Assembly (NCBI RefSeq): GCF_023516595.1
Contig: NZ_JAMGBG010000089.1
Location: forward strand, 1 to 64,000
Reading direction: 5' to 3'
Length of the DNA stretch: 64,000 bases
Origin: Streptomyces neyagawaensis
GTDB taxonomy: Bacteria; Actinomycetota; Actinomycetes; Streptomycetales; Streptomycetaceae
A program made the position numbers and the translations under genes. Shown here piece after piece: positions 1-64,000 of this stretch. Positions within the stretch are counted from its first letter, which is position 1, and each line of letters opens with the position of its first letter. Below the pieces are notes generated by a model that saw nothing but the letters and a program-made list of their open reading frames with translations, had not been told where the DNA came from and did no database searches.

Positions 1-68
1 CGCTGCGGCAGCAGCGGCTCCAGGCGGTCCCACAGCTCATCCGACACGATCCACGGCGATGTCCCCAC
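1..68 (-). CDS. IS5-family transposase, N-terminal fragment cut by window edge
   Basis: Read from position 68 downward, a GTG start gives a peptide containing PWIVSDELWDRLEPLLPQ. This is the characteristic N-terminus of IS5-group (IS112/IS1647-like) transposases of Streptomyces, just before the helix-turn-helix region. The rest of the gene lies outside the window, so it cannot be said whether it is intact. The start could be slightly further upstream, because the frame stays open past position 86. Its presence fits the CTAG-flanked terminal-repeat element 400 bp away, since IS5-group elements duplicate YTAR targets. Confidence 0.65.
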   Translation of the reverse strand, partial: MGTSPWIVSDELWDRLEPLLPQ

Positions 69-232
69 ACCGGACCGAACGGTCAACTCCCGCCCCGGAC
101 ACGGCCATCGGCGCCGACCCACCTCTTTGTGTTAGCCGCTGTTACAGTTCCTGCTTACAGCTTGCAGCGTCCCCGCCACTGAATCACAGCGCGAAGCCCA
201 CTCGGTACACAGGGTCAACAAAATATGGCTCC

Positions 233-248
233 TGTGACTCAAGTCACA
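233..248. promoter_or_regulatory. Crp-like operator palindrome
   Basis: TGTGACT-CA-AGTCACA is a perfect 7-2-7 palindrome. It matches the CRP/FNR-type consensus TGTGA-N6-TCACA and the GTG-N6-GNCAC motif described for Streptomyces Crp. It lies in a gene-free stretch upstream of the flavin reductase gene and is separated from it by the 218-bp inserted element. Which gene it serves is not clear. Confidence 0.5.
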
Positions 249-455
249 ACAAAACATGAGCAATTGAGTCGAGTTTATGCGTTTCCGCCGTGCGCTTCCT
301 GAACAGAATTCAGGACTCTGTGTAGGCCCTGTGAGCGGTGATGACCAAGTGCGCTGACGGGGTAGACAGACTCTTTTGAGCCAGCGCCGAGCACGGGGGC
401 GAGCCGGGACCGAGCACGGGGCCGCGCCGCGGCCGGTGTCCTACGACCTGGCTAG

Positions 456-673
456 GGCCTGTCGTTTGGATCATGCCGGCTTCGGGATACGGCGCCTTGA
501 CGCTGCCGGTGAGTGGGGCTTGGTGCGTGCAGCTGCAAGGCGGAGGAGGGCGTCAACGCGATGGGGGTCCTCCGCGCGAGGTTGTTCGAGCGTGGGGGAG
601 TTGGCAACCGACGACAACGCGGCAGATGTGCGTGCCAAGCCCCGCGGCCCAGGCGTGATCCAAACGACAGGTC
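456..673. mobile_element. 218-bp MITE-like element with CTAG target duplication
   Basis: The left end (GGCCTGTCGTTTGGATCA) and the right end read in reverse (GACCTGTCGTTTGGATCA) form an 18-bp terminal inverted repeat with one mismatch, followed by GCC on both sides. CTAG sits at 452-455 and again at 674-677, as expected for a 4-bp target duplication of the YTAR type used by the IS5 group. The interior has no convincing transposase frame, so this looks non-autonomous and mobilised in trans. Mobility is an inference from ends and target site only. Confidence 0.7.
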
Positions 674-748
674 CTAGGTCGCAGGACCGCCCGAAGGTGG
701 ATCCCCGGTCCGATGTGGCGGTCCGGGGCCACGGACTAGCGTGCGGAC

Positions 749-1381
749 GTGTCGAAGCCCTCAGCCACCCCGGCCTCCCCCGCACCGCCCCTGACCGCGC
801 CCCGGGCGACATGGACTCCCCGCACGCCCCCTGAGGCTCACCCTTCCCTCCCCGGCGGGCATCCTGAGGGGGTGAGCGAAGACGAGTTCCGTGCGGTGAT
901 GTCCCGGCTGGCGGCGGGCGTGGTCCTGGTGACGGCGCACGAGGCGCAGCCGGACCCCGAGGGGCCGCGCGGCGAGGACGTCGGCATGACGGCCACGTCG
1001 TTCATGTCGGTGTCCCTCGACCCGCCCCTCGTCCTGGTCAGCCTCCGCGAGGGCTCCCGGATGGACGACCTCCTCGCCGAGCAGCCGCTCTGGGCCGTGT
1101 CCCTGCTCTCCGAGCACCAGCGCACCATCGCGGGCCGCTTCGCCATGAAGGGCCGCGTGAGCGACCGCCTGCTCTTCGAGTCCGTCCCCCACACCCCCGG
1201 CCCCCTGACCGCCGCGCCCCTGATCACGGACGCCCTGGCCACGCTGGAATGCCGCACCGAGCAACGCGTACCCGCCGGCGACCACACCCTGGTCATCGGC
1301 CGCGTCCTGGAAGCGACGGTCCGCGGCACGGAGGGCGGCCCCCTGACCTACTTCCGGGGCAGGTACCGCCAGTTGGGCTGA
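749..1381 (+). CDS. Flavin reductase-like FMN-binding protein
   Basis: The protein has the flavin reductase-like split-barrel fold (PF01613 type), starting at FRAVMSRLAAGVVLVTA and continuing through VGMTATSFMSVSLDPPLVLVSL, the FMN-binding core, to a C-terminal YFRGRYRQL. Family members reduce FMN or FAD with NAD(P)H, often for a partner monooxygenase; none is adjacent here, so the partner is unknown. The GTG start at 749 gives 210 residues with a Pro-rich leader of about 40. GTG at 872 (VSEDEF) is an alternative start that would leave just the domain. Neither has a strong SD. Confidence 0.8.
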   Translation: MSKPSATPASPAPPLTAPRATWTPRTPPEAHPSLPGGHPEGVSEDEFRAVMSRLAAGVVLVTAHEAQPDPEGPRGEDVGMTATSFMSVSLDPPLVLVSLREGSRMDDLLAEQPLWAVSLLSEHQRTIAGRFAMKGRVSDRLLFESVPHTPGPLTAAPLITDALATLECRTEQRVPAGDHTLVIGRVLEATVRGTEGGPLTYFRGRYRQLG

Positions 1382-1978
1382 GGCTTCTCGTTCCCCACCG
1401 CAGACAGCAAAGAGGGGCGGGTTGGGCTTGCGGGCTCGGGGGTGCTGCCCCCAGCCGACGGGCGCGGGCTTGGGGGCGAAGCCACCCAGCCGACGGGCGC
1501 GGAGCTTGGGACTCGGGGGCGCAGCCCCCAGTCAGGGGCGCGGGGAACTGCGCGACCAGCCACGACGAACCCGCAGCCGACCAACCCCCCACCCGCTACC
1601 CACCCACACCCCCGGCCCCACCCCACCGCACGGTTTCGGCCAAGCGCCCCTCACGCCTCCCCCACCCCGACCACCCCCACCCCCTGAACAAACCGAGCAT
1701 TCGGTAGGCGGCGACCGAAAATGTTCCTGGCACGACGCGACTCACGACCGGGAAATTCAGCGGAACTCATCGGCAGCACCGCGCCGCCCGGATCACCGCC
1801 ATTCCCCCGCCCCGGCCATAACGGATCACGCCCGCCCTCCAACAACACCGAATCGCAAATCGGAACGCGAAAAACACCGGTCAGGACGGCCCTCATAAAC
1901 ACCGCACGCGCCGAGCCCCACTCAGCGACAGCAAGGTGCCGCAACCCGGAGCCGACCCGGTCCGAACGACGAGCTCCA
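1382..1978. other. Gene-free stretch with extragenic repeats
   Basis: No credible gene is seen. Two short hairpins of the GGGGG(T/C)G...GCCCCC type (1438-1452 and 1515-1529) flank an 18-bp direct repeat, CCCAGCCGACGGGCGCGG, at 1450 and 1485. These are followed by one copy of the GGGGCGCGGGGAACTGCGCGA family. From about 1690 the sequence is less GC-rich and ends against a solo terminal-repeat relic. Overlapping frames on both strands are composition artefacts. Confidence 0.6.
1535..1563. repeat. Dispersed extragenic repeat, copy 1
   Basis: GGGGCGCGGGGAACTGCGCG followed by ACCAGCCAC. The same 20-base core occurs in two other intergenic regions of this window (33728 and 38477), always outside genes and at gene 3' ends. 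This family is very common between Streptomyces genes and its role is unknown. Confidence 0.75.
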
Positions 1979-2004
1979 GGCGTGATCCAAACGGCAGGCT
2001 CTAG
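1979..2004. mobile_element. Solo terminal repeat of the CTAG-targeting element
   Basis: GGCGTGATCCAAACGGCAGG followed by CTCTAG repeats the right terminus of the 218-bp element. It ends in CTAG exactly at the arfB stop codon, whose TAG is read from the complementary strand of that CTAG. No matching left end is found within several hundred bases, so this is either a decayed copy or a one-ended relic. The insertion point explains why the arfB coding sequence stops at this junction. Confidence 0.5.
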
Positions 2005-2462
2005 CCCCAATCCCGCCCGGTCCGCCCCCGCTTGGTCTCGGACCGCTGCTTCTTCTCCCGCAGTCGCCGCTCGTTGATCCCCTTCGGGATACGCGTGGGC
2101 CGACGCGGCTTCGGCGGCGGGGCGGTGGCCTCGGCGAGCAGCGCCGCCAGGCGCACCGCGGCGGTCTCCCGGTTTCGCCACTGTGAACGGTGCTCGGAGG
2201 ACCGAACGCTGACGACCCCGTCGACGAGCCGCCCGGCGAGCCGCTCCAGGGCGCGCCGCTTCCACACCTCGGGCAGCGCCTCGGTGTTGGCGACGTCGAA
2301 CCGCAGCTCGACCTGCGAGTCACTGGTGTTGACGTGCTGTCCGCCGGGACCGGAGGACCGGGAGAAACGCCACATCAGCTCGGCCTCGGGAACGGAGACG
2401 GAGCCACGGATGGTGAGGCCTCGGGAGAGCGGGCTCCCCGACCCCCGGGAAGGAGCGGACAT
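2001..2462 (-). CDS. arfB: Alternative ribosome-rescue peptidyl-tRNA hydrolase ArfB (YaeJ/ICT1 type)
   Basis: The 153-residue protein has the release-factor catalytic loop SSGPGGQHVNTSDS, with GGQ at residues 40-42. It is followed by a short domain and a basic C-terminal tail (RIPKGINERRLREKKQRSETKRGR) of the type that ArfB/ICT1 threads into the empty mRNA channel of stalled ribosomes. It lacks codon-recognition domains, as expected for rescue factors rather than RF1/RF2. The ATG at 2462 was chosen because it gives MSAPSRGSGSP directly before the family's first strand. The stop codon lies inside the CTAG of a mobile-element end, so the extreme C-terminus may have been altered by insertion. 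Confidence 0.9.
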   Translation of the reverse strand: MSAPSRGSGSPLSRGLTIRGSVSVPEAELMWRFSRSSGPGGQHVNTSDSQVELRFDVANTEALPEVWKRRALERLAGRLVDGVVSVRSSEHRSQWRNRETAAVRLAALLAEATAPPPKPRRPTRIPKGINERRLREKKQRSETKRGRTGRDWG

Positions 2463-2687
2463 ACCCCCATGGTCACCGAGCCCCGGCCCCGCCGTCACCC
2501 TCTTTTCCCGCCCGCTCCTTCCCCGCCCGCCCCGCCGCCCCGTCCCGGCACCCCCGCCGCCCGGGTAAAGAAAGTAAAACGCCAGGAACCTCTGACGCCC
2601 CTCGCTGCGTTCATAGGGGTACAGGTAGCTTCGTCCCCGGCACGAAGCCCGTAAGGCACGTACGCAACGAGGGAAGGACCCCCAACC

Positions 2688-3263
2688 ATGGCTGTAAGCC
2701 TGTCCAAGGGTGGCAACGTCTCGCTCACCAAGGAGGCTCCGGGCCTGACCGCCGTCACCGTGGGCCTCGGCTGGGACGTCCGCACCACCACGGGCACCGA
2801 CTTCGACCTGGACGCCTCGGCCATCGCGGTCAACACCCAGGGCAAGGTGTATTCGGACGCCCACTTCGTCTTCTTCAACAACAAGCAGACCCCGGACAAC
2901 ACCATCGTCCACACCGGCGACAACCGCACGGGCGAGGGCGCGGGCGACGACGAGGCGATCAACGTCAACCTGGCGGGCCTCCCCGCCGACATCGACAAGA
3001 TCGTCTTCCCGGTCTCGATCTACGACGCGGAGAACCGCTCGCAGAACTTCGGCCAGGTCCGCAACGCCTACATCCGCATCATCAACCAGGCCGGCGGCGC
3101 CGAGATCGCCCGCTACGACCTGTCCGAGGACGCCGCCACCGAGACCGCCATGGTCTTCGGCGAGCTCTACCGCAACGGCGCCGAGTGGAAGTTCCGCGCC
3201 GTCGGCCAGGGCTACGCCTCCGGCCTCGTCGGCATCGCCCAGGACTTCGGCGTCAACGTCTGA
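2688..3263 (+). CDS. TerD-family calcium-binding stress protein
   Basis: The 191-residue protein shows the TerD signature from the first residues ([13 protein letters not shown]). GWD is at 28-30 and the acidic calcium-binding segment DFDLDAS at 38-44, followed by the second half-motif [24 protein letters not shown]. The family is linked to tellurite, phage and envelope stress and, in Streptomyces, to development. Several paralogues per genome are usual, so a numbered symbol is not assigned. The GAGGGAAGGA before ATG is a good SD. It is monocistronic, followed directly by a strong terminator, and divergent from arfB. Confidence 0.92.
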
Positions 3264-3285
3264 CACTCCGCCTGAGAGCCACTCC

Positions 3286-3327
3286 CCGAAGGCCCCGCCC
3301 GACCTCACCGTCGTGCGGGGCCTTCGG
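3286..3327 (+). terminator. Terminator after the TerD gene
   Basis: CCGAAGGCCCCGC pairs perfectly with GCGGGGCCTTCGG across a 16-base loop, 23 bases after the terD stop. There is no long T-run, as is usual in Streptomyces. It may also serve the convergent gene on the other strand. Confidence 0.8.
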
Positions 3328-3329
3328 CG

Positions 3330-4019
3330 TCACACCCGCCAGTCCCCCGCGTACTGGATGTGCAGTCGGCCGGGGACGCCCCGGCGGGCGTGGGTGCCCG
3401 GCCAGGGGCCCGAGCTGAGCTCGACGCAGTAGTGGGCCGGGGGCGGGTGGTGGTGGGAGTGGGACGGGGCCCGGGTGACCAGGTCGCGCAGGGCCGTGCC
3501 GTGTTCGCGGAAGGCGGTGGGGCTGCCGATCACGAAGAGGGTGTGGGCGGCGAGGTCGAAGGCCAGATGGTCGCGGTACGTCGGCCAGGTCCGCCGCCGG
3601 TGGTCGATGGCGCTCTCGTCCGGGAAGTCGTCGTCGGGGGTGGCCGTGGTGTGGGGGCGGCCCCGGCCCAGCCTGGCCCGTACCTCCTTCCACGACGCGG
3701 TCGGGAACCGCAGGCTGTGGTGGGCGAGGACGAGGTCCAGGGCGACCGGTCCTCCGTCGCCCGGTCCGCCGTCGCCCGTGATGCCGTCGGGGGGCCGGTT
3801 GGTCCGGATCGGCAGATGGATCAGTGACCGGGCGGAGCGGGCGGCCAGCGACCACAGGGCGACGAGTTGTTCCGCGCCGGCCCGGTCGACGTACATCGAC
3901 AGCCAGTGGTGGTCGTCACGCAACGCCAGGCGGGCGGGCGCCGACGCCTGCCACGGCTGGACCACCCGGATCTCCTCGCCACCCGGCCGCACCTTGTGCA
4001 CGCGCACGCGCTGTTCCAC
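3330..4019 (-). CDS. Hypothetical protein
   Basis: This gene is not recognised. The GTG at 4019 gives 229 residues starting VEQRVRVHKVRPGGEEIRVVQPW, with a conserved-looking core (HHWLSMYVDRAGAEQLVALWSLAARS and HTLFVIGSPTAFREHGTALRDLV) that reads as a globular cytoplasmic protein. A longer start at 4085 would only add an Arg-rich stretch. No signal peptide, membrane helix or known catalytic motif is apparent. It is convergent with terD and divergent from the acetyltransferase gene. Confidence 0.7.
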   Translation of the reverse strand: MEQRVRVHKVRPGGEEIRVVQPWQASAPARLALRDDHHWLSMYVDRAGAEQLVALWSLAARSARSLIHLPIRTNRPPDGITGDGGPGDGGPVALDLVLAHHSLRFPTASWKEVRARLGRGRPHTTATPDDDFPDESAIDHRRRTWPTYRDHLAFDLAAHTLFVIGSPTAFREHGTALRDLVTRAPSHSHHHPPPAHYCVELSSGPWPGTHARRGVPGRLHIQYAGDWRV

Positions 4020-4149
4020 ACGCCTCCTCGGTCTCCCCGCCTCCGCACGCACTGTAGGCCCGCCGTGAGCTGGGGGTCTCCGCATTTATCGGTGGCCCGG
4101 CGGCTCCGCTCCGCGGGCGATGTCCGACCTCGTCGATAGCGTGCGGGGC

Positions 4150-4779
4150 ATGTTGCTGCTCGAGACCCTCCGCACCGCCGAGGACGGGACCATTCCCGGT
4201 CCCCTCCTCGCCGAACTCACCGCCCTGCACGCCTCCAACCGAGCCTTCTACACCCTCAGCGGCGACTTCCCCGACCCGGACGACATCCGCCCCGAGCAGG
4301 TGAACGCCGCCCTGGCCCTGGAGCTGGCCAACCCGGACGTGGAGATCCTCCTCGCCCGCGACGCCGCCCCCGACAGCGCGGGCCACCGCGACGGCGCCCC
4401 GCCCGCCGACGGCACCCGGTCCCTCATCGGCGGCCCGCCCTTCACCGGCGCCCCGCCCCTCGTCGGCGTCGTCATCACCCTCGCGCACCACCCCGACCCC
4501 GCCGACCCCGACCCGTGGATCGGGCTCCTGCTCGTCGACGCGGCGGCGCAACGGCGGGGCCACGGACGCCGGTTGGCGGCGCTCGTCGAGACACGGCTCC
4601 GACAGGCCGGCCGAACCGCCGTAAGACTCGCGGCACTCGACAACAACCCCGGCGCCCTCGCCTTCTGGACCTCCCTCGGCTACGAGATCATCGCCCACCG
4701 GGCCGACCGCCAACGGGGGCGCCCCTGCACGGTCCTGCGCAAGCCCCTCGCCCCCGAGGGCCCCACGCCACCCGCGTAA
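4150..4779 (+). CDS. GNAT-family N-acetyltransferase
   Basis: The C-terminal half carries the GNAT acetyl-CoA motif A (WIGLLLVDAAAQRRGHGRRLAALVE, with Q/R-x-x-G-x-G/A) and motif B (AVRLAALDNNPGALAFWTSLGYEII), so it transfers an acetyl group to an unknown amine. The N-terminal part (about 70 residues) resembles the leading helices of the family, and residues between 80 and 110 form a Gly/Pro-rich insertion. The ATG at 4150 (MLLLETLRT) is preferred; a start at 4120 is possible. The sequence just before it (TCGATAGCGT) resembles a -10 region, suggesting a very short leader. Confidence 0.82.
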   Translation: MLLLETLRTAEDGTIPGPLLAELTALHASNRAFYTLSGDFPDPDDIRPEQVNAALALELANPDVEILLARDAAPDSAGHRDGAPPADGTRSLIGGPPFTGAPPLVGVVITLAHHPDPADPDPWIGLLLVDAAAQRRGHGRRLAALVETRLRQAGRTAVRLAALDNNPGALAFWTSLGYEIIAHRADRQRGRPCTVLRKPLAPEGPTPPA

Positions 4780-4813
4780 CCCGTGTCGAGCCCCCGGCCG
4801 TCGGCCCCGGCCC

Positions 4814-6286
4814 TCACGCCTTCTTCGGCTTGCCCTCCCCGTACAGCCAATCCTCCCAGATCGGCTTCAGATCGGCGTCCGGCGCCGTCTTCTCCGCGTG
4901 TTTCTCGGCGTACGCGGTGAAGTCCGCCGTGCTCGCGTTGCCGTGGCGGCGGGCCGTGGCCCAGCCCTTGAGGAGGTCGAAGAAGGCGTCGTCGCCGATG
5001 GCCTGGCGGATCTTGTGCAGGACCATGGCGGCGCGCTCGTAGACGGGGCTGTCGGAGATGTGCTCGGCGCTCGGCGGCTCCGCGGGCGGGAACGCCCAGA
5101 CCCCCTCGTCGGCCTCGGCGGTGTCGAAGTAGTCGCCCTCGTAGAGCGCGTCGAAGTTCTCCTGGGCGCTGTCGCCCCCGTGGTCCTCCTGCCACAGCCA
5201 CTCCGCGTACGTGGCGAAGCCCTCGTTGAGCCACATGTCCCGCCAGCTCTTCGGCGTGACGGAGTTGCCGTACCACTGGTGGGCCAACTCGTGGACGAGC
5301 AGGCCGGTGTCGGGGGCGCCGGGGACGACCGGGCGGTTCTGGGTCTCCAGCGCGTACTCCACGTCCTCCTCCCGCTCGACGATCGCGCCGGTGGAGGTGA
5401 AGGGGTACGGGCCGAAGTTGATCTCCGCCCAGTCGATGATGTCCGGGATGTCGTCGAGGGCCTTACGGCTGCCCTCGGCCTCCTCGGGGTCCACGGCTAT
5501 GTACACCGGCGGCTGCTTCTCGCCGACCGTGGGGCGCCGGATCTCGTACGCGCCGATCGCGAGCGTGGCGAGATAGCTCGCCATCGGCTCGGCCGAGCGC
5601 CACGCGAACGTCGTACGGCCGTCCTTCGTCGACTCGCCGCGCAACTCTCCGTTGGAGACGGCCTGGAGGCGCTGCGGGACAGTGACGGTGATGTCGTACG
5701 TCGCCTTGTCCGAGGGGTGGTGGTTGCCGGGGAACCAGGCCATCGAGCCCGTCGGTTCGCCGAGCGCGAGCGCCCCGTCGGCTGTCGGCAGCCAGCCCTC
5801 GTGGGAGCCGTCCGGGTCGGTGATCGTCCGCGGCTCGCCCGAGTAGCGCACGGTCGTCCGGAACGTCCGCCCCTTCTCCAGCGTGTGCGCCGGCCGGACG
5901 ATCAGCTCCTGGCCCTTCCGTTTCCAGCGGGCCTCGGCGCCGTCGACGGTCACGGACTCGACGTCCATGCCCTTCAGGTCCAGGTCGAACGCGCTGAGGT
6001 CCTGCTTCGCCCGGGCCGTGACGACGGCCTTCCCGTCGACATGGTCCTCGTGGTCGTCGCGGTTCTTGCCCCGCTCGATGTCGACGTCGAGGGTCAGGGC
6101 GTAGTGCGTGACGTCGTAGCCGCCGTTGCCGAGCTTCGGGAAGTACGGGTCCCCCAGGCCGGCCGCACCGCGCGTGCCGCCGGTGCCGGGTCCCGCCCCC
6201 TCGTCCGTGCAGGAGGTGAGGGTGAACGTCAGGGCTGCGGCGAGCAGCGCGGCCGGGACAGCCGGTACGGGTCGGGACACGTCCAA
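4814..6286 (-). CDS. M1-family zinc metallopeptidase, lipoprotein
   Basis: This is a 490-residue secreted aminopeptidase-like enzyme. A signal peptide ends in a lipobox (LTSC, Cys26), so it should be anchored on the outer face of the membrane. The zinc site HELAHQWYG (332-340) with the third ligand E355 in WLNEGFATYAEW is complete. The usual GAMEN exopeptidase motif is replaced by YALETQNRP (311-319), so substrate specificity cannot be assumed. It is shorter than PepN-type M1 enzymes and lacks the large C-terminal helical domain, as in other actinobacterial lipoprotein M1 peptidases. The start may be TTG 6286 or GTG 6280. Confidence 0.9.
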   Translation of the reverse strand: MDVSRPVPAVPAALLAAALTFTLTSCTDEGAGPGTGGTRGAAGLGDPYFPKLGNGGYDVTHYALTLDVDIERGKNRDDHEDHVDGKAVVTARAKQDLSAFDLDLKGMDVESVTVDGAEARWKRKGQELIVRPAHTLEKGRTFRTTVRYSGEPRTITDPDGSHEGWLPTADGALALGEPTGSMAWFPGNHHPSDKATYDITVTVPQRLQAVSNGELRGESTKDGRTTFAWRSAEPMASYLATLAIGAYEIRRPTVGEKQPPVYIAVDPEEAEGSRKALDDIPDIIDWAEINFGPYPFTSTGAIVEREEDVEYALETQNRPVVPGAPDTGLLVHELAHQWYGNSVTPKSWRDMWLNEGFATYAEWLWQEDHGGDSAQENFDALYEGDYFDTAEADEGVWAFPPAEPPSAEHISDSPVYERAAMVLHKIRQAIGDDAFFDLLKGWATARRHGNASTADFTAYAEKHAEKTAPDADLKPIWEDWLYGEGKPKKA

Positions 6287-6318
6287 GATCCTATGGGGGA
6301 CATGACACCATCGCCTAC

Positions 6319-6819
6319 GTGCTCGACATCGGCTACGCCCTCTCCAACCGCTTCCCGGACCCGCCGCAGACGGACTACCGCCGCGCCGACGTCTACGCGC
6401 TGCGGCACGACCTCTTCTGCGGTGACGTCTACCTCGCCGACACCAAGGAGGACCGGGAGCTGTCCACAGCCTGGGGATGGGTGCCGGTGCTGGACTTCGC
6501 GTGGGCGCTCTGCGACATCGTCGAGCAGCTGGACCGGGACCCCGCGGGCTCCCGCGCCTCCCGGCCGCAGCACGCGGAGCTGGACTTCACCGAGTCGACC
6601 GACCGCATGCTCTTCGAGCGCCGCTTCGGCTGGGTGGACATCGAGTCCGACTGGATGCCGGCCGAGGAACCCCCGCTCACCTTCTCCCACGCCGAACTCC
6701 GCAGAGAGGCACGGGACTTCCTGCACGACCTCGTCGCCGACCTGTGCGACCTGCACGAGGACCTCGCCGACAACCCGGCGATCTGGACCCTCCAGGCCCG
6801 CTTCCCCCGGCTCGGCTGA
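6319..6819 (+). CDS. Conserved hypothetical protein
   Basis: The 166-residue acidic protein from GTG 6319 begins MLDIGYALSNRFPDPPQTDYRRADVYALRHDLFCGDVYLADTKEDRELS when shown without its gap limits; only its general character is informative. It is soluble, rich in Asp/Glu and Trp, with no signal peptide and no recognised active-site motif. It is divergent from the M1 peptidase, with 32 bp between starts, so the two promoters must overlap. A role cannot be proposed. Confidence 0.7.
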   Translation: MLDIGYALSNRFPDPPQTDYRRADVYALRHDLFCGDVYLADTKEDRELSTAWGWVPVLDFAWALCDIVEQLDRDPAGSRASRPQHAELDFTESTDRMLFERRFGWVDIESDWMPAEEPPLTFSHAELRREARDFLHDLVADLCDLHEDLADNPAIWTLQARFPRLG

Positions 6820-6880
6820 GCCCCGCAGAGCCGCACGGCCCGCCCCGCAGAGCTTCACGGCCTGGGTCGGCCGGGGCCCC

Positions 6881-7549
6881 TCACCCCTCCACTCTGATCC
6901 CCATCTCCCCCGCCAGCACCGGCGCCAGATCCATCAGCTGCGCCGCGCTGATCACCGCCCCCGACAGCCGCTCCACGCCGCGGGCGATCTCCACCGAGGC
7001 GGCCGCGCGCAGGTCGACATCCTTCAGGGTCGCCCCGCTCAGATCGGCGCCCTTCAGCGTGCACCCGACGAACTCGACCCGCTCCAGCCGCGCGCCCCCG
7101 AAGTCCGGCTCGACGAGGACGCAGTCCTCGAAGACGACGTCCTTGAGCCGCGCGTCGCGCAGATTCAGATAGTCGATCTTGCCGCCGCGGATCAGCACCC
7201 TCTCCAGCACCGCCCCGTGCAGCTGCACGCCGCCGAGCCGCGCGTCCACCAGCTCCACGTCACGGAGGGTGGCCTCGGCGAAGTCGGTGCCGACCCCCCG
7301 TATGCCGGTGAGGACGGAGTCCAGCAGCCGGGCCCGGTGCAGCCGCGTCTCGTCCAGCGCGCAGCCCGTGAGCGCGCAGTCCATGAACCGGGCGCCCCCG
7401 CCGTCCTGCCCGGCCAGGTCCCGCTCGCGGAACTCCAGCCCGTCGTAGTCCCCGTCCGGCTCCAGCCCTCCGCCCTCGTACGCCTCCAGCGCCGGCAACC
7501 GCACCTCCGGTCGCCGCGCCCCCTTCACCACCGACTTGGCCCGCACCAT
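6881..7549 (-). CDS. Pentapeptide-repeat protein
   Basis: From about residue 45 to 190 the 222-residue protein is built of five-residue repeats with a central Leu/Phe and small residues at i-2 (for example ATLRDVELVDARLGGVQLHG and GARLERVEFVGCTLKGADLSG), predicting a right-handed quadrilateral beta-helix. Some family members mimic DNA and protect gyrase; most have no known role. The ATG at 7549 (MVRAKSVVKGARRP) fits the family better than longer in-frame starts up to 7621. No membrane segment or fused catalytic domain is present. Confidence 0.85.
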   Translation of the reverse strand: MVRAKSVVKGARRPEVRLPALEAYEGGGLEPDGDYDGLEFRERDLAGQDGGGARFMDCALTGCALDETRLHRARLLDSVLTGIRGVGTDFAEATLRDVELVDARLGGVQLHGAVLERVLIRGGKIDYLNLRDARLKDVVFEDCVLVEPDFGGARLERVEFVGCTLKGADLSGATLKDVDLRAAASVEIARGVERLSGAVISAAQLMDLAPVLAGEMGIRVEG

Positions 7550-7697
7550 GCCCTCATCCTGCACCCCACCACTGACAACGCCCCTGACCTGCACAGACGC
7601 CACCCGGAGCAGGTCACCCACCCGCCCATGTCACATTCCGGCCCCTCGACCCGTCGTACGCGCAGACAGCCGGCACCGACGCGAGGGAGCCCGAACC

Positions 7698-8900
7698 ATG
7701 CAGCGCACGCCCACCCACCTCACCGTCATCGGCGGCGGATTCGCCGGCCTCACCGCGGCGATCACCGCCGCCGAGTCGGGCGCCCGGGTCACCGTGTACG
7801 AGGCGCACCACACGCTCGGCGGCCGGGCCCGGACCGCGGAGGGGCCGTACCGGACGAACGAGGGGCCGCACGCGCTCTACAACGGCGGCCCCCACTGGAC
7901 CTGGCTGAGCCGCCGCGACCTGATCGGCCCGCTCGCGCCGCTCCCGGCCCTGGAGGCGTCCCGGCTGCGGCTGCACCACAAGGGCGTCCTCCGCCGCACC
8001 CCGCCGTTCGGGATGCTGAAGCTGCTGCGCCCGCGCCGGACCGGCGGCAGCGCCCCGGTCGACGTCGACTTCCTCACCTGGGCGACCGAGCAGGCGGGCG
8101 AGGAGGCCGCGCGGGCCGCCGCCCACTACGCGGCGGTCGCGCTGTTCCACCACGACCCGGGCGCCCTGTCCGCCGCGTTCGTGCAGGAACGGCTGCGCCG
8201 GGCCACGAAGCTGCCCCCGGAGGCGCACTACCCGCGCGGCGGCTGGGCGAGCGTCATCGACCGGATGGCGGCCCGCGCCTGGAACCTCGGCGTGCGCATG
8301 GAGACCCTCAGCCGGGTCGACGGCCTGGACGACGTACGCGGCCTCCGCCCCGGCCCGGTGATCGTCGCCACCTCCCTGGACGCCGCCCGCCGTCTGCTGC
8401 GCGACGACTCGCTGACCTGGCCCAGCGGCCGTACCGCGCTGCTCGACCTCGCCCTGCGGACGCGCCGGGGCGACGCGTTCGCGATCTCCGACCTGGACGC
8501 GCCCGGCTGGATCGAGCGGTTCACCGCGCAGGACCGCACGCTCGCGCCGGCCGGTGAGCAGTTGCTCCAGGGCCAGTTCCCGATCGCGCCGCACGAGTCG
8601 CGCGCGGACGGGGTGGCCCGCGGCGAGCATCTGCTGGACCTGGGGTTCCCGGGCTGGCGCGACCGGGTCACCTGGCGGCGCGAGGCGACCTCGAACGGCC
8701 GTACGGGCGCGGTCGATCTGCCCGGCACCAGCTGGCGCGACCGCCCGGCCGTGGACCGGGGTGACGGCGTGTACCTCGCGGGCGACCAGGTCGCGGCGCC
8801 GGGCGTGCTGTCGGAGGTGTCGTTCAACAGCGCCCTCGCGGCCGTCTCACTCGCCCTCGGCCGACGCCGGCGGAACTCCCTTGACCTCAAGCATGCTTGA
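7698..8900 (+). CDS. FAD-dependent amine oxidase/desaturase-like oxidoreductase
   Basis: The 400-residue protein starts with a Rossmann dinucleotide motif VIGGGFAGLTAAITAAESGARVTVYEA (GGGFAG at 12-17) followed by GGRARTAEGPYRTNEGPHALYNGG. This is typical of amine oxidase and phytoene desaturase-like flavoproteins. A C-terminal FAD clamp (GVYLAGDQVAAPGVLSEVSFNSALAAV) closes the fold. The substrate is unknown. ATG 7698 with GAGGGAGC upstream was chosen. Its last codons are part of the SoxR-like palindrome that controls the next gene, so the operator and coding sequence overlap. Confidence 0.85.
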   Translation: MQRTPTHLTVIGGGFAGLTAAITAAESGARVTVYEAHHTLGGRARTAEGPYRTNEGPHALYNGGPHWTWLSRRDLIGPLAPLPALEASRLRLHHKGVLRRTPPFGMLKLLRPRRTGGSAPVDVDFLTWATEQAGEEAARAAAHYAAVALFHHDPGALSAAFVQERLRRATKLPPEAHYPRGGWASVIDRMAARAWNLGVRMETLSRVDGLDDVRGLRPGPVIVATSLDAARRLLRDDSLTWPSGRTALLDLALRTRRGDAFAISDLDAPGWIERFTAQDRTLAPAGEQLLQGQFPIAPHESRADGVARGEHLLDLGFPGWRDRVTWRREATSNGRTGAVDLPGTSWRDRPAVDRGDGVYLAGDQVAAPGVLSEVSFNSALAAVSLALGRRRRNSLDLKHA

Positions 8901-8902
8901 GG
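8885..8902. promoter_or_regulatory. SoxR box (MerR-family operator)
   Basis: CCTCAAGCATGCTTGAGG is a perfect palindrome, extending to 22 bp at 8883-8904. It is almost identical to the SoxR box of E. coli and Streptomyces. A TTGACC -35 element begins at 8881, so the palindrome fills the long promoter spacer as in MerR-type activation. As I recall, the S. coelicolor orthologue of the downstream oxidoreductase (SCO4266) is a SoxR regulon member induced by redox-active metabolites. The soxR gene itself is not in this window. Confidence 0.9.
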
Positions 8903-8950
8903 TCGAACGCTGGGGCACACGCGAAGCGCAGACCCAAGGGGGAGCCCTCC

Positions 8951-9922
8951 ATGCACGCGATCCGCCTGCACGCCTTCGGCCCGGCCGAGAACCTCGTCCA
9001 CGAGAAGACCGAGGACCCCGAGCCCGGCCCCGGCCAGGTCCGCATAGCCGTCGCCGCGGCCGGCGTCCACCTGCTCGACACGGCCCTGCGCGAAGGGCAG
9101 CAGGGGCCGGGGCCCGCACCGGAACTCCCCACGATCCCCGGCCGCGAGGTCGCCGGGGTCGTCGAGTCCCTCGGCGAGGGCATCCCGCAGTCCTGGCTCG
9201 GCAAGCGCGTCACCGCCCACCTCGGCTGGGCGCCCGGCGGCTACGCCGAGCTGGCCGTCACGGAGGTCGGACGGCTGCACGAGATCCCGGAGAACCTCGG
9301 CTTCGCCGAGGCCGTCGCGATGATCGGCACGGGCCGTACGACGATGGGAATCCTCCTCTTCACCGACCTCGGCCCCGACGACGTGGTCCTGGTCCCGGCC
9401 GCCGCCGGCGGTATCGGCACCCTGCTCGTGCAGGCCGCCAGGAACGCGGGCGCCACGGTCGTCGGCCTCGCCGGCGGCCCCGCGAAAACGGCCCGGGTCG
9501 CGGCGAACGGCGCCGACCTCGCCCTCGACTACACGGACCCCGCCTGGCCGGAGCGGGCCGCCGCGTACCGGGGGAAGGTCACGGTCGTCTTCGACGGCGT
9601 GGGCGGCGAGGTGGCCCGCCAGTCGGTCGCGCTCCTCGCGCCCGGCGGCAAGCACCTCGTCTTCGGCTGGTCCGCGGACGGCATCAAGGGCGGCGGACCG
9701 TATGTCGTCGAAGGCGTCACCGAGTCGGTCCTCGGCGAGGAGATGCGGCGCCGGGCGGGCGGCCCCGACCCGCTCCGCACCCTCGAACTGCGCGCCCTGG
9801 CGGAAGCCGCCGCCGGACGCCTCACCCCGGCCGTCCACCGCTTCCCCCTCGCCGAGGCGGCCGCGGCCCACCGCGCCCTGGAGAACCGGGGCACGACCGG
9901 CAAGGTGGTCCTGGAGCCGTGA
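8951..9922 (+). CDS. SoxR-regulated quinone oxidoreductase, MDR family
   Basis: The 323-residue medium-chain dehydrogenase/reductase has a GroES-like N-terminal domain (QVRIAVAAAGVHLLDTALREG) and a nucleotide-binding motif (LVPAAAGGIGTLLVQAARNAGATVVGLAGG). It lacks the Cys/His ligands for catalytic zinc, which puts it with NADPH:quinone reductases rather than alcohol dehydrogenases. The ATG at 8951 follows GGGGGAGCC. The perfect SoxR box 50 bp upstream indicates induction by redox-cycling compounds, and a role in reducing endogenous quinones is inferred from family plus regulation. Confidence 0.9.
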   Translation: MHAIRLHAFGPAENLVHEKTEDPEPGPGQVRIAVAAAGVHLLDTALREGQQGPGPAPELPTIPGREVAGVVESLGEGIPQSWLGKRVTAHLGWAPGGYAELAVTEVGRLHEIPENLGFAEAVAMIGTGRTTMGILLFTDLGPDDVVLVPAAAGGIGTLLVQAARNAGATVVGLAGGPAKTARVAANGADLALDYTDPAWPERAAAYRGKVTVVFDGVGGEVARQSVALLAPGGKHLVFGWSADGIKGGGPYVVEGVTESVLGEEMRRRAGGPDPLRTLELRALAEAAAGRLTPAVHRFPLAEAAAAHRALENRGTTGKVVLEP

Positions 9923-10169
9923 CGACGAGCAGCGACCACAGCCACCGACCGACCCCGCGAACCGTTCCTGAATGCTGAGCGGGAGTGAGTCCTGTTGCCA
10001 GCATCACGCTCAGCCGGACGCCCCGAACGGTGCTGGGTGTCCTGGTCGCCCGCGTTCACTCCGCGTCCGGCGCGCACGGATCGTGTCCGTGGTCCGGGAA
10101 CACGGGGGCGGGTTCCCTCACGCCCCGGAACGCCCTCGCCGGCGCCCGTCGGCGCGACGATGACCGAGC

Positions 10170-10190
10170 GGGCCGGGGACGACCCGGCCC
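10170..10190 (-). terminator. Hairpin after the FAD oxidoreductase gene
   Basis: GGGCCGGG and CCCGGCCC form an 8-bp stem with a 5-base loop just beyond the stop of the minus-strand gene. The rest of 9923-10169 shows no gene. It contains another weaker inverted repeat (GCTGAGCG near 9973 with CGCTCAGC near 10010). Confidence 0.5.
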
Positions 10191-10194
10191 CGTG

Positions 10195-11607
10195 TCAGTG
10201 CCGCCCCGCCACCCGGTCCGCCCAGCGCGCCAGCCGTGACGACCGAGCGCGCAGCGAGGCCGTCTCCCGCCGGTCGGCGGTGCGGTACGTGGCGTACATC
10301 CCCTGCACGCCCGCCCAACGCAACGGCTCCGGCTCCCACTTGCGCACCCGGTGGTTCACCCACGGCAGCGAGGTCAGCTCCGTCTCCCCGCCCCGCCCCG
10401 AGTCCCGCTGGACGAGGTCGCGCAGGGTGCGGGCGGCGAGGTTGGCGGTGGCCACACCCGAGCCGACGTAGCCGCCGGCCCAGCCGAGGCCCGTCGACCG
10501 GTCGAGGGTGACCGTGGCGCACCAGTCGCGCGGCACCCCGAGGACACCGGACCAGGCGTGGGCGACCCTCACCCCGGTCAGCGACGGGAAGAAGCCGACG
10601 AGGATCTCGTGCAGCGCCTCGATCGTCGCCGGCTGCGTACGCCCGTCGTTGTCGGTCCGGGACCCGAAGCGGTACGGCACCCCGCGCCCGCCGAGCGCGA
10701 TCCGGTCGTCGTCGGTCCGCTGGGCGTACATGTACGCGTGAGCCATGTCGCCGAGCGTCTCCCGCCCGTCCCAGCCGATCGACGCCCACTGCTCGGCGGT
10801 CAGGGGCTCGGTGGCGATCATCGACGAGTTCATGGGCAGCCAGGTCCGCCGCTGGCCCTTGAGGCCGGCCGTGAAACCCTCCGTGCAGCGCAGCACATAG
10901 GGCGCCCGGACCGTGCCGTACGGGGTGACCGCGTGCCGGGGGCGGATCTCGGTGACCGGCGTCAGCTCGTGCACGGTCACCCCGAGCCCCTCGACGACAT
11001 CCGCCAGACCCGTCACCAGGCGCACCGGGTTCAGCCGCGCCCCGTGCGGCGTCCACGTCGACCCGACGGCACCGGCGACACGGATCCGCTCGGCGGTCTC
11101 CCGGGCCCCGTACAGCTCCCGGTCGTCCTGCCCGTACGCCAGTTCGTGCTCGTGGAACGCCTTGAGCCGCGCCAACTGGGCCGGGGTGCGGGCCACTTCG
11201 AGGACGCCGCCGGGGTGGATCCCGGCGTCGACGCCCTCGTCCGCCGCGACCCGCACCACTTCGGCGACCGTGTCGTTCATGGCCCGCTGCAACCGCACGG
11301 CGGCCTCCCGCCCGTGCAGCCGCGCGTACCGGTCGCGCCCGGCGATCCCGTTGTAGAGCCAGCCGCCGTTCCGCCCGGAGGCCCCGTACCCGCAGAACCG
11401 CTGCTCCAGGACGACGATCCGCAGCGTGGGCGCGGCCTTCTTCAGGTAGTACGCCGTCCACAGCCCGGTGTATCCGCCGCCGACGATCACGACGTCGGCG
11501 GTCGCGTCCCCGGTGAGCGGCTCCCTGGGCGCGGGGATGCCGGCCTGCGCGTACCAGAAGGAGATCCCGCCGTTGACGGTGGAGGCGGTCGCGTCCGTGC
11601 TGCTCAT
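10195..11607 (-). CDS. FAD-dependent oxidoreductase, DAO family
   Basis: The 470-residue flavoprotein has ADVVIVGGGYTGLWTAYYLKK (GGGYTG at 43-48), then the FCGYGASGRNGGW segment that recurs in D-amino-acid oxidase-fold enzymes such as gamma-glutamylputrescine oxidase, and a C-terminal GYVGSGVATANLAARTLRDL flavin-binding segment. It probably oxidises an amine or N-methyl amino acid. Without a polyamine or sarcosine cluster nearby the substrate is open. It is transcribed alone, divergently from the kinase gene. Confidence 0.85.
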   Translation of the reverse strand: MSSTDATASTVNGGISFWYAQAGIPAPREPLTGDATADVVIVGGGYTGLWTAYYLKKAAPTLRIVVLEQRFCGYGASGRNGGWLYNGIAGRDRYARLHGREAAVRLQRAMNDTVAEVVRVAADEGVDAGIHPGGVLEVARTPAQLARLKAFHEHELAYGQDDRELYGARETAERIRVAGAVGSTWTPHGARLNPVRLVTGLADVVEGLGVTVHELTPVTEIRPRHAVTPYGTVRAPYVLRCTEGFTAGLKGQRRTWLPMNSSMIATEPLTAEQWASIGWDGRETLGDMAHAYMYAQRTDDDRIALGGRGVPYRFGSRTDNDGRTQPATIEALHEILVGFFPSLTGVRVAHAWSGVLGVPRDWCATVTLDRSTGLGWAGGYVGSGVATANLAARTLRDLVQRDSGRGGETELTSLPWVNHRVRKWEPEPLRWAGVQGMYATYRTADRRETASLRARSSRLARWADRVAGRH

Positions 11608-11725
11608 GGCCGGACGCTAACCCCTGCCGACGGGCCTTGTCTCCTTCGGATTCCGTCGTTCCCGACCCCTCAGGGGGCCGGAAATTCAAGGGATTCGGCG
11701 ACGCCGCGCGCGTAGGGTCGCCCGC

Positions 11726-12604
11726 ATGATCGATGTTCCGGAGGAACTGGCCGAGACTCAGGAAGAGATCAACGGAGCGGCGGGCCGGCGGTTCGTCGCC
11801 GGGCTCCCCGGGCTGACCGCCGAGTTCCTGGACCGCTGGGGGCTGCGCCTCGACGGGACCCCCATGCACGGCATGTGCGCCCTGGTCGTCCCCGTGGTCG
11901 ACACGACCGACGGCACCCCGGCCGTCCTCAAGCTGCAGATCCTCGACGAGGAGAGCGAGGGCGAGCCGGTCGCCCTGCGCGTCTGGGACGGCGACGGGGC
12001 CGTACGGCTCCTGCGGTACGACGACGGCACGGGCACCATGCTCCTCGAACGCCTCGACCCGGCCCGGATGCTGTCCCACGAGCCGGACTCCCGCAAGGCC
12101 GTCCTGGTCATCGCCCGTCTGCTGGCCCACCTGACGGCGACGCCCGCCCCCGAGGGCCTACGGCGCCTGTCCGACATCGGGGCCGACATGCTGGAGCGGA
12201 CCCCGGCGGTGCTGGCCGGGATCCCGGACCCCGGGGACCGCCGGCTGATCGCGGACTGCGCCGCCGCCCTGCGCGAGGTGCTCGACGAGCCCGGTGACCG
12301 GCTCCTCCACTGGGACCTGCACTTCGAGAACGTCCTGGCCGCCGACCGCGCCCCCTGGATCGCCATCGACCCCAAGCCCCTCGCCGGCGACCCCGGCTTC
12401 GACCTCTGGCCCGCCCTCGACAACCGCTTCGAGCCCGCCGAGGTCCGCTGGCGCTTCGACGCGATGACCGACGTCCTGGGCCTGGACCGCCACCGGGCCG
12501 CAGCCTGGACGCTCGCCCGCGTCCTCCAGAACGCCCTGTGGGACATCGAGGAGGGCCGCGACCTCCAGCCGGCCGACCTGGAGATCGCCCGCCGACTGCG
12601 CTGA
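11726..12604 (+). CDS. APH(6)-like aminoglycoside/hydroxyurea phosphotransferase family protein
   Basis: The 292-residue kinase-fold protein has the Brenner motif HWDLHFENV (195-203, catalytic D197, N202) and IDPKPLAGDPGFDLWP in place of the DFG region. This is exactly the arrangement of streptomycin 6-kinase and hydroxyurea kinase (PF04655). VLKLQI supplies the ATP-lysine (K69). Such genes occur in many non-producing streptomycetes, so drug resistance is possible but not implied. Start is ATG 11726, 20 bp after a TAGGGT -10-like sequence, so the transcript is probably almost leaderless. Confidence 0.85.
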   Translation: MIDVPEELAETQEEINGAAGRRFVAGLPGLTAEFLDRWGLRLDGTPMHGMCALVVPVVDTTDGTPAVLKLQILDEESEGEPVALRVWDGDGAVRLLRYDDGTGTMLLERLDPARMLSHEPDSRKAVLVIARLLAHLTATPAPEGLRRLSDIGADMLERTPAVLAGIPDPGDRRLIADCAAALREVLDEPGDRLLHWDLHFENVLAADRAPWIAIDPKPLAGDPGFDLWPALDNRFEPAEVRWRFDAMTDVLGLDRHRAAAWTLARVLQNALWDIEEGRDLQPADLEIARRLR

Positions 12605-12689
12605 AGGCCTCTGAAGGCCGCTGAAGACCCTGGGTTGGTCCCGTCGCACCTCTTGCAAAGGTCCGGACCAACCGCTACTCATATCTGTT

Positions 12690-12702
12690 AGGAAGGTTTC
12701 CT
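12690..12702. promoter_or_regulatory. Putative ROK-type glycosidase operator
   Basis: AGGAA-GGT-TTCCT is an inverted repeat within GTTAGGAAGGTTTCCTTC, 120 bp before the GH5 start. It resembles the TTAGGAAANTTTCCTAA palindromes known in front of secreted glycosidase genes of Streptomyces (bound by ROK-family repressors of the CsnR type). The right arm is degenerate. Assignment is by resemblance only. Confidence 0.4.
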
Positions 12703-12740
12703 TCTAGTTCACCTCGTACGACCGGCAATTCCCGCACGAC

Positions 12741-12785
12741 TGGCACGACCGGCACCACCGGCACCACTGGCACCACTGGCACGAA
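12741..12785. repeat. 9-bp tandem repeat in GH5 leader
   Basis: Five consecutive units of (T/C)GGCACNAC lie between the putative operator and the SD of the GH5 gene, giving a C/A-rich unstructured leader. No reading frame uses it with its own start and SD. Confidence 0.6.
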
Positions 12786-12823
12786 GAACCCCTCCGTCGA
12801 TCCTCGACCGCCAGGAGCCCCCC

Positions 12824-13885
12824 ATGAGACCGGCACGATCCGTCCTGCTCACCGCCGCGCTCCTCCTGCTCGGCCTCGTCCTCACCCCCGCCTCGGCGCA
12901 GGCCACGCGCCCCCCGTCGAACTCCCCCCGACCCGACGCCGCCCAGGCCGCGGTCACCCCCGTGGCCGCGAACGGGCAGCTGAAGGTCTGCGGCACCAAG
13001 CTCTGCAACGCACGAGGAAAAACGATCCAGCTGCGCGGTATGAGCACCCACGGCCTCCAGTGGTACAGCCAGTGCGTCACGAGCGGTTCCCTGAACGCGC
13101 TCGCCACGGACTGGAAGGCCGACGTCCTGCGCATCTCGATGTACATCCAGGAGGACGGCTACGAGACCGACCCCCGCCGCTTCACCGACCTGGTCCACTC
13201 GGTCATAGAGCAGGCCACGGCCCGCGGCATGTACGCCATCGTCGACTGGCACATGCTCGACCCCGGCGACCCCCACCACAACCTGGCCCGCGCCAAGACC
13301 TTCTTCTCCGAGATAGCCCAGCGCCACCGCGACAAGAACAACCTGCTGTACGAGATAGCCAACGAGCCCAGCGGCGTGAGCTGGTCCCGCATCAAGAGCT
13401 ACGCCGAACAGCTCATCCCCGTCATCCGGGCCAAGGACCCCGACACCCCGATCCTCGTCGGCACCCGCGCCTGGTCCTCACTCGGTGTCTCGGAGGGCGC
13501 GAACGAATCCGAGGTGATCAACAACCCGGTGAACGCGTCCAACATCATGTACACGTTCCACTTCTACGCGTACTCGCACCGGGACGAGTACCTGCGGACC
13601 CTCTCCCGCGCGGCCGACCGCATCCCCGTCTTCGTCACCGAGTTCGGCACCCAGAACTACGCCGGTGAGGGCGCGAACGACTTCGCCATGTCGCAGCGCT
13701 ACCTCGACCTCCTCGCGGCCAAGAAGATCAGCTGGGTCAACTGGAACTTCTCCGACGACGAGCGCACCGGCGCCGTCTTCAAGCAGGGCACCTGCGACGC
13801 CAACGGCCCCTGGACCGGCACGACCTCCCTCAAGCCGGCCGGCACCTGGATCCGGGACCGCATCAGAACCCCGGACGACTTCTGA
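12824..13885 (+). CDS. Secreted glycoside hydrolase family 5 (endoglucanase-like)
   Basis: The 353-residue enzyme has a Sec signal peptide (RPARSVLLTAALLLLGLVL..ASAQA) and a short Pro/Ser linker. Its GH5 TIM barrel has the acid/base Glu in IANEPSG (E181) and the nucleophile Glu in VFVTEFG (E273). QLRGMSTHGLQW and YAIVDWHMLDPGDP are typical of the cellulase subfamily. No carbohydrate-binding module follows, so it acts as a single-domain beta-1,4-glucanase or mannanase; the choice cannot be made from motifs alone. A ROK-like palindrome in the promoter suggests sugar control. Confidence 0.9.
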   Translation: MRPARSVLLTAALLLLGLVLTPASAQATRPPSNSPRPDAAQAAVTPVAANGQLKVCGTKLCNARGKTIQLRGMSTHGLQWYSQCVTSGSLNALATDWKADVLRISMYIQEDGYETDPRRFTDLVHSVIEQATARGMYAIVDWHMLDPGDPHHNLARAKTFFSEIAQRHRDKNNLLYEIANEPSGVSWSRIKSYAEQLIPVIRAKDPDTPILVGTRAWSSLGVSEGANESEVINNPVNASNIMYTFHFYAYSHRDEYLRTLSRAADRIPVFVTEFGTQNYAGEGANDFAMSQRYLDLLAAKKISWVNWNFSDDERTGAVFKQGTCDANGPWTGTTSLKPAGTWIRDRIRTPDDF

Positions 13886-13927
13886 CCACCACCGCCGACG
13901 GCCGACGCCCTGTCGACGAACAACAAA

Positions 13928-13958
13928 ACCCCGGGTCGGCGATCACCTGACCCGGGGT
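13928..13958 (-). terminator. Original tRNA-Thr terminator, displaced by the integrated element
   Basis: ACCCCGGGTC and GACCCGGGGT form a 10-bp stem six bases from the left copy of the att core. At the other end of the element the intact tRNA has a different terminator at the equivalent position. The simplest reading is that this hairpin terminated the tRNA before integration and now lies 16.7 kb from it. It may still act for the GH5 gene. Confidence 0.65.
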
Positions 13959-13963
13959 CTCTC

Positions 13964-14010
13964 CCAGAGCCCCCTGTCGGATTCGAACCGACGACCTACG
14001 CATTACAAGT
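13964..14010. other. att site, left copy (47-bp core)
   Basis: These 47 bases are identical to 30653-30699, where they form the 3' half of tRNA-Thr plus four flanking bases. This copy lacks the 5' half of the tRNA (sequence diverges after ACAAGT) and so is not a gene. The pair marks the ends of the integrated element, with element DNA starting at 14011. Confidence 0.93.
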
Positions 14011-14127
14011 TGTCCGATCTTGGTCCGGGGGTGTCCGGGGGTGTCCACGAAGCGGGCTCGTGGCCTGGTCAATTAAGGGCTCGGACTTCGGCGGACCACA
14101 GTGGACGATGGCGGATCGGACGGCGAA

Positions 14128-14147
14128 TGAGACCGCCGTTGAGACCG
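14128..14147. repeat. Candidate integrase arm sites, left end
   Basis: TGAGACC occurs twice (14128 and 14140). The same doubled TGAGACC with a final G occurs near the right end at 30542 and 30555. Paired short repeats at similar distances from both cores are what arm-binding sites of tyrosine integrases look like. The remaining left flank (14011-14407) holds a short GTCCGGGGGT direct repeat at about 14033 and no gene. Confidence 0.45.
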
Positions 14148-14407
14148 TCCAGTGTCTGCACCGTCACACTGATCACCGACAGTCGTGACCTGCGGCCGCC
14201 CATTCAGGCACCCTCCTGACCCGCTGCTGAATCGTCGGCAGCTGTCCACGTTGGTCAACGTTGTGTGCCCCTACACGTCTAGCTTCTGCAGGAATACCCG
14301 GTAACACCCAGTTTCAGAGGATTTGCGGCGCTGGTTTTTCCAAGCTGGCCACACGGGACAGGCTGCTGCGACACGATAGATCTAGTTGCACGGGAGGAGC
14401 GGACTGC

Positions 14408-17400
14408 ATGGGTGAGACGTACCCGTACGAACAGCTGGACGGCCGGCGCTTCCAACTGCTGGCGCAAGGTCTCATCACGGCGGAACACCCTAATGTGCAA
14501 TGCTTCAACCTCTCTGGCCCAGACGGTGGTCGTGACGCCGTTGGCATGTCGCTTCAGTCGGCAAAAGCTTCCTTTCAAGACACACATGTGTTTCAAGTAA
14601 AGTTTCGGGAGCAGAACCCACACGGCATTCCGACAACTGACGATCTCTTCAAGTGGGTTATAACTAACCTGAAAGCAGAGCTACCTAAGGTAAAAAGGCT
14701 CGCACGGAGGGGTGCCGAACTTTTCACCTTTATCACCAATGTCTCAGCCACAGGACACCCCGACTCGGGGCTGCGGGATCGCGTCCGAGACTGGACGACA
14801 GAAAACCTTCCCTTGCCGACCAGTATTTGGTGGCGTGAGGACATAGACGCCCGACTCAGCCGCCACGCGGACCTGGTCTTCAAATTCTCACTGTTTCGCG
14901 GGATCGATTCAGTTCGGGCTTACTTTCAGTCTCTGACCTCAACAGCATCCACGCCAAGCATTCTCTCCGGCGTTTCGGCACATCCCTCCAACCCAGGGAT
15001 GTCAACGATGCTTTTGTACCTGAGTAAGCAGTACGAGGAAGAAGAATCCTTCAGATTCAAGCAAGTAGAGCCCGACCCCATTTCAGTCCTGGATCACTTT
15101 GTAGACACTCCCGTCATCGTGACGCAGCGCAATTTTGAGTTCGGGTATCTCCACTCACTATTGACTTCCGTGGATCCGGAGATCGAGATATTTGACGAAG
15201 ATCATGATGACGCAGGCTATTCAGTAAAAGCGGCCCGACTTGTCATGAACGAGAAGTTCGTTGAAGGCTTCAGGAGGGTAGTCCTCGAGGGGGCGCCGGG
15301 GCAGGGTAAAACGACCCTGGTTCAATACATCGGACAGGTTCACCGAGCCCGGATTCTTAATCGAAACAACGACCTGCAAAGAGTGCCAACAGAACTGACG
15401 TCAGCACCTCTCCGCTTGCCCATCAGAATTGAGCTTCGTCATCTTGGGGTATGGCTTCAAGGCGAGTCTCCTTGGCCTAGCCCATCTGGGGTACCGACAA
15501 CCCAGCCACTACATCCGTCAATCCCATCATTCCTATCGGCGCATGCGGCCTACGCAACTGCTGGCCTGGAACTCACAGCAAACGATGTGATTGCCATCAT
15601 GACGAAGACACCTTCGTTGTTGATGCTGGACGGCCTAGATGAAGTTCCGGATGCTGAGGTTCGGTCACAGGTGGTTGAAGTAGCAGAAAACTTCATCAAG
15701 GACCTCCGTGCTTTCGGCGCAGATATCCAGGTAATCGTTACAAGCAGGCCGTCGTCGAGCACGAAGTCCGCTGTTTTTTCGCGCCAGGGGTTCAAATATC
15801 TGAAGCTTGCCAACCTCGCCGAAGAAGAAATCTGGGAGTATGCAGAAGACTGGATCAAACGAAAGAAGATCTCAGCCATAGAGGCGGTAACGTTTAGAAA
15901 GGTGCTATCTGGGTCTCTACAAAAGAGTCACGTAGCGGCCCTCGCTCGTAATCCCATGCAGTTAGCAATCCTTCTATGGCTTGTACATGTCAAAGATTGG
16001 TCGCTGCCTGACAAGAGAACCGCCCTCTACGACCAGTACATGTCCACCTTCCTCGACCGCGAAGCTACCAAGGATCCCGTTGTCCGGGAAAATCGCCCCA
16101 TCCTATTGGAGCTACACGGGTACATCGCCTGGGAACTCCACGCTCGTAGCGAAGACGCAAAGGCGGCAGGCTCTGGAGCCATCAGTAAGAGCGATTTGAA
16201 AGAACTCATGCGCAGTTACTTGGAAAGTCAAGAAGAGGAGGATCCGGATGCACTAATCGACGTTCTGTTCAGGGGGGTGCAGCGCGTTTTCGCCTTGACA
16301 GAGCGGATCCAGGGAAGTTTTGAGTTTGATATCCAGTCGATGCGTGAGTACTTCGCGGGCACGTACCTCTATAAGACCGCTCCGCATTACAGCAATGCCT
16401 TCGACGTCGCTGGATCCCGCCCGGACAGACTGGAAGCCCTGATTCGCAACCCCTACTGGTTGAATGTAGTCAGATTCTTTTGTGGTTGGTACGACAAGGG
16501 GGAGCTTGCCGACCTCTCCAGACGCCTAATTGACCTCTGCGAGTCCGCTTCCTATCGACTATTGCCTCATCCCAGAGAGCTGGTTTCTTCTCTCCTCGGC
16601 GACCACGTTACACACGTGTCTAAAAGAGACACACGGTTGCTGGCTGAGCAGCTCACGGATCCGTTGAGTTTGCGTTCCGTCGGAAAAGTCTTGAGCGGCG
16701 AAACGGTCTCCACACCAATTCCGCCTAACGAGTTCATCATGCCAGCCATGGCCGCGGAAGCCATGCGGATCTTCCCCCACGTGCAGACTGATGAAGTTTC
16801 TTACGAACTTGCGGCAATTTTGCGATCCCAGATTTCTCCGTCCGATCGCTACTTGTGGTGGAGGGAGCACAGGCCTGATCCAGGGAGTGAACGATTCTCG
16901 GCATGGCTTCGCTCAGGCTCTATTGCACAGGCATATTGTGCAGCCCCAATCGAGGCTGTACCGGAGCTACTTGACCTAGCCTCGGAATCCGTAGAGTCCT
17001 GGATTCGGTGTTGCGAGGCTGGTCGCCTCGACGTGGCCCTTACGAATCCCGCCTGGTTTGAGATGTTTTGGCAACGGTTGTCCGCAGGCAATACCGTCCT
17101 TTCTTACCCGGACAGCATTGAAGGGAAGTACATACACGAGGTCTGGCAGTTTCTTGCTTCCGATATTCCCTTCTTGCATGCTCGCCGACCGAGCGAAGCG
17201 ACATTGCGAGTCCCAGATCGGCATCCGGGAATGCGTGATGAACTTTCTAGACTTCTCGGCCTTTTCAAGTACTTCCCAGAGCAGAGCCTGGCCGACTTCT
17301 CCTCCGTTGTGACGTTCACACAAGAGTCTCGCGCCATCCTGGGTCCTGATTGCTGGACTTCTTGGAAAACTTTGTTGCTCGTGGCGCCAATCTTGACTGA

Positions 17401-18145
17401 CCCAACAGGCAAGAGCCCAGCACCAGGAACCTCTAAGGTTATTTTTCGGTGTTGGAGAAAGCAGGCCGACATCGGATTCTGGAGGGACTTCCTTAACGAC
17501 GAGACGGTCGCGCTTATGCCGAGAGCTGCAGCGTTCGTTTCATGGGCTCCCGCGAACGCCTTCCACATGCTACACGCAGAGATCACCCGAATCTGGGAAG
17601 GCCTGGATCTCTGGCAGATGCCCCTAATTCAGAAGAATATTTCGATTCAGCATACGGTATACAGAGAAATCTTTGAGCCCTGCCGTTTCACAAACAGTGA
17701 ATTCCAAGATCTCCCTGACGTTCTCCCTGGGTGTATGTTTCCCGCCCTGGAGGAGCGGTTCAGGCGCGCTTACGCAACCCCCCTGAAAGTCAATGCATGC
17801 AGGCCCTGCGACACACACGAAAGTGTGGATCTAGCTTATCGGGTTAGCCAACTGATCAATGTGCTTGGCCGAGGAAAAGCCAACCAACTCGACGCGGATT
17901 TGGCTCGCATCAGGGGATTATTTCCCAAATCGCGATCAGGTGTATCTGATCCTTTGCCAAGGGCGGTCAGGTCCTTGTCCGGGCCTAAGAAGCTTCCGAA
18001 GCGGGTCATCTGGGAAATCTTGGAGAACCCCTTCGAGTTTCCGTTTGTACTCGTGGATGTTGCGCAAACAGCGGCCACTGCAGCGATGGTTGAGAAGATG
18101 CCCTCGCTGGCAGCGGTCTCAAGCCGCGACAAGTGGTGCCTTTAA
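14408..18145 (+). CDS. PD-(D/E)XK nuclease-NACHT NTPase, probable antiphage STAND protein
   Basis: The 1,245-residue protein starts at ATG 14408 behind GGGAGGAGC. Residues 1-110 look like an Mrr/restriction-type nuclease: GPDGGRD (37-43) then VFQVKFRE (Q63-x-K65), a D...QxK catalytic pattern. A NACHT domain follows, with Walker A GAPGQGKTT (295-303), Walker B LLMLDGLDE (404-412), VIVTSRP, and ARNPMQLAILLWLV with LPDKRTALYDQY. About 600 C-terminal residues without known motifs would be the sensor. This layout is that of bacterial NACHT/Avs-like defence proteins, in which target binding triggers oligomerisation and nuclease activity. GC is far below the neighbours, and TTA codons at 15962 and 17918 make translation dependent on the bldA tRNA. 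It is element cargo next to the left att site. Confidence 0.88.
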   Translation: MGETYPYEQLDGRRFQLLAQGLITAEHPNVQCFNLSGPDGGRDAVGMSLQSAKASFQDTHVFQVKFREQNPHGIPTTDDLFKWVITNLKAELPKVKRLARRGAELFTFITNVSATGHPDSGLRDRVRDWTTENLPLPTSIWWREDIDARLSRHADLVFKFSLFRGIDSVRAYFQSLTSTASTPSILSGVSAHPSNPGMSTMLLYLSKQYEEEESFRFKQVEPDPISVLDHFVDTPVIVTQRNFEFGYLHSLLTSVDPEIEIFDEDHDDAGYSVKAARLVMNEKFVEGFRRVVLEGAPGQGKTTLVQYIGQVHRARILNRNNDLQRVPTELTSAPLRLPIRIELRHLGVWLQGESPWPSPSGVPTTQPLHPSIPSFLSAHAAYATAGLELTANDVIAIMTKTPSLLMLDGLDEVPDAEVRSQVVEVAENFIKDLRAFGADIQVIVTSRPSSSTKSAVFSRQGFKYLKLANLAEEEIWEYAEDWIKRKKISAIEAVTFRKVLSGSLQKSHVAALARNPMQLAILLWLVHVKDWSLPDKRTALYDQYMSTFLDREATKDPVVRENRPILLELHGYIAWELHARSEDAKAAGSGAISKSDLKELMRSYLESQEEEDPDALIDVLFRGVQRVFALTERIQGSFEFDIQSMREYFAGTYLYKTAPHYSNAFDVAGSRPDRLEALIRNPYWLNVVRFFCGWYDKGELADLSRRLIDLCESASYRLLPHPRELVSSLLGDHVTHVSKRDTRLLAEQLTDPLSLRSVGKVLSGETVSTPIPPNEFIMPAMAAEAMRIFPHVQTDEVSYELAAILRSQISPSDRYLWWREHRPDPGSERFSAWLRSGSIAQAYCAAPIEAVPELLDLASESVESWIRCCEAGRLDVALTNPAWFEMFWQRLSAGNTVLSYPDSIEGKYIHEVWQFLASDIPFLHARRPSEATLRVPDRHPGMRDELSRLLGLFKYFPEQSLADFSSVVTFTQESRAILGPDCWTSWKTLLLVAPILTDPTGKSPAPGTSKVIFRCWRKQADIGFWRDFLNDETVALMPRAAAFVSWAPANAFHMLHAEITRIWEGLDLWQMPLIQKNISIQHTVYREIFEPCRFTNSEFQDLPDVLPGCMFPALEERFRRAYATPLKVNACRPCDTHESVDLAYRVSQLINVLGRGKANQLDADLARIRGLFPKSRSGVSDPLPRAVRSLSGPKKLPKRVIWEILENPFEFPFVLVDVAQTAATAAMVEKMPSLAAVSSRDKWCL

Positions 18146-18502
18146 CCGCCTTGCCCGTTCGGCTCTGAGTCGGCACCCGGTCTCGGCAGCTTTACGTGCT
18201 GCTTGGCTAGGGCCCCCGAGGCCGAACGACCACCCGTCACCTGTGCCTCCAGCAACCCCGACCGGCATCAGCCGCGTTCCCACCTGCGAAATGGCTGTCA
18301 TCTGGACGGAGCAGTCGTGCTTGCTCAAGTTCGGGCTCCGCCTGGTCGCGGCCTTAGATCCTTGAGTTGGAGCAGTTGCTTTGCCTCCTCCTGGCTGTCT
18401 GCCCTGGCTGTGCTGCACGCTGAGCGGCCGGCCTGGTCAGTCGGCGTAGCGGTGGCTGGTACAGAGAGCGACGCGGGAATCTCCGCGCTTTCACGCCTAG
18501 CA
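18146..18502. other. Gene-free stretch
   Basis: The 357 bases between the NACHT stop and the YdcF stop contain no frame with a plausible start, SD and codon bias. No tandem repeat or strong hairpin was seen. Composition shifts here from the lower-GC NACHT gene to the high-GC transfer region, so it may contain the junction of the cargo insertion. Confidence 0.5.
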
Positions 18503-19177
18503 TCACGCGCCAGGAGGGGCGGCAACGTCAGCGGGCAGAAGTCGGCTGGTGAAGCCATCAGCGCACAACCGCTCATAGGCGACCACGACAGGGGCCGGGA
18601 CATCCTGGTCGATGGCCAGTCCCCAACCGGGGAACACAAGCACTCGCTGTAGGGCGCCCACGATCATGTCGATCACCATGCGGGCGTCCCCGATGAAGTC
18701 GGCGTACTCCTTCAACGCCATGGGCGTAGACGCGCTCACGACGTCCACGCCTGGCCAGAGCTTCCGCATCATGGCGTACGACCGCCGCTCTTCGTACGGC
18801 TTGCTGACGAGAAGCACCGATGAGACCTCGATGTCGGCCTCCGCGAGTACGGCCCTGGTGAACTCGATATTCTCCCCCGTGTTGGTCGCGTGAGGCTCCA
18901 ACAGGATGGCCGAGTCGGGCACCCCCAGTTCAAGCGCACGCTCGCGATAATGAACGGCCTCTCCACGCGGCATGCGCTCTCGGGTCGTAGGACTCGTGGC
19001 CCCGGTGAACACGATGACCGGCGCCATGCCCTGGTGGTACAGCTCGGTTGTCACGTCGGCCACACCGAGGTCGTGACTGCCCAGGCCCACGGCCACCGAG
19101 CAGGGCCGTGGCTCGTGGTGCATGCGGTGGTAGTCCCAGAGAAGTTGGGCGTCCGCCCACGCCTGTGCCGAGATCAT
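18503..19177 (-). CDS. YdcF/SanA/ElyC-family (DUF218) protein
   Basis: The 224-residue protein has the DUF218 pattern: a glycine-rich first strand (VAVGLGSHDL), GMAPVIVFTGATSPTT, EPHATNTGENIEFTRAVL, and VSKPYEERRSYAMM, where the basic residue pair is typical. E. coli members act in envelope or peptidoglycan maintenance, but this one has no membrane anchor. It overlaps the GntR gene by 4 bp (ATGA), so the two are co-translated. GntR-YdcF pairs recur in streptomycete integrative elements, but the function there is not known to me. Confidence 0.8.
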   Translation of the reverse strand: MISAQAWADAQLLWDYHRMHHEPRPCSVAVGLGSHDLGVADVTTELYHQGMAPVIVFTGATSPTTRERMPRGEAVHYRERALELGVPDSAILLEPHATNTGENIEFTRAVLAEADIEVSSVLLVSKPYEERRSYAMMRKLWPGVDVVSASTPMALKEYADFIGDARMVIDMIVGALQRVLVFPGWGLAIDQDVPAPVVVAYERLCADGFTSRLLPADVAAPPGA

Positions 19178-19968
19178 TCCTGCACCTTCGCGTCCTGTGC
19201 CGAGTCAGGAACCCTGAAGTCGTACTCCCACGCGAAGCGCGATGCCGCATGGATGCCGACGGCGAACTCTACGACGGTGCCGTCAGCGGTGTAGGTCGTG
19301 CGGTGCAACTCCACGACGGGCTCTCCCGGCGGCAGTTGCAGGAGCTTCACCTCATCCGCCGTGGGGACCCGGGCGAACAAAGCCTCTTTCATGTGGTCGA
19401 TCTCGTACCCCGCGTCATAGAGCACCCTGTACCCGCCACCACGGCCGGCGGGGCCCGGCGTGGGGTCGACGATGCGCGTCCCCTCAACGTGTTCGGGTCG
19501 GTAGTAGCTGGTCAAGGTGTGGGTGGGCTGGCTGCCCTCCTTCACCAAACGGGCCCGCGCGTACACGTCGGAGCCGACCGGGATGCCAAGCCCTCCAGCA
19601 ACGAGGTCGCTCGCCTCAACTCGGCTCACGGTCTGCGTCTGTTCGTTGCGCTTGTACTGGCGCCCCGACGCCACGCGGTCCGCGATGAACGCGACCTCAT
19701 CCCCGTCACGCCACTTCACCTTGTCGTACCGGGCGATACCGAGCCGCTTGAGCGGGGTCCGCGGACGCACGACCGTGCCGTGCCCGCGCGACGACGTCAC
19801 CAGCCCCTCAGCCTCAAGCGCCTTGTACGCCTGATGGACCGTGGACTTGGAGCCCTCCCCGGCCTCGACCAGCTCTCTGATCTGGGGCAACTGGGACCCC
19901 GGCGCGTACTCGCCGTTCCGGATCTGTTCCGCGAGCCGATCCGCCAGCTCCCGCCACTTCGGTGCCAC
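19174..19968 (-). CDS. GntR/HutC-family regulator, KorSA-like
   Basis: The 264-residue regulator has an N-terminal winged helix (WRELADRLAEQIRNGEYAPGSQLPQIRELVEAGEGSKSTVHQAYKALEAEGLV) within residues 5-65. A UTRA effector domain at about 105-250 ends in VVELHRTTYTADGTVVEFAVGIHAASRF. In AICEs of the pSAM2 type this gene is the repressor (KorSA) that keeps excision, replication and transfer genes silent. The multiple GTCCYRGGAC palindromes just upstream (20003-20073) are its likely operators, controlling both its own promoter and the divergent transfer operon. Confidence 0.88.
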   Translation of the reverse strand: MAPKWRELADRLAEQIRNGEYAPGSQLPQIRELVEAGEGSKSTVHQAYKALEAEGLVTSSRGHGTVVRPRTPLKRLGIARYDKVKWRDGDEVAFIADRVASGRQYKRNEQTQTVSRVEASDLVAGGLGIPVGSDVYARARLVKEGSQPTHTLTSYYRPEHVEGTRIVDPTPGPAGRGGGYRVLYDAGYEIDHMKEALFARVPTADEVKLLQLPPGEPVVELHRTTYTADGTVVEFAVGIHAASRFAWEYDFRVPDSAQDAKVQE

Positions 19969-20002
19969 AGCCGATCTCCCTTCGATGCACCCCAGTGAAG
20001 CA

Positions 20003-20034
20003 CAGTCCCAGGACTGTTGACAGTCCTGGGACTG
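20003..20034. promoter_or_regulatory. Double operator of the GntR regulator
   Basis: CAGTCCCAGGACTG and CAGTCCTGGGACTG are exact inverted copies (14 bp each) separated by TTGA. Each arm contains the near-palindrome GTCCYRGGAC, so the element offers two stacked sites or one long dyad. It starts 35 bp upstream of the regulator's start codon. The central TTGACA can also serve as a -35 element on the plus strand, tying repression directly to the divergent operon. Confidence 0.75.
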
Positions 20035-20063
20035 CGTGCCATCTTCATCTCAGGCCGCTCGCA

Positions 20064-20073
20064 GTCCTAGGAC
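20064..20073. promoter_or_regulatory. Third GntR operator half
   Basis: GTCCTAGGAC is a perfect 10-bp palindrome sharing the core of the double operator 30 bp away and is embedded in CAGTCCTAGGACAG. A third site downstream of the presumed plus-strand promoter would let the regulator block the transfer operon cooperatively. Confidence 0.6.
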
Positions 20074-20176
20074 AGCGAGAGGAAGGGGTCCTCTTTGGGC
20101 TGTCTTCCACGCTGCGGCTAGGGGCCCGGGACAGAGCGGGCCGAGGGCACCGGACCCCTGGTCAACCGGATGGCTA

Positions 20177-20307
20177 GGCCGAAAGGCCAACGTCTCCATA
20201 CGCCTACAAACGGGAGCTCGTGTTCCCGAAGGAGACACCTGCACCACAGCAAGACTCAGCCCCGGCACACAGCCGTGATGGGCGCGGGATCGAATCCCGC
20301 CCGGGGC
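20177..20307 (+). ncRNA. Structured leader with a tRNA-minihelix-like fold
   Basis: Three nested or serial structures can be drawn. They are GGCC-GAAA-GGCC (20177-20188); an outer stem GTCTCC/GGAGAC (20192 and 20231) enclosing CGGGA/TCCCG; and a 49-base unit at 20259-20307. In that unit a 7-bp stem GCCCCGG/CCGGGGC stacks directly on a 5-bp stem GCGGG/CCCGC with a 7-base loop ATCGAAT. The last has the exact geometry of a tRNA acceptor stem plus T arm, but only 18 bases replace the D and anticodon arms, so it is not a tRNA gene. It precedes the transfer operon by 130 bp. Whether it is a regulatory leader or a tRNA relic is unknown. Confidence 0.4.
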
Positions 20308-20435
20308 GCTCCGGCCGCTGTTCTGCGGTCGCACCGTGCGTTCTGCGCGGTTTCACCTCAACGGCGAGCGGTCCCCGGGTGGCACCCCAGGGACCGCAGT
20401 TGGGCCGTTGCCGCCTTGCAGGGAGAACACGACCC

Positions 20436-20705
20436 ATGAACCCCATCGTCACTGTTCAGGACGCTGTTACCGCGTTCGCCGACTGGATCGAGCCGACGAC
20501 TGCTGAGCTGGACGCGATCGAGCAGGAGATGCCCGCGATCCTCGCGGAGGTCGACCTGCTCGATGCGCAGATCATCACCCTTGACCGCACCCCGACCGAG
20601 GTGGACGCCCGCCGTGTCCGCCGGGCGCGTAACCGGGTGCTGGCCGCGCGGCGTGACGTGGCCAACCGCACCGTCGGCGCGATGCTGCCGGGGGGTGCCG
20701 CGTGA
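20436..20705 (+). CDS. DUF6284-type small AICE protein
   Basis: The 89-residue protein begins MNPIVTVQDAVTAFADWIEPTTAELDAI in outline and is predicted to be two long helices. Residues 25-50 are acidic, and the C-terminal half is rich in Arg (ARRVRRARNRVLAARRDVANR). Similar proteins, which I recall as DUF6284, sit at the head of transfer operons in streptomycete elements. GGGAGAAC before ATG 20436 is a usable SD. The stop overlaps the GTG of the next gene by 4 bp. Function is unknown. Confidence 0.75.
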   Translation: MNPIVTVQDAVTAFADWIEPTTAELDAIEQEMPAILAEVDLLDAQIITLDRTPTEVDARRVRRARNRVLAARRDVANRTVGAMLPGGAA

Positions 20706-21151
20706 GCGCCCCGAACACGAAGCTGACCGCCGCGCACGCCGAGGTGAAGGCGGAGATCACGCGCACGGACACCAAGACCGGGCTGTTGCTCGCGTTCGTC
20801 GGCGCGGTGCTCGCCGGCACGTGGACCGTGGCCCGTGACCTGCCCCTGAACCTCCCCGCCTACGTCGCGGGCGGGTTGGGGGTGGCGCTGCTGGTCGCGG
20901 CGGCCGGTCTGCTGCTGCGCTCGACCCGCCCGAACCTGCGCGGCCGGCACGGGTTCCCGCTGTGGGCGACCCTGACCGCCGAGGAGATCGCCGCCGCCGT
21001 CAGCAGCGGGGATCTCGCGGCGGACGTCGCCGGGCTGTCCCGGCTCGCGGTGGTGAAGTTCACCGCCCTGCGCCGCGCGGTCGACCTCACCATGACCGGC
21101 GGCGCGCTGCTCATCCTCGCGGCCCTGCTCGCGGCGGGGGGTGCGCTGTGA
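20702..21151 (+). CDS. Pycsar-effector-like (DUF5706) membrane protein
   Basis: The 149-residue protein has ITRTDTKTGLLLAFVGAVLAG (about residues 18-40), the hallmark N-terminus of the Pycsar TM effector/DUF5706 family, then a second hydrophobic segment (PAYVAGGLGVALLVAAAGLLL) and a third near the C-terminus (GGALLILAALLAAGGAL). In Pycsar defence such proteins are membrane-disrupting effectors triggered by cCMP or cUMP. No uridylate or cytidylate cyclase gene is nearby, and the position inside the coupled transfer operon suggests a spread (Spd) role instead. Overlaps on both sides are 4 bp (GTGA). Confidence 0.75.
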   Translation: MSAPNTKLTAAHAEVKAEITRTDTKTGLLLAFVGAVLAGTWTVARDLPLNLPAYVAGGLGVALLVAAAGLLLRSTRPNLRGRHGFPLWATLTAEEIAAAVSSGDLAADVAGLSRLAVVKFTALRRAVDLTMTGGALLILAALLAAGGAL

Positions 21152-22032
21152 AGGCCCGGACGGTTCTTCCCGCTGTCGCGATGACGGCGGTGTCCATGGT
21201 GCTCACCCTCGCCGTGGTGGTGATGTGGCTCGGGGCCGTGATGCCTTGGCCCGTGGCCCTGGTCGTCGGTCTGGGCATCGACGGCGGATGGCTCGCCACC
21301 CTCGCCTATGAGCGCCGCCTGGCCGCGCAGGGCGACCACAGCCGTCCGGTGACCGCCGTCGGCTGGACGTTCGGCCTGCTCGCCACCGCCGTCCTGGTCG
21401 CGCACGCGGCGACCGCTGACCAGTCGCGCGGGGCGTGGCTGGCCGTGGCGTGGCTGCCGGTCGCGGCCAAAGCCTTGTGGCTTGTCCACGGTCTGTGGGA
21501 GCGCACCGCGCTCACCCCTGTCGCGTTGGAGGCCATCGCGGGAATCCAGCAGGAAGCCCGCGATGAGGCTGCCGTGGCCCGTGCCCGGCTGCGGGCGGAA
21601 GCGGCCACCGAGGAGACCCGGCTGACGGCCGTGACGCAAGCGGGGGCGCGCGTCGCACGCGTACAGGCCAAGACCGCCGAGACCCTCGCCGGGGCGTGGT
21701 CGACGCTGGAGGCGGCGCGGCGGGGCGAGGACACCGGCAGGGCGCTGACCAGCGTGACGGCCCGCGTCACGCCCGACGTCACACCCGCGTGGGAGCTGCC
21801 CGTGTGGGGCCCCACAGAGCCGGTTGCCGCGCTCCCTGCGGGCGAGAGCAACGCTCTGTCCGACGCGGTGCTTGACGCGCTGGTGGACGAGATCCGGCAC
21901 AGCGAGACCCCGGCCCTGTCCTACCGCGAGATGGCCATCCGCTTCCGTGCGGCCGGCCACTCCGCCTCCGAGATGCGCCTGAGGGCCGCGTGGAAGCGCG
22001 TCGTGGCCCACCCCTCCCGCTCCGCCCCCTGA
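21148..22032 (+). CDS. Spread/transfer-associated membrane protein (SpdB/DUF2637-like)
   Basis: GTG 21148 overlaps the previous stop and gives 294 residues. About four hydrophobic segments lie in the first 120 residues (TVLPAVAMTAVSMVLTLAVVVMWL, WPVALVVGLGIDGGWLATLAY, AVGWTFGLLATAVLVAHAA, GAWLAVAWLPVAAKALWLV). A long charged helix then runs from 135 to 195 to a cytoplasmic tail with a possible HTH-like end (LSYREMAIRFRAAGHSASEMRLRAAWKRV). Topology and place in the operon match the small membrane proteins that assist TraB in intramycelial plasmid spread. The final domain may bind DNA; this is inference. Confidence 0.7.
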   Translation: MKARTVLPAVAMTAVSMVLTLAVVVMWLGAVMPWPVALVVGLGIDGGWLATLAYERRLAAQGDHSRPVTAVGWTFGLLATAVLVAHAATADQSRGAWLAVAWLPVAAKALWLVHGLWERTALTPVALEAIAGIQQEARDEAAVARARLRAEAATEETRLTAVTQAGARVARVQAKTAETLAGAWSTLEAARRGEDTGRALTSVTARVTPDVTPAWELPVWGPTEPVAALPAGESNALSDAVLDALVDEIRHSETPALSYREMAIRFRAAGHSASEMRLRAAWKRVVAHPSRSAP

Positions 22033-22053
22033 CTCTCTGAGGAGTCCCGAATC

Positions 22054-22371
22054 ATGGGCAAGCCTGACACCCGCAGCATCGACCGCGAGATCACCAGGAC
22101 CACCCGCAAGCTGGAGGCAGTCCGCCGGGGCGAGATGTGGCCCCTGAACAGTGCCGAGCGGCGCGCTGTCCTCGGGGCGCTCGCCGGTGGCTCGTACCGG
22201 GTCCTGCGCGGCAAGAGCACCACCCGGCAGGAGAACCGGCTGGAGTCCGTCTCCGAGCAGGCCGTCACCCGGCTGACGGCCGAGATCACCGCCCTGCACA
22301 TCGAGCGGCAGCGGATCGTGCGCGAGTACGCAGCCGCCAAGGCCGCCAAGAAGTCCAAGGGGTGGTGGTGA
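22054..22371 (+). CDS. Small charged AICE protein, unknown function
   Basis: The 105-residue, very basic protein from ATG 22054 (SD GAGGAG) has a predicted helical pattern with many Arg/Lys-Glu pairs (SIDREITRTTRKLEAVRRGEMW; LTAEITALHIERQRIVREYAAAKAAKK) and no hydrophobic segment. It resembles nothing I can name. Its stop overlaps the next start (GTGA), so it is translated as part of the transfer operon. Confidence 0.7.
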   Translation: MGKPDTRSIDREITRTTRKLEAVRRGEMWPLNSAERRAVLGALAGGSYRVLRGKSTTRQENRLESVSEQAVTRLTAEITALHIERQRIVREYAAAKAAKKSKGWW

Positions 22372-22682
22372 ACACGCGTCCCCAGGGCGGCCGTTGCCCG
22401 GCCGCGCACCTCGAAGACCCCACCCCGTGCGGCGGTGAGGTCGCGGTGACCGTCCTCGACCGCTCCAGTGCGGGCGTGGACGGTTGCGAGCACCACGGCG
22501 CCCGCCTGCTCGCCTCCCTCGACGGCGGACGCGTCTACGCCCTGCCCGTCGCCCCGCCCGGTGCGGCCATCCGCGTGTTCCAGGCCGCCGACGGCATCCG
22601 CCCGTTCTGCTGGCTCGACGGGCCGCGCACGAGGCCGTCCCAGCTCAGCCACGCGGAGAACCGCGCCCGCAACGGCCGCTAA
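22368..22682 (+). CDS. Small AICE protein with spaced Cys/His, unknown function
   Basis: From GTG 22368 the frame encodes 104 residues with CPAAHLEDPTPCGG near the N-terminus and DGCEHHGARLLASL about 30 residues later. Spaced Cys and His residues could bind a metal. The family is not recognised. It ends the coupled gene group; a hairpin follows immediately. Confidence 0.6.
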   Translation: MNTRPQGGRCPAAHLEDPTPCGGEVAVTVLDRSSAGVDGCEHHGARLLASLDGGRVYALPVAPPGAAIRVFQAADGIRPFCWLDGPRTRPSQLSHAENRARNGR

Positions 22683-22689
22683 CGCCACG

Positions 22690-22721
22690 GCCCCCGCCCG
22701 CCCTGCTCGCCGGGCGGGGGC
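22690..22721 (+). terminator. Hairpin before the TraB-type gene
   Basis: GCCCCCGCCCG and CGGGCGGGGGC pair perfectly over an 11-bp stem with a 10-base loop. It lies between two same-strand genes of the transfer region, so it may attenuate rather than end transcription. Confidence 0.6.
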
Positions 22722-22779
22722 TGGCCTCTTCAACTTCCCGCCCCGTGGTGCCCCCGGGGCAGTCAGGAGATACCTCGCC

Positions 22780-24906
22780 ATGGGCGACAACGTCGTTCAC
22801 CTGCACAAGAACCCCGAAACGTCGACCGAACCTGCCCCCGTGACCACGCTGACCGTGGTCCCCGACCCCGCACCGCCCGCTCCCATTCCGCTGTGGGTGC
22901 GTTCCGGCCGCGCGGTGAAGACCGCCGTCACCCACGAGAGCACCCGCACCGCCGCCCGCGCGGTGGTCCGGCACGGCCTCTACACGTTCAACGGCGGGCG
23001 GATCGTGGCCCGCCGCACCTGGGACGGCCGCACCGGTTCCCGCTACGAGCGGATGATCCGCGCCGCCGAAGCCGCGGGGAACCTCGAAGCGGCCGAGGAG
23101 TGGGAGGAGCGCCTCCAGCGCTTCCGCGACGCCCGCCACCGCCGCCGCATGGATCTGCTGCACTCGCCCGTGGACGCGGCCAAGGGTGCGCTGGTCGGCA
23201 CCGGCATGGGCATCGGCGGTCTGGTCGCGCTCGGGGTCGTCCTTGCCATCGCCAACAAGGACGTCACCGAAGTCGTCACGCCGCTGATGGCGGTCATCGA
23301 GTTCATCGGCCTGCTCATCACCATCGTCCAGGTGGTGTGGGGCCCGCTCATCTCGATCGGCCCGTTCCTCGCCCTGCTCGCCCTGTGGGCGGTCGGCAGC
23401 AAGCAGCAAGCCGCACCCCAGTGGGCTCTCCCCGCTCACGTCCGCAACGGTGAGGGCGAGCCGATCACCCCGTCCATCGTCGTCAAGGCACTGCGCGACC
23501 TGGGCATCCCCGCCCTGCGCAACGCCATCAAGGACATGGGTGACGCCGGCGCCTCGATGCTCTCCCCGATCGTGATCGCCGGTTGCGGGGTCGAGGTCGA
23601 CGTCACGCTTCCGTCCGGGGTGTCCACCATCGAGGTACAGCAGCGCCGCCGCAAGCTCGCCGAGAACCTCTCCCGGCACGAGCACGAAGTGTTCATCACC
23701 ATCCCCGAAGCGGCCCGCACCGTCCGGCTGTGGGTCGCCGACTCCGGGGCCCTGGACGAGCCGATCGGCCCGTCCCCGCTGGTCACCGACGAGACGATGA
23801 CCGCCGACTACACCAAGGGCCGCGCCCCCTGGGGACAGGACCTGCGCGGCGACGCCGCTTCCCTGAGCCTGTATCAGCGGCATCTGCTCATCACGGGTCT
23901 GTCGAACCAGGGCAAGACCGCCTCCCTTCGGGCGCTCGCGTTGTGGGCGGCGCTGGACAAGCGGGTTGAGTTCCGGATCGCCGACCTCAAGGGCGTGGGC
24001 GACTGGGCCATGTTCGACGGCCTTGCCACGGTCCTCATCCAGGGGCCGACTGACGAGCACGTGATCGAGGCGACCGAGATGGTGGAGGACGTCCTGGAGG
24101 AGATGAACCGCCGGATTGAGGCGCGGCGGCTCGACCCCGGCGCGGTGTTCGATCCGCTGATCTGTGTCGTGGACGAAGCGCAGGTGGCGTTCATGTGCCC
24201 GGCCGTCGACGACGACAAGCGCCCCTACGGCGGCTCCAAGGCAACATCCCGGTACTTCATGGGCGTCCGCAAGATCCACAACCAGGGGCGTGCGGTGGAC
24301 GTGCTGATGTGGCAGGGCACCCAGGACCCCACCGACCAGAACCTCCCCAAGCTCGTCCGCGAGGGCGCCCACACCCGCGCCTCCCTCGCCCTGGGCACCG
24401 AATCGCAGGCCGTCATGGCGCTCGGCGAGAAGGCCGTCAACGGCGGCGCCGCACCCCACCTGCTCCGCCAGGGGCTGGACAAGGGAACCCTGGTCGTTGC
24501 CTCCGACGGCATCGCCATCCCCAAGGGCCAGTCCGCCCTCACGGTGCGGACGCACTACATCGACGACGACGAGGCCAAGGCCATCACCGACCGCGCCAAG
24601 GCCATCCGCGACGGCGTCACCACCCTCCACAGCATCGACCGGACCGAGGAGCGGGACCCGCTCGCGGACATCGCCGGCGTCATGGGCGACGCCGAACGCG
24701 CCTACACCCAGGACATCCTCAAGCGGCTCGCGGTCCTCAGCGAGGACGCCTACGGCGGGTGGACCTTCGGCGACCTCAAGCGCGTCCTGGAGGCCGCCGG
24801 AGTGGAGGCGTACAAGTCGCACGGCCGCATGACCGTCCGCCGCGACGACGTCACCCGCGCCCTCACCGACCGCGACACCGACGATTCCGCTTCCGCCGAC
24901 GCGTAA
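22780..24906 (+). CDS. TraB-type FtsK/SpoIIIE DNA translocase, conjugal transfer protein
   Basis: The 708-residue protein has hydrophobic segments at about 140-165 and 170-205. Its FtsK/SpoIIIE motor has Walker A GLSNQGKT (373-380) and Walker B LICVVDEAQ (460-468), followed by a winged-helix-like C-terminus (LKRLAVLSEDAYGGWTFGDLKRVLEAAGVEAYKSHGRMTVRRDDV). This fits the hexameric TraB/TraSA family that moves double-stranded element DNA between hyphae without nicking. The gamma-like C-terminal domain would recognise the clt locus, for which GGGGAGGCGGGGAG repeats directly downstream are candidates. GGAGAT precedes ATG 22780. Confidence 0.92.
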   Translation: MGDNVVHLHKNPETSTEPAPVTTLTVVPDPAPPAPIPLWVRSGRAVKTAVTHESTRTAARAVVRHGLYTFNGGRIVARRTWDGRTGSRYERMIRAAEAAGNLEAAEEWEERLQRFRDARHRRRMDLLHSPVDAAKGALVGTGMGIGGLVALGVVLAIANKDVTEVVTPLMAVIEFIGLLITIVQVVWGPLISIGPFLALLALWAVGSKQQAAPQWALPAHVRNGEGEPITPSIVVKALRDLGIPALRNAIKDMGDAGASMLSPIVIAGCGVEVDVTLPSGVSTIEVQQRRRKLAENLSRHEHEVFITIPEAARTVRLWVADSGALDEPIGPSPLVTDETMTADYTKGRAPWGQDLRGDAASLSLYQRHLLITGLSNQGKTASLRALALWAALDKRVEFRIADLKGVGDWAMFDGLATVLIQGPTDEHVIEATEMVEDVLEEMNRRIEARRLDPGAVFDPLICVVDEAQVAFMCPAVDDDKRPYGGSKATSRYFMGVRKIHNQGRAVDVLMWQGTQDPTDQNLPKLVREGAHTRASLALGTESQAVMALGEKAVNGGAAPHLLRQGLDKGTLVVASDGIAIPKGQSALTVRTHYIDDDEAKAITDRAKAIRDGVTTLHSIDRTEERDPLADIAGVMGDAERAYTQDILKRLAVLSEDAYGGWTFGDLKRVLEAAGVEAYKSHGRMTVRRDDVTRALTDRDTDDSASADA

Positions 24907-24930
24907 CGGGGAGGCGCACCCTCCCGCGCC

Positions 24931-25018
24931 GGGGAGGCGGGGAGAACTCCCCAACCCCCTCCCCACCCCGCCTCCCCCACGTTGATCAGCGAAAACGCCG
25001 TTTCGGGGAGGCGGGGAG
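24931..25018. repeat. Direct and inverted GGGGAGGCGGGGAG repeats, possible clt
   Basis: GGGGAGGCGGGGAG occurs at 24931-24944 and 25005-25018, and a related sequence in the opposite orientation occupies 24959-24977 (CTCCCCACCCCGCCTCCCC). The block sits immediately behind the TraB-type gene. That is where plasmids such as pSVH1 carry the 8-bp repeats recognised by TraB, although the sequence here differs from those. The wider 24907-25110 region has no gene. Confidence 0.45.
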
Positions 25019-25110
25019 GCACCCCAGGTCAACCCCCTGAAACCCCCTCCACAACGCCCCCGGCAGGGGGTGTCCCTGCCTCCCCAACCGAGCACCGGAA
25101 GGGATTCCGC

Positions 25111-25575
25111 ATGTACCCCGAGCACACCAACAAGGCGCCCACCGTCCGGGCCCCGGAGATCCACCACCCCACCCCGATCACCCCCGCCGCCCCCTACTCG
25201 CCGCCCCTCGCCCCCGCCCAGCCGCACACCGTGCCGACCGTCGCGAGCGTCGTCCTCCCCAACGGGCGGGTCGTCACCGGCTACGCCATCGAGCCCGCCA
25301 AAACCGAACCGGCCGCAGCCAAGCCACCCATCTCCCGCGCGGCGGTGAACGTCGCGCTCGGCGGCGTCGGGTTCGCCGCCGTGTGCGGCGGACTGCTGAT
25401 GCTCACCACGTTCATCACGGCCCTGACCGCGTTCGTCACCCAGCTCGTCACCCTCGCCGCCGTGCTGTTCGGCGGATACATCGCGGTACAGGTCTTCAAG
25501 CCCGCCGAGGCCAAGAGCGGCAACACCTTCCACATCCGCAAGGCCGTCTTCAAGCGCAACCACTTCAACGGCTGA
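25111..25575 (+). CDS. Small membrane protein, probable spread protein
   Basis: The 154-residue protein from ATG 25111 (SD GGAAGGGA) has a Pro-rich N-terminal third (TPITPAAPYSPPLAPAQPH). One long hydrophobic region (about 88-140: VALGGVGFAAVCGGLLMLTTFI, then ALTAFVTQLVTLAAVLFGGYIAV) probably makes two helices, and a short basic tail follows. Its location after traB and before the replication genes is typical of Spd proteins in AICEs, but no sequence family can be named. Confidence 0.7.
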   Translation: MYPEHTNKAPTVRAPEIHHPTPITPAAPYSPPLAPAQPHTVPTVASVVLPNGRVVTGYAIEPAKTEPAAAKPPISRAAVNVALGGVGFAAVCGGLLMLTTFITALTAFVTQLVTLAAVLFGGYIAVQVFKPAEAKSGNTFHIRKAVFKRNHFNG

Positions 25576-25589
25576 CAAGGAGCCCTCAC

Positions 25590-26057
25590 GTGTTCGAGAT
25601 CCGCGTCATCTGCGACCCCGCCGACACCGACCGCATCACTACCACGCTCACCACCGCGTTCACGACCGGCAACGTGCGCCGGTACCCGACCCGCGACGGC
25701 AAGCGCACCCGCCTCTACCTCACCGCAGACCACCGCCCCACCCCCGCCGACTGGCCCACCCCCGAGCAGGCATACGCCGACGCCCCCAGCATCAACAGCG
25801 AGATCGGCTGGACCGCCCGCTTCCTCGCCGACGCCGAGTGCTACACCGATCTCGGCCGGGAGTTCTACCTCCGCAAGGCCGCCCTGCTCGACCGCATCGC
25901 CCTGCTCGACGAACCCGCCGCCATCGGCGCCGCCGCCACCGAGACCGCCGAAGCTGCGGCCATGTTCCTCCTCGGCCTGGACCAGCCGGGCGCGGTCTGC
26001 GACCCGCGCGCCTACGTCCGCCAGCAGTACGCCCGCGCCCTCACCGACCACCAGTAG
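25590..26057 (+). CDS. AICE hypothetical protein
   Basis: GTG 25590 (SD AAGGAG) gives 155 residues. The first 50 (FEIRVICDPADTDRITTTLTTAFTTGNVRRYPTRDGKRTRLYLTADH) suggest a small alpha/beta domain. A helical region, about 60-145, contains WTARFLADAECYTDLGREFYLRKAALLDRIALLD. I recall similar proteins in other streptomycete elements without a function. The gene ends shortly before a strong hairpin. Confidence 0.7.
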   Translation: MFEIRVICDPADTDRITTTLTTAFTTGNVRRYPTRDGKRTRLYLTADHRPTPADWPTPEQAYADAPSINSEIGWTARFLADAECYTDLGREFYLRKAALLDRIALLDEPAAIGAAATETAEAAAMFLLGLDQPGAVCDPRAYVRQQYARALTDHQ

Positions 26058-26063
26058 CTACGC

Positions 26064-26110
26064 CAAGGGCGGCCCCCCTCATCTCGCCAAAGATCACGGG
26101 GCCGCCCTTG
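26064..26110 (+). terminator. Terminator between transfer and replication genes
   Basis: CAAGGGCGGCCCC pairs with GGGGCCGCCCTTG over 13 bp, seven bases after the preceding stop. It divides the transfer genes from the prim-pol replication genes. Confidence 0.75.
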
Positions 26111-26148
26111 CCAACAGTCCTCGACAGACCTGTTGGAGGTCTCCCAGC

Positions 26149-26994
26149 ATGACGCAACCGACCCACCTTCGGCGAGCGTTCGACCTCGCCGCGCACGGCG
26201 TTCCCGTGCTGCCTCTGCGGGCGGGGAAGGTGCCGTTCGGCAATTGCCCCGACTGTGCGGACAACGCGTGCGGCGGCCGGCCGAACATGAAGACCCCCGG
26301 ACCCTGCGGTTGCCCGCAGCCGTGCCATGGCTGGGCCGCCGCCACCACCGACCCCCACGTCCTCACTTCCCCGCCGTGGGCGTCCGCGTGGCGCAAGGCC
26401 GCCGCCGTTGCTTACCACCCCGGCGGCGCCGGGGTGACCGTGGTCGATCTCGACAATCCGGCCGCCGTCGACTGGGCCCGCGCCACCCTGCCGACTACGC
26501 GCACCGTGGCCACCACGCGCGGAGAGCACTGGATCTACCAGGGCGCCATGCGGTCGGTGAACGGCGTCCGTGACGGGGTCGACATCAAGTCCACGATGTC
26601 CTACGCCCGTTGGCTCGGTTCCGGCATTGGTGCCATGACGGCCCTCCCGGACGCGGTGCGCTCGCTGGCAGCGAAGGGACCATCCACCGCTCACAGGGCG
26701 CCCCAGACGGTCACAGTGGCCGCAAGGGGCGGACAGGGCGAGTGCCCTCACCGCACGCCCGCCTACTTGGACCGTGGCCTCGCCATGGCCGAGCAGTGCA
26801 TCACCGAGGCCCGCAGCGCGGTGCACGCCACCGTCTACCGGACGTTCCTCGCCGTGCTGTCCACGCACGGCCGGTGCGGTTGTCTCACCGACGCTCACGT
26901 CACGCGGTTGTTCACCGCAGCGCAGGCCAAGGGCGAATCGGCGCGGCACTGCACCGACGCGTGGACCAACGCCCTGACCACGTTGGGACTGTGA
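26149..26994 (+). CDS. Bifunctional DNA primase/polymerase (prim-pol) replication protein
   Basis: The 281-residue protein has the prim-pol N-terminus (HLRRAFDLAAHGVPVLPLRAGKVP), a Cys-rich zinc-binding insertion (CPDCADNACGGRPNMKTPGPCGCPQPC), then WRKAAAVAYHPGGAGVTVVDLDN with the catalytic acidic pair, and VATTRGEHWIYQG. Such proteins make primers and extend them and are one of the three replication types found in AICEs. The ATPase encoded 2 bp downstream is its expected partner helicase. Start ATG 26149 follows TGGAGGTC. Confidence 0.88.
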   Translation: MTQPTHLRRAFDLAAHGVPVLPLRAGKVPFGNCPDCADNACGGRPNMKTPGPCGCPQPCHGWAAATTDPHVLTSPPWASAWRKAAAVAYHPGGAGVTVVDLDNPAAVDWARATLPTTRTVATTRGEHWIYQGAMRSVNGVRDGVDIKSTMSYARWLGSGIGAMTALPDAVRSLAAKGPSTAHRAPQTVTVAARGGQGECPHRTPAYLDRGLAMAEQCITEARSAVHATVYRTFLAVLSTHGRCGCLTDAHVTRLFTAAQAKGESARHCTDAWTNALTTLGL

Positions 26995-26996
26995 CC

Positions 26997-28469
26997 ATGT
27001 CCGACGACGAGAAGAACCCCGCCCGCGAGGTCATCACCGACTATGCGCAAGCGCACTTCCGCTACTTCCGCACCGCCGACGGGACCGTATACGCGCAGCG
27101 CAACGGCCACCCCGTGGCCCGTCCGATGCGTTCCCAGGGCACGACCGGCAGCCACCGCCAGGAACTCATCGTGGGCATGTACCGGGACGGGGTCGGCGTG
27201 TTCAACGGGACCGCAATCAAGGAGGCGTTGGACTTGATCGAAGCGCTCGCGCTGACCGAGGACGTGCAGCCCGTGCACATCCGCGTCGCCCCCGGATTCG
27301 ACGGGGCCACGTGGTTGGACCTGGGCCGCGCCGACGGGCAGTCCGTCCGCATCCACCCCACCGGCTGGGACATCCTCACCCCCGACCCGCGTGAGGTCTG
27401 CTGGCGCCGGACCCAGCTCACCGGGGAACTGCCCCTGCCGGCCAAGGACACCGACGGCAAGGGCATCGACCTGCTGATGCGGCTGTGCAACTTCGCCAAC
27501 GCCGAGACCGAATGTCTGGCCATCGCGTGGCTCATCGGCTGTCTCGGTCCGTCCGTGCCCGTCCCCGCCCCGTTCCTCACCGGGCCGCAGGGCGCGGGCA
27601 AGTCCACCGGCGGGCGGATGCTCGTGCGAATCATCGAGGGCATGAGCGGCGACCTGCGCCGGGCCCCGAAGGATGAAGAGAACCTGATCGCCGCCGTGGC
27701 GGCCGGATGGGTCACAGCCCTGGACAACCTCTCCCACATGACCCCGGACCTGTCCGACGCCATGTGCTGCATCGTCACCGGCGCCGAGAACGTCAAGCGC
27801 GCCCTGTTCACCGACGGGGACGTGTTCCGTGTCGGCTACCGCCGGCCCCTGCTCCTGACCGGCATCGACGTGGGTGTCATCCGCCCCGACCTCGCCGAAC
27901 GGCTCCTCCCCCTGCGGCTGGAGCGACCCCGCGTCCGGCGCACTGAGGCGGAGCTGTGGGCGGAGTACGCCGAAGTGCTGCCCGTCATCCTCGGCTCGCT
28001 CCTCGATCTCACGGTCAAGGTCCGTGCAGTGGAGGCGGAGACCCCCACCGATCTGCGGATGGCGGACTTCGCCCACCTGTGCGCGCAGCTCGATGCAGCG
28101 ACCGGTCTCGGGGCGCTTAACGCCTACCGGGCAAGCCTGGACGACCTCAACGACGATGTCATTGAGGGGGACCTGTTGGCGCAGACCGTTCTCCGGCACG
28201 CCGCCGACATCGAACCGGGCGCAGAGCAGCGGATGACCTCCACGGAGTGGCTGCACTGCCTCACCCGCCTCTACACCGGCGAGGACTTCCGTCCCCTGCC
28301 CAAAGGGTGGCCGACCACCGGCAAAGTGCTCTCCGACCGTCTCAAGCGCCTCCAGCCGACCCTGGCCGCCCGTGGCGTACTCATCGACTCGGGACGCACC
28401 AGGGAGGGCCGCTACATCGAGATGACCCGCTCACCCGTACCGCTCCCGCACGAGCAGCAAGCGTTCTGA
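26997..28469 (+). CDS. AICE replication ATPase/helicase
   Basis: The 490-residue protein has Walker A FLTGPQGAGKST (196-204) and a Walker B-like region near VTALDNLSHMTPDLSDAM, with a sensor in RRPLLLTGIDVGVIRPDLAERLLPLRL. This is the arrangement of phage/plasmid DnaB- or SF3-like replication ATPases that accompany prim-pol proteins. A winged-helix-like end (LSDRLKRLQPTLAARGVLIDSGRTREGRYIEM) may contact the origin, and an iteron array follows within 200 bp. Start ATG 26997 is 2 bp after the primase stop, indicating coupling. Confidence 0.82.
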   Translation: MSDDEKNPAREVITDYAQAHFRYFRTADGTVYAQRNGHPVARPMRSQGTTGSHRQELIVGMYRDGVGVFNGTAIKEALDLIEALALTEDVQPVHIRVAPGFDGATWLDLGRADGQSVRIHPTGWDILTPDPREVCWRRTQLTGELPLPAKDTDGKGIDLLMRLCNFANAETECLAIAWLIGCLGPSVPVPAPFLTGPQGAGKSTGGRMLVRIIEGMSGDLRRAPKDEENLIAAVAAGWVTALDNLSHMTPDLSDAMCCIVTGAENVKRALFTDGDVFRVGYRRPLLLTGIDVGVIRPDLAERLLPLRLERPRVRRTEAELWAEYAEVLPVILGSLLDLTVKVRAVEAETPTDLRMADFAHLCAQLDAATGLGALNAYRASLDDLNDDVIEGDLLAQTVLRHAADIEPGAEQRMTSTEWLHCLTRLYTGEDFRPLPKGWPTTGKVLSDRLKRLQPTLAARGVLIDSGRTREGRYIEMTRSPVPLPHEQQAF

Positions 28470-28648
28470 CCGACACCACCGACCGCACAAGCAAGAGGAG
28501 CACCCCGGCCCGGAGGCGTGCTCTTCTTGCTCTTCGGCGGCGGCGCCGCCCTGCGATGGACGCGCCGCGCAGCGGCTCCGTCTTCACGACCTGAGCCGCA
28601 CCGCACCTCCAGAGACACCCCCTCTCTTTTTCCTAAGTAGGGGAACGC

Positions 28649-28857
28649 TGCGTCACAGCGTCACAAGGCGCCCGGAAACCGGCGGGTGACCTGCACATAC
28701 AGCCCGTGACGCAGACGGCGTCACCTGCGTCACGCCGCGTCACCTGCGTCATCGGGGACGCACGGCCTGCGTCACCGATGACGCACCCCCACCCCTCTGC
28801 GTCACCCAAGAACCACAGGTCAGACGCCCTGCATGACGCACGTGACGCTGTGACGCA
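28649..28857. repeat. GCGTCAC iteron array, probable element replication origin
   Basis: About 13 copies of GCGTCA(C), in both orientations (TGACGC), are packed into 209 bases. Copies begin at 28650, 28658, 28706, 28718, 28727, 28737, 28746, 28769, 28779, 28799, 28834, 28842 and 28850. Several are spaced 10 or 19-21 bp apart, that is on one helix face. No gene overlaps the array. It lies between the replication ATPase and xis, the usual position for an AICE origin. The short A/T-richer stretch before it (28621-28640) could be the melting region. Confidence 0.75.
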
Positions 28858-28930
28858 GAAATCCGCGCCTCGGACACACACGCCCCGAGATTCCGCTACA
28901 CCACCGTCTCCGGCCAGGAAGGCAATCCCG

Positions 28931-29131
28931 ATGAGCACCGCGCTCCCGCCCTCCGACCAGTTGCTCTACACCCCGAAGGAGGCCGCCACGGTCCTCCGCT
29001 TCGGCCGCTCCACTGTCTACGAGCTGATGGCCGAGGGCGTCCTGAGGTACGTCAAGCGAGGCCGCTCCCGCCGCATCCGCCGCAGCGACCTGGAGGCGTA
29101 CGTGAACAACCTCGAACCCGAATCCCCCTAA
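28931..29131 (+). CDS. xis: Excisionase (MerR-like helix-turn-helix)
   Basis: The 66-residue protein contains LLYTPKEAATVLRFGRSTVYELMAEGVLRYVKRGRSRRIRRSDLEAYV, a complete helix-turn-helix/excisionase domain of the BldC/MerR type. Its place directly before the integrase gene is that of the AICE Xis, which bends att DNA to favour excision. ATG 28931 was chosen because the domain begins about ten residues later and longer frames run into the iterons. Confidence 0.9.
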   Translation: MSTALPPSDQLLYTPKEAATVLRFGRSTVYELMAEGVLRYVKRGRSRRIRRSDLEAYVNNLEPESP

Positions 29132-29199
29132 CCCACGCCCCACCCGAGGCGCCCCCGGACAACGCGTCCGGGGGCGCCTTCCGCATGGAGGAACACACG

Positions 29200-30609
29200 T
29201 TGAGCCCCCGCAGACCGAACATGGAATCGTCGATCTACCTGGGCAGTGACGGCTGGTGGCACGGCCGCGTCACCATGGGCGTCAAGGACGACGGAAAGCC
29301 CGACCGGCGCCACCGCCGCGCCAAGACCGAGGCCGAGGTCAAGCGCAAGGTCCGCGAGTTGGAAGACCTCCGCGACAAGGGGCGCGCCCCCAAGGCCGGC
29401 CGCAAGCCGACCGTGGCCGAGTGGATGTCGACGTACCTCACCGACATCGCGAGTCTGAAGCTCAAGCCCCGCTCGCTGGACGACTACTGGTCCAAGACCC
29501 GCAACGACATCATCCCCGGAGTCGGCGGACACCGACTGGACAAGCTCCAGCCTGAACATCTTGAGCGGATGTACCGCCGGATGCTCGACGAGGGGCACGC
29601 AGAGTCCCACGTCCTCAAGGTCCACCGCATCCTGTCCCGCGCTCTGAAAATCGCCCACCGCCGCAGGATCATCGCCGAGAACGTCGCCACCCTCGTCGAC
29701 CCGCCCACCGTCGACGAGACCGAGACGAACCCGTTCACGATCGAAGAGGCGAAAGCCTTCTTGCAGGCCGCCGTCAAGCGGCCCACGTTCATGCGATGGG
29801 TCGTCGGTGTGGGTATGGGATTCCGACAGGGTGAGGCCCTGGGATTCCGGTGGAAGTACGTCGACCTCGACAACGAGCTGTTCCACCCTCAATGGCAGCT
29901 CCAGCGCCTCACCTGGCGCCACGGCTGCAAGGACGCCCACGCCTGCGGCGGGCGCCTGCACCGCTTCGACCCTTGCCCACCCGATTGCAAGACCCACAAG
30001 AGCTACAAGCGCGGCTGCCCCAAGCCATGCCCGAAGGACTGCACAAAGCACGCGAGCACCTGCCCCGACCGCAAGGGCGGCGGACTCGTCTTTACCCGCC
30101 CCAAGACCAAGAAAAGCCGGAATTCAGTCCCCATTCCGCCCCCGTTCGTCCCGTACCTGCTGGAGCACAAAGCCCAGCAGGAGAAAATGCGCGCCGCTGC
30201 GGGCGACGAGTGGCAGGAGCACGACGCGCTTTTCACACGGCCGGACGGTCGGCCGATCGACCCCCGCGACGACTGGGAGGAATTCAAAGAGCTGCTCGAA
30301 GAGGCCGGAATCGAGGACCGCCGCCAGCACGACGGCAGTCGCCACACAGCCGGGACGATCCTCAACGAGCTGGGCGTCGACCTCCCCACGATCATGGAGA
30401 TCCTTCGGCACTCCCAGATCGGCCAGACCCGCCGCTACGTCAAGGGCAGGTCCCACCTCGCCAAGGCCGCCATGGTCCGCATGGGAGACACCTTCATGCC
30501 CAGCCCGACACCTACACCGGAACCCGCCCCGAAACCGGCGTCTGAGACCACAACTGAGACCGCCGACACCCGCTCGGCCCGCGCCCGACGCCGCCGCCGT
30601 ATCCGCTGA
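29200..30609 (+). CDS. int: Tyrosine integrase of the AICE
   Basis: The 469-residue recombinase has an arm-binding N-terminus (SSIYLGSDGWWHGRVTMGVKDDG), a SAM-like core-binding domain (about 75-165) and a catalytic domain. The visible catalytic residues are R209 (GFRQGEALGF), R381/H382 (GSRHTAGTIL), H404 (ILRHSQIG) and Y413 (TRRYVKG). A Cys-rich insertion with eight cysteines (about 241-290) interrupts the catalytic domain, as in several AICE integrases, and may bind zinc. TTG 29200 with GGAGG eight bases upstream is preferred; ATG 29185 would contain that SD. The gene ends 44 bp from the right att core. Confidence 0.93.
   Translation: MSPRRPNMESSIYLGSDGWWHGRVTMGVKDDGKPDRRHRRAKTEAEVKRKVRELEDLRDKGRAPKAGRKPTVAEWMSTYLTDIASLKLKPRSLDDYWSKTRNDIIPGVGGHRLDKLQPEHLERMYRRMLDEGHAESHVLKVHRILSRALKIAHRRRIIAENVATLVDPPTVDETETNPFTIEEAKAFLQAAVKRPTFMRWVVGVGMGFRQGEALGFRWKYVDLDNELFHPQWQLQRLTWRHGCKDAHACGGRLHRFDPCPPDCKTHKSYKRGCPKPCPKDCTKHASTCPDRKGGGLVFTRPKTKKSRNSVPIPPPFVPYLLEHKAQQEKMRAAAGDEWQEHDALFTRPDGRPIDPRDDWEEFKELLEEAGIEDRRQHDGSRHTAGTILNELGVDLPTIMEILRHSQIGQTRRYVKGRSHLAKAAMVRMGDTFMPSPTPTPEPAPKPASETTTETADTRSARARRRRRIR
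30542..30562. repeat. Candidate integrase arm sites, right end
   Basis: TGAGACC occurs at 30542 and 30555, inside the last codons of the integrase gene and about 90 bp from the att core. It matches the doubled TGAGACC at the left end. Conserved function is inferred from the symmetry only. Confidence 0.45.
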
Positions 30610-30615
30610 ACGAAA

Positions 30616-30648
30616 AACCCCAGGTCAGATAGCCACTGACCTGGGGTT
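30616..30648. terminator. Element-borne bidirectional terminator for int and tRNA-Thr
   Basis: AACCCCAGGTCAG and CTGACCTGGGGTT form a perfect 13-bp stem with a 7-base loop and A/T tracts on both sides. It lies between the integrase stop and the att core, so it can end int transcripts from one side and tRNA transcripts from the other. It replaces the host terminator left at 13928. Confidence 0.85.
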
Positions 30649-30652
30649 CCAT

Positions 30653-30699
30653 CCAGAGCCCCCTGTCGGATTCGAACCGACGACCTACGCATTACAAGT
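30653..30699. other. att site, right copy (47-bp core)
   Basis: This copy is identical to 13964-14010. It covers the anticodon-loop-to-3' end of tRNA-Thr plus four bases beyond, so integration leaves the tRNA intact. Confidence 0.93.
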
Positions 30700-30730
30700 G
30701 CGTTGCTCTGGCCAGCTGAGCTAAGGAGGC
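30657..30730 (-). tRNA. tRNA-Thr (anticodon TGT)
   Basis: The 74-base gene folds with acceptor stem GCCTCCT/AGGGGGC (one T-G pair), D arm AGCTCAGCTGGCCAGAGC, anticodon arm ACGCACTTGTAATGCGT with anticodon TGT reading ACA, and T arm GTCGGTTCGAATCCGAC. The discriminator is T and CCA is not encoded. It is the integration target of the AICE. The 5' half and promoter are chromosomal, and the 3' half was reconstituted by the element. Confidence 0.95.
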
Positions 30731-30962
30731 GTGGCCCCGCGCGGGGGCGCCCGTGCAGTGTACCCACGTCATGGCGGGGTTCCGTCGAAAATTTCCGCGA
30801 AGTTCACAGGGGTCGAGGTACTGACAGACGAGGTGAACGCCAGGTACGGTCCTGAGCCAGTCCCTCGCATGGACTACACCACCGCGGAACCGTCCCCGGT
30901 GGCTCACCACCTTTACTCGGATCGTCCGGCACGTTCCTGCCGGTGAAGGGGGTCTACGACCC

Positions 30963-32099
<1,137 letters not shown>

Positions 32100-32154
32100 C
32101 CCGGACGCGACCGTCCGCGAAACATCCGGCCCGGGATAATTCACCCAGGTTGAC

Positions 32155-32191
32155 GAAGAGGGCCCCGCGGCCAGCCCGCGGGGCCCTCTTC
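32155..32191 (+). terminator. msiK terminator
   Basis: GAAGAGGGCCCCGCGG and CCGCGGGGCCCTCTTC form a perfect 16-bp stem with a 5-base loop, 56 bases after the msiK stop. Confidence 0.9.
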
Positions 32192-32330
32192 CATGCCCCC
32201 AACCACCCCGGCAAACCAGCCCATTTCGACTCCTGTGCGTCAACGCGGCGCCCGGCACGCGGCGCTGCACCGTCCCCCGTATCGGTGACCTGATGTCGCC
32301 ATATCACTACGCCGCGCTACCCTCACTCGC

Positions 32331-32795
32331 GTGAAGCACACCCACACCTACACCCAACGGACGCGCCGCGGTCCTGGCCCCGCCCGCCGGATCGGCCGCT
32401 CCCTCGCCCTCGTCCTGCCCGTCGTCCTGGTGCTCTCCGGCACCCTCGCGGTCACCAGCGTCAACTGGTCGGGGACCGACCCGTCCGAGTCGCTCCTCGC
32501 CGCGTCGGACGTCTCCGCCCAGCGGACCTCCCCCCGCGCCAAGGCCCGCGCCCCGCACGAGCTGCTGCGCGACAAGCTCCTCGTGGAGCTCCAGGAGGAG
32601 AACCCCGGCATCGCCCTCACCCACCTCCAGCAGGCCGTGAACGGCCGCCCGTCGCTGGCGAAGCACTGCACGTCCATCGCCCGCGCCCTCGGCCGCGCCG
32701 CCGTCCGCGCGTACGGCCCCACCCGGGCCCAGTCGTACGCCCGCCCCGTCTGCGACACCTCCTTCGCGACCGGAGTCGCAGCACTGCACGGCTGA
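32331..32795 (+). CDS. Hypothetical secreted or membrane-anchored protein
   Basis: GTG 32331 gives 154 residues. A basic N-terminus and one hydrophobic segment (IGRSLALVLPVVLVLSGTLAV, about 21-41) form an uncleaved anchor or signal peptide. An exported domain of about 110 residues follows, with two cysteines (KHCTSIARAL and PVCDTSF) that could form a disulfide. No family is recognised. It stands alone between msiK and the nucleotidyltransferase gene. Confidence 0.7.
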   Translation: MKHTHTYTQRTRRGPGPARRIGRSLALVLPVVLVLSGTLAVTSVNWSGTDPSESLLAASDVSAQRTSPRAKARAPHELLRDKLLVELQEENPGIALTHLQQAVNGRPSLAKHCTSIARALGRAAVRAYGPTRAQSYARPVCDTSFATGVAALHG

Positions 32796-32963
32796 GGGCC
32801 CGCCCAAGGGCTCACAGAAACACTGGGGGCCCCGGCAAAGGACCCGCAGCAACACGGAGGGCCTCGCAGGACGCCCAGGGCGCTCGCACCCCCAGTCCGC
32901 TCCCCCGATACCGATCACCCAGGGCCGTGCTCCCGCGAACGGGGCGCCACGTACAGTTCGGGC

Positions 32964-33695
32964 ATGACCGATCCGAACGCCGCGTCGCGCCCCGTTCAAG
33001 CCGTGGTCCTGGCAGGTGGCCAGGGCTCCCGGCTGCGCCCGTACACCGATGACCGGCCGAAGCCCATGGTCGAGATCCCCGGCACGGGCACCCCGATCAT
33101 CGGCCATCAGCTCACCTGGCTCGCCGAGGAGGGCGTCACCGACGTCGTCGTCTCCTGCGGTCATCTCGCCGACGTCCTGCAGGACTGGCTGGACTCGGCC
33201 GACCTGCCCGTCCGTGTCACCACGGTCGTCGAGACGGAACCCCTGGGCCGCGGCGGGGGCCTCAAGTACGCCGCCGCGCATCTGCCCCACCCCGACCGGC
33301 CCTGGTACGCCACCAACGGCGACATCTGGACCCGCTTCTCGCTGCGCGACATGGCGGACTTCCACACCGAGCGCGACGCCGTCGCCACGCTCGCCCTCGC
33401 CCGCCCCCGTATCCCCTGGGGCGCCGTCAAGACCGACGGCTTCGGCCGCGTCACCGACTTCATCGAGGCCCCGCCGACGACGTACGAGATCAACGCCGGC
33501 GTCTATGTCTTCTCCCCGGAGTTCGCCGGCCTCCTCCCGGAGCGCGGCGACCACGAACGCACCACCTTCCCCCGCCTCGCCCGCGAACGCCGCCTGGCCG
33601 GCTTCCCGATCCCCCAGGGTGCCTACTGGCGGGCGATCGACACGGCGAAGGACCTGACGGAAGCAGCAAGGGAACTGGCAACCCTGGGCCGCTAG
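32964..33695 (+). CDS. Sugar-phosphate nucleotidyltransferase
   Basis: The 243-residue protein is a short NTP_transferase-fold enzyme. AVVLAGGQGSRLRPYTDDRPKPMVEI is the nucleotide-binding and catalytic signature, and YATNGDIWTRF holds the metal-binding Asp. It lacks the left-handed beta-helix of GlmU or GlgC, so it resembles mannose-1-phosphate guanylyltransferase or glucose-1-phosphate thymidylyltransferase. The nucleotide and sugar cannot be told from sequence alone, and there is no sugar cluster nearby. Confidence 0.85.
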   Translation: MTDPNAASRPVQAVVLAGGQGSRLRPYTDDRPKPMVEIPGTGTPIIGHQLTWLAEEGVTDVVVSCGHLADVLQDWLDSADLPVRVTTVVETEPLGRGGGLKYAAAHLPHPDRPWYATNGDIWTRFSLRDMADFHTERDAVATLALARPRIPWGAVKTDGFGRVTDFIEAPPTTYEINAGVYVFSPEFAGLLPERGDHERTTFPRLARERRLAGFPIPQGAYWRAIDTAKDLTEAARELATLGR

Positions 33696-33727
33696 AGCAC
33701 CATCAAAGCCCGGGTCCCCCCCCCAAA

Positions 33728-33756
33728 GGGGCGCGGGGAACTGCGCGACAAGCCAC
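33728..33756. repeat. Dispersed extragenic repeat, copy 2
   Basis: This carries the same GGGGCGCGGGGAACTGCGCG core as 1535 and 38477, here just after the nucleotidyltransferase stop. Confidence 0.75.
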
Positions 33757-33798
33757 AACGCCCCCGCGCCCGCCGACGCACCCGCACCCCCGAGCTGT

Positions 33799-33866
33799 CA
33801 GGCGCAGCACACACGCAGGCGCAGCACACACAGGCGAAGCACACACAGGCGCCGCAAGCACACAGG
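33799..33866. repeat. CAGGCGCAGCACACA tandem repeat
   Basis: About four 15-17-bp units (CAGGCGNAGCACACA with small changes) lie between convergent genes, next to the dispersed repeat. No gene is present in 33696-33926. Confidence 0.7.
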
Positions 33867-33926
33867 ACGGGCCCCGCAGGAATCCCTGCGAGGCCCGTCC
33901 CTTCACCGCCTCGAAGGCGGCAGAAC

Positions 33927-35624
33927 CTACCCGAGCAATCCTCCGACGAGCCCCGGCTGCCCACCGGAGGAGCTCCCCCCGGAACCCCCGGTGGAGCCAC
34001 CCGCCCCCCCGGTCGTCCCCCCGGAGGCACCCGCGCCACCGCTGGAGGTCGGCCCCGCCGTCGTAGGCGCCTGCTCGACCGGGGCGGACTGCTGCGGCGG
34101 GGCCTGCCCCGCCGTCCCCTGTGTCTGGCTGGGCTGCCCGGTGGCAGCGCCGGCCGTCTGCGTCGCGTCCGGCGTCGTCGTGGCCCCCTGCGTAGGGCTC
34201 GCCGACGTCGCACCGGCGCTCGGCGAGTTGGACGCGGAGGGGCTGCGCCGCTCCTTGCGGCCCTTGTCTGCCTCACCGGGAAGCGGCGACCCGGGCAGCT
34301 CGTTCCGCGGCGCCTCCCCGGGCCCCGGCACGACGATCCGGTCGGTGTCCCGCACCGCTCCGCCGAGCAACGACCCGACCAGCAGCGTGAGACCGACGAC
34401 GATCGCGGCGACCAGGGCACCCCGGCGCAGCACGTACCGCCGCAGCTCCCAGATGTCGGCGCGCGGCCCGAGCGTGCGCCAGGCACCGCCCGCGAGCCGC
34501 CCATCGACCGAGTACACCGGCGCACCCGCGATGACCAGCGGGGACCAGGCGGCGAGGTAGATGATGTCCGGCGTCTCGTAGACGGGGACCGTCTTCCAGC
34601 TGACGGTCACCAGCAGCGCGGCCGACAGCAGCACCCCGAACCCGGCGGCGACCCGCTGCCACAGCCCGAAGATCGTGAGAACACCGACGATGACCTGGGC
34701 GAACGCGATGACGAGGCCGGAGCCGACCGGGTGTTCCAGCGCGAACTGCCGTAGCGGTTCGGCGACTTCCCACGGGTGCAACGTGTTCAGCCACTTCACC
34801 ATGGAGCCGCGCTTGCCGCCGTCGAAGTAGTGCGGGTCGCACAGCTTGCCCATGCCTGCGTAGATGGAGATGAAGCCGAGGAAGACGCGCAGCGGCAGCA
34901 GCACCACGCCCAGGTTCATCCGCCGACCGGGGTAATAGCCCTGCCGCACGGGCTCGTTGCCGGCGCGGCGCCGCATCTGTTCGCCGTCGGCGTCCCCGTC
35001 GTCGTACGCGTCGAGGAAACGGTCGTCGGCGAGACGGTCGTCGGCGTGGTCGTCCCGGCCCGCGTACCCCGGCTCGTCGTACGCGCTGCCGACCTGGCGC
35101 ATGGCGGGCAGCAGCCGGGTGCCGTCGGGGGCGGCGTGGTCGCCGTGGGTGCGCTGGCTGCCGACGATGGGCGTCTCGAACGTCTCCACCGTCAAGTCGG
35201 CGTCGTAGCGGCCGCTTTCGACGCCGAATCCGCCCGTGTCGGTGTCCGTGACGCCGAGGCGCGGGATGACCTGGGTGGCGCCGGCGTCCCTGACGGCCTG
35301 GAGGAGACGGTGGGCCCCGGTGTCGTCCGGCGCGGACTTCCCGCTCCAGACGACCGGGCGCCGACGCCCGGCGGCGGGCGCGCCGGCACGCACCGCCGTG
35401 CCCACGACGGGCATGCGCGCGGTGTCCTCGTCGGCGCTCAGGTGCCGTGCGATCCGCGGGGACGCCCGCGTGGAGGCGCCCAACTGCACGCGGAAACTCG
35501 CGTGGTTGACGATGACCTGCGCCGGATCGCTCGGCACCTTCACCATGCTCAGCGCGGGAGCGTCGTCGAATCCCGACGAACGGTCCCCCGAGGGTGTGCG
35601 GGGTGTTCTGGTGTCCACGGTCAT
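33927..35624 (-). CDS. DoxX-family membrane protein with long disordered ends
   Basis: The 565-residue protein has a charged N-terminal region of about 230 residues. The DoxX four-helix core follows (LGVVLLPLRVFLGFISIYAGMGKL, then GSGLVIAFAQVIVGVLTIFGLWQRVAAGFGVLLSAALLVTVSW), then a further helix after AWRTLGPRADIWELRRYVLRRGALVAAIVVGLTLLVG. The last 130 residues are a Ser/Thr/Gly/Pro tail that should be extracytoplasmic and flexible. DoxX proteins are linked to thiosulfate:quinone oxidoreduction and, in mycobacteria, to a membrane oxidoreductase complex with superoxide dismutase. The role here is not known. Confidence 0.82.
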   Translation of the reverse strand: MTVDTRTPRTPSGDRSSGFDDAPALSMVKVPSDPAQVIVNHASFRVQLGASTRASPRIARHLSADEDTARMPVVGTAVRAGAPAAGRRRPVVWSGKSAPDDTGAHRLLQAVRDAGATQVIPRLGVTDTDTGGFGVESGRYDADLTVETFETPIVGSQRTHGDHAAPDGTRLLPAMRQVGSAYDEPGYAGRDDHADDRLADDRFLDAYDDGDADGEQMRRRAGNEPVRQGYYPGRRMNLGVVLLPLRVFLGFISIYAGMGKLCDPHYFDGGKRGSMVKWLNTLHPWEVAEPLRQFALEHPVGSGLVIAFAQVIVGVLTIFGLWQRVAAGFGVLLSAALLVTVSWKTVPVYETPDIIYLAAWSPLVIAGAPVYSVDGRLAGGAWRTLGPRADIWELRRYVLRRGALVAAIVVGLTLLVGSLLGGAVRDTDRIVVPGPGEAPRNELPGSPLPGEADKGRKERRSPSASNSPSAGATSASPTQGATTTPDATQTAGAATGQPSQTQGTAGQAPPQQSAPVEQAPTTAGPTSSGGAGASGGTTGGAGGSTGGSGGSSSGGQPGLVGGLLG

Positions 35625-35728
35625 CTAACCGAGTGACGGGTCGTTAGGACACTGCTTTGACCGCGCCGATCTGTCCGGACCGCGTCAAGGTGATCGCGAA
35701 CACCCCGAACCCCCAGTTGGGGGCCCTG

Positions 35729-36670
35729 TCAGCCCCGGCGTCGAGCCGCCTCGTACAGCACAACTCCCGCCGCGACACCGGCGTTCAGTGACTCCGCGCC
35801 ACCCGGCATCGGGATCCGCACCCGGAAGTCGCAGGTCTCCCCGACGAGCCGCGACAGGCCCTTGCCCTCGCTGCCGACGACGATGACGACGGGCCCCTCC
35901 AGGGCCTCCAGCTCGCCGACCTCGGCCTCGCCGTCCGCGGCCAGACCGACCACGACGACACCGGCCTTCTTGTACGCCTCCAGCGCACGCGTCAGGTTGG
36001 TGGCGCGGGCGACGGGCGTACGGGCGGCCGTACCGGCGGACGTCTTCCACGCGCCGGCGGTCATCCCGGCCGCGCGCCGCTCCGGTACGACGACGCCGTG
36101 GCCGCCGAACGCGGAGACCGACCGGACGACGGCACCGAGGTTGCGCGGGTCGGTCACCCCGTCGAGGGCGACGATCAGCGGGTCCTCGCCCTCGTCGAAC
36201 GCGGCGGCGACCAGGTCCTCGGGGTGCGCGTACTCGTACGGCGGGACCTGGAGGACCAGGCCCTGGTGGTTGAGCCCGTTGGTCATCCGGTCCAGCTCGG
36301 GGCGGGGCGCCTCCATGAGGTGGATGCCGCCGCGCTCACCGGCGAGCTGGAGCGCCTCGCGCACCCGCTCGTCGTTGTCGATGAACTGCTGGACGTAGAG
36401 CATGGTGGCGGGCACGCCCTCACGCAGCGCCTCGACGACCGGGTTGCGGCCGACGACCATCTCCGAGGTGCCCTTGCCGCCGCGCCCGCGCACGACGGGG
36501 CGGCGCGCCGTCTGCTTGGCCTTGGCGTTGGCGATGCGGTTCTTCTTGTGCCCCTTGCGCATCTCGGCGGGCGGGGTCGGGCCCCTGCCTTCGAGACCCT
36601 TGCGTCGCTGGCCGCCACTGCCGACCTGCGCGCCCTTCTTGCCGGACATGCGGCGGTTGTTAGCGGCCAT
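35729..36670 (-). CDS. rlmB: 23S rRNA (guanosine-2'-O-)-methyltransferase RlmB (SpoU/TrmH family)
   Basis: The 313-residue SPOUT enzyme has a very basic N-terminal extension (1-65), then [14 protein letters not shown], the substrate-binding domain. The knotted SAM domain has motif 1 [18 protein letters not shown], motif 2 [15 protein letters not shown] and motif 3 [24 protein letters not shown]. It methylates the ribose of a 23S guanosine. It follows cysS on the same strand, with a hairpin between the two. The 12-bp palindrome ACACGCGCGTGT at 36701 lies in its presumed promoter. The start could also be ATG 36649. Confidence 0.9.
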
Positions 36671-36738
36671 GACCTACCCGTCTCCTGAAGCGTTTCGTAC
36701 ACACGCGCGTGTACGTCATTGAAGTCTCGTCTATGCAG

Positions 36739-36766
36739 TGTGCCGCCCGGAGGGCCGGGCGGCACA
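36739..36766 (-). terminator. Hairpin between cysS and rlmB
   Basis: TGTGCCGCCCGG and CCGGGCGGCACA form a perfect 12-bp stem with a 4-base loop, 21 bases after the cysS stop. It would limit read-through into rlmB. Confidence 0.8.
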
Positions 36767-36787
36767 ATCGATCAAGGTGATCGGAGG

Positions 36788-38191
<1,404 letters not shown>

Positions 38192-38405
38192 GCCTCCAGG
38201 GTAGTGGGCAACCGCAAGTGCGCTGCGCCGATCCGGGTGAAGGTCCACGAATTCGTGACACGTGGCTGCGCCGCTGGGCCGGGCGCCCAGTGGCTCGGGA
38301 GTGCGGGTGGGTTCGGCGGGTGCGGGTGGGTGGGGGTTGTTCGCGCCCACGCGGCGGAGCCGCATGTGTCACCGCCCCGCGCCCCTGAAAAGCGACCGGG
38401 GCTGC

Positions 38406-38448
38406 GCCCCGTGCTTTTCAGGATGACGCCCCGTGCTTTTCAGGATGA
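38406..38448. repeat. Duplicated 21-bp segment
   Basis: GCCCCGTGCTTTTCAGGATG is repeated with a 22-bp period (38406 and 38428), with a related inverted sequence (CCCCTGAAAAGC) just before it at 38384. It lies in the gene-free stretch between ispF and cysS (38192-38562). The region otherwise only shows a copy of the dispersed repeat. Confidence 0.7.
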
Positions 38449-38476
38449 AGGGCGGGCCGCAGGCCCGTTCCCTTCA

Positions 38477-38505
38477 GGGGCGCGGGGAACTGCGCGAACG
38501 GCCAC
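38477..38505. repeat. Dispersed extragenic repeat, copy 3
   Basis: The GGGGCGCGGGGAACTGCGCG core again, downstream of ispF. It is followed by GACGCACCCGCACCCCCG, which also follows copy 2, so the homology of copies 2 and 3 extends to about 75 bp. Confidence 0.75.
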
Positions 38506-38562
38506 GACGGACCCGCGGTCGCCGACGCACCCGCACCCCCGCCCCCTTGGGCGCCCGGCGTC

Positions 38563-39087
38563 TCAGATCCTCGCGACCAACGCCGTGGCGACCGCCATCA
38601 ATCCCTCGCCCCGCCCGGGGAACCCCAACCCGTCCGTCGTCGCGCCGGAGACGGAGACCGGCGCTCCCACGACCTCCGACAGCACCTTCTGCGCCTCGTC
38701 CCTCCGCTTGCCGATCTTCGGTCGCGGCCCGACCACCTGCACCGCCACGTTGCCGATGACGAATCCCGCGTCGCGGACGATGCGCGCGGCCTCCGCGAGG
38801 AGCGTCACCCCGGACGCGCCGGACCATTCGGGCCGGCCCGTGCCGAAGTGCTGGCCCAGGTCACCGAGGCCCGCCGCGGAGAACAGCGCGTTGCACGCGG
38901 CGTGCGCCACGACGTCCGCGTCGGAGTGCCCGGCGAGGCCCGGCCCCTCCCCCTCCCACTTCAGGCCGGCGCACCACAGCTCCCGGCCCTCCTCGAACGC
39001 GTGGATGTCGGTGCCGATGCCGACCCGCGGAAGCACCACCGCGGGTGTCGTGGGCGTCGCGGGTGTCGTGGGTGTCTCAGAACCCAT
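38563..39087 (-). CDS. ispF: 2-C-methyl-D-erythritol 2,4-cyclodiphosphate synthase
   Basis: The 174-residue enzyme of the MEP isoprenoid pathway has the zinc ligands in [11 protein letters not shown] and [13 protein letters not shown], followed by DLGQHFG and the [15 protein letters not shown] substrate loop. The first 18 residues are a Thr/Pro extension absent from most homologues. Its start overlaps the end of ispD by 11 bp, so the two consecutive pathway steps are co-translated. Confidence 0.95.
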
Positions 39088-39841
39088 CGTTCAGCCTCCT
39101 GCGGGCCAGGACCGCCTCCGCGAGGACCAGGTCGAGCGGGCGGGTCACCTTGAACGCCTCTTCGTGCCCCGGCACGACCACGACGCGCGATCCGAGCCGT
39201 TCCACCATGCTCGCGTCGTCGGTGACCTCGCCGGTGACCGTCTCGTGCGCCCGTACGAGGGTCGCCCGGTCGAAGCCCTGCGGCGTCTGCACCGCCCGCA
39301 GCCGTGCCCGCTCCGGGGTGGCGACGACCGGCTCGGGCGTGCCCGCCACCGCCGTCGGCTCGACCTCCTTGACCGTGTCGGCGAGGGGCAGCGCGGGCAC
39401 CACGGCCGGCGCCCCGTCCCGTACGGCCTCGATGACGGCGTCGACCGTGTCGACCGGGACGAGCGGACGCGCCGCGTCGTGCACCAGCACGATGTCGTAG
39501 CCGGGCGGCAGCGCGTCGAGGCCGAGGCGCACGGACTCCTGGCGCGAGTCACCGCCGGCTACGACGAGGAAGTCGGTCCGCTCGGGCAGCGCGTGCGCGT
39601 CGAGCAGGGACTTGACCTCGGCGGCCCCGTCGGGCGGCGCCACGACGATGACGAGGGAGACGGCGCGGGACGCGGCCATCGCCCGTACCGCGTGGATGAG
39701 CATGGGGGTGCCGTTCAGCGCGCGCAGTGCTTTGGGGGCGCCCGGACCGAGGCGTACGCCTCGACCTGCGGCCGGGATCACGGCTGCCGTACGGGCTCCC
39801 GCGCCGGTCCCGGAAGGCGAAGGACGCGAATCGTCAGACAT
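39077..39841 (-). CDS. ispD: 2-C-methyl-D-erythritol 4-phosphate cytidylyltransferase
   Basis: The 254-residue enzyme has the CTP-binding loop [25 protein letters not shown], then HDAARPLVP and [10 protein letters not shown], which are diagnostic for IspD. It transfers CMP to MEP, two steps before IspF. The 281-bp gap to carD upstream contains no gene. The carD-ispD-ispF order on one strand is conserved in actinobacteria and suggests shared transcription. Confidence 0.95.
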
Positions 39842-40122
39842 CGGTTCCTGTCAGGTTTGTGTGCTCGGCCTACGTGGGTATGGCCACAGCGTGCCGGGCG
39901 CGACATCTTGACCGGACCCTTCCGTGACATCTGGTCGAGCCAGCTGCCCGGGCCCGGCACGCCAAGTATCGGGGACCCCGACCCGTCGCACGGCATCCGG
40001 TTCCGTGACCGGGTACGAACATGCCGCAGCGCCCGGCGACAATACGTACGTCATCGGGCACCGCGGCATTTCAGTGTGCTGCGCTGAGCGGCTGAGCGGG
40101 CTGGCTGCCTGCCTCAGTCAGT

Positions 40123-40605
40123 TCAGGACGCGAGGACCTCGTCCAGCAGGGCCTCGGCCTTGTCCTCGTTGGTGTTCTCCGCGAGGGCGAGCTCGCTCAC
40201 CAGGATCTGGCGGGCCTTGGCGAGCATGCGCTTCTCACCGGCGGACAGTCCGCGCTCGCGCTCACGACGCCACAGGTCACGCACTACCTCCGCGACCTTG
40301 ATGACATCGCCGGAGGCGAGCTTCTCCAGGTTTGCCTTGTAACGGCGCGACCAGTTCGTGGGCTCTTCGGCGTACGGTGCACGCAGCACCTCGAAGACCC
40401 GATCCAGGCCGTCCTGACCGACCACGTCACGCACACCCACGAACTCCGCATTGTCCGCCGGTACGCGCACCGTCAGGTCACCCTGGGCGACCTTGAGCAC
40501 CAAGTAGGTCTTGTCCACGCCTTTGATCTGGCGAGTTTCGATGGCCTCGATCAGCGCGGCCCCGTGATGGGGATAGACCACGGTGTCGCCAACCTTGAAC
40601 GTCAT
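40123..40605 (-). CDS. carD: CarD-type RNA polymerase-binding regulator
   Basis: The 160-residue protein has an N-terminal Tudor-like RNA-polymerase interaction domain ([25 protein letters not shown]). A C-terminal helical DNA-binding domain follows, with [35 protein letters not shown], including the conserved Trp that wedges into the promoter at the -10 upstream edge. It stabilises open complexes at rRNA and many housekeeping promoters. Length equals the mycobacterial protein. A long AT-richer leader region precedes it. Confidence 0.95.
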
Positions 40606-41269
40606 GTGACAGGTACCCCTTCCGTGGCTATCCAGGGTAACACGGATACGGCGTGTTCTGAATGGCGTTTTCGCAGGTCAGGGCATATCTCGGGGCTTGA
40701 CAACAGCGACAGGAACGTGCTGCGAGGGGCGAACGGGAGTGGGTATTCGCAGGTGGGAGCGGCTCTCCGGGCAGAGTGAAACGCGCACGTTACACCTATC
40801 CGGAGGGCTCCCCGACTGTCCGAACGTCCTACTTTGTCCGACTCCAAGTGTGCGACTTCCGTTACTCCGTTCGGTGGGCGGAGTCGGGTACGAGACGAAT
40901 CCGGAATTGATCAAGGAGTTCGATCTCCCGGAGATCTTCCGCCGTTACCGGATCGTGTTCCGGAGCGGTTCCTGTGCCGGTTCCTCTCCGGTTCCTCTCC
41001 GGTTCCGGTTGCTTCTGCGTGGGCTTCTGGTGGCCGATCGATTTTCCGTGGCCGTACGCATTCCTCGCCGGAAATCGAGGTGCGGTGGGGAAGGGTTCGA
41101 TGGGGGTTATGTGAATGCCGGACGAGTGCGCGGGCGGCCCGTCGGTCAATTGCTTCCGGTGACTCGCGGGGCACTTGGGGAGGGTCGGGTGCGGCCGTGA
41201 TGGGGCGGCTCGGTAACCTAAGCCCGCTACCGATCACGTATCGCCCACGTTCAAGGAGTTGCCGCCGCC
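40606..41269. other. Long divergent intergenic region, carD to lipoprotein gene
   Basis: This 664-bp stretch has noticeably lower GC than its surroundings and no convincing gene on either strand. It presumably holds the carD and lipoprotein promoters. A tandem repeat of CGGTTCCTCTC units occupies 40966-41011. No hairpin strong enough to call was found. Confidence 0.6.
40966..41011. repeat. CGGTTCCTCTC tandem repeat
   Basis: Three 11-12-bp units CGGTTCCTNTC are followed by two truncated CGGTTC/CGGTTG units, in the carD-lipoprotein intergenic region. Confidence 0.7.
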
Positions 41270-41953
41270 GTGAGCAGCAGCCTTCGACGCGGCACACTCG
41301 CCGCCGCCGCCCTCGCGTTCTCGATCGCCTCGCTCGCCGCGTGCAGCGCCGGCAGCAACGCCCAGACGCTCCAGGTCAAGCCGGACAACGCGGCGACGAG
41401 CGTCGGGGCCATCGAGATCCAGAACGCCCTCGTGGTCACCCAGCCGGACGCCGTGGCCAAGGGCCCGGCGGTCGTCTCCGCGACCCTGTTCAACAACTCC
41501 ACCACCGACCAGACGCTGGACTCCGTCACCGTGGACGGCGCCGGCGCCGCCGAGGTCACCCCGGCCAAGGGTGAGGGCAAGGGCGGCAAGGTCGTCGTCC
41601 CGGCCGGCGGCTCGGTGATCCTCGGCGGCGAGGGCAACGCCTCCGCCGTCCTGTCGGACCTCGGCCCCTCCGTGCAGAACGGCAACGCCCAGAAGGTCAC
41701 CTTCTCCTTCAGCAAGACCGGTGACGTGAGCCTGCGCGCCTTCGTCGTCCCCGCCGAGCACTACTTCGAGAAGTGGGGCCCGAGCGACATCCCGGAGGCC
41801 CCGGTCACCAGCCCGAGCCCGTCGGACAAGGCCTCCGGCTCGCCGTCCGCCTCCGGTTCGCCGGAGGAGGGCGCCACCGAGGAGGAGGGCGCCGCCGCCG
41901 GTTCCTCCGGCTCGCCGTCCGCCTCCGAGTCCGAGGCGGCATCCAGCCACTGA
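41270..41953 (+). CDS. Secreted lipoprotein (DUF461/PCuAC-like)
   Basis: The 227-residue protein has a lipoprotein signal (GTLAAAALAFSIASLAAC, lipobox Cys25). One beta-rich domain spans about 30-165 (AIEIQNALVVTQPDAVAKGPAVVSATLFNNSTTDQTLDSVTV), resembling the PCuAC/DUF461 copper-chaperone fold but without its HxxM motifs. A 55-residue Ser/Glu/Pro tail is of low complexity. Metal binding is therefore doubtful. Start GTG/ATG 41270 follows AAGGAG. It lies convergent to phoP, separated by a strong terminator. Confidence 0.82.
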   Translation: MSSSLRRGTLAAAALAFSIASLAACSAGSNAQTLQVKPDNAATSVGAIEIQNALVVTQPDAVAKGPAVVSATLFNNSTTDQTLDSVTVDGAGAAEVTPAKGEGKGGKVVVPAGGSVILGGEGNASAVLSDLGPSVQNGNAQKVTFSFSKTGDVSLRAFVVPAEHYFEKWGPSDIPEAPVTSPSPSDKASGSPSASGSPEEGATEEEGAAAGSSGSPSASESEAASSH

Positions 41954-41974
41954 GCGCCGTACGCACGACGCGCC

Positions 41975-42012
41975 ACGAAGGGCGGCACCCCCACGGGGGT
42001 GCCGCCCTTCGT
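41975..42012. terminator. Bidirectional terminator between lipoprotein gene and phoP
   Basis: ACGAAGGGCGGCACCCC and GGGGTGCCGCCCTTCGT pair over 17 bp with a 4-base loop. Confidence 0.9.
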
Positions 42013-42064
42013 CGTATGTGTCGCTGCCGGTGCCACTGCTGCGGCTGCGGCTGCGGATTGCGAT

Positions 42065-42745
42065 TTACGGCTCGAACTTGTAGCCGAGGCCGCGGACCGT
42101 GACCAGGTATCTCGGGGCGCCCGGGTCCGGTTCGATCTTGGCGCGGAGGCGCTTGACGTGGACGTCGAGGGTCTTGGTGTCACCCACGTAGTCGGCGCCC
42201 CAGACGCGGTCGATGAGCTGCATACGGGTCAGCACGCGGCCCGCGTTGCGCAGCAGCATCTCGAGCAGGTCGAACTCCTTGAGGGGGAGGTCGACCTTGG
42301 AGCCGGAGACGGTGACCACGTGACGGTCGACGTCCATACGGACCGGACCGGCCTCCAGCGCGGCCGGGGTGACCTCCTCGGGCTCGCCGCGGCGGCGCAG
42401 TACGGCCCGGATACGGGCGACGAGCTCGCGCGAGGAGAAAGGCTTGGTGACATAGTCGTCGGCTCCTATTTCCAGGCCCACGACCTTGTCGATCTCGCTG
42501 TCCTTGGCCGTGACCATGATCACCGGGACGTTGGAGCGGTTGCGCAGCTGACGGCAGACCTCGGTGCCGGGCAGACCGGGCAGCATCAGGTCGAGGAGGA
42601 CGAGGTCGGCGCCGTTGCGCTCGAACTCGTCGAGTCCGTCGGGCCCGGTGGTCGCGATGGCGACCTCGAAGCCCTCCTTGCGGAGCATGTAGGACAGGGC
42701 GTCGGAGAAGGACTCCTCGTCCTCGACGACGAGCACTCGGGTCAC
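42065..42745 (-). CDS. phoP: Phosphate response regulator PhoP
   Basis: The 226-residue OmpR-family regulator has a receiver domain starting TRVLVVEDEESFSDALSYML, the phospho-acceptor Asp in LVLLDLMLPGLPG, then VTAKDSEIDKV and the switch Lys in YVTKPFSSRELVARIRAVLRR. The winged helix ends in THDVHVKRLRAKIEPDPG-like sequence and YLVTVRGLGYKFEP. GTG 42745 overlaps the phoR stop by 4 bp. It controls phosphate scavenging and represses antibiotic production under phosphate limitation in Streptomyces. Confidence 0.96.
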   Translation of the reverse strand: MTRVLVVEDEESFSDALSYMLRKEGFEVAIATTGPDGLDEFERNGADLVLLDLMLPGLPGTEVCRQLRNRSNVPVIMVTAKDSEIDKVVGLEIGADDYVTKPFSSRELVARIRAVLRRRGEPEEVTPAALEAGPVRMDVDRHVVTVSGSKVDLPLKEFDLLEMLLRNAGRVLTRMQLIDRVWGADYVGDTKTLDVHVKRLRAKIEPDPGAPRYLVTVRGLGYKFEP

Positions 42746-43998
42746 GGAAGGACCTCCGGGGCGGGATGCGATGCGTACGGGGATGACTCGGTGTGCGGTT
42801 GTCCGTCCTCGTCGTCGAGGTCCGGGTGGTGCGTGGCGCGGTCGCGGGACGCGCCCGCCTCCGGCAGCCTGAGGGTGAACGTGGAGCCCTGGCCTTCGGA
42901 GCTCCACACCGTGACCTGCCCGCCGTGCGAGGCCGCCACGTGCTTGACGATCGCGAGTCCGAGACCCGTGCCGCCGGTCTGGCGGGAGCGGGCCGGGTCC
43001 ACGCGGTAGAAGCGCTCGAAGATGCGCTCCTTGTCCTTGTCGGAGATGCCGATGCCCTGGTCGGTCACGGAGATCTCGATGAGGTCCCCGCCGGGTGCGG
43101 ACACCCTGCGCGCGGCGATGCCGACACGGGTGCGGGCCGGGGAGTAGTTGACGGCGTTCTCGACGAGGTTGCCGAGGGCCGCGGCGAGCTGGCCGCGGTG
43201 GCCCCACACCTTCAGCGCGGCGGTGCCGCCGGCGGCGATGGTGATCTGCTTGGAGCCGGCCTGGTGGCGGCAGCGGTCGACGGCCTCCGCGACCAGCTCG
43301 TCCACCCGTACGGGCTCGGCGTCCTCCAGCGGGTCGTCGTTCTGCACGCGGGAGAGGTCGATGAGCTCCTGCACCAGGTTGGTGAGCCGGGTCGCCTCGA
43401 TCTGCATCCGCCCGGCGAAGCGCTCCACCGCCTCCGGGTCGTCGCTGGCGCCCATGACGGCCTCGGAGAGCAGGGACAGGGCGCCGACCGGGGTCTTCAG
43501 CTCATGGCTCACGTTCGCGACGAAGTCACGGCGTACCGCCTCTATGCGACGGGCCTCGGTGAGGTCCTCGACGAGGAGCAGCACGAGCCGGGAGCCCAGC
43601 GGCGCGACGCGCGCGGAGACCGCGAGGGCCTCGCCGCGCCCGGTGCCGCGCCGGGGCAGATCCAGCTCGACCTGGCGTATCTCCCCGTCGCGGCGGGTGT
43701 CGCGCGCCATCTGGAGCATCGGTTCGATGGCGAGCTTCCCACCGCGGACCAGCCCCAGGGAGTAGGCGGCGGAGCTCGCCTTGACGACGCCGTCGCCCTC
43801 GTCGAGCACCACGGCGGAGGAGCGCAGCACGGAGAGCACGGTGTCCACGCCGGGCGGCAGCACCGGGTCCGTGTGCAGGGATGTCCTGGTCGGACGCTTC
43901 TGCTCGCGTTCACTGAAGCGGAACGCCAGCATGGCGATGACACCGGTGAGTACACCGGCGATCGCTGCCGCTGCGGCGACCGCCGCGTTCACGTCCAT
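42742..43998 (-). CDS. phoR: Phosphate sensor histidine kinase PhoR (SenX3-like)
   Basis: The 418-residue kinase has a single N-terminal hydrophobic segment (AAVAAAAAIAGVLTGVIAMLAF), a PAS-like region (about 50-150) and the H-box FVANVSHELKTPVGALSLLSEAV. The ATPase boxes are NLVENAVNYSP, DQGIGISDKDKERIFERFYRVD and GTGLGLAIVKHV. Only one membrane helix and no large external sensor loop are present, so it probably senses through the phosphate transporter and PhoU. The last 40 residues are polar and unique to the genus. Confidence 0.95.
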   Translation of the reverse strand: MDVNAAVAAAAAIAGVLTGVIAMLAFRFSEREQKRPTRTSLHTDPVLPPGVDTVLSVLRSSAVVLDEGDGVVKASSAAYSLGLVRGGKLAIEPMLQMARDTRRDGEIRQVELDLPRRGTGRGEALAVSARVAPLGSRLVLLLVEDLTEARRIEAVRRDFVANVSHELKTPVGALSLLSEAVMGASDDPEAVERFAGRMQIEATRLTNLVQELIDLSRVQNDDPLEDAEPVRVDELVAEAVDRCRHQAGSKQITIAAGGTAALKVWGHRGQLAAALGNLVENAVNYSPARTRVGIAARRVSAPGGDLIEISVTDQGIGISDKDKERIFERFYRVDPARSRQTGGTGLGLAIVKHVAASHGGQVTVWSSEGQGSTFTLRLPEAGASRDRATHHPDLDDEDGQPHTESSPYASHPAPEVLP

Positions 43999-44071
43999 GC
44001 ATCCAGGTTAGGCACGAGGTCGGACATCCCCACAGCACTCGAAGGGCGACCTCGAACACTCGTCGCCCAGA

Positions 44072-44104
44072 GTTCACCTTGGAGCCAGTGATGGTTCATT
44101 TGGG
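44072..44104. promoter_or_regulatory. phoR-phoU intergenic: PHO box (PhoP binding site)
   Basis: GTTCACCTTGG (44072) and GTTCATTTGGG (44094) are direct repeat units of the Streptomyces PHO box, GGTTCACC-type 11-mers, in register 22 bp apart with a degenerate unit between. The site is 74 bp from the phoR start and 464 bp from phoU, so it can autoregulate the phoRP operon and drive phoU. Confidence 0.8.
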
Positions 44105-44287
44105 ATGGCGGAAACGGACGCGTAGGGGTCGGAACGTGGGAGCGTGGGGTTCATCCGGGCCCCCCGGGCCGGCATCCGCTCCGGCCCGGCGGTACGGCGG
44201 CCGCGCCTTCGCACGGGCACGGCGGCCGGCGATGCGACGGCACGGCACGGCTTCCACCCGGAAGTGGAACCCACCCGTCGCCGGCAG

Positions 44288-44519
44288 GGCGGTACGGCTT
44301 CCGGGGACGGAGGACGCCGTCGCCGGGTGGTGGCACGGCTTCCGGGGCACGGAGGACGGACACCACCGGGTGGTGGCACGGCTCCCGGCACGGAGGACCG
44401 GCACCACCGGGTGGTGGCAAGGCTTCCGGGCACGGAGGGCGGCCATCGCCCAGGGGCGGCACGGCTTCCGGAGAATGGGGGCACGACCGTCGGTGTGGCG
44501 GCACGGCTTTCGGGCACGG
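44288..44519. repeat. About 42-bp tandem repeat array upstream of phoU
   Basis: Roughly five and a half units of 41-43 bp begin GGYGGCACGGCTTCCGGGCAC and end near CACCGGGT, with 10-25% divergence between units. The array fills the phoU leader, between the PHO box and the SD. Within it GTGGTGGCACGG and CACCACCGGGTGGTGG allow hairpins (CACCA...TGGTG). No gene lies in 43999-44567. Confidence 0.8.
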
Positions 44520-44567
44520 CCTTTTCGGAAACCCACGAGCAGACGCACGTAAGAGAGGGACACCCTG

Positions 44568-45257
44568 ATGCGGGACGCGTACCACGAGGAACTTGACTCG
44601 ATCGGTGAGGGCCTGGTCGAGATGGCCCGCCTGGTGGGGTCGGCGATCGGACGCGCCACGACGGCGATCCTCGACGCCGACCTGAAGCTGGCGGAGAGCG
44701 TGATCGAGGCCGACCAGAAGGTCGACGACCTCCAGCACGACCTGGAGGCCCGCGCGATAGCGCTGCTGGCCCGGCAGCAGCCGGTCGCGACGGACCTCCG
44801 TATAGTCGTGACCTCGCTGCGCATGTCCGCCGACCTGGAGCGCTCCGGCGACCTGGCCCAGCACGTGGCCAAGCTCACCCGGCTGCGCTTCCCGGAGCGG
44901 GCGGTCCCGCGCGACCTGCACGCCACGATCCTGGAGATGGGCCAGCTCGCGCAGCGGCTCATGGCCAAGGCCGCCGAGGTCATCATCACCAAGGACGTCG
45001 ACCTGGCGCTCCAGCTGGAGCAGGACGACGACGCGATGGACCTCCTCCACCGCACGCTCTTCCAGCACCTGATGGACGACCGCTGGAAGCACGGCATCGA
45101 GACCGCCGTCGACGTCACCCTCCTCGGCCGCTACTACGAGCGCTTCGCCGACCACGCGGTCTCCGTCGCCAAGCGGGTGGTGTACCTGGTGACCGGCGAA
45201 CACGCGGACGAACTCCAGGCCGACATCCAGCCGGTGACGGGGGTGGAGGGGGCGTAG
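44568..45257 (+). CDS. phoU: Phosphate transport regulator PhoU
   Basis: The 229-residue protein is built of two three-helix bundles with the metal-binding PhoU signatures (RIVVTSLRMSADLERSGDLAQHVAKL at about 78-103 and DVTLLGRYYERFADHAVSVAKRV at about 187-209). It links the Pst transporter to PhoR signalling. The gene is divergent from phoRP as in other streptomycetes. ATG 44568 follows AGAGAGGGAC. Confidence 0.95.
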   Translation: MRDAYHEELDSIGEGLVEMARLVGSAIGRATTAILDADLKLAESVIEADQKVDDLQHDLEARAIALLARQQPVATDLRIVVTSLRMSADLERSGDLAQHVAKLTRLRFPERAVPRDLHATILEMGQLAQRLMAKAAEVIITKDVDLALQLEQDDDAMDLLHRTLFQHLMDDRWKHGIETAVDVTLLGRYYERFADHAVSVAKRVVYLVTGEHADELQADIQPVTGVEGA

Positions 45258-45498
45258 GGCCCTACGGGGGTCCAGGCAGCAGGAGCCGGGGGCGCCCGGT
45301 GGTCTGGTGGGCGCGGCGCGTGGATGCTCTCGAGGGCGTGCGCGCCTGGTGGGAGGGGCGTGCGGGCCTGGCCGAGGGTGAGCGCGTGGCGCCTCCGCCG
45401 GGCGTACGGACGCCTCTGTGCGCCGTTGATGCGCCCGGCTGAAACGTCATGCAATGGGGCATCCAATGGGCACAGGCATCAGCCTTCGAGGAGGGACC

Positions 45499-45660
45499 AT
45501 GGCCGAATCCCCCGCCAGCCCCAGTACGCCCGACCCGACACAGACACGGGACACCCACCAGCCAGCCGACACAAAGTCCCTGCCCTTGTTCGGCGCCTGC
45601 GGCTGCGGGTCCGGCTGCGGGTGCGGGTGCCAGTCCGGCAACCCGTGCCAGTGCGGCTGA
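45499..45660 (+). CDS. Small Cys-rich protein, metallothionein-like tail
   Basis: The 53-residue protein starts at ATG 45499 behind a strong SD (GAGGAGGGACC). Residues 1-30 are polar (AESPASPSTPDPTQTRDTHQPADTK). The last 20 residues hold seven cysteines in CxC spacing (ACGCGSGCGCGCQSGNPCQC), the pattern of a soft-metal cluster-binding peptide. I do not know a named family. It sits between phoU and a DUF4242 protein whose S. coelicolor homologue binds nickel, so metal buffering is a reasonable guess. It is too short for most gene-calling cut-offs. Confidence 0.7.
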   Translation: MAESPASPSTPDPTQTRDTHQPADTKSLPLFGACGCGSGCGCGCQSGNPCQCG

Positions 45661-45748
45661 GCGGCAGACGGTCGCATGCGCACGGGTGAGGCATGAGGAA
45701 CGAGGGGCCTGTCCGAGGGGCGGGCCCCTTCCCCTTCCCGGCTCTCTC

Positions 45749-45818
45749 CTCCGCTCGCTTCTCCGCTCACTTCTGCCCACTTCTCCGTTCGCTTCTCCGT
45801 TCGCTTCTCCGTTCGCTT
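45749..45818. repeat. CTCCGTTCGCTT 12-bp tandem repeat
   Basis: Two CTCCGCTCNCTT units, a 10-bp partial unit and three identical CTCCGTTCGCTT units precede the DUF4242 gene by about 100 bp. On the opposite strand this reads as (AAGCGAACGGAG)n, which creates a spurious reading frame. Confidence 0.75.
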
Positions 45819-45921
45819 CTGCGCGGTTCTCCTTCGAGCCCGCGCGGCCGTAGCCGAAGGGGCGCAGCATGGAGGTACATACGGACGGCAGGGAAAGCAG
45901 GAAAGAAGGAGGTGCGAGGCC

Positions 45922-46170
45922 ATGGCGAAGTTCATGGACGTCCACCACGGGATGAAGGGCATCACCGCCGAGCAGCTGCGAGCGGCGCACCAGGCCGATC
46001 TCGACATAGAGAGCGACGAGCGCGTCCACTTCGAGCGCGCCTGGGCGGACCCGGAGTCCGGCACGGTCTACTGCCTCTCCGAGGCGCCCTCCGCCGAAGC
46101 GGTCCAACGCATCCACGAACGCACCGGCCACAAGGCGGACGAGGTACACCCGGTGCCGCTGACGGTCTGA
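45922..46170 (+). CDS. DUF4242 ferredoxin-fold protein, nickel-binding type (SCO4226-like)
   Basis: The 82-residue protein (KFMDVHHGMKGITAEQLRAAHQADLDIE...VYCLSEAPSAEAVQRIHERTGHKADEVHPV) matches the DUF4242 family. The S. coelicolor member at this locus, SCO4226, was reported as a small nickel-binding ferredoxin-like dimer, as I recall. Several His residues (VHHG, AAHQ, RIHERTGH) could be ligands. AAGAAGGAGGTG before ATG 45922 is a near-perfect SD. Confidence 0.88.
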   Translation: MAKFMDVHHGMKGITAEQLRAAHQADLDIESDERVHFERAWADPESGTVYCLSEAPSAEAVQRIHERTGHKADEVHPVPLTV

Positions 46171-46345
46171 CCCGATCTGCCGAGGGCATGGGGTGGCGAT
46201 GTGGCGATTCTCGGCCAGTGTTCGGCGGCGAAGGCTCTTGGGCCGGGGCCGGGAGGGCCCGGGCAACCCCCCGCCCTTGTGTCGCGGCTGGCCGATCTCC
46301 ACTCATCCGCCTCCCCGTGGCCCAGGCCATCCGGGATCATGAGGC

Positions 46346-47215
46346 ATGCGTTCGGATGACTGGCACCTCACTGAAGACGTCGACGAGTTCCTCGCGCGAG
46401 CGGGAGAGTTCCTACGCTCGCGCCCCGCTCTGCACACCACGCAGCTCTCGGTGACGGAGAAGCTCCGTACGCTGGGTGCGGCCGCGTACGAGGGCCAGTT
46501 CCCCGTGTTCGGCCGGCTGGAGCGAGGGGGCGAGGTCGAGGCCACGTTCTACCGCTTCCCGTCCCGCGGCATGAACGTCACGTCGCTCACCCCGGAGCAG
46601 GCCGAAAGCCTCGCGGCTCGCCTGACCGCGATGGAGTGGGCCCTGCCGTTCATCACGGCCGACGAGGACACGATTACTGCGTTCACGGAGGCGTGGCACC
46701 GGCACACAGGGGCGACGTCGGCAGAGAGGGTCCGGCTCCACCTGTACCGCCTGGGCACGCTCACGCCGCCGGACCCGCACCCGGAGGGCCGGGGCCGGCT
46801 CGTGGGCGAGGGGGACCAGGAACACCTCATGCAGTGGTGCCGTGAGTTCGCGGCGGACGTCGAGGAGGACGTCACGATCGACGCGGCGACGTGGGCGAAC
46901 ACCCGCTTCGCCGAGAAGCACTACACGTACTGGGAGGCCCCGGACGGCACCCCCGTGTCGATGGCGGGCGTGAACCCGATGGTCGCCGGCATGGCCCGGG
47001 TGGACCCCGTCTACACCCCGGCCCACCTCCGCGGCCGCGGCTACGGGGCAGCGGTGACGACGGAGGTGAGCCGAGCCGCCCTGAACGCGGGCGCCACGGA
47101 CGTGGTCCTCTACACCAACGCGGCCAACCCCACGAGCAACGCCCTCTACCAACGCCTCGGCTACGTCCGCCTCACCGACATCGCGGTACACGACTTCACG
47201 TACGCCGGCTCGTAG
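46346..47215 (+). CDS. GNAT-family N-acetyltransferase, two-domain
   Basis: The 289-residue protein has a variable N-terminal domain (1-145, YEGQFPVFGRLERGGEVEATFYRFPSRGM) and a C-terminal GNAT domain. That domain has VDPVYTPAHLRGRGYGAAVTTEVSRAAL (acetyl-CoA loop RGRGYG) and VVLYTNAANPTSNALYQRLGYVRL. The substrate is unknown. Start ATG 46346 gives RSDDWHLTEDVDEFLARAG. It is transcribed alone. Confidence 0.85.
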   Translation: MRSDDWHLTEDVDEFLARAGEFLRSRPALHTTQLSVTEKLRTLGAAAYEGQFPVFGRLERGGEVEATFYRFPSRGMNVTSLTPEQAESLAARLTAMEWALPFITADEDTITAFTEAWHRHTGATSAERVRLHLYRLGTLTPPDPHPEGRGRLVGEGDQEHLMQWCREFAADVEEDVTIDAATWANTRFAEKHYTYWEAPDGTPVSMAGVNPMVAGMARVDPVYTPAHLRGRGYGAAVTTEVSRAALNAGATDVVLYTNAANPTSNALYQRLGYVRLTDIAVHDFTYAGS

Positions 47216-47359
47216 GGTCGACCTCGCCCTCATCAGAGGTGGTGACTGCGTCCTACGCACCCTGTGCGGCAGCCGAACGGGCCCGCACATGGGCCCGTTA
47301 GAAGCATGGGAGGGCGCGCCACGGATTCGCGCGGGGTGGAGCGTCGTAGCGTCCCCCGC

Positions 47360-48754
47360 ATGACCGCAAGCACACCGCACCAGCCTGCTTCCCTCAGCCG
47401 CCGCGCGGCCCTGACCGGGCTCGCCGCGGGGGCGGGCGCGCTCGCCGTCGGGAGCACCGCCCATACCGCGGCCGCCGCACCCGCTGCGCCTTCGGCGGCG
47501 CCCGATCCGACGCCGGGAGCGATGCGGCTCTTCGCCGATCCCGGCTTCAACTTCGCAGGGTTGCTCGCGCTGGGAGCCGCAGGCATGCGCGCCTCCGAGG
47601 TCGGGGAGGTGCTGACCGCGGTCAACACCATCAACGCGGCGGGGCTCTCCGAGCAGACCTACACCGACACCTTCCGGTCCTGGGGCGACCAGCTCTCCGC
47701 TCCCCCGGCCGTGGGCCGGGACGGCCGCGGGACGCCGTCGCAGACCCGCCGTTTCCGCTCGCTGCGCGCGGCCCAGTACTACGCCCAGGCGCTGTTCTAC
47801 GTCCTGGGCACCGACCAGCCCGGTGACGAGGAGGCGGTCTACGAGGCGGGACGCAGGGCCTGGGACACCTTCGCCCGGCTCTGCACGCCCGCTGCTGTCA
47901 CCGCCCGGGTCCCGTGGGGCAGGACCCGGCTGCCGCTGTGGTTCTTCCGCCCGGACGGCCCCGCCGAGCGGCGCCCCACCGTCATCCTCACCAACGGCAG
48001 TGACGGGCAGAACGTGGACATGTGGACCTACGGCGTGTCCGCAGCCCTCGACCGCGGCTGGAACGCCCTCGTCTATGACGGCCCCGGACAGGGACAGCTG
48101 CTGTTCGTCGAGGAGATCCCTTTCACCACCCGCTGGGAGACTGTGGTCGCCCCGATCGTCGACTGGCTGCTGCGGCGCGAGGACGTGGACGGCCGGCGCA
48201 TCGCCCTCACCGGCCTCAGCATGGGCGGCAACCTCGCCCCGCGGGCCGCCGCCTTCGAGCACCGGCTCGCCGCATGTGTGGCGATGCCCGGATGCCTCAG
48301 CCCCTGGCTCGGATTCGACGAGGCACTGCGTGACATCGTCACACCCGACAAGGAGGAGACCAACCGGGTCTGGAACGAGGAGGTCGTCCCTGGGCTGACC
48401 CCGCAGGAGGCCTTCGCGGTCAAGAAGCGCTTCGAGGTCTTCGATCGGAAGGCGCTGCGCCAGGCGCGCCGGGGCAAGGTCCTCACCGACCTCTGGACAC
48501 CGGCGCAGGTGGCCATGGGCCTCGACATCACCGGGATCGTCGGCAGGATCAAGGCCCCGACGCTCGTACTGGACTACGACTTCGAGCAGTTCTACCCCGG
48601 CCAGCCGCGGGAGATGTACGACCTGCTGCGCACGCGGCGCGACTACGTGAAACTGACGAAGGCCACCGGGGCACAGTTGCACTGCTCCCCGATGGCCCCT
48701 CAGCAGCACTGCGACGTCGTCTTCGACTGGCTCGCCGACGTGCTCCGGCGCTGA
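47360..48754 (+). CDS. Secreted alpha/beta-hydrolase (Tat signal), FrsA-like
   Basis: The 464-residue protein has a twin-arginine signal (SLSRRAALTGLAAGAGALAVG, ending AHTAAAAP). An alpha/beta-hydrolase domain carries the nucleophile elbow GLSMGGNLAPRAA, preceded by YDGPGQGQLLF. The catalytic Asp/His are probably in VLDYDFEQFYPG and LHCSPMAPQQHCDVVFDWL. The family includes dipeptidyl-type acyl esterases and 2,6-dihydropseudooxynicotine-type hydrolases; the substrate cannot be inferred. ATG 47360 was chosen over the in-frame start at 47264 because it begins 14 residues before the twin arginines. Confidence 0.85.
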   Translation: MTASTPHQPASLSRRAALTGLAAGAGALAVGSTAHTAAAAPAAPSAAPDPTPGAMRLFADPGFNFAGLLALGAAGMRASEVGEVLTAVNTINAAGLSEQTYTDTFRSWGDQLSAPPAVGRDGRGTPSQTRRFRSLRAAQYYAQALFYVLGTDQPGDEEAVYEAGRRAWDTFARLCTPAAVTARVPWGRTRLPLWFFRPDGPAERRPTVILTNGSDGQNVDMWTYGVSAALDRGWNALVYDGPGQGQLLFVEEIPFTTRWETVVAPIVDWLLRREDVDGRRIALTGLSMGGNLAPRAAAFEHRLAACVAMPGCLSPWLGFDEALRDIVTPDKEETNRVWNEEVVPGLTPQEAFAVKKRFEVFDRKALRQARRGKVLTDLWTPAQVAMGLDITGIVGRIKAPTLVLDYDFEQFYPGQPREMYDLLRTRRDYVKLTKATGAQLHCSPMAPQQHCDVVFDWLADVLRR

Positions 48755-48837
48755 GTGCTCGGCCACCGACTTCGACACGGCCCGACCCGAACCGTCCCAA
48801 ACCTGATGGCCCAGAGACGGCCCCAGCACAGCAACGA

Positions 48838-48872
48838 GCCCCCTACCAGCGGACAACCCGCAGGTAGGGGGC
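48838..48872. terminator. Terminator between hydrolase gene and gpmA
   Basis: GCCCCCTACC and GGTAGGGGGC form a perfect 10-bp stem. It ends in TTCTTC on the plus strand and lies 17 bases beyond the gpmA stop on the other. Confidence 0.8.
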
Positions 48873-48888
48873 TTCTTCAGCGCGCTGG

Positions 48889-49650
48889 TTACTTCTTCTT
48901 GCCCTGGTTCTTCACCGCTTCGATCGCTGCCGCGGCCGCCTCAGGGTCGAGGTACTTGCCGCCGGGGGTGACCGGGGTGAAGGAGGCGTCGAGTTCGTAG
49001 TAGAGGGGGATGCCCGTGGGGATGTTCAGGCCCGCGATGTCGGCGTCGGAGATGCCGTCGAGGTGCTTGACGAGGGCGCGGAGGCTGTTGCCGTGGGCGG
49101 CGACGAGGACCGTGCGGCCAGCGAGGAGGTCGGGGACGATGCCGTCGTACCAGTACGGGAGCATGCGGACGACGACGTCCTTCAGGCACTCCGTGCGGGG
49201 GCGGAGCTCCGGCGGGATCGTCGCGTAGCGCGGGTCGTCCGACTGGGAGTACTCGCTGCCGTCCTCGATCGGGGGCGGCGGGGTGTCGTACGAGCGGCGC
49301 CACAGCATGAACTGCTCCTCGCCGTACTCGGCGAGCGTCTGCGCCTTGTCCTTGCCCTGGAGGGCGCCGTAGTGGCGCTCGTTCAGGCGCCAGGAACGGT
49401 GGACCGGGATCCAGTGGCGGTCCGCGGCCTCGAGGGCCAGCTGGGCGGTGCGGATCGCGCGCTTCTGGAGGGAGGTGTGCAGTACGTCGGGCAGCAGGCC
49501 GGCGTCCTTCAGCAGCTCACCGCCGCGCGTCGCCTCCTTCTCGCCCTTCGCCGTGAGGTTGACGTCCACCCAGCCGGTGAACAGGTTCTTCTCGTTCCAC
49601 TCGCTCTCGCCGTGGCGGAGGAGGATCAGCTTGTACGGTGCGTCGGCCAT
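48889..49650 (-). CDS. gpmA: 2,3-bisphosphoglycerate-dependent phosphoglycerate mutase
   Basis: The 253-residue enzyme has the phospho-His loop [20 protein letters not shown] (His in RHGE) and [14 protein letters not shown]. The second catalytic His is in [16 protein letters not shown]. The short lysine tail (KNQGKKK) is typical. It interconverts 3- and 2-phosphoglycerate in glycolysis. ATG 49650 precedes ADAPYKL; the 39-bp longer frame has no SD. Confidence 0.95.
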
Positions 49651-49878
49651 GGCCCCGAGCGTAATCGACGGCCGGGAGACGTCGCCCATATGGCCGACAG
49701 GCGGACAGTTCCGGCGGGCAGTGAGAGGGGGCGGTGGGGGTGTTGCGGCGCGCGGCTCGGGCGTCGCTTCCGGTCATGGGCGTCAGTTGACGGTGTCTGT
49801 TAATTGGGTGGTCCGGGGCTCGCCCGCCTTCGTAAGTTGTGTTCGCCGCTTTAGCCGCTTACGTCGTGGGGGACCGTC

Positions 49879-51303
49879 ATGCCACTCGCCGCTGCCAGAC
49901 GCGCTGTCCGGGAGTCCGTCTCGGGGCTGCCCCGCGAGTTCTGGTGGCTGTGGACCAGCACGCTCGTCAACCGGCTCGGCGCGTTCGTCGCCACCTTCAT
50001 GGCGCTCTATCTGACGCTCGACCGCGGCTACTCCGCCTCGTACGCCGGTCTCGTCGCCTCCCTCCACGGGCTGGGCGGCGTCGTCTCCTCCCTCGGCGGC
50101 GGTGTCATGGCCGACCGGCTCGGGCGGCGGCCCACCCTGCTGATCGCCCAGTCCTCCACGGCCTTCTCCGTCGCCCTGCTCGGCTTCGTGCAGGACCCCG
50201 TCGCCATCGCCGCCGTCGCCTTCCTCGTCGGCGCCACCAGCAACGCCTCCCGCCCGGCGGTGCAGGCGATGATGGCGGACATCGTGCGCCCCGAGGACCG
50301 GGTCCGCGCCTTCTCCCTGAACTACTGGGCCATCAACCTCGGCTTCGCCGTCTCCTCCGTGGCCGCCGGTTTTATCGCCGAGGTCAGTTATCTCGCCGGC
50401 TTCCTGATCGAGGCCGGTATGACCCTCGTCTGCGCGATCGTCGTCTTCCTGAAGCTGCCGGAGTCCCGGCCCGAGCGGACGGCGGCGGAGAAGGCGGCCG
50501 CCGACGAGGTGGGTCTCGGGACCGTGCTGCGCGACCGGCGGTTCATGAGCGTCGTCGGACTGTCGTTCCTCGTCGCGGTGATCTTCCAGCAGGGCTCGGT
50601 CGGACTGCCCGTCGCCATGGGCGAGGCGGGCTTCACCCCCGCCGACTACGGCCTCGCCATCGCCGTCAACGGCGTGCTGATCGTCGCGCTCCAGATCCCG
50701 GTCACGCGGTTCATCGAGCACCGTGACACCGGGCGGCTGCTCGTCATCTCCTCCGTGCTCGCGGGGTACGGCTTCGGTCTGACCGCCTTCGCCGGCTCGA
50801 TCGGGGTCTTCGCCCTCACCGTCTGCGTGTGGACCCTCGCCGAGATCGTGAACGCCCCCACGCAGACGAGCCTCGTCGTCCGCCTCTCCCCGGTCCATGG
50901 CCGGGGCCGCTACCAGGGCATGTACACCATGTCCTGGTCCGTCGCCGCCCTCGTCGCGCCGGTCATGTCCGGTGTCGTCATCGACCGGTGGGGCGCGGAG
51001 TGGCTGTGGGGGCTGTGCGCGGTGGTCGGGACCGTGGCGGGTGCCGGGTACTGGCTGCTCATGCGGCGGATGCCGGAGGGGAGCGCCCCTGAGGAGGGCG
51101 CGTCGGTGGAGGGCCCGTCGGTGGAGGGCCCGTCGGTCGAGGGCGCGTCGGTCGAGGACCGGCCCTGCGAGCAGGCGGTGAACGGGGCCTCGGTGGTCCC
51201 CGCGATCTCCGCTACGCCCGCTGCGTCCACTACGTCGGCCACATCCGCTACGTCCGTCGCGTCCGCCATCTCCCCGGGCCCCGCCCCCGGAGATCAGCTC
51301 TGA
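49879..51303 (+). CDS. MFS transporter with repetitive C-terminal tail
   Basis: The 474-residue protein has twelve predicted helices, with the loop 2-3 signature GGVMADRLGRRPTLL and the second-half equivalent around VIDRWGAEWLWG, typical of drug/sugar exporters. Residues from about 405 form a hydrophilic tail encoded partly by four 15-bp tandem units (EGASV/EGPSV), then Ala/Ser/Thr-rich sequence. The substrate is unknown. The stop overlaps the convergent YbjN-domain gene by 10 bp, so the tail length has probably changed recently. Confidence 0.87.
   Translation: MPLAAARRAVRESVSGLPREFWWLWTSTLVNRLGAFVATFMALYLTLDRGYSASYAGLVASLHGLGGVVSSLGGGVMADRLGRRPTLLIAQSSTAFSVALLGFVQDPVAIAAVAFLVGATSNASRPAVQAMMADIVRPEDRVRAFSLNYWAINLGFAVSSVAAGFIAEVSYLAGFLIEAGMTLVCAIVVFLKLPESRPERTAAEKAAADEVGLGTVLRDRRFMSVVGLSFLVAVIFQQGSVGLPVAMGEAGFTPADYGLAIAVNGVLIVALQIPVTRFIEHRDTGRLLVISSVLAGYGFGLTAFAGSIGVFALTVCVWTLAEIVNAPTQTSLVVRLSPVHGRGRYQGMYTMSWSVAALVAPVMSGVVIDRWGAEWLWGLCAVVGTVAGAGYWLLMRRMPEGSAPEEGASVEGPSVEGPSVEGASVEDRPCEQAVNGASVVPAISATPAASTTSATSATSVASAISPGPAPGDQL
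51094..51153 (+). repeat. 15-bp in-frame tandem repeat in MFS gene
   Basis: Four units of GAGGGCSCGTCGGTS encode Glu-Gly-(Ala/Pro)-Ser-Val in the cytoplasmic tail. The period is a multiple of three, so copy-number change would preserve the frame. Confidence 0.85.
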
Positions 51304-51869
51304 CCATTGGCTCCCTGAGCCCCTGACGCCCCCGGAGCCTCTGATGCCCCCGGGGCCTCCGGGGCTGGCGGAGCCGCCTGGGGCTCCGCGTCCCGCGTCA
51401 GATGGCTGAACGCGTCCAGGTTGCGGGTGGACTCCCCGCGCGACACCCGCCACGCGTACTCCTTGCGGATCGCGGAGGCGAAGCCCAGTTCCAGGAGGGT
51501 GTTGAAGGCGCCGTCCGCCGCTTCCAGGACCTGGCCGAGGAGGCCGTCGATGCTCTCGGGGGTGATGGCGGCGAGCGGCAGCTTGGCGGTGACGTACACG
51601 TCGCCGAGCTGGTCGACGGCGTAACTCACCCCGTACAGCTTGAGGTTGCGCTCCAGGAGCCAGCGGTGGACGCCGGCCTCGTTCTCGTCGGGGTGGCGGA
51701 TCACGAAGGCGTTCAGGGAGAGGGAGTGCCTGCCGACCAGCAGCGAGACCGTGGTGGAGAGCTTGCGTGTCCCGGGGAGCTTCACGACGTAGTTGCCGGT
51801 GCCCGGACTCTCCCACTCCAGCTCGGCCTCGGTGAGGACCTGCTCGATGATCGCCGCTGCGTCAGCCAT
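51294..51869 (-). CDS. YbjN-domain protein
   Basis: The 191-residue protein has a YbjN/type III chaperone-like fold: IEQVLTEAELEWESPGTGNYVVKLPG, HPDENEAGVHRWLLERNLKLYGVSYAVDQLGDVYVTAKLPL and ESIDGLLGQVLEAADGAFNTLLELGF. A Pro/Ala/Gly-rich tail follows from about 155. These proteins probably act as folding or binding adaptors, but no partner is known. In S. coelicolor it lies beside mshA, as here, 93 bp away on the same strand. Confidence 0.85.
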   Translation of the reverse strand: MADAAAIIEQVLTEAELEWESPGTGNYVVKLPGTRKLSTTVSLLVGRHSLSLNAFVIRHPDENEAGVHRWLLERNLKLYGVSYAVDQLGDVYVTAKLPLAAITPESIDGLLGQVLEAADGAFNTLLELGFASAIRKEYAWRVSRGESTRNLDAFSHLTRDAEPQAAPPAPEAPGASEAPGASGAQGANGQS

Positions 51870-51962
51870 GGGGCGAGCGTACCCGCCGGTAGGGGGAGAG
51901 CTACGGCAGCCGGGGAGGAGGGGTACGGCAACCGGGGGCGGCGTCGGCGGCGCGCGTGCGGC

Positions 51963-53303
51963 CTACCCGTGGTGGGCCCGCAGTCCCTGCCGCCGGTGGT
52001 CATGGGTTGCCGCCGTGTACACGTCGGCCGTGGCCTGCGCGGCCGTGTCCCAGCCGAAGGACTCGGCGTGGCGGGCGGCGGCCTCGCCCATGCGGGCGGG
52101 GAGGTCGGGGGTGTCGGCGAAATCGCGCAGCACGCGCGCGTACGCCGCCGGATCGTGCCCCTGGACCAGGAAACCGGTCTGTCCGTCGCGTACCGCGACC
52201 GGGAGCCCGCCGACCGCGGCCGCCAGCACCGGCGTACCGGCCGCCTGCGCCTCGATGGCGACCAGCCCGAAGGACTCGCTGTACGACGGCATGACCAGCA
52301 CGGACGCCGCCCGGAACCAGTCCGCGAGCTGCTCCTGGCCGACCGGCGGCCGGAAGCGCACGACATCGGCGATACCGAGGCGCGCGGCCAGCTTCTGCAG
52401 CCCCTCCGGCTTGGCGAGCCCGCTGCCGCTCGGTCCGCCGACGACGGGCACGACGATCCTCGACCGCAGTTCGGGCCGCTCGCCCAGCAGGACGGCCACG
52501 GCGCGCAGCAGCACGTCGGGGGCCTTGAGGGGCTGGATACGGCCGGCGAACAGGGGGATCAGCGCGTCCTGCGGGAGGCCGAGGCGGGCGCGGGCCGCGG
52601 CGCGGCCGTCGGCGGGGCGGAAGCGGTCGAGGTTCACACCGGGGTGGACGACGGCCACCTTGGCGGGGTCGGCCTCGTAGTGGCGTACGAGTTCGTCGGC
52701 CTCCTCCGCCGTGTTGGCTATGAGGCGGTCGGCGGCGCGTACGACCTGGGTCTCGCCGATGACGCGGGCGGCGGGTTCGGGGGTGTCGCCGAGGGCGAGC
52801 GCGGCGTTCTTGACCTTCGCCATGGTGTGCATGGCGTGCACCAGGGGGACGCCCCACCGTTCGGCGGCGAGCCAGCCGACGTGGCCGGAGAGCCAGTAGT
52901 GCGAGTGGACGAGGTCGTAGTAGCCGGGGCGGTGCCCGGCCCACGCCTGCATCACCCCGTGCGTGAAGGCACACAGCTGGGCGGGCAGGTCCTCCTTCGC
53001 CAGGCCCTCGTACGGGCCCGCGTCGACATGCCGGACGAGGACGCCGGGCGCCAGCTCGACCTTCGGCCGGAGGGCGGCCGTGGTGGCCCGCGTGAAGATC
53101 TCCACCTCGATGTTGAGCGCCGCGAGACGCTGCGCCAGCTCCACGATGTAGACGTTCATACCGCCGGCGTCGCCCGTGCCCGGCTGGTGGAGCGGTGAGG
53201 TGTGCACGGACAGCATCGCCACGCGGCGGGGTTTCCTGTGCAGTCTCAACCGGGACGCGGCGGTCGGAGAGCGTCGCCCGAGCCTGCTGACGTAGTGGCT
53301 CAC
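51963..53303 (-). CDS. mshA: D-inositol-3-phosphate glycosyltransferase (mycothiol synthesis)
   Basis: The 446-residue GT4 enzyme has [36 protein letters not shown] (UDP-GlcNAc loop), [36 protein letters not shown] and the E-x7-E motif in [22 protein letters not shown]. It makes GlcNAc-Ins-P, the first step of mycothiol. GTG 53303 is the nearest start before the domain. Longer in-frame starts (up to 53678) would add a low-complexity Arg/Gly leader, and the annotated length in relatives varies. Confidence 0.93.
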
Positions 53304-53565
53304 GTGGCGTTCCTCCTTGCTGCGGGCATGCCGTTCGGAGGGCGTGCGGACCCTCTCGGCAGGGGGAACACCGGACGAGGCAGTTCCATTTCCTCTTTGC
53401 AAAACAATTACCGATCCTCGCTCAACCGTTCGACCAGGGGTGGGATACGGGGCGCCCGCGGGCTCGTAGCCGGGCGGGCGGGCCAACCAGGCGCCCTCCA
53501 GTGACCCGGGGGCCAGGGGTGGAGCCCCGCGACCCGGCCACCTCCCCTCCGCATACGCTCGGCCC

Positions 53566-54384
53566 ATGGCACGACCCGTCGGCACGGTGACCCGCGGCAC
53601 CACCAACCCCAACCGTCTGCGCCGCATGGACCGCTGGATCGCGGCCACCCACGGCGCCGAACTCCGCCGTGCCGCCACCCCCCTCGCCGTGGACCTCGGC
53701 TACGGCGCCGCCCCCTGGACCGCGCTGGAGCTGCTGCGGCGACTGCGCGCGGCAGCGCCCCGCACCGAGGTCGTCGGCATCGAGATCGACCCGGCCAGGG
53801 TCGCGGCGGCGCAGCCGTACGCGTGCGACGGGCTCACCTTCCGGCACGGCGGCTTCGAGGTGCCCGTACCGGGCCGTCCGACGCTCATCCGGGCGGCCAA
53901 CGTCCTGCGGCAGTACGACGAGGAGGAGGTCGCCGCCGTCTGGGAGCGGCTGTGCGCCCGCCTCGCGCCGGGCGGCCCGCCGTCACCCGGCGGTCTGCCG
54001 GTCTCCACGGGCGGACTGCTCGTCGAGGGCACGTGCGACGAGATCGGCCGCCGGCACGTCTGGGTCGCCCTCGGCCCGGAGGGCCCCCGCACGGTCACGT
54101 TCGCCACCCGACTGGGTTCGCTGGAGCGCCCCTCGGACCTGGCCGAGCGCCTCCCCAAGGCGCTGATCCACCGCAATATCCCGGGCGAGCCCGTCCACGC
54201 CTTCCTCCGCGACTTCGACCGCGCCTGGGCCGCCGCCGCCCCCTACGCCTCCTACGGTGCCCGCCAGCGCTGGATCCGCACGATCCGCGACCTGCGCGCG
54301 GACTGGCCGGTACGGGACGGCGTCACACGCTGGCGCCAGGGCGAAGTGACGGTGGCGTGGGAGGCGTTGGCCCCTCGCTCCTGA
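53566..54384 (+). CDS. Class I SAM-dependent methyltransferase
   Basis: The 272-residue protein has the SAM motif [19 protein letters not shown] and motif [17 protein letters not shown], then [27 protein letters not shown]. The C-terminal half ([31 protein letters not shown]) is conserved in streptomycete homologues and may bind substrate. The methyl acceptor is unknown. It is divergent from mshA. Confidence 0.85.
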
Positions 54385-54674
54385 GCGACACCGGTCCGCC
54401 CGAGCCGACGGCCCGATCCCGCAGCCTGCCACCCACCACCCCAACGCCTGCCCCCACCACCCCAACTCCCCTGGGAACGAACCCGGTGAGTCGTTCGTCA
54501 CACAGACGGGGGCACCGTCATACGGGAGGGAGCCGGGGGAAGGGAGTTCCTGCCCGCCTCTGTCGCATTGCGCGACTACATGGCACGATCACCCAGGCGC
54601 CAGAAGTTACTGACGGTTAATCAGTTCTCCTGGCGTGAGTCATCAGCGCCGGGACGGGTTTGGGGGCAAGGGCT

Positions 54675-55790
54675 ATGGGAGCCGGCAAGCGGAGCCTGAC
54701 CATGGCGGCCGTGGCCGTGGTCTGCGCGTTGACCGTGCTGGGCGCACCGGTCACCGCGTACGCGAGCCAGACGCAGCCGACCGACCCGACACCCACCCCC
54801 TCCCCCTCGGGCGCAGGCACGGGCACCCCCGACGCGGACTCCGCGCCGGTCACCAACGAGGAGTTGGAGGCCGTCCGCGCGAAGCTGGAGGGCCTCTACC
54901 ACGACGCGGCGGTGGCCACGGACGCGTACAACGCGGCGGAGGAGAAGGCCGACAAGCAGTCCGCCGAGATCGTCGATCTGGCGAACGAGATCGTCAAGGG
55001 CCAGGAGAAGCTGGACAAGTTGCAGGACCTGATCGGCGCCGCGGCCCGCGCCCAGTACCGGGGCGGCAGTCTGCCGCCGGAGGTGCAGCTGTGGCTGAGC
55101 GAGAACCCCCAGGAGTTCCTGGAGGGCGCGGACCGGCTGCGCCAGGGGCAGTTGGCGACCAAGGGTCTGCTCGCCGAGATGAACCGCACGCAGGACGACC
55201 TGGAGCAGTACTCCAAGGACGCCTCGGCGCGCTGGCAGAAGCTCGAGGCGAACCGCAAGGCCAAGGAGAAGGCCAAGAAGAAGATCAAGAAGCAGATCGC
55301 CACCGCCGAGAAGCTGGAGGCCGATCTGGAGGACGACGAGCGGGAGCGGCTGGCGAAGCTGGAGGAGGACACCGCGCGGCAGAAGCAGGCCGCCTGGCTG
55401 GACTCCGGCATCCTCGACGAGATCGACGGCAAGGCCTCCGAGCAGGGCAAGAAGGCCGTGAAGTTCGCGACGGACCAGATCGGCAAGGCGTACGAATGGG
55501 GCGCCGAGGGCCCGCGGACGTACGACTGCTCCGGCCTCACCAGCCAGGCGTGGATCGCGGCCGGCCGGGGCATCCCCCGTACCTCGCAGGAGCAGTGGCG
55601 GCAGCTCGAGCACATCCCCGTCGAGAACATGCGCCCCGGCGACCTGATCATCTACAACGCCGACGCGAGCCATGTCGCCATGTACATAGGCGACGGTGCG
55701 ATCGTCCACGCCCCGCGCCCGGGGCGGACGGTGACGATCGCGGGAGCGGGAACCATGCCGATCCTGGGAGTCGTACGCCCCGACGCGTGA
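54675..55790 (+). CDS. NlpC/P60 peptidoglycan endopeptidase (RipA-like), secreted
   Basis: The 371-residue protein has a signal peptide (LTMAAVAVVCALTVLGAPVTAYA) and a Pro/Thr linker. A long coiled coil at about 60-240 is rich in Lys/Glu (KLEANRKAKEKAKKKIKKQI). The C-terminal NlpC/P60 domain has catalytic Cys in RTYDCSGLTSQAW, then DASHVAMYIGDG and VHAPRPG. It cleaves peptide stems during growth or division. The gene's stop codon is part of the first unit of a 16-bp tandem repeat that continues downstream. Confidence 0.92.
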   Translation: MGAGKRSLTMAAVAVVCALTVLGAPVTAYASQTQPTDPTPTPSPSGAGTGTPDADSAPVTNEELEAVRAKLEGLYHDAAVATDAYNAAEEKADKQSAEIVDLANEIVKGQEKLDKLQDLIGAAARAQYRGGSLPPEVQLWLSENPQEFLEGADRLRQGQLATKGLLAEMNRTQDDLEQYSKDASARWQKLEANRKAKEKAKKKIKKQIATAEKLEADLEDDERERLAKLEEDTARQKQAAWLDSGILDEIDGKASEQGKKAVKFATDQIGKAYEWGAEGPRTYDCSGLTSQAWIAAGRGIPRTSQEQWRQLEHIPVENMRPGDLIIYNADASHVAMYIGDGAIVHAPRPGRTVTIAGAGTMPILGVVRPDA

Positions 55791-55912
55791 CCGACGGGGG
55801 ACGTGACCGACGGAGAAGGTGACCGACGGACGGCGTGACCGACGGGCGACGTGACCGACGGACGGCGTGACCGACGGACGGCGTGACCGGCAGGGGACGT
55901 GACCGGCCGCAA
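55785..55912. repeat. CGTGACCGACGGACGG tandem repeat after NlpC/P60 gene
   Basis: Eight 16-17-bp units of CGTGACCGACGGNNGN begin in the last codon and stop (GCGTGA) of the peptidase gene. Each unit carries TGA in the gene's frame or a neighbouring one. The remaining 55913-56286 interval has no gene and should contain the promoter of the response-regulator/phosphatase gene. Confidence 0.85.
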
Positions 55913-56286
55913 CTCACCCACGCTCCACCCACGTTCTGCCCGCGTTCCGCCCGTCGCGTTCGCCCTCACCCCGTTCGCATTACGCCCGCAACACACCCAA
56001 ACCCTGTCAACCCGTGGGCCACTCGGCGGCCAAGTGATCCAGCACACGTGACTCTCACCACCTTCGGCCGTCGGCTCAACCCCCATCGCGTGACATTCGT
56101 CATCCCTGGGGAAAGCCCCGTCATGTCCAAATGCGCTACTGGATGCGGCATATGACGGTGGCCGTTTGCCGTCCGGGGCCCCGCCAAGCATTCCGTTGCG
56201 GCGGCGCCTGGCGCTAAGGTCCCCGTCGGTGGGTCGAGGTCCCTCGCCCACCCGTGCCCTCGGGGGGAGGGAAGGAACCCAAGACG

Positions 56287-57705
56287 ATGCCCGTACCCGT
56301 ACCGCGGCAGAGAGCGATCCCGGCCGTGGAGAGTGGTCAGGCGCACGCCGTGTCCGCACCCAGCGGCCCATCCGGAGAGGGGGCGGCCCTGAACGCCTCG
56401 GCCCAGGCCCCTGCCGACAAGTCCACACACCCGGCCGGTCCGACCGCCGGTGCCGTCGCGCCGACGGGCACCACCAACCTCACGGTGCTGCTGATCGAGG
56501 ACGACCCGGCCGGCTCGCTCAACGTGCCCGAGTTGCTCGACTCCGCGGGCAAGCCGATCCGTGTCCGCACCGCCCGCAACCTCACCGAGGCCCAGCGGCT
56601 GCTGACCGACGACGTCAACTGCATCCTCCTGGACCTGGCGCTGCCGGCCCCGGTCCGCGCCCCCGAAGCCCCGGCCCCCGCCGGCGGCGGCACCGCCACG
56701 GAGACCGTCACCGACATCGACGAGCTCTCCGTCCTCAAGCACGTCCTGGAGCTGGCCCCCCGCCACGCCGTCCTCGCCCTCACCGACTCCGGTGACACCG
56801 AGCGCGGCACGGAGGCCGTGCGGGTCGGCGCGCAGGACTATCTGTTCCGCGACGAGCTGGACGGCCGGCTGCTGAGCCGCGCGATCCGTTACGCGGTGGA
56901 GCGGAAGCGGTCGGACACGGCCGAGCGCCGGCTCACGGAGTCGCGGCTGCGCGCCCAGGAGAACGCGCGCCTGGAGCGGGGCCTGCTGCCGACGCCGTTG
57001 CTGGAGGGCTCGTCCCTGCGGTTCGCGGCGCGCTACCGGCCGGGCCGTTCCCGGGCGCTGCTCGGCGGCGACTTCTACGACACCGTCCGCACCCCCGACG
57101 GCACGGTCCACGTCATGATCGGCGACGTCTGCGGGCACGGCCCGGACGAGGCGGCGCTCGGTGTGGAGCTGCGCATCGCCTGGCGGGCGCTGACGTTCGC
57201 GGGGCTGTGCGGTGACGAGCTGCTCTCTACGCTCCAGCGCGTCCTGGAGCACGAGCGGGAGAGCGACGAGATCTTCGCGACGCTCTGCACGGTCGACATC
57301 GCCCCCGACGGCCGCCGCGCGGGCCTGTGCCTGGCCGGCCACCCGTCGCCGCTGATCGTCCGCCACGGGCGGGACGGCGCCGCGCCGTCGGCCGAGCTGC
57401 TGCCGTTCGACAACAGCGGCCCCGCCCTCGGGCTGCTGCCGAACGCGCGCTGGCCGCGCACGCAGATCAAGCTGGGCGCCGCCTGGAGCCTGATGCTCTA
57501 CACGGACGGGCTCATAGAGGGCCGGATCGGTGAGGGCAAGGAGCGGCTCGGCCAGGACGGCATAGTCGCGATGGTTCGCCGCCAGCTCGCCGCGGGCCTG
57601 CGCGGCGAGGAACTGCTGCGCGCCGCGGTGAACGAGGTACGCGACCTCAACGGCGGCGAGCTGACCGACGACGTGGCCGTACTCCTCCTGGACCGCGAGG
57701 GCTGA
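56287..57705 (+). CDS. Response regulator-PP2C (SpoIIE/RsbU-type) phosphatase
   Basis: The 472-residue protein has a Pro/Ala-rich leader (1-65) and a receiver domain (LTVLLIEDDPAGSLNVPELL, then CILLDLALPAP with the acceptor Asp). That domain is interrupted by a Pro/Ala/Gly insertion of about 25 residues right after the phospho-acceptor loop. A short coiled linker (RLTESRLRAQENARLERGLLP) and a PP2C phosphatase domain follow (LLGGDFYDTV, VMIGDVCGHGPDEAALGVELR, GELTDDVAVLLLD) with all metal-binding Asp residues. It would dephosphorylate an anti-anti-sigma factor; none is adjacent. Confidence 0.9.
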   Translation: MPVPVPRQRAIPAVESGQAHAVSAPSGPSGEGAALNASAQAPADKSTHPAGPTAGAVAPTGTTNLTVLLIEDDPAGSLNVPELLDSAGKPIRVRTARNLTEAQRLLTDDVNCILLDLALPAPVRAPEAPAPAGGGTATETVTDIDELSVLKHVLELAPRHAVLALTDSGDTERGTEAVRVGAQDYLFRDELDGRLLSRAIRYAVERKRSDTAERRLTESRLRAQENARLERGLLPTPLLEGSSLRFAARYRPGRSRALLGGDFYDTVRTPDGTVHVMIGDVCGHGPDEAALGVELRIAWRALTFAGLCGDELLSTLQRVLEHERESDEIFATLCTVDIAPDGRRAGLCLAGHPSPLIVRHGRDGAAPSAELLPFDNSGPALGLLPNARWPRTQIKLGAAWSLMLYTDGLIEGRIGEGKERLGQDGIVAMVRRQLAAGLRGEELLRAAVNEVRDLNGGELTDDVAVLLLDREG

Positions 57706-57729
57706 CCCTCCTGGACCGCGAGGGCTGAC
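57685..57729. repeat. Duplicated gene end of the phosphatase gene
   Basis: CTCCTGGACCGCGAGGGCTG plus AC, containing the last codons and stop, is present at 57685 and again at 57708 (period 23). The period is not a multiple of three, so the second copy is out of frame with the gene and is untranslated. Confidence 0.85.
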
Positions 57730-57786
57730 TCGCCCGGACCGCCCGACCCGCAGCGCCCGCCCGACCCACGGCGCCCGCCCGACGAA

Positions 57787-57857
57787 CCGGCGGTCCCGTC
57801 GTCACCGGCGGTCCGGTCGTCCCCGGCGGTCCGGTCGTCCCCGGCGGTCCGGTCGTG
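57787..57857. repeat. CCGGCGGTCCGGTCGTCC 18-bp tandem repeat
   Basis: Four consecutive 18-bp units with two or three base differences lie between the convergent phosphatase and DUF2516 genes. They contain CCGG-rich dyads and could act as a terminator. Confidence 0.8.
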
Positions 57858-57880
57858 CGGCCCGCACGGTCGAGGTGAGG

Positions 57881-58225
57881 TCAGCGACCGCCGTTGTACG
57901 GCCCGTACGGTCCGTCGCTGCTGGAGCCGCGGCTGCCGCCCCGGCCACCGCCGCCGGAGATCTGCCGCACGGCGGGGCGCACGTCGACGATGTAGACGAT
58001 GCTGGCGATGAGACCGATGATCGGCAGGAACGACAGGAGCGGGAAGAGCAGGCTCACGACGAGCGCGATCCCGAGGATGATCAGCCAGAACACCTTGGTC
58101 TGCTTGTCGGTCGCCCGGAACGCGTCCTCACGCCGGAACGTGGCGTCGATCAGCGCGAACGCGGCGAGGGCGATCACTGCGAGCTGCAACAGTCCCATGA
58201 ACCCAGCGAAGCCGTTCATCAGCAT
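57881..58225 (-). CDS. DUF2516 membrane protein
   Basis: The 114-residue protein has three hydrophobic segments (FMGLLQLAVIALAAFALIDA; VFWLIILGIALVVSLLFPLL; FLPIIGLIASIVYIVDV), with the conserved RREDAFRATDKQTKVFW between the first two and a Gly/Ser/Arg-rich tail. This is the DUF2516 family of actinobacteria, of unknown function. ATG 58225 is preferred; GTG 58240 is in frame. Confidence 0.85.
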   Translation of the reverse strand: MLMNGFAGFMGLLQLAVIALAAFALIDATFRREDAFRATDKQTKVFWLIILGIALVVSLLFPLLSFLPIIGLIASIVYIVDVRPAVRQISGGGGRGGSRGSSSDGPYGPYNGGR

Positions 58226-58408
58226 GCTGCCCACCACCACCCGTTCTCTTCGCTCTCGCGGTTCTCGCGGTTCTCACGGTCACGGTCTTCCGAACACTCC
58301 TACGGGGCCACCGTACCCGTAGAACGGGCCGGACACCCCAAAGGTGCCCGGCCCGTCCCCGTACCGTGTCCTCCGGCGCCGCACCGTCCTCCGGTGGGCG
58401 CGTACCCC

Positions 58409-59029
58409 CTACTTGGCGGGCGGCGTGGTCTTCTTCGCGGTCGTCGGCTTGCGGACCGGAGCGGCCTTCTTCGCGACCGGCTTCTTGTCGGCGGCGGCCG
58501 GCGCGGGCGCGGCCTTGGCCTCGGCGGGCTTCGCCGGCTCGTCCTTGACCGCGACCGGCTCGGTCTTGGGCGCGGTGCTCGGCTCGACGGCGATCGCGAG
58601 CTCCTCGATCTCCTCCGCGGCCTCGCCGCGCCAGGTGCGCACGGCCTGCTCGCCGTGCTCGGCGACGCGCTCGTAGGTCTCACGGGCCTTCACGGCGTAC
58701 TCGGCGGCGACGCCGACACTGCGCAGCGCCAGGTCCTGGGCGCTCTCGCCGAGCTTCTTGAGGTCGGTGTCCAGGGTGCCGATCAGCTCGGTGACCTTGG
58801 TCTGGAGGGTCTCCTGCGTCTCCTTGACCCGGGCGGTCGCCTTCTCCTGGACGGCCTTGGGGTCGGTGTTGCGCACGGCGTCGATCTTGGCCGGCGCCTC
58901 GGCGCGCAGCTGCTCGACGAGGCCGGGCACCTTCTTGGCCTGCTGGAGGGCGAGGTCGGCGGTGCCGGCGGCGAAGTAGAGCGGCGTCGGGTCGGTGACG
59001 GCCTTGCGGATGTCGTCGGTGATGGCCAT
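58409..59029 (-). CDS. HbhA-like heparin-binding hemagglutinin homologue
   Basis: The 206-residue protein begins AITDDIRKAVTDPTPLYFAAGTADLAL. It continues as one long helical region (about 30-140, KVKETQETLQTKVTEL-type heptads) and ends in a Lys/Ala/Pro-rich tail with repeated KKxA/PAK motifs. Mycobacterial HbhA, an adhesin that also binds membranes, has the same layout. In a saprophyte the role is unknown; homologues in streptomycetes are cytoplasmic or peripheral. The XRE regulator gene lies upstream on the same strand, 246 bp away. Confidence 0.8.
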   Translation of the reverse strand: MAITDDIRKAVTDPTPLYFAAGTADLALQQAKKVPGLVEQLRAEAPAKIDAVRNTDPKAVQEKATARVKETQETLQTKVTELIGTLDTDLKKLGESAQDLALRSVGVAAEYAVKARETYERVAEHGEQAVRTWRGEAAEEIEELAIAVEPSTAPKTEPVAVKDEPAKPAEAKAAPAPAAADKKPVAKKAAPVRKPTTAKKTTPPAK

Positions 59030-59275
59030 GGTGATGGTCCTCCGGGTCTGGCGTTCAGCTGAGGGTTTGTGTGGGTCCGGCCCGCGGTCGACGTCGTCCA
59101 CGGGTTCCGCGTCCGAGTCGGTCAACGCGTCAGACGTGCTCGGCGTAATCGACGAGGCCGGATCTCCGGTCTGTGCGGGTGCGGATCCGCGTCGATGCGG
59201 GTCCGCGCGTACGGGGTGAAGCGGTCGTGCTGCCTACGGGTGTGCGGGTGTGCGATCTGAGGGGCCTTGGCTCCG

Positions 59276-59800
59276 TCATCTCGCGGTCAGGCGCGGACCG
59301 GCACCGGCACCGCCGCCGTCGGACGCGGGAGAAGCGGGACCGGCGGCCGCTCCGGCGCCGTTGCCGTCGGCGGTCTCCGCTCGGGCGCGGTCCGCGTCCC
59401 GGACCGCGCCCGGGTCTCCGTCCTCGCCGTCGCCGTCGCCTATGAGGACCTCGAACCCGTTCTCCTTGCGGAAGGACTCGTAGATCTGGAGCAGCACCTG
59501 CTTCTGCCGCTCGTTCAGCGTGGGATCGGCGAGTATGACGGCGCGCGTCTCCACCTCGTCCCGGTCCCGCTCGGCGTCGAGGATCCCGGCCCGCACGTAC
59601 AGCGTCTCGGCGGAGATCCGCAGCGCCTTGGCGACCTGCTGCAGCACCTCCGCGCTCGGCTTGCGCAGCCCGCGCTCGATCTGGCTCAGATACGGATTGG
59701 ACACCCCGGCGGCGTCGGCGAGCTGCCTGAGCGACAGCTGCGCGTTTCGCCGCTGTTCACGCAGGTACTCACCGAGATTGCCGACGTTGAGCGTTGCCAT
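59276..59800 (-). CDS. XRE-family transcriptional regulator
   Basis: The 174-residue protein has a Cro/C1-type helix-turn-helix (LGEYLREQRRNAQLSLRQLADAAGVSNPYLSQIERGLRKPSAEVLQQVAKAL, about 8-60). A conserved helical segment ends in LNERQKQVLLQIYESFRKENGF, and then comes a Gly/Ala/Asp-rich tail. A perfect 9-2-9 palindrome 31 bp upstream of its start is the obvious autoregulatory site. The hbhA-like gene downstream may be cotranscribed. Confidence 0.88.
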   Translation of the reverse strand: MATLNVGNLGEYLREQRRNAQLSLRQLADAAGVSNPYLSQIERGLRKPSAEVLQQVAKALRISAETLYVRAGILDAERDRDEVETRAVILADPTLNERQKQVLLQIYESFRKENGFEVLIGDGDGEDGDPGAVRDADRARAETADGNGAGAAAGPASPASDGGGAGAGPRLTAR

Positions 59801-59830
59801 GCCTCCACCATGCCCCACCCTCGCTAACTA

Positions 59831-59850
59831 TTGCAAGCACCTGCTTGCAA
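59831..59850. promoter_or_regulatory. Palindromic operator for the XRE regulator
   Basis: TTGCAAGCA-CC-TGCTTGCAA is a perfect inverted repeat, 31 bp from the XRE start codon and on its promoter side. Xre-family repressors usually bind such short dyads. Confidence 0.7.
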
Positions 59851-59912
59851 AAGTGCGCCACGCCACGCCGACCGGCCACCGGAGGGGGCATCACCAAGAA
59901 GGCAAGAACTCG

Positions 59913-59933
59913 TTGACAAATCCAGATTGTCAA
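59913..59933 (+). promoter_or_regulatory. Operator/-35 of the HTH-ClpN gene
   Basis: TTGACAA and TTGTCAA are perfect inverted arms separated by 7 bases. The left arm is also a consensus -35 (TTGACA), 14 bp before the start codon on its downstream edge, so a protein bound here would block RNA polymerase directly. The sequence differs from the 59831 palindrome, implying two different regulators in one intergenic region. Confidence 0.7.
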
Positions 59934-59947
59934 GGCGTACTTGCATC

Positions 59948-60769
59948 ATGGCGCTCCCGGATCTGGACGATCTCATCGCGGAAGTCGACCGGCGGTGCGA
60001 CACCGCGCACCGCCCCGGTGGGCAGGAACAGCCCGACTGGCTCGCGCTGCTGACGGTCGCGGCGCGACTGGCCGGTCAATTGCAGGCACTGGCGGACGAC
60101 CTGGTCGAGGACTATGTCGAGCACTGCCGTATGCACGGCTCGTCGTGGACGGACATCGGCGGAGCGCTCGGGGTGAGCCGGCAGGCGGTGCAGCAGCGTT
60201 TCCACGCCCCGCACAAGCGCTACGGGCCCGACACGATGACCGACGGGCTGCGGCGGGCCATGGTCCACGTCAAACAGGCCGCCGTGCACCACCGCAACAA
60301 CTACATCGGCACCGAGCACCTGTTGTGGGGGCTGACCGCGGAGGACAACACCGCCACCCGGCTGCTGCGGGCCGCCGAGATCGCGCCGGAGACGGTCCAC
60401 CGCTCGGTCGGCGACCGGCTGAGCATGGGCGCCTCGCAGGCGGCCGAGCGGATTGCCTGGACGCCCTACTCCCGCAAGGCGATTGCCCTCGCCGAGGCGC
60501 GCTCCGGGGAGCGGGGGGCCGAGCGCATCGATTGCGACGACCTGCTGGTCGGGCTCGCCGGGGTCGGGCGAGGTGTCGCCGCCGACATCCTGACGGAGGC
60601 CGGTTTCGACCCGGCCGCCATCCCCACCCCCACCCCCACCGCCACCGCCACGAACGCCGTTGCCGCCGGTATCGCCGTCGGCAACGAAGCGGCCGACGCG
60701 ACCGATGCCGCAGCCAACAAGGCCCCCGATGGCCCACCTGCCGACGCCGGGTCGGCGGAAGCCGGGTGA
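59948..60769 (+). CDS. HTH-Clp N-domain protein
   Basis: The 273-residue protein has an N-terminal helix-turn-helix (DYVEHCRMHGSSWTDIGGALGVSRQAVQQRF, about 55-85). A Clp N/R-type domain at about 90-215 follows, with two repeat units (MVHVKQAAVHHRNNYIGTEHLLWGLTAED; AWTPYSRKAIALAEARSGERGAERIDCDDLLVGLAG). No AAA+ ATPase is attached. A Thr/Pro and Ala-rich tail completes it. It looks like a transcription factor using the Clp substrate-recognition fold as a sensor, possibly of damaged protein. The TTGACAA palindrome at its promoter is a candidate for autoregulation. Confidence 0.88.
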   Translation: MALPDLDDLIAEVDRRCDTAHRPGGQEQPDWLALLTVAARLAGQLQALADDLVEDYVEHCRMHGSSWTDIGGALGVSRQAVQQRFHAPHKRYGPDTMTDGLRRAMVHVKQAAVHHRNNYIGTEHLLWGLTAEDNTATRLLRAAEIAPETVHRSVGDRLSMGASQAAERIAWTPYSRKAIALAEARSGERGAERIDCDDLLVGLAGVGRGVAADILTEAGFDPAAIPTPTPTATATNAVAAGIAVGNEAADATDAAANKAPDGPPADAGSAEAG

Positions 60770-60812
60770 TCACCGCCGACCGCACCGCGTACGGGCCGTG
60801 ACGGATAAAGCC

Positions 60813-60836
60813 TTGACCTCAACTGTGCTTGATCCG
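60813..60836 (+). promoter_or_regulatory. Degenerate SoxR/MerR-type box
   Basis: TTGACC (-35) runs into CCTCAACTGTGCTTGATC, which matches the 8885 SoxR box at 13 of 18 positions with the right arm altered. A MerR-family activator, perhaps SoxR itself with lower affinity, could drive the MFS gene that follows. Confidence 0.5.
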
Positions 60837-60849
60837 CGAGGCTTTGCGG

Positions 60850-62298
60850 GTGACTTCGTCTTGGGCTTCCCGTCTGTTGCCGTCCGCGTACCGGCCCCTG
60901 TTCGGCCACGTCGAGTTCCGGCGGCTGTTGCCGGCCCTAGCGGCCTCGGATCTCGGGGACGGGATGAGCGTGGTGGCCGTGGCGTGGCTCGCCGTGGAGA
61001 TCGCGCCGCCCGGCCGGTCCGGTCTGCTGGTCGGCGCCGCGATCGCCGCGTACGCGCTGCCCGGGGCCGTGGGGGCACTGGTCTTCGGCCGGTGGCTGCG
61101 GCGGCTGCCCGCCCAGCGGCTGGTGGCCGCGGACAGCTGGATCCGCGCCACACTCCTCGGCTGTGTGCCGCTCGCCTGGCTGCTGGGCGTACTGCACCCG
61201 GTCCTGTACGTCGTCCTGCTCGCCGGTTCGTCCGTGCTGCACGCCTGGGGCAGCGCCGGCAAGTACTCCCTCCTCGCCCGCATCCTGCCGCCGGAGCAGC
61301 GGCTGGCCGCGAACGCCCTGGTCAGTTCGAGCGCCTCGGCCTCCATCATCATCGGCCCCGCCGTCGCCGGGTTCCTGGCGACCGTGCTGAGCCCCGCCTG
61401 GCTCATCGGGATCGACGCCGCGTCCTTCGCCGTACTCGCCTTCCAGGTCGGTCGCCTCGGCGGCGCCGCCACGACCGCGGAGACGGCCGCCCCCGTCGAC
61501 ACCGGCCAGTCGGCGGCCGGGCTCCACCTGTTGCGCAGGCAGCCCGAACTGCTCGGCGTCCTGGCCCTGACCTGGTTCTTCAACTTCCTCTACGGCCCGG
61601 TCGAGGTCGCGCTCCCGCTCCACGTCACCGCCGATCTGCATGCCGAGTCCAGTCTGCTCGGGTTGTACTGGACGTTCTTCGGCGTGGGTGCCGTCGTGGG
61701 CGGCCTCACCGTCGGCGCCCTGAGCCGACTCCCTCTGTGGCCCGTCACCCTGGCGATCGTCGCCGGGTGGGGCTGTGTGCTGGTGCCGTTCGGGCTGGGC
61801 GCCCCGGCCGCCGTGACCCTCGTCTGCTTCGCGCTGGGCGGCGTGATCTACGGCCCCTTCACCGCCCTGTCCTACACGCTCTTCCAGGACCGTACGCCGC
61901 CGGCCTGGCTCACCACGGTCCTGGCCGCCCGAGGCGCCGCCCTCCTCACCGCCGCCCCCGTCGGCACGGCCCTCGGCGGCCCCCTCACCGCCGCGATGGG
62001 CCCCCGCCCCGTCCTGGCCGCCTCCGGCCTCGCGACCATCGCCCTGGCCCTCGTGGCAGCGGCGCTGTGGGCTTGGGGGAGCCGGCGCGGGGCCATCGGG
62101 GGCGAACCGAAAGGCGAGGCGAAGGACGAGGCGAAGGACGAGGCGAAGGGCGAGGCGAAGGACGAGGCGAAGGACGAGGCGACGGCCCAGTCGAAGGGGG
62201 GCCTGGAGGGTGGCCCAGAGGGATGCCTGGAGTCTGGGCCGGTGGGGCGCCTGGCGGAGTCGGCTGAGGCGGGGCCCCTGCCCGGCGAGAGCAAGTGA
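60850..62298 (+). CDS. MFS transporter (enterobactin exporter/MFS_3-like) with EAKD tail
   Basis: The 482-residue protein from GTG 60850 has twelve predicted helices, starting FRRLLPALAASDLGDGMSVVAVAWLAVEI and with PAVAGFLATVLSPAWLIGIDAASFAVLAF in the middle, as in EntS-like exporters. The C-terminal tail holds six 12-bp units coding (G/D)EAK. TTG 60829 is an alternative start, but it would overlap the MerR-type promoter. The substrate is unknown; redox or xenobiotic efflux is suggested by the promoter. Confidence 0.82.
   Translation: MTSSWASRLLPSAYRPLFGHVEFRRLLPALAASDLGDGMSVVAVAWLAVEIAPPGRSGLLVGAAIAAYALPGAVGALVFGRWLRRLPAQRLVAADSWIRATLLGCVPLAWLLGVLHPVLYVVLLAGSSVLHAWGSAGKYSLLARILPPEQRLAANALVSSSASASIIIGPAVAGFLATVLSPAWLIGIDAASFAVLAFQVGRLGGAATTAETAAPVDTGQSAAGLHLLRRQPELLGVLALTWFFNFLYGPVEVALPLHVTADLHAESSLLGLYWTFFGVGAVVGGLTVGALSRLPLWPVTLAIVAGWGCVLVPFGLGAPAAVTLVCFALGGVIYGPFTALSYTLFQDRTPPAWLTTVLAARGAALLTAAPVGTALGGPLTAAMGPRPVLAASGLATIALALVAAALWAWGSRRGAIGGEPKGEAKDEAKDEAKGEAKDEAKDEATAQSKGGLEGGPEGCLESGPVGRLAESAEAGPLPGESK
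62113..62184 (+). repeat. 12-bp in-frame tandem repeat (EAK-D/G)
   Basis: Six units of GRCGAGGCGAAG encode Asp/Gly-Glu-Ala-Lys in the cytoplasmic tail of the MFS protein, predicting a charged helix. Confidence 0.85.
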
Positions 62299-62901
62299 GG
62301 TGGCGGCGGACCGAGTCGATGGGACCGAGCGGCGGTACTCGGCCGCCTGCCCGGCAACGCCGCTGACGCGCGCCTCTTCGCGGTCGTCCCCCGATAACTC
62401 GTTGCCCCCGTCCGTCCGCGCCCACTACCGTTGCCCTCATGACTGCCGGGTCGGCCTTGGGCCGTGAGCGGATGGGTTGCCCGGCCTCTGAGTGAGGTCG
62501 GGGCGGGCCAGGGGTCCGCCTGTCGTGGCGTGTGGGAGCACCGCGCCGCAGCACACCACGGACACCGCCTGCACCGCGACCGCGCGCACCGCGCCGTACG
62601 GCATCGCGTGCAGCGCACCGCCTGACATCGCCTGCACCGCGTCGGACGACATCGCCCGCACCGCAGCGCGCTGCTCCTCCTTTCCCGCCGTAACGCGCAC
62701 AGCGCGGCGATCACCCCTGCCCGCACACCACCACACCCACGACGTCACGACACCCGCGACGCCCGCGACGCCCGCGAAGCCACGACGCCCTGGCACCGCG
62801 ACGTCTGTGACGCCCGGGACGCCGCGGCGCTCCGTCGCGCCTCGGCCCCCGCGCGTCCTCGCCGGAATCGTCACGTCACCGACATCGACAGAAAGCTGAG
62901 A
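62299..62901. other. Repeat-rich gene-free stretch
   Basis: No gene is convincing on either strand in these 603 bases. From 62550 to 62665 the sequence is an irregular array of ATCGCNTGCACCGC-like units, and from about 62752 there are three CCCGCGACG units. The long open frames here on both strands result from this repetition. The promoter of the nitroreductase-hemerythrin gene must lie close to 62880. Confidence 0.6.
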
Positions 62902-63762
62902 ATGCCCAACCCCTTCAACCAGCCGGTCATCGAAGAGTTCCGCGCCAACCACGGCAAGGTCGGCGGCATGTTCGAAGGCGCCCGCCTGATCCTCCTCACC
63001 ACCGTCGGCGCCCGTACGGGCAACCCGCACACCACTCCCCTCGGCTACCTCCCCGACGGCGACGGCACGGTCCTCGTCATCGCGTCGGCCGGGGGTTCGC
63101 CCAAGCACCCCGACTGGTACCGGAACGTCCTCGCCAACCCCCGCGTGACCGTCGAGAGCGGGGTGTTCACCTACGAGGCGGACGCCGTCGTCCTGGACGG
63201 CGACGAACGCGACCGGGCATTCGCCCGTGCCGTCGAGTCCGACCCGGGGTGGGCCGAGTACCAGGCCAAGACGGACCGTACGATCCCGGTCGTCGCCCTC
63301 CGCGAGGTCCCCGTGGCCGGCCCTCCGCACATCAACGCCGGCTCCATGGGCGAGGCCATCAAGGTCGTCCACGACGCCTTCCGCCGTGAACTCGCCCTTA
63401 TCAAGCAGGAGTTGATCGCGAGCAACGGCAAGGCCGCCCTCGGCGCGCAGCTCCGCGTCAACTGCCTCACCTTCTGCCAGGGGCTGCACAACCACCACAC
63501 CGGCGAGGACACCATGCTGTTCCCGTTCCTGGCCGACCGGCACCCGGAGCTGGCCCCGACCCTCACCCGCCTCGGTGAGGAGCACGAGCGGATCGCCGCC
63601 CTGGTCGAGGACCTGCGCCAGGTACTGACGGCCACGGAGAACGCCGGCACCGGGGCCGTACTCGCCGAAGTGGAGCGGCTCATAGCCGAGCTCGAAGCCC
63701 ATCTCGACTACGAGGAGCAGCAGTTGATCCCGACCCTGGACGCCGCCTCGGCCGCGGGCTGA
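62902..63762 (+). CDS. Deazaflavin-dependent nitroreductase-hemerythrin fusion
   Basis: The 286-residue protein has an N-terminal Ddn-type F420/deazaflavin-dependent domain (about 1-130: ARLILLTTVGARTGNPHTTPLGYLPDGDGTVLVIASAGGSPKHPDWYRNVLANPRVTVE). A hemerythrin domain (about 145-280) supplies the di-iron ligands in VHDAF, LHNHHTGEDTMLFPFL, LGEEHERI and HLDYEEQQLIPTL. The first half would reduce quinones or nitro compounds with F420H2. The second could bind O2, NO or peroxide, so coupled redox sensing or detoxification is plausible. Start ATG 62902 follows AAGCTGAGA. Confidence 0.88.
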   Translation: MPNPFNQPVIEEFRANHGKVGGMFEGARLILLTTVGARTGNPHTTPLGYLPDGDGTVLVIASAGGSPKHPDWYRNVLANPRVTVESGVFTYEADAVVLDGDERDRAFARAVESDPGWAEYQAKTDRTIPVVALREVPVAGPPHINAGSMGEAIKVVHDAFRRELALIKQELIASNGKAALGAQLRVNCLTFCQGLHNHHTGEDTMLFPFLADRHPELAPTLTRLGEEHERIAALVEDLRQVLTATENAGTGAVLAEVERLIAELEAHLDYEEQQLIPTLDAASAAG

Positions 63763-63804
63763 CCCGGCGGGCGGCAGGTAATGGGCCGCCCCGGACACGG
63801 ACAA

Positions 63805-63873
63805 GCCGGTGAGCGGCGGACGAGCCCCCTGGGGGGAGGGAGATCGGGCTCGTGCGTTCCGCCGCTCACCGGC
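63805..63873 (+). terminator. Long hairpin after the nitroreductase-hemerythrin gene
   Basis: GCCGGTGAGCGGCGGA pairs with TCCGCCGCTCACCGGC over 16 bp, and inside it CGAGCCC pairs with GGGCTCG, giving a two-step stem. It is 42 bases after the stop. The remaining bases to the window end show TGACACCG-NCCCCATC direct repeats and no gene. Confidence 0.8.
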
Positions 63874-64000
63874 ACCTTCGACCGTAGTCACCCCGCCCGG
63901 CGCCGAGGTCCGCGCCAGGTCATGACTACGCCGCCATCCGGTAACACCCGTGACACCGGCCCCATCCGACACCGGACTCAGCTGACACCGACCCCATCTG

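What the first reader, a model, noticed from the sequence alone, without database searches (positions are those of the whole stretch)
14408..18145. Element-borne nuclease-NACHT defence protein under bldA control
A 1,245-residue protein combines a restriction-type nuclease signature (GPDGGRD...QVK), a complete NACHT NTPase and about 600 residues of unassigned sensor. It sits at the cargo end of an AICE. The gene has much lower GC than everything around it and uses at least two TTA leucine codons, so it should only be translated when the bldA tRNA is made. That would restrict antiphage activity to late growth, which would be unusual for a defence system. The C-terminal sensor matches nothing I can name.
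Basis: partly seen in the sequence, partly recalled or inferred. Interest (0 to 1): 0.85.

Follow-up and report, generated by a model that had tools for sequence, protein, structure and literature searches.

The report
Mobile-element NLR-like nuclease, probably antiphage
A mobile element in a Streptomyces chromosome carries a large protein built like an animal immune receptor with a DNA-cutting domain at one end, most likely an antiphage alarm; the idea that it is switched on only late in growth by a rare tRNA is not supported by its relatives, which hardly use the codon in question.

Summary
The physical observations hold. ORF 14408-18145 (+) encodes 1,245 aa: residues 1-165 a Mrr-like PD-(D/E)xK domain, 193-757 folding like the NACHT module of NOD2, NLRC4 and NLRP3, 742-1245 a predicted helical solenoid. 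It is the first gene inside attL of a 16.7-kb AICE in tRNA-Thr. It belongs to a rare family of near-constant length found in many bacterial phyla. Nuclease and NTPase residues are near-invariant; the C-terminus diverges fast but is homologous. Two plasmid relatives have an HNH domain in place of the nuclease. Seventeen tRNA-Thr elements have a GC-poor slot beside attL; four others hold ThsA+TIR, a retron-type RT, a TIR-like protein or an OLD/Gaj-type ATPase, most others nothing recognisable. Best reading: a bNACHT-type abortive-infection nuclease. The bldA story fails as an evolved control: TTA is scarce (2 against about 17 expected naively, perhaps half that after a baseline seen in all groups), lies at codons 519 and 1171, and is not shared with relatives. 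Streptomycetaceae homologues of GC3 0.5-0.7 have 0-2 TTA (n=11), other actinomycetes 4-18 (n=14). This allele may still need bldA tRNA. Function is inferred; nothing was tested at the bench.

The parts
14408..18145 (+). nuclease-NACHT-solenoid protein gene, 1,245 aa, ATG start, GGGAGGAG at 14392-14399
   Evidence: RBS seen in sequence printed
14408..14902 (+). aa 1-165: predicted PD-(D/E)xK (Mrr-like) nuclease domain, helix-strand-strand-strand-helix-strand order
   Evidence: AlphaFold2 model; hhalign to Mrr_cat profile prob 85-88; PADLOC REase-containing profiles hit residues 1-169 of some relatives weakly
14516..14536 (+). GPDGGRD motif (aa 37-43); D39 in 84 and D43 in 83 (E in 2) of 85 ungapped rows
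14594..14602 (+). QVK (aa 63-65); Q63 and K65 in 87 of 87 ungapped rows
15272..15859 (+). NACHT NTPase, aa 289-484 (Walker A K301, D411-E412 in 88 of 88 rows)
14984..16678 (+). aa 193-757: NLR-like nucleotide-binding and helical module
   Evidence: VIA-align: NOD2 5irn Z 18.0, rmsd 5.7, 416 aligned; Foldseek NOD2 4e-9, NLRP3, NLRC4
16631..18142 (+). aa 742-1245: all-helical solenoid, presumed sensor
   Evidence: AlphaFold2 pLDDT 83.4, pTM 0.85; homologous across the family
15962..15964 (+). TTA codon 519 (a Leu conserved in most of the family)
17918..17920 (+). TTA codon 1171 (a variable position)
13964..14010 (.). attL, 47-bp exact direct repeat
30653..30699 (.). attR, overlaps the 3' part of tRNA-Thr
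30656..30730 (-). tRNA-Thr (TGT), integration target
29185..30609 (+). tyrosine integrase
   Evidence: PF00589 7e-17
28706..29131 (+). excisionase (TIGR01764)
26610..28469 (+). possible replication protein (by position only; conserved in some sibling elements)
   Evidence: no Pfam or NCBIfam match; 80-92% identity in 6 of 21 sibling stretches
22468..24906 (+). FtsK/SpoIIIE-like transfer protein
   Evidence: PF01580 3.1e-6
20702..21151 (+). PycTM-domain protein, shared with some sibling elements
   Evidence: PF18967 1.8e-15; PADLOC PycTM 1.2e-10
19174..19968 (-). GntR/UTRA regulator, shared with sibling elements
18503..19177 (-). DUF218 protein, shared with 4 sibling elements

Best explanation
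It is a bacterial NLR-related (bNACHT-type) antiphage protein carried as cargo by an AICE. SHOWN by computation: a Mrr-like domain with an intact motif, an NLR-type NACHT and helical module, and a rapidly diverging helical C-terminus, on one polypeptide whose length hardly varies across phyla; insertion of the element in tRNA-Thr. INFERRED: at rest the protein is a nucleotide-bound, auto-inhibited monomer; the solenoid detects a phage product or an infection-perturbed host protein; the NACHT module exchanges nucleotide and oligomerises; the N-terminal domains are brought together and cut DNA without much discrimination, stopping the infection at the cost of the cell. The element gains by protecting its host lineage. 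Expression is probably not meant to depend on bldA: the Streptomycetaceae members sampled here keep few or no TTA codons (0-2 per gene), and the two left in this gene look like residue.
For: NACHT over its cut-off, and found in 30 of 30 members at E<=0.1. NLR fold, with NOD2, NLRC4 and NLRP3 at Z 16-18; Avs4 (1.6e-6) and Avs3 (5.7e-6) among the Foldseek hits. Nuclease: element order, Mrr_cat profile match at prob 85-88 against <=0.7 for the other five segments of this protein tested, near-invariant D39/D43/Q63/K65. Conserved front and divergent C-terminus: median identity over every seventh pair 45% for aa 1-160 and 40-52% for aa 281-760, but 14-19% for aa 761-1180. Effector exchange: a Mycobacterium and an Arthrobacter plasmid protein keep NACHT and C-terminus but start with an HNH_2-like domain. 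Patchy: at least 7 of 394 family genomes, own included, at E<=1e-80 (two candidates scored per genome), yet 160 relatives in genome contigs, the 80 kept spanning many phyla. The slot beside attL in some sibling elements holds known defence types. Precedent in PMC12169576 (passages): bNACHT25/32 have an N-terminal PD-(D/E)XK DNase, and D48A abolishes defence and DNA degradation.
Against: No antiphage activity is known to me for any member found here. PADLOC has no matching model for the window protein, Pfam sees no nuclease in it, and the Mrr relation rests on a moderate profile match. NCBIfam's antiphage EruA hit is weak (20.6 bits against a cut-off of 1000). Of 12 slots with cargo looked up, 7 held no recognised defence type, apart from one HNH-like protein. 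No solved structure convincingly matches the solenoid, so the trigger is unknown. The window protein is a long lone branch (1.95; best identity 40%) and could have drifted in function.
Confidence: 0.72

Rival explanations
1. One reading: a defence protein whose translation is deliberately confined to late growth by two TTA codons and bldA tRNA.
For: Two TTA codons; tRNA-Leu(TAA) gene in the same genome; [quoted passage not shown] Two other GC-poor Streptomycetaceae members also have two TTA codons (L050, L073). Mature Streptomyces mycelium is reported less phage-sensitive (PMC10117723, abstract and passages).
Against: TTA is depleted in this gene (2 of 30 TTR codons against 18 CTA of 47 CTR codons, Fisher p 0.0015). 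All 16 Streptomycetaceae rows compared have 0-2 TTA, none of the 15 others at these two sites. GC3-matched Streptomycetaceae members have 0-2 (n=11), other actinomycetes 4-18 (n=14). Both codons lie far from the start, whereas PMC4255298 (passages) implies a bias towards gene starts in Streptomycineae and reports that TTA codons were often not kept where genes were conserved.
Confidence: 0.1
2. Element-against-element weapon: the protein acts mainly on incoming plasmids or rival AICEs that use the same tRNA-Thr site, not on phages.
For: The site is crowded: three att copies, hence two tandem elements, in G139; at least 31 of 199 genus genomes, own included, carry a related integrase at E<=1e-100.
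Against: Tandem occupation shows that such elements can coexist; the other identified slot cargoes (Thoeris-like pair, retron-type RT, OLD/Gaj-type ATPase) belong to classes known mainly as antiphage (recalled).
Confidence: 0.15
3. A type IV-like, modification-dependent restriction enzyme: the Mrr-like domain cuts modified DNA, the NTPase is a motor, and the solenoid is the DNA reader.
For: The N-terminus matches Mrr_cat, the only restriction family profile that I compared by hhalign.
Against: The central module is of NLR type with its helical domains, not a translocase; the C-terminus diverges very fast, which suits sensing of changing proteins better than reading DNA; HNH occurs in place of the nuclease on the same chassis.
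Confidence: 0.08
4. A STAND-type regulator with a dead nuclease domain, not a defence effector.
For: Inactivated restriction folds beside NACHT domains exist (recalled, no call).
Against: D39, D43, Q63 and K65 are near-invariant over 88 rows from many phyla.
Confidence: 0.05

Closest known systems
bNACHT25 / bNACHT32 (bacterial NLR-related, clade 6; PMC12169576, passages seen)
   Same: N-terminal PD-(D/E)XK DNase effector, central NACHT, C-terminal sensing part
   Different: Clade 6 has the NCH1 helical domain; no NCH1 match reached E<=0.1 in 30 of our members. The sequences could not be compared, as bNACHT25 was not at hand.
Avs4 / Avs3 (AVAST STAND NTPases)
   Same: N-terminal nuclease, STAND NTPase and large helical sensor (recalled); among the Foldseek hits
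   Different: No Avs model was listed for 30 members in PADLOC at E<=0.1; our C-terminus is about 490 aa and no TPR model matched in Pfam
Animal NLRs (NOD2, NLRC4, NLRP3)
   Same: Fold of the NACHT and helical module, Z 16-18
   Different: A nuclease-type domain instead of CARD/PYD, a helical solenoid instead of LRR; about 15% identity
Mrr_cat restriction nucleases
   Same: Motif spacing and order, hhalign prob 85-88
   Different: Below Pfam recognition; joined to an NLR module
pSE211-type tRNA-Thr AICEs (PMC3218068, passages seen)
   Same: Integrase group that targets tRNA-Thr, Xis, Tra; a figure legend on Frankia AICEs in that paper lists a NACHT NTPase
   Different: Of the words searched there, 'defense', 'restriction' and 'phage resistance' do not occur; that our integrase is of pSE211 type was not tested

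Membership tests
bacterial NLR-related (bNACHT) | NACHT domain | tested here: met
   PF05729 30.8 bits, cut-off 26.7; 30 of 30 relatives at E<=0.1
bacterial NLR-related (bNACHT) | N-terminal effector, central NACHT, C-terminal sensor-like part | tested here: met
   (that the C-terminus senses is inferred)
bacterial NLR-related (bNACHT) | NLR-type fold of the nucleotide-binding and helical module | tested here: met
   NOD2 Z 18.0, rmsd 5.7, 416 aligned
bacterial NLR-related (bNACHT) | protects against phage | not testable with these tools
   -
bNACHT clade 6 (bNACHT25-like) | NCH1 C-terminal helical domain | tested here: inconclusive
   no NCH1 match at E<=0.1 in 30 members; the published clade alignment was not available
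AVAST/Avs | match to Avs profiles | tested here: inconclusive
   PADLOC: none for the window protein at E<=1, none listed for 30 members at E<=0.1; fold similarity to Avs3 and Avs4
PD-(D/E)xK / Mrr-like nuclease | catalytic motif D...QxK kept | tested here: met
   D39 84 of 85, D43 83 of 85 (E in 2), Q63 and K65 87 of 87
PD-(D/E)xK / Mrr-like nuclease | core secondary-structure order | tested here: met
   H12-26 E30-32 E44-47 E59-65 H77-100 E103-110
PD-(D/E)xK / Mrr-like nuclease | Pfam Mrr_cat or other REase model over cut-off | tested here: not met
   no REase model in Pfam for 30 members at E<=0.1; only a profile-profile match
PD-(D/E)xK / Mrr-like nuclease | fold match of the domain to solved enzymes | not tested
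   the domain was not folded and searched alone; in the 757-aa model the NACHT part filled the hit list
AICE | tRNA-site integrase, flanking repeats, excisionase | tested here: met
   three genomes with the left-flank gene within about 50 bp of tRNA-Thr
AICE | FtsK/SpoIIIE-type Tra | tested here: met
   PF01580 27.2 bits, cut-off 24
AICE | recognised replication initiator | tested here: inconclusive
   26610-28469 has no Pfam or NCBIfam match
bldA-controlled gene | TTA codon and a bldA gene present | tested here: met
bldA-controlled gene | TTA kept in Streptomycetaceae relatives | tested here: not met
   0-2 TTA per gene; at the columns of codons 519 and 1171 only the window has TTA among 16 Streptomycetaceae rows
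bldA-controlled gene | TTA near the gene start | tested here: not met
   codons 519 and 1171 of 1245

The most novel reading that the evidence does not exclude
Defence genes that move into Streptomyces are selected to ESCAPE the bldA gate: they stay AT-rich in other respects but lose TTA, because an immune receptor must be ready in young mycelium when phages strike. The tRNA-Thr AICEs, with their GC-poor slot beside attL, would be shuttles for such purged immune genes, and TTA purging would be a readable mark of how long a defence gene has lived in Streptomycetaceae.
Probability: 0.35. Interest if true: 0.68.

Novelty: new member of a known kind. Interest (0 to 1): 0.5.

Why it matters
It describes a phylum-crossing family of NLR-like nucleases of near-constant length whose effector can be exchanged, and for whose window member PADLOC 2023 has no model. 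It shows a GC-poor cargo slot, at times filled by known defence types, in a common Streptomyces AICE family. It also turns a loose idea (defence timed by a rare tRNA) into a sharp, testable opposite: immune genes shed the codons that would delay them. The comparison at similar GC3 makes that testable genus-wide.

Tried and rejected
bldA control: rejected as an evolved property, though not excluded for this allele. 'Low GC = recent arrival from a low-GC donor': doubtful, because 80 of 84 family ORFs are GC-poorer than the stretch they lie in and 4 are equal, and TTA scarcity suggests long residence. Phage origin: no match in 50,697 phage records; viral contigs gave none with the single protein and 3 with the alignment. 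PDB by sequence: nothing for the single protein and nothing convincing for the profiles. Fold of the solenoid: generic HEAT-like rows, best Z 7.6 over 123 residues, which may mean only a common arrangement. Cap4 nuclease (PF14130): searched in 61 genomes, 2 with matches, not pursued. Promoter scan: no sigma-70-like site in 13950-18700, uninformative. Element slots: seven further cargo proteins were looked up against plasmids. One resembles HNH endonucleases (L221), one is a pentapeptide-repeat protein (L218), three match mostly unnamed proteins (L217, L220, L224), two match nothing (L222, L223); L224 and L218 also gave nothing in the PDB. Five slots (L226, L227, L228, L231, L232) were not looked up. 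One search is void: I read some Mrr loci on the wrong strand; one search repeats it, choosing strands by recalled Mrr motifs checked against the strands.

Limits of the TTA comparison: the naive expectation TTG x CTA / CTG is too high everywhere; even the groups without a bldA story fall short of it (odds ratios 0.48 other actinomycetes, 0.65 Proteobacteria, 0.53 other phyla), so about half of the naive 17 is a fairer expectation for this gene. Group lists were made by hand from record titles. L119 is a viral contig that I put with Proteobacteria, whereas the tree puts it beside Pseudonocardiaceae; it is outside the GC3-matched test. L062, L066, L111 and L117 (copies of L029, L030, L031 and L033) and the split gene L036 were left out; L040, L071 and L095 (Proteobacteria), L114 and most low-GC phyla were not listed. 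L123, L125, L126, L128, L129 and L163 were looked at later (0, 2, 0, 0, 0 and 0 TTA; L125 is identical to L073 in the tree). Rows are related, so the Mann-Whitney p-values (2e-5, 3e-4) overstate independence. Non-defence AT-rich Streptomyces genes were not tested as a control, so the shortfall may be general rather than special to defence. The 18 cargo ORFs came from a simple ORF rule (GC up to 0.60, 220 codons or more) and may include false ones.
Full report
OBSERVATION. The ORF 14408-18145 is real: 1,245 aa, ATG start with GGGAGGAG 8 nt upstream, alignable from residue 4-5 with relatives. GC is 54%; the ten other element genes I listed are 66-75%. Exactly two TTA codons exist. The host genus is Streptomyces: contigs of three 'same genus' genomes (G084, G191, G181) have the lengths of the contigs of S. 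humi, S. albospinus and S. eurythermus that hold the same genes.

ELEMENT. A 47-bp exact repeat at 13964-14010 and 30653-30699 marks both ends; the right copy lies across the 3' part of tRNA-Thr. Inside are integrase, excisionase, an FtsK-like Tra, a GntR regulator, DUF6284, a PycTM protein and a DUF218 protein. Three genus genomes (G108, G102, G016) have the window's left-flank DNA, ending at 12593-12604, within about 50 bp of tRNA-Thr, so the site occurs unoccupied; these lack the stretch with the cellulase gene 12824-13885 too. That gene lies outside attL, as it lies outside the last att copy in G139. The NACHT gene is the first inside attL.

FAMILY. With a profile of 11 members, 292 stretches of genome contigs matched a pattern, 160 encode relatives and 80 were kept; these 80 include Actinomycetota, Pseudomonadota, Cyanobacteriota, Bacteroidota, Chloroflexota, Bacillota, Acidobacteriota, Spirochaetota and others. 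Of 84 family ORFs in the 83 loci are 1,200-1,300 aa long; the rest include split, cut or short ones. It is rare: at least 7 of 394 family genomes, own included, at E<=1e-80 and 9 of 392 genus genomes at E<=1.2e-50; both searches scored only two candidates per genome, so these are lower bounds. Over 88 aligned rows, D39, D43, Q63, K65, K301, D411 and E412 are invariant or nearly so. Median identity (every seventh pair of rows) is 45% for aa 1-160, 30% for aa 161-280, 40% for aa 281-480, 52% for aa 481-560, 48% for aa 561-760, 14-19% for aa 761-1180 and 23% for the last 65 residues.

DOMAINS. The model of aa 1-757 (pLDDT 88.2, pTM 0.80) has the helix-strand-strand-strand-helix-strand order of PD-(D/E)xK enzymes, with D43 just before one strand and Q63-K65 in the next. 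hhalign of aa 1-165 and 1-110 with a Streptomyces-order Mrr_cat alignment gives probability 85 and 88 (P 6e-6 and 3e-6), aligning DGGRD with DGGVD and QVK with QAK; five other segments of the same protein give 0.1-0.7 (28 of 30 Mrr loci could be used). PADLOC profiles of a REase-TIR protein and of PDC-S73 hit residues 1-169 of some relatives weakly. Residues 193-756 superpose on NOD2 with Z 18.0, rmsd 5.7, 416 aligned. The model of aa 742-1245 (pLDDT 83.4, pTM 0.85) is nearly all helical and has no convincing solved match. It is not an orphan: a profile of the other members' C-termini, built without the window, finds it at E 6.2e-23, while the reversed sequence and the only two of 20 shuffles that were listed score E 34 and above. 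The distant relatives L037 and L038 are not found by it (E 26 and 6.8).

EFFECTOR EXCHANGE. Two plasmid proteins, from Mycobacterium lentiflavum (L028) and Arthrobacter (L027), match the window from residue 198-199 on and the C-terminal profile at 3e-38 and 6e-42, but begin with an HNH_2-like domain (PF13391: L028 at 21.9 bits against a cut-off of 21; L027 at 16.5, below it). A chassis with exchangeable nucleases is what an effector-receptor would show.

CARGO SLOT. A related integrase (E<=1e-100) occurs in at least 31 of 199 genus genomes, own included. I read 22 of these 31 elements: the window, G084 and 20 more; of G139 I read the whole site; eight were not read. tRNA-Thr lies beside the integrase in 20 of 22; repeats of 18 bp or more were found in 18 of 22 (L229's is short and does not overlap its tRNA; three of the four without one are short stretches). 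In 17 with a definable slot next to attL (limits set by hand), slot GC is 0.55-0.68 and below the rest of the stretch in 17 of 17. Cargo was looked up in 12 of 17, as a rule one protein each: window NACHT; G084 ThsA-Macro (PF20016 1.5e-57) with TIR-TM (PADLOC 2.9e-57); L229 retron-type reverse transcriptase (Ec86 RT 6.5e-19); L234 an ATPase with AriA, PtuA, OLD and GajA as PDB hits at 2e-6 to 5e-4 and FtsE and UvrA at 0.003; L230 a TIR-like protein (weak: PDB E 0.087; a plasmid TIR protein E 4e-16). I picked L229, L230 and L234 because I recognised motifs. The other seven gave one HNH-like, one pentapeptide-repeat, three without a useful name and two without a match. So 5 of 12, window included, are of recognised defence type; five slots were not looked at.

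bldA. The genome has tRNA-Leu(TAA). In this gene TTA:TTG is 2:28 while CTA:CTG is 18:29 (about 17 TTA expected from these ratios; Fisher p 0.0015). For genes with GC3 0.5-0.7, TTA counts are 0-2 in 11 Streptomycetaceae, 4-18 in 14 other actinomycetes and 3-20 in 8 Proteobacteria; the first range overlaps neither of the others. Mantel-Haenszel odds ratios for the whole groups are 0.06 (16 rows), 0.48 (19), 0.65 (18) and, for other phyla, 0.53 (7): some shortfall is general, and the Streptomycetaceae one is about eight times deeper. At alignment columns where both groups have leucine, 6 of 1,154 leucine codons are TTA in nine GC-poor Streptomycetaceae rows and 83 of 1,592 in 14 other actinomycetes. 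On a 93-row quick tree the Streptomycetaceae label needs at least four changes (gains or losses). The GC-poor ones fall in three or four places (window, which stands next to L037/L038; L050/L053/L075/L024; L068/L029/L030/L073), each with 0-2 TTA, while the row beside the last group, L087, has 9. The tree warns that the window and L037/L038 are long branches whose joining may be false. GC-poor cargo of the sibling elements is also short of TTA: 11 seen, 83 expected by the same naive rule over 18 ORFs. Neither TTA site is shared with any of 15 other Streptomycetaceae rows; at codon 519 none of 20 other actinomycetes but 15 of 52 remaining rows have TTA. A review (PMC4255298, passages) notes that TTA is rare in S. 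coelicolor (147 chromosomal genes), that TTA codons were often not kept where the genes were conserved, and implies a bias to gene starts in Streptomycineae; it also lists 29 genes or clusters in which TTA is widely kept. So the sequence argues for avoidance of bldA dependence, with two residual codons; whether these limit translation is open.

MECHANISM AND PLACE. The closest characterised relatives in design are bNACHT25/32 (PD-(D/E)XK, NACHT, sensing part), in which nuclease activity is needed for defence and DNA is degraded on infection (PMC12169576, passages). I infer the same logic here. Membership in clade 6 could not be decided. Literature searches on these themes (open-licence papers only; 25 of 65, 20 of 21, 15 of 114 and 10 of 50 papers listed, titles and abstract starts seen) showed no bldA-dependent defence protein and no description of this family in what was listed; the nearest was a 2026 phage paper that counts TTA-bearing phage genes (PMC13350457, passages). 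The founding bNACHT and Avs papers are not held, so the family may be described there.

ODDS. On re-checking I lowered the novel case from 0.40 to 0.35: the tree's four changes may include losses, the GC-poor Streptomycetaceae rows may fall in only three places, and a milder TTA shortfall is seen in all groups.

Noticed in passing
window 20702-21151: PycTM (Pycsar effector-like membrane) protein in the element; no cyclase was named among the neighbours scanned. Also present in the G084, G140 and G165 elements, so it may serve the element (exclusion?) rather than a Pycsar system.
   Followed up: partly
L184 (G139), att copies at 924-970, 9982-10028, 15743-15789: Two tandem elements at the same tRNA-Thr; one carries a 1,942-aa RHS-repeat protein.
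   Followed up: partly
L185 2008-3879 (G084): ThsA-Macro plus TIR-TM pair in the same slot of a sibling AICE, GC 0.54-0.55.
   Followed up: yes
L229 locus 14018-14989 and neighbour at 13136-13891: Retron-type reverse transcriptase next to a 251-aa protein whose start resembles DUF3800 (by eye, no call) in a sibling AICE.
   Followed up: partly
L036 7609-11321 (G011); L108: Family genes split into two overlapping frames, possibly decayed copies or sequencing errors.
   Followed up: no
L130 4001-7963: A Klebsiella variicola conjugative plasmid encodes a 1,320-aa distant relative (20.6% over aa 1-690), with a Lit-family exclusion protein gene in the same stretch.
   Followed up: partly
L037/L038 (G104, G252): Distant Streptomyces relatives share nuclease and NACHT but have a C-terminus that the family profile does not match.
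   Followed up: partly
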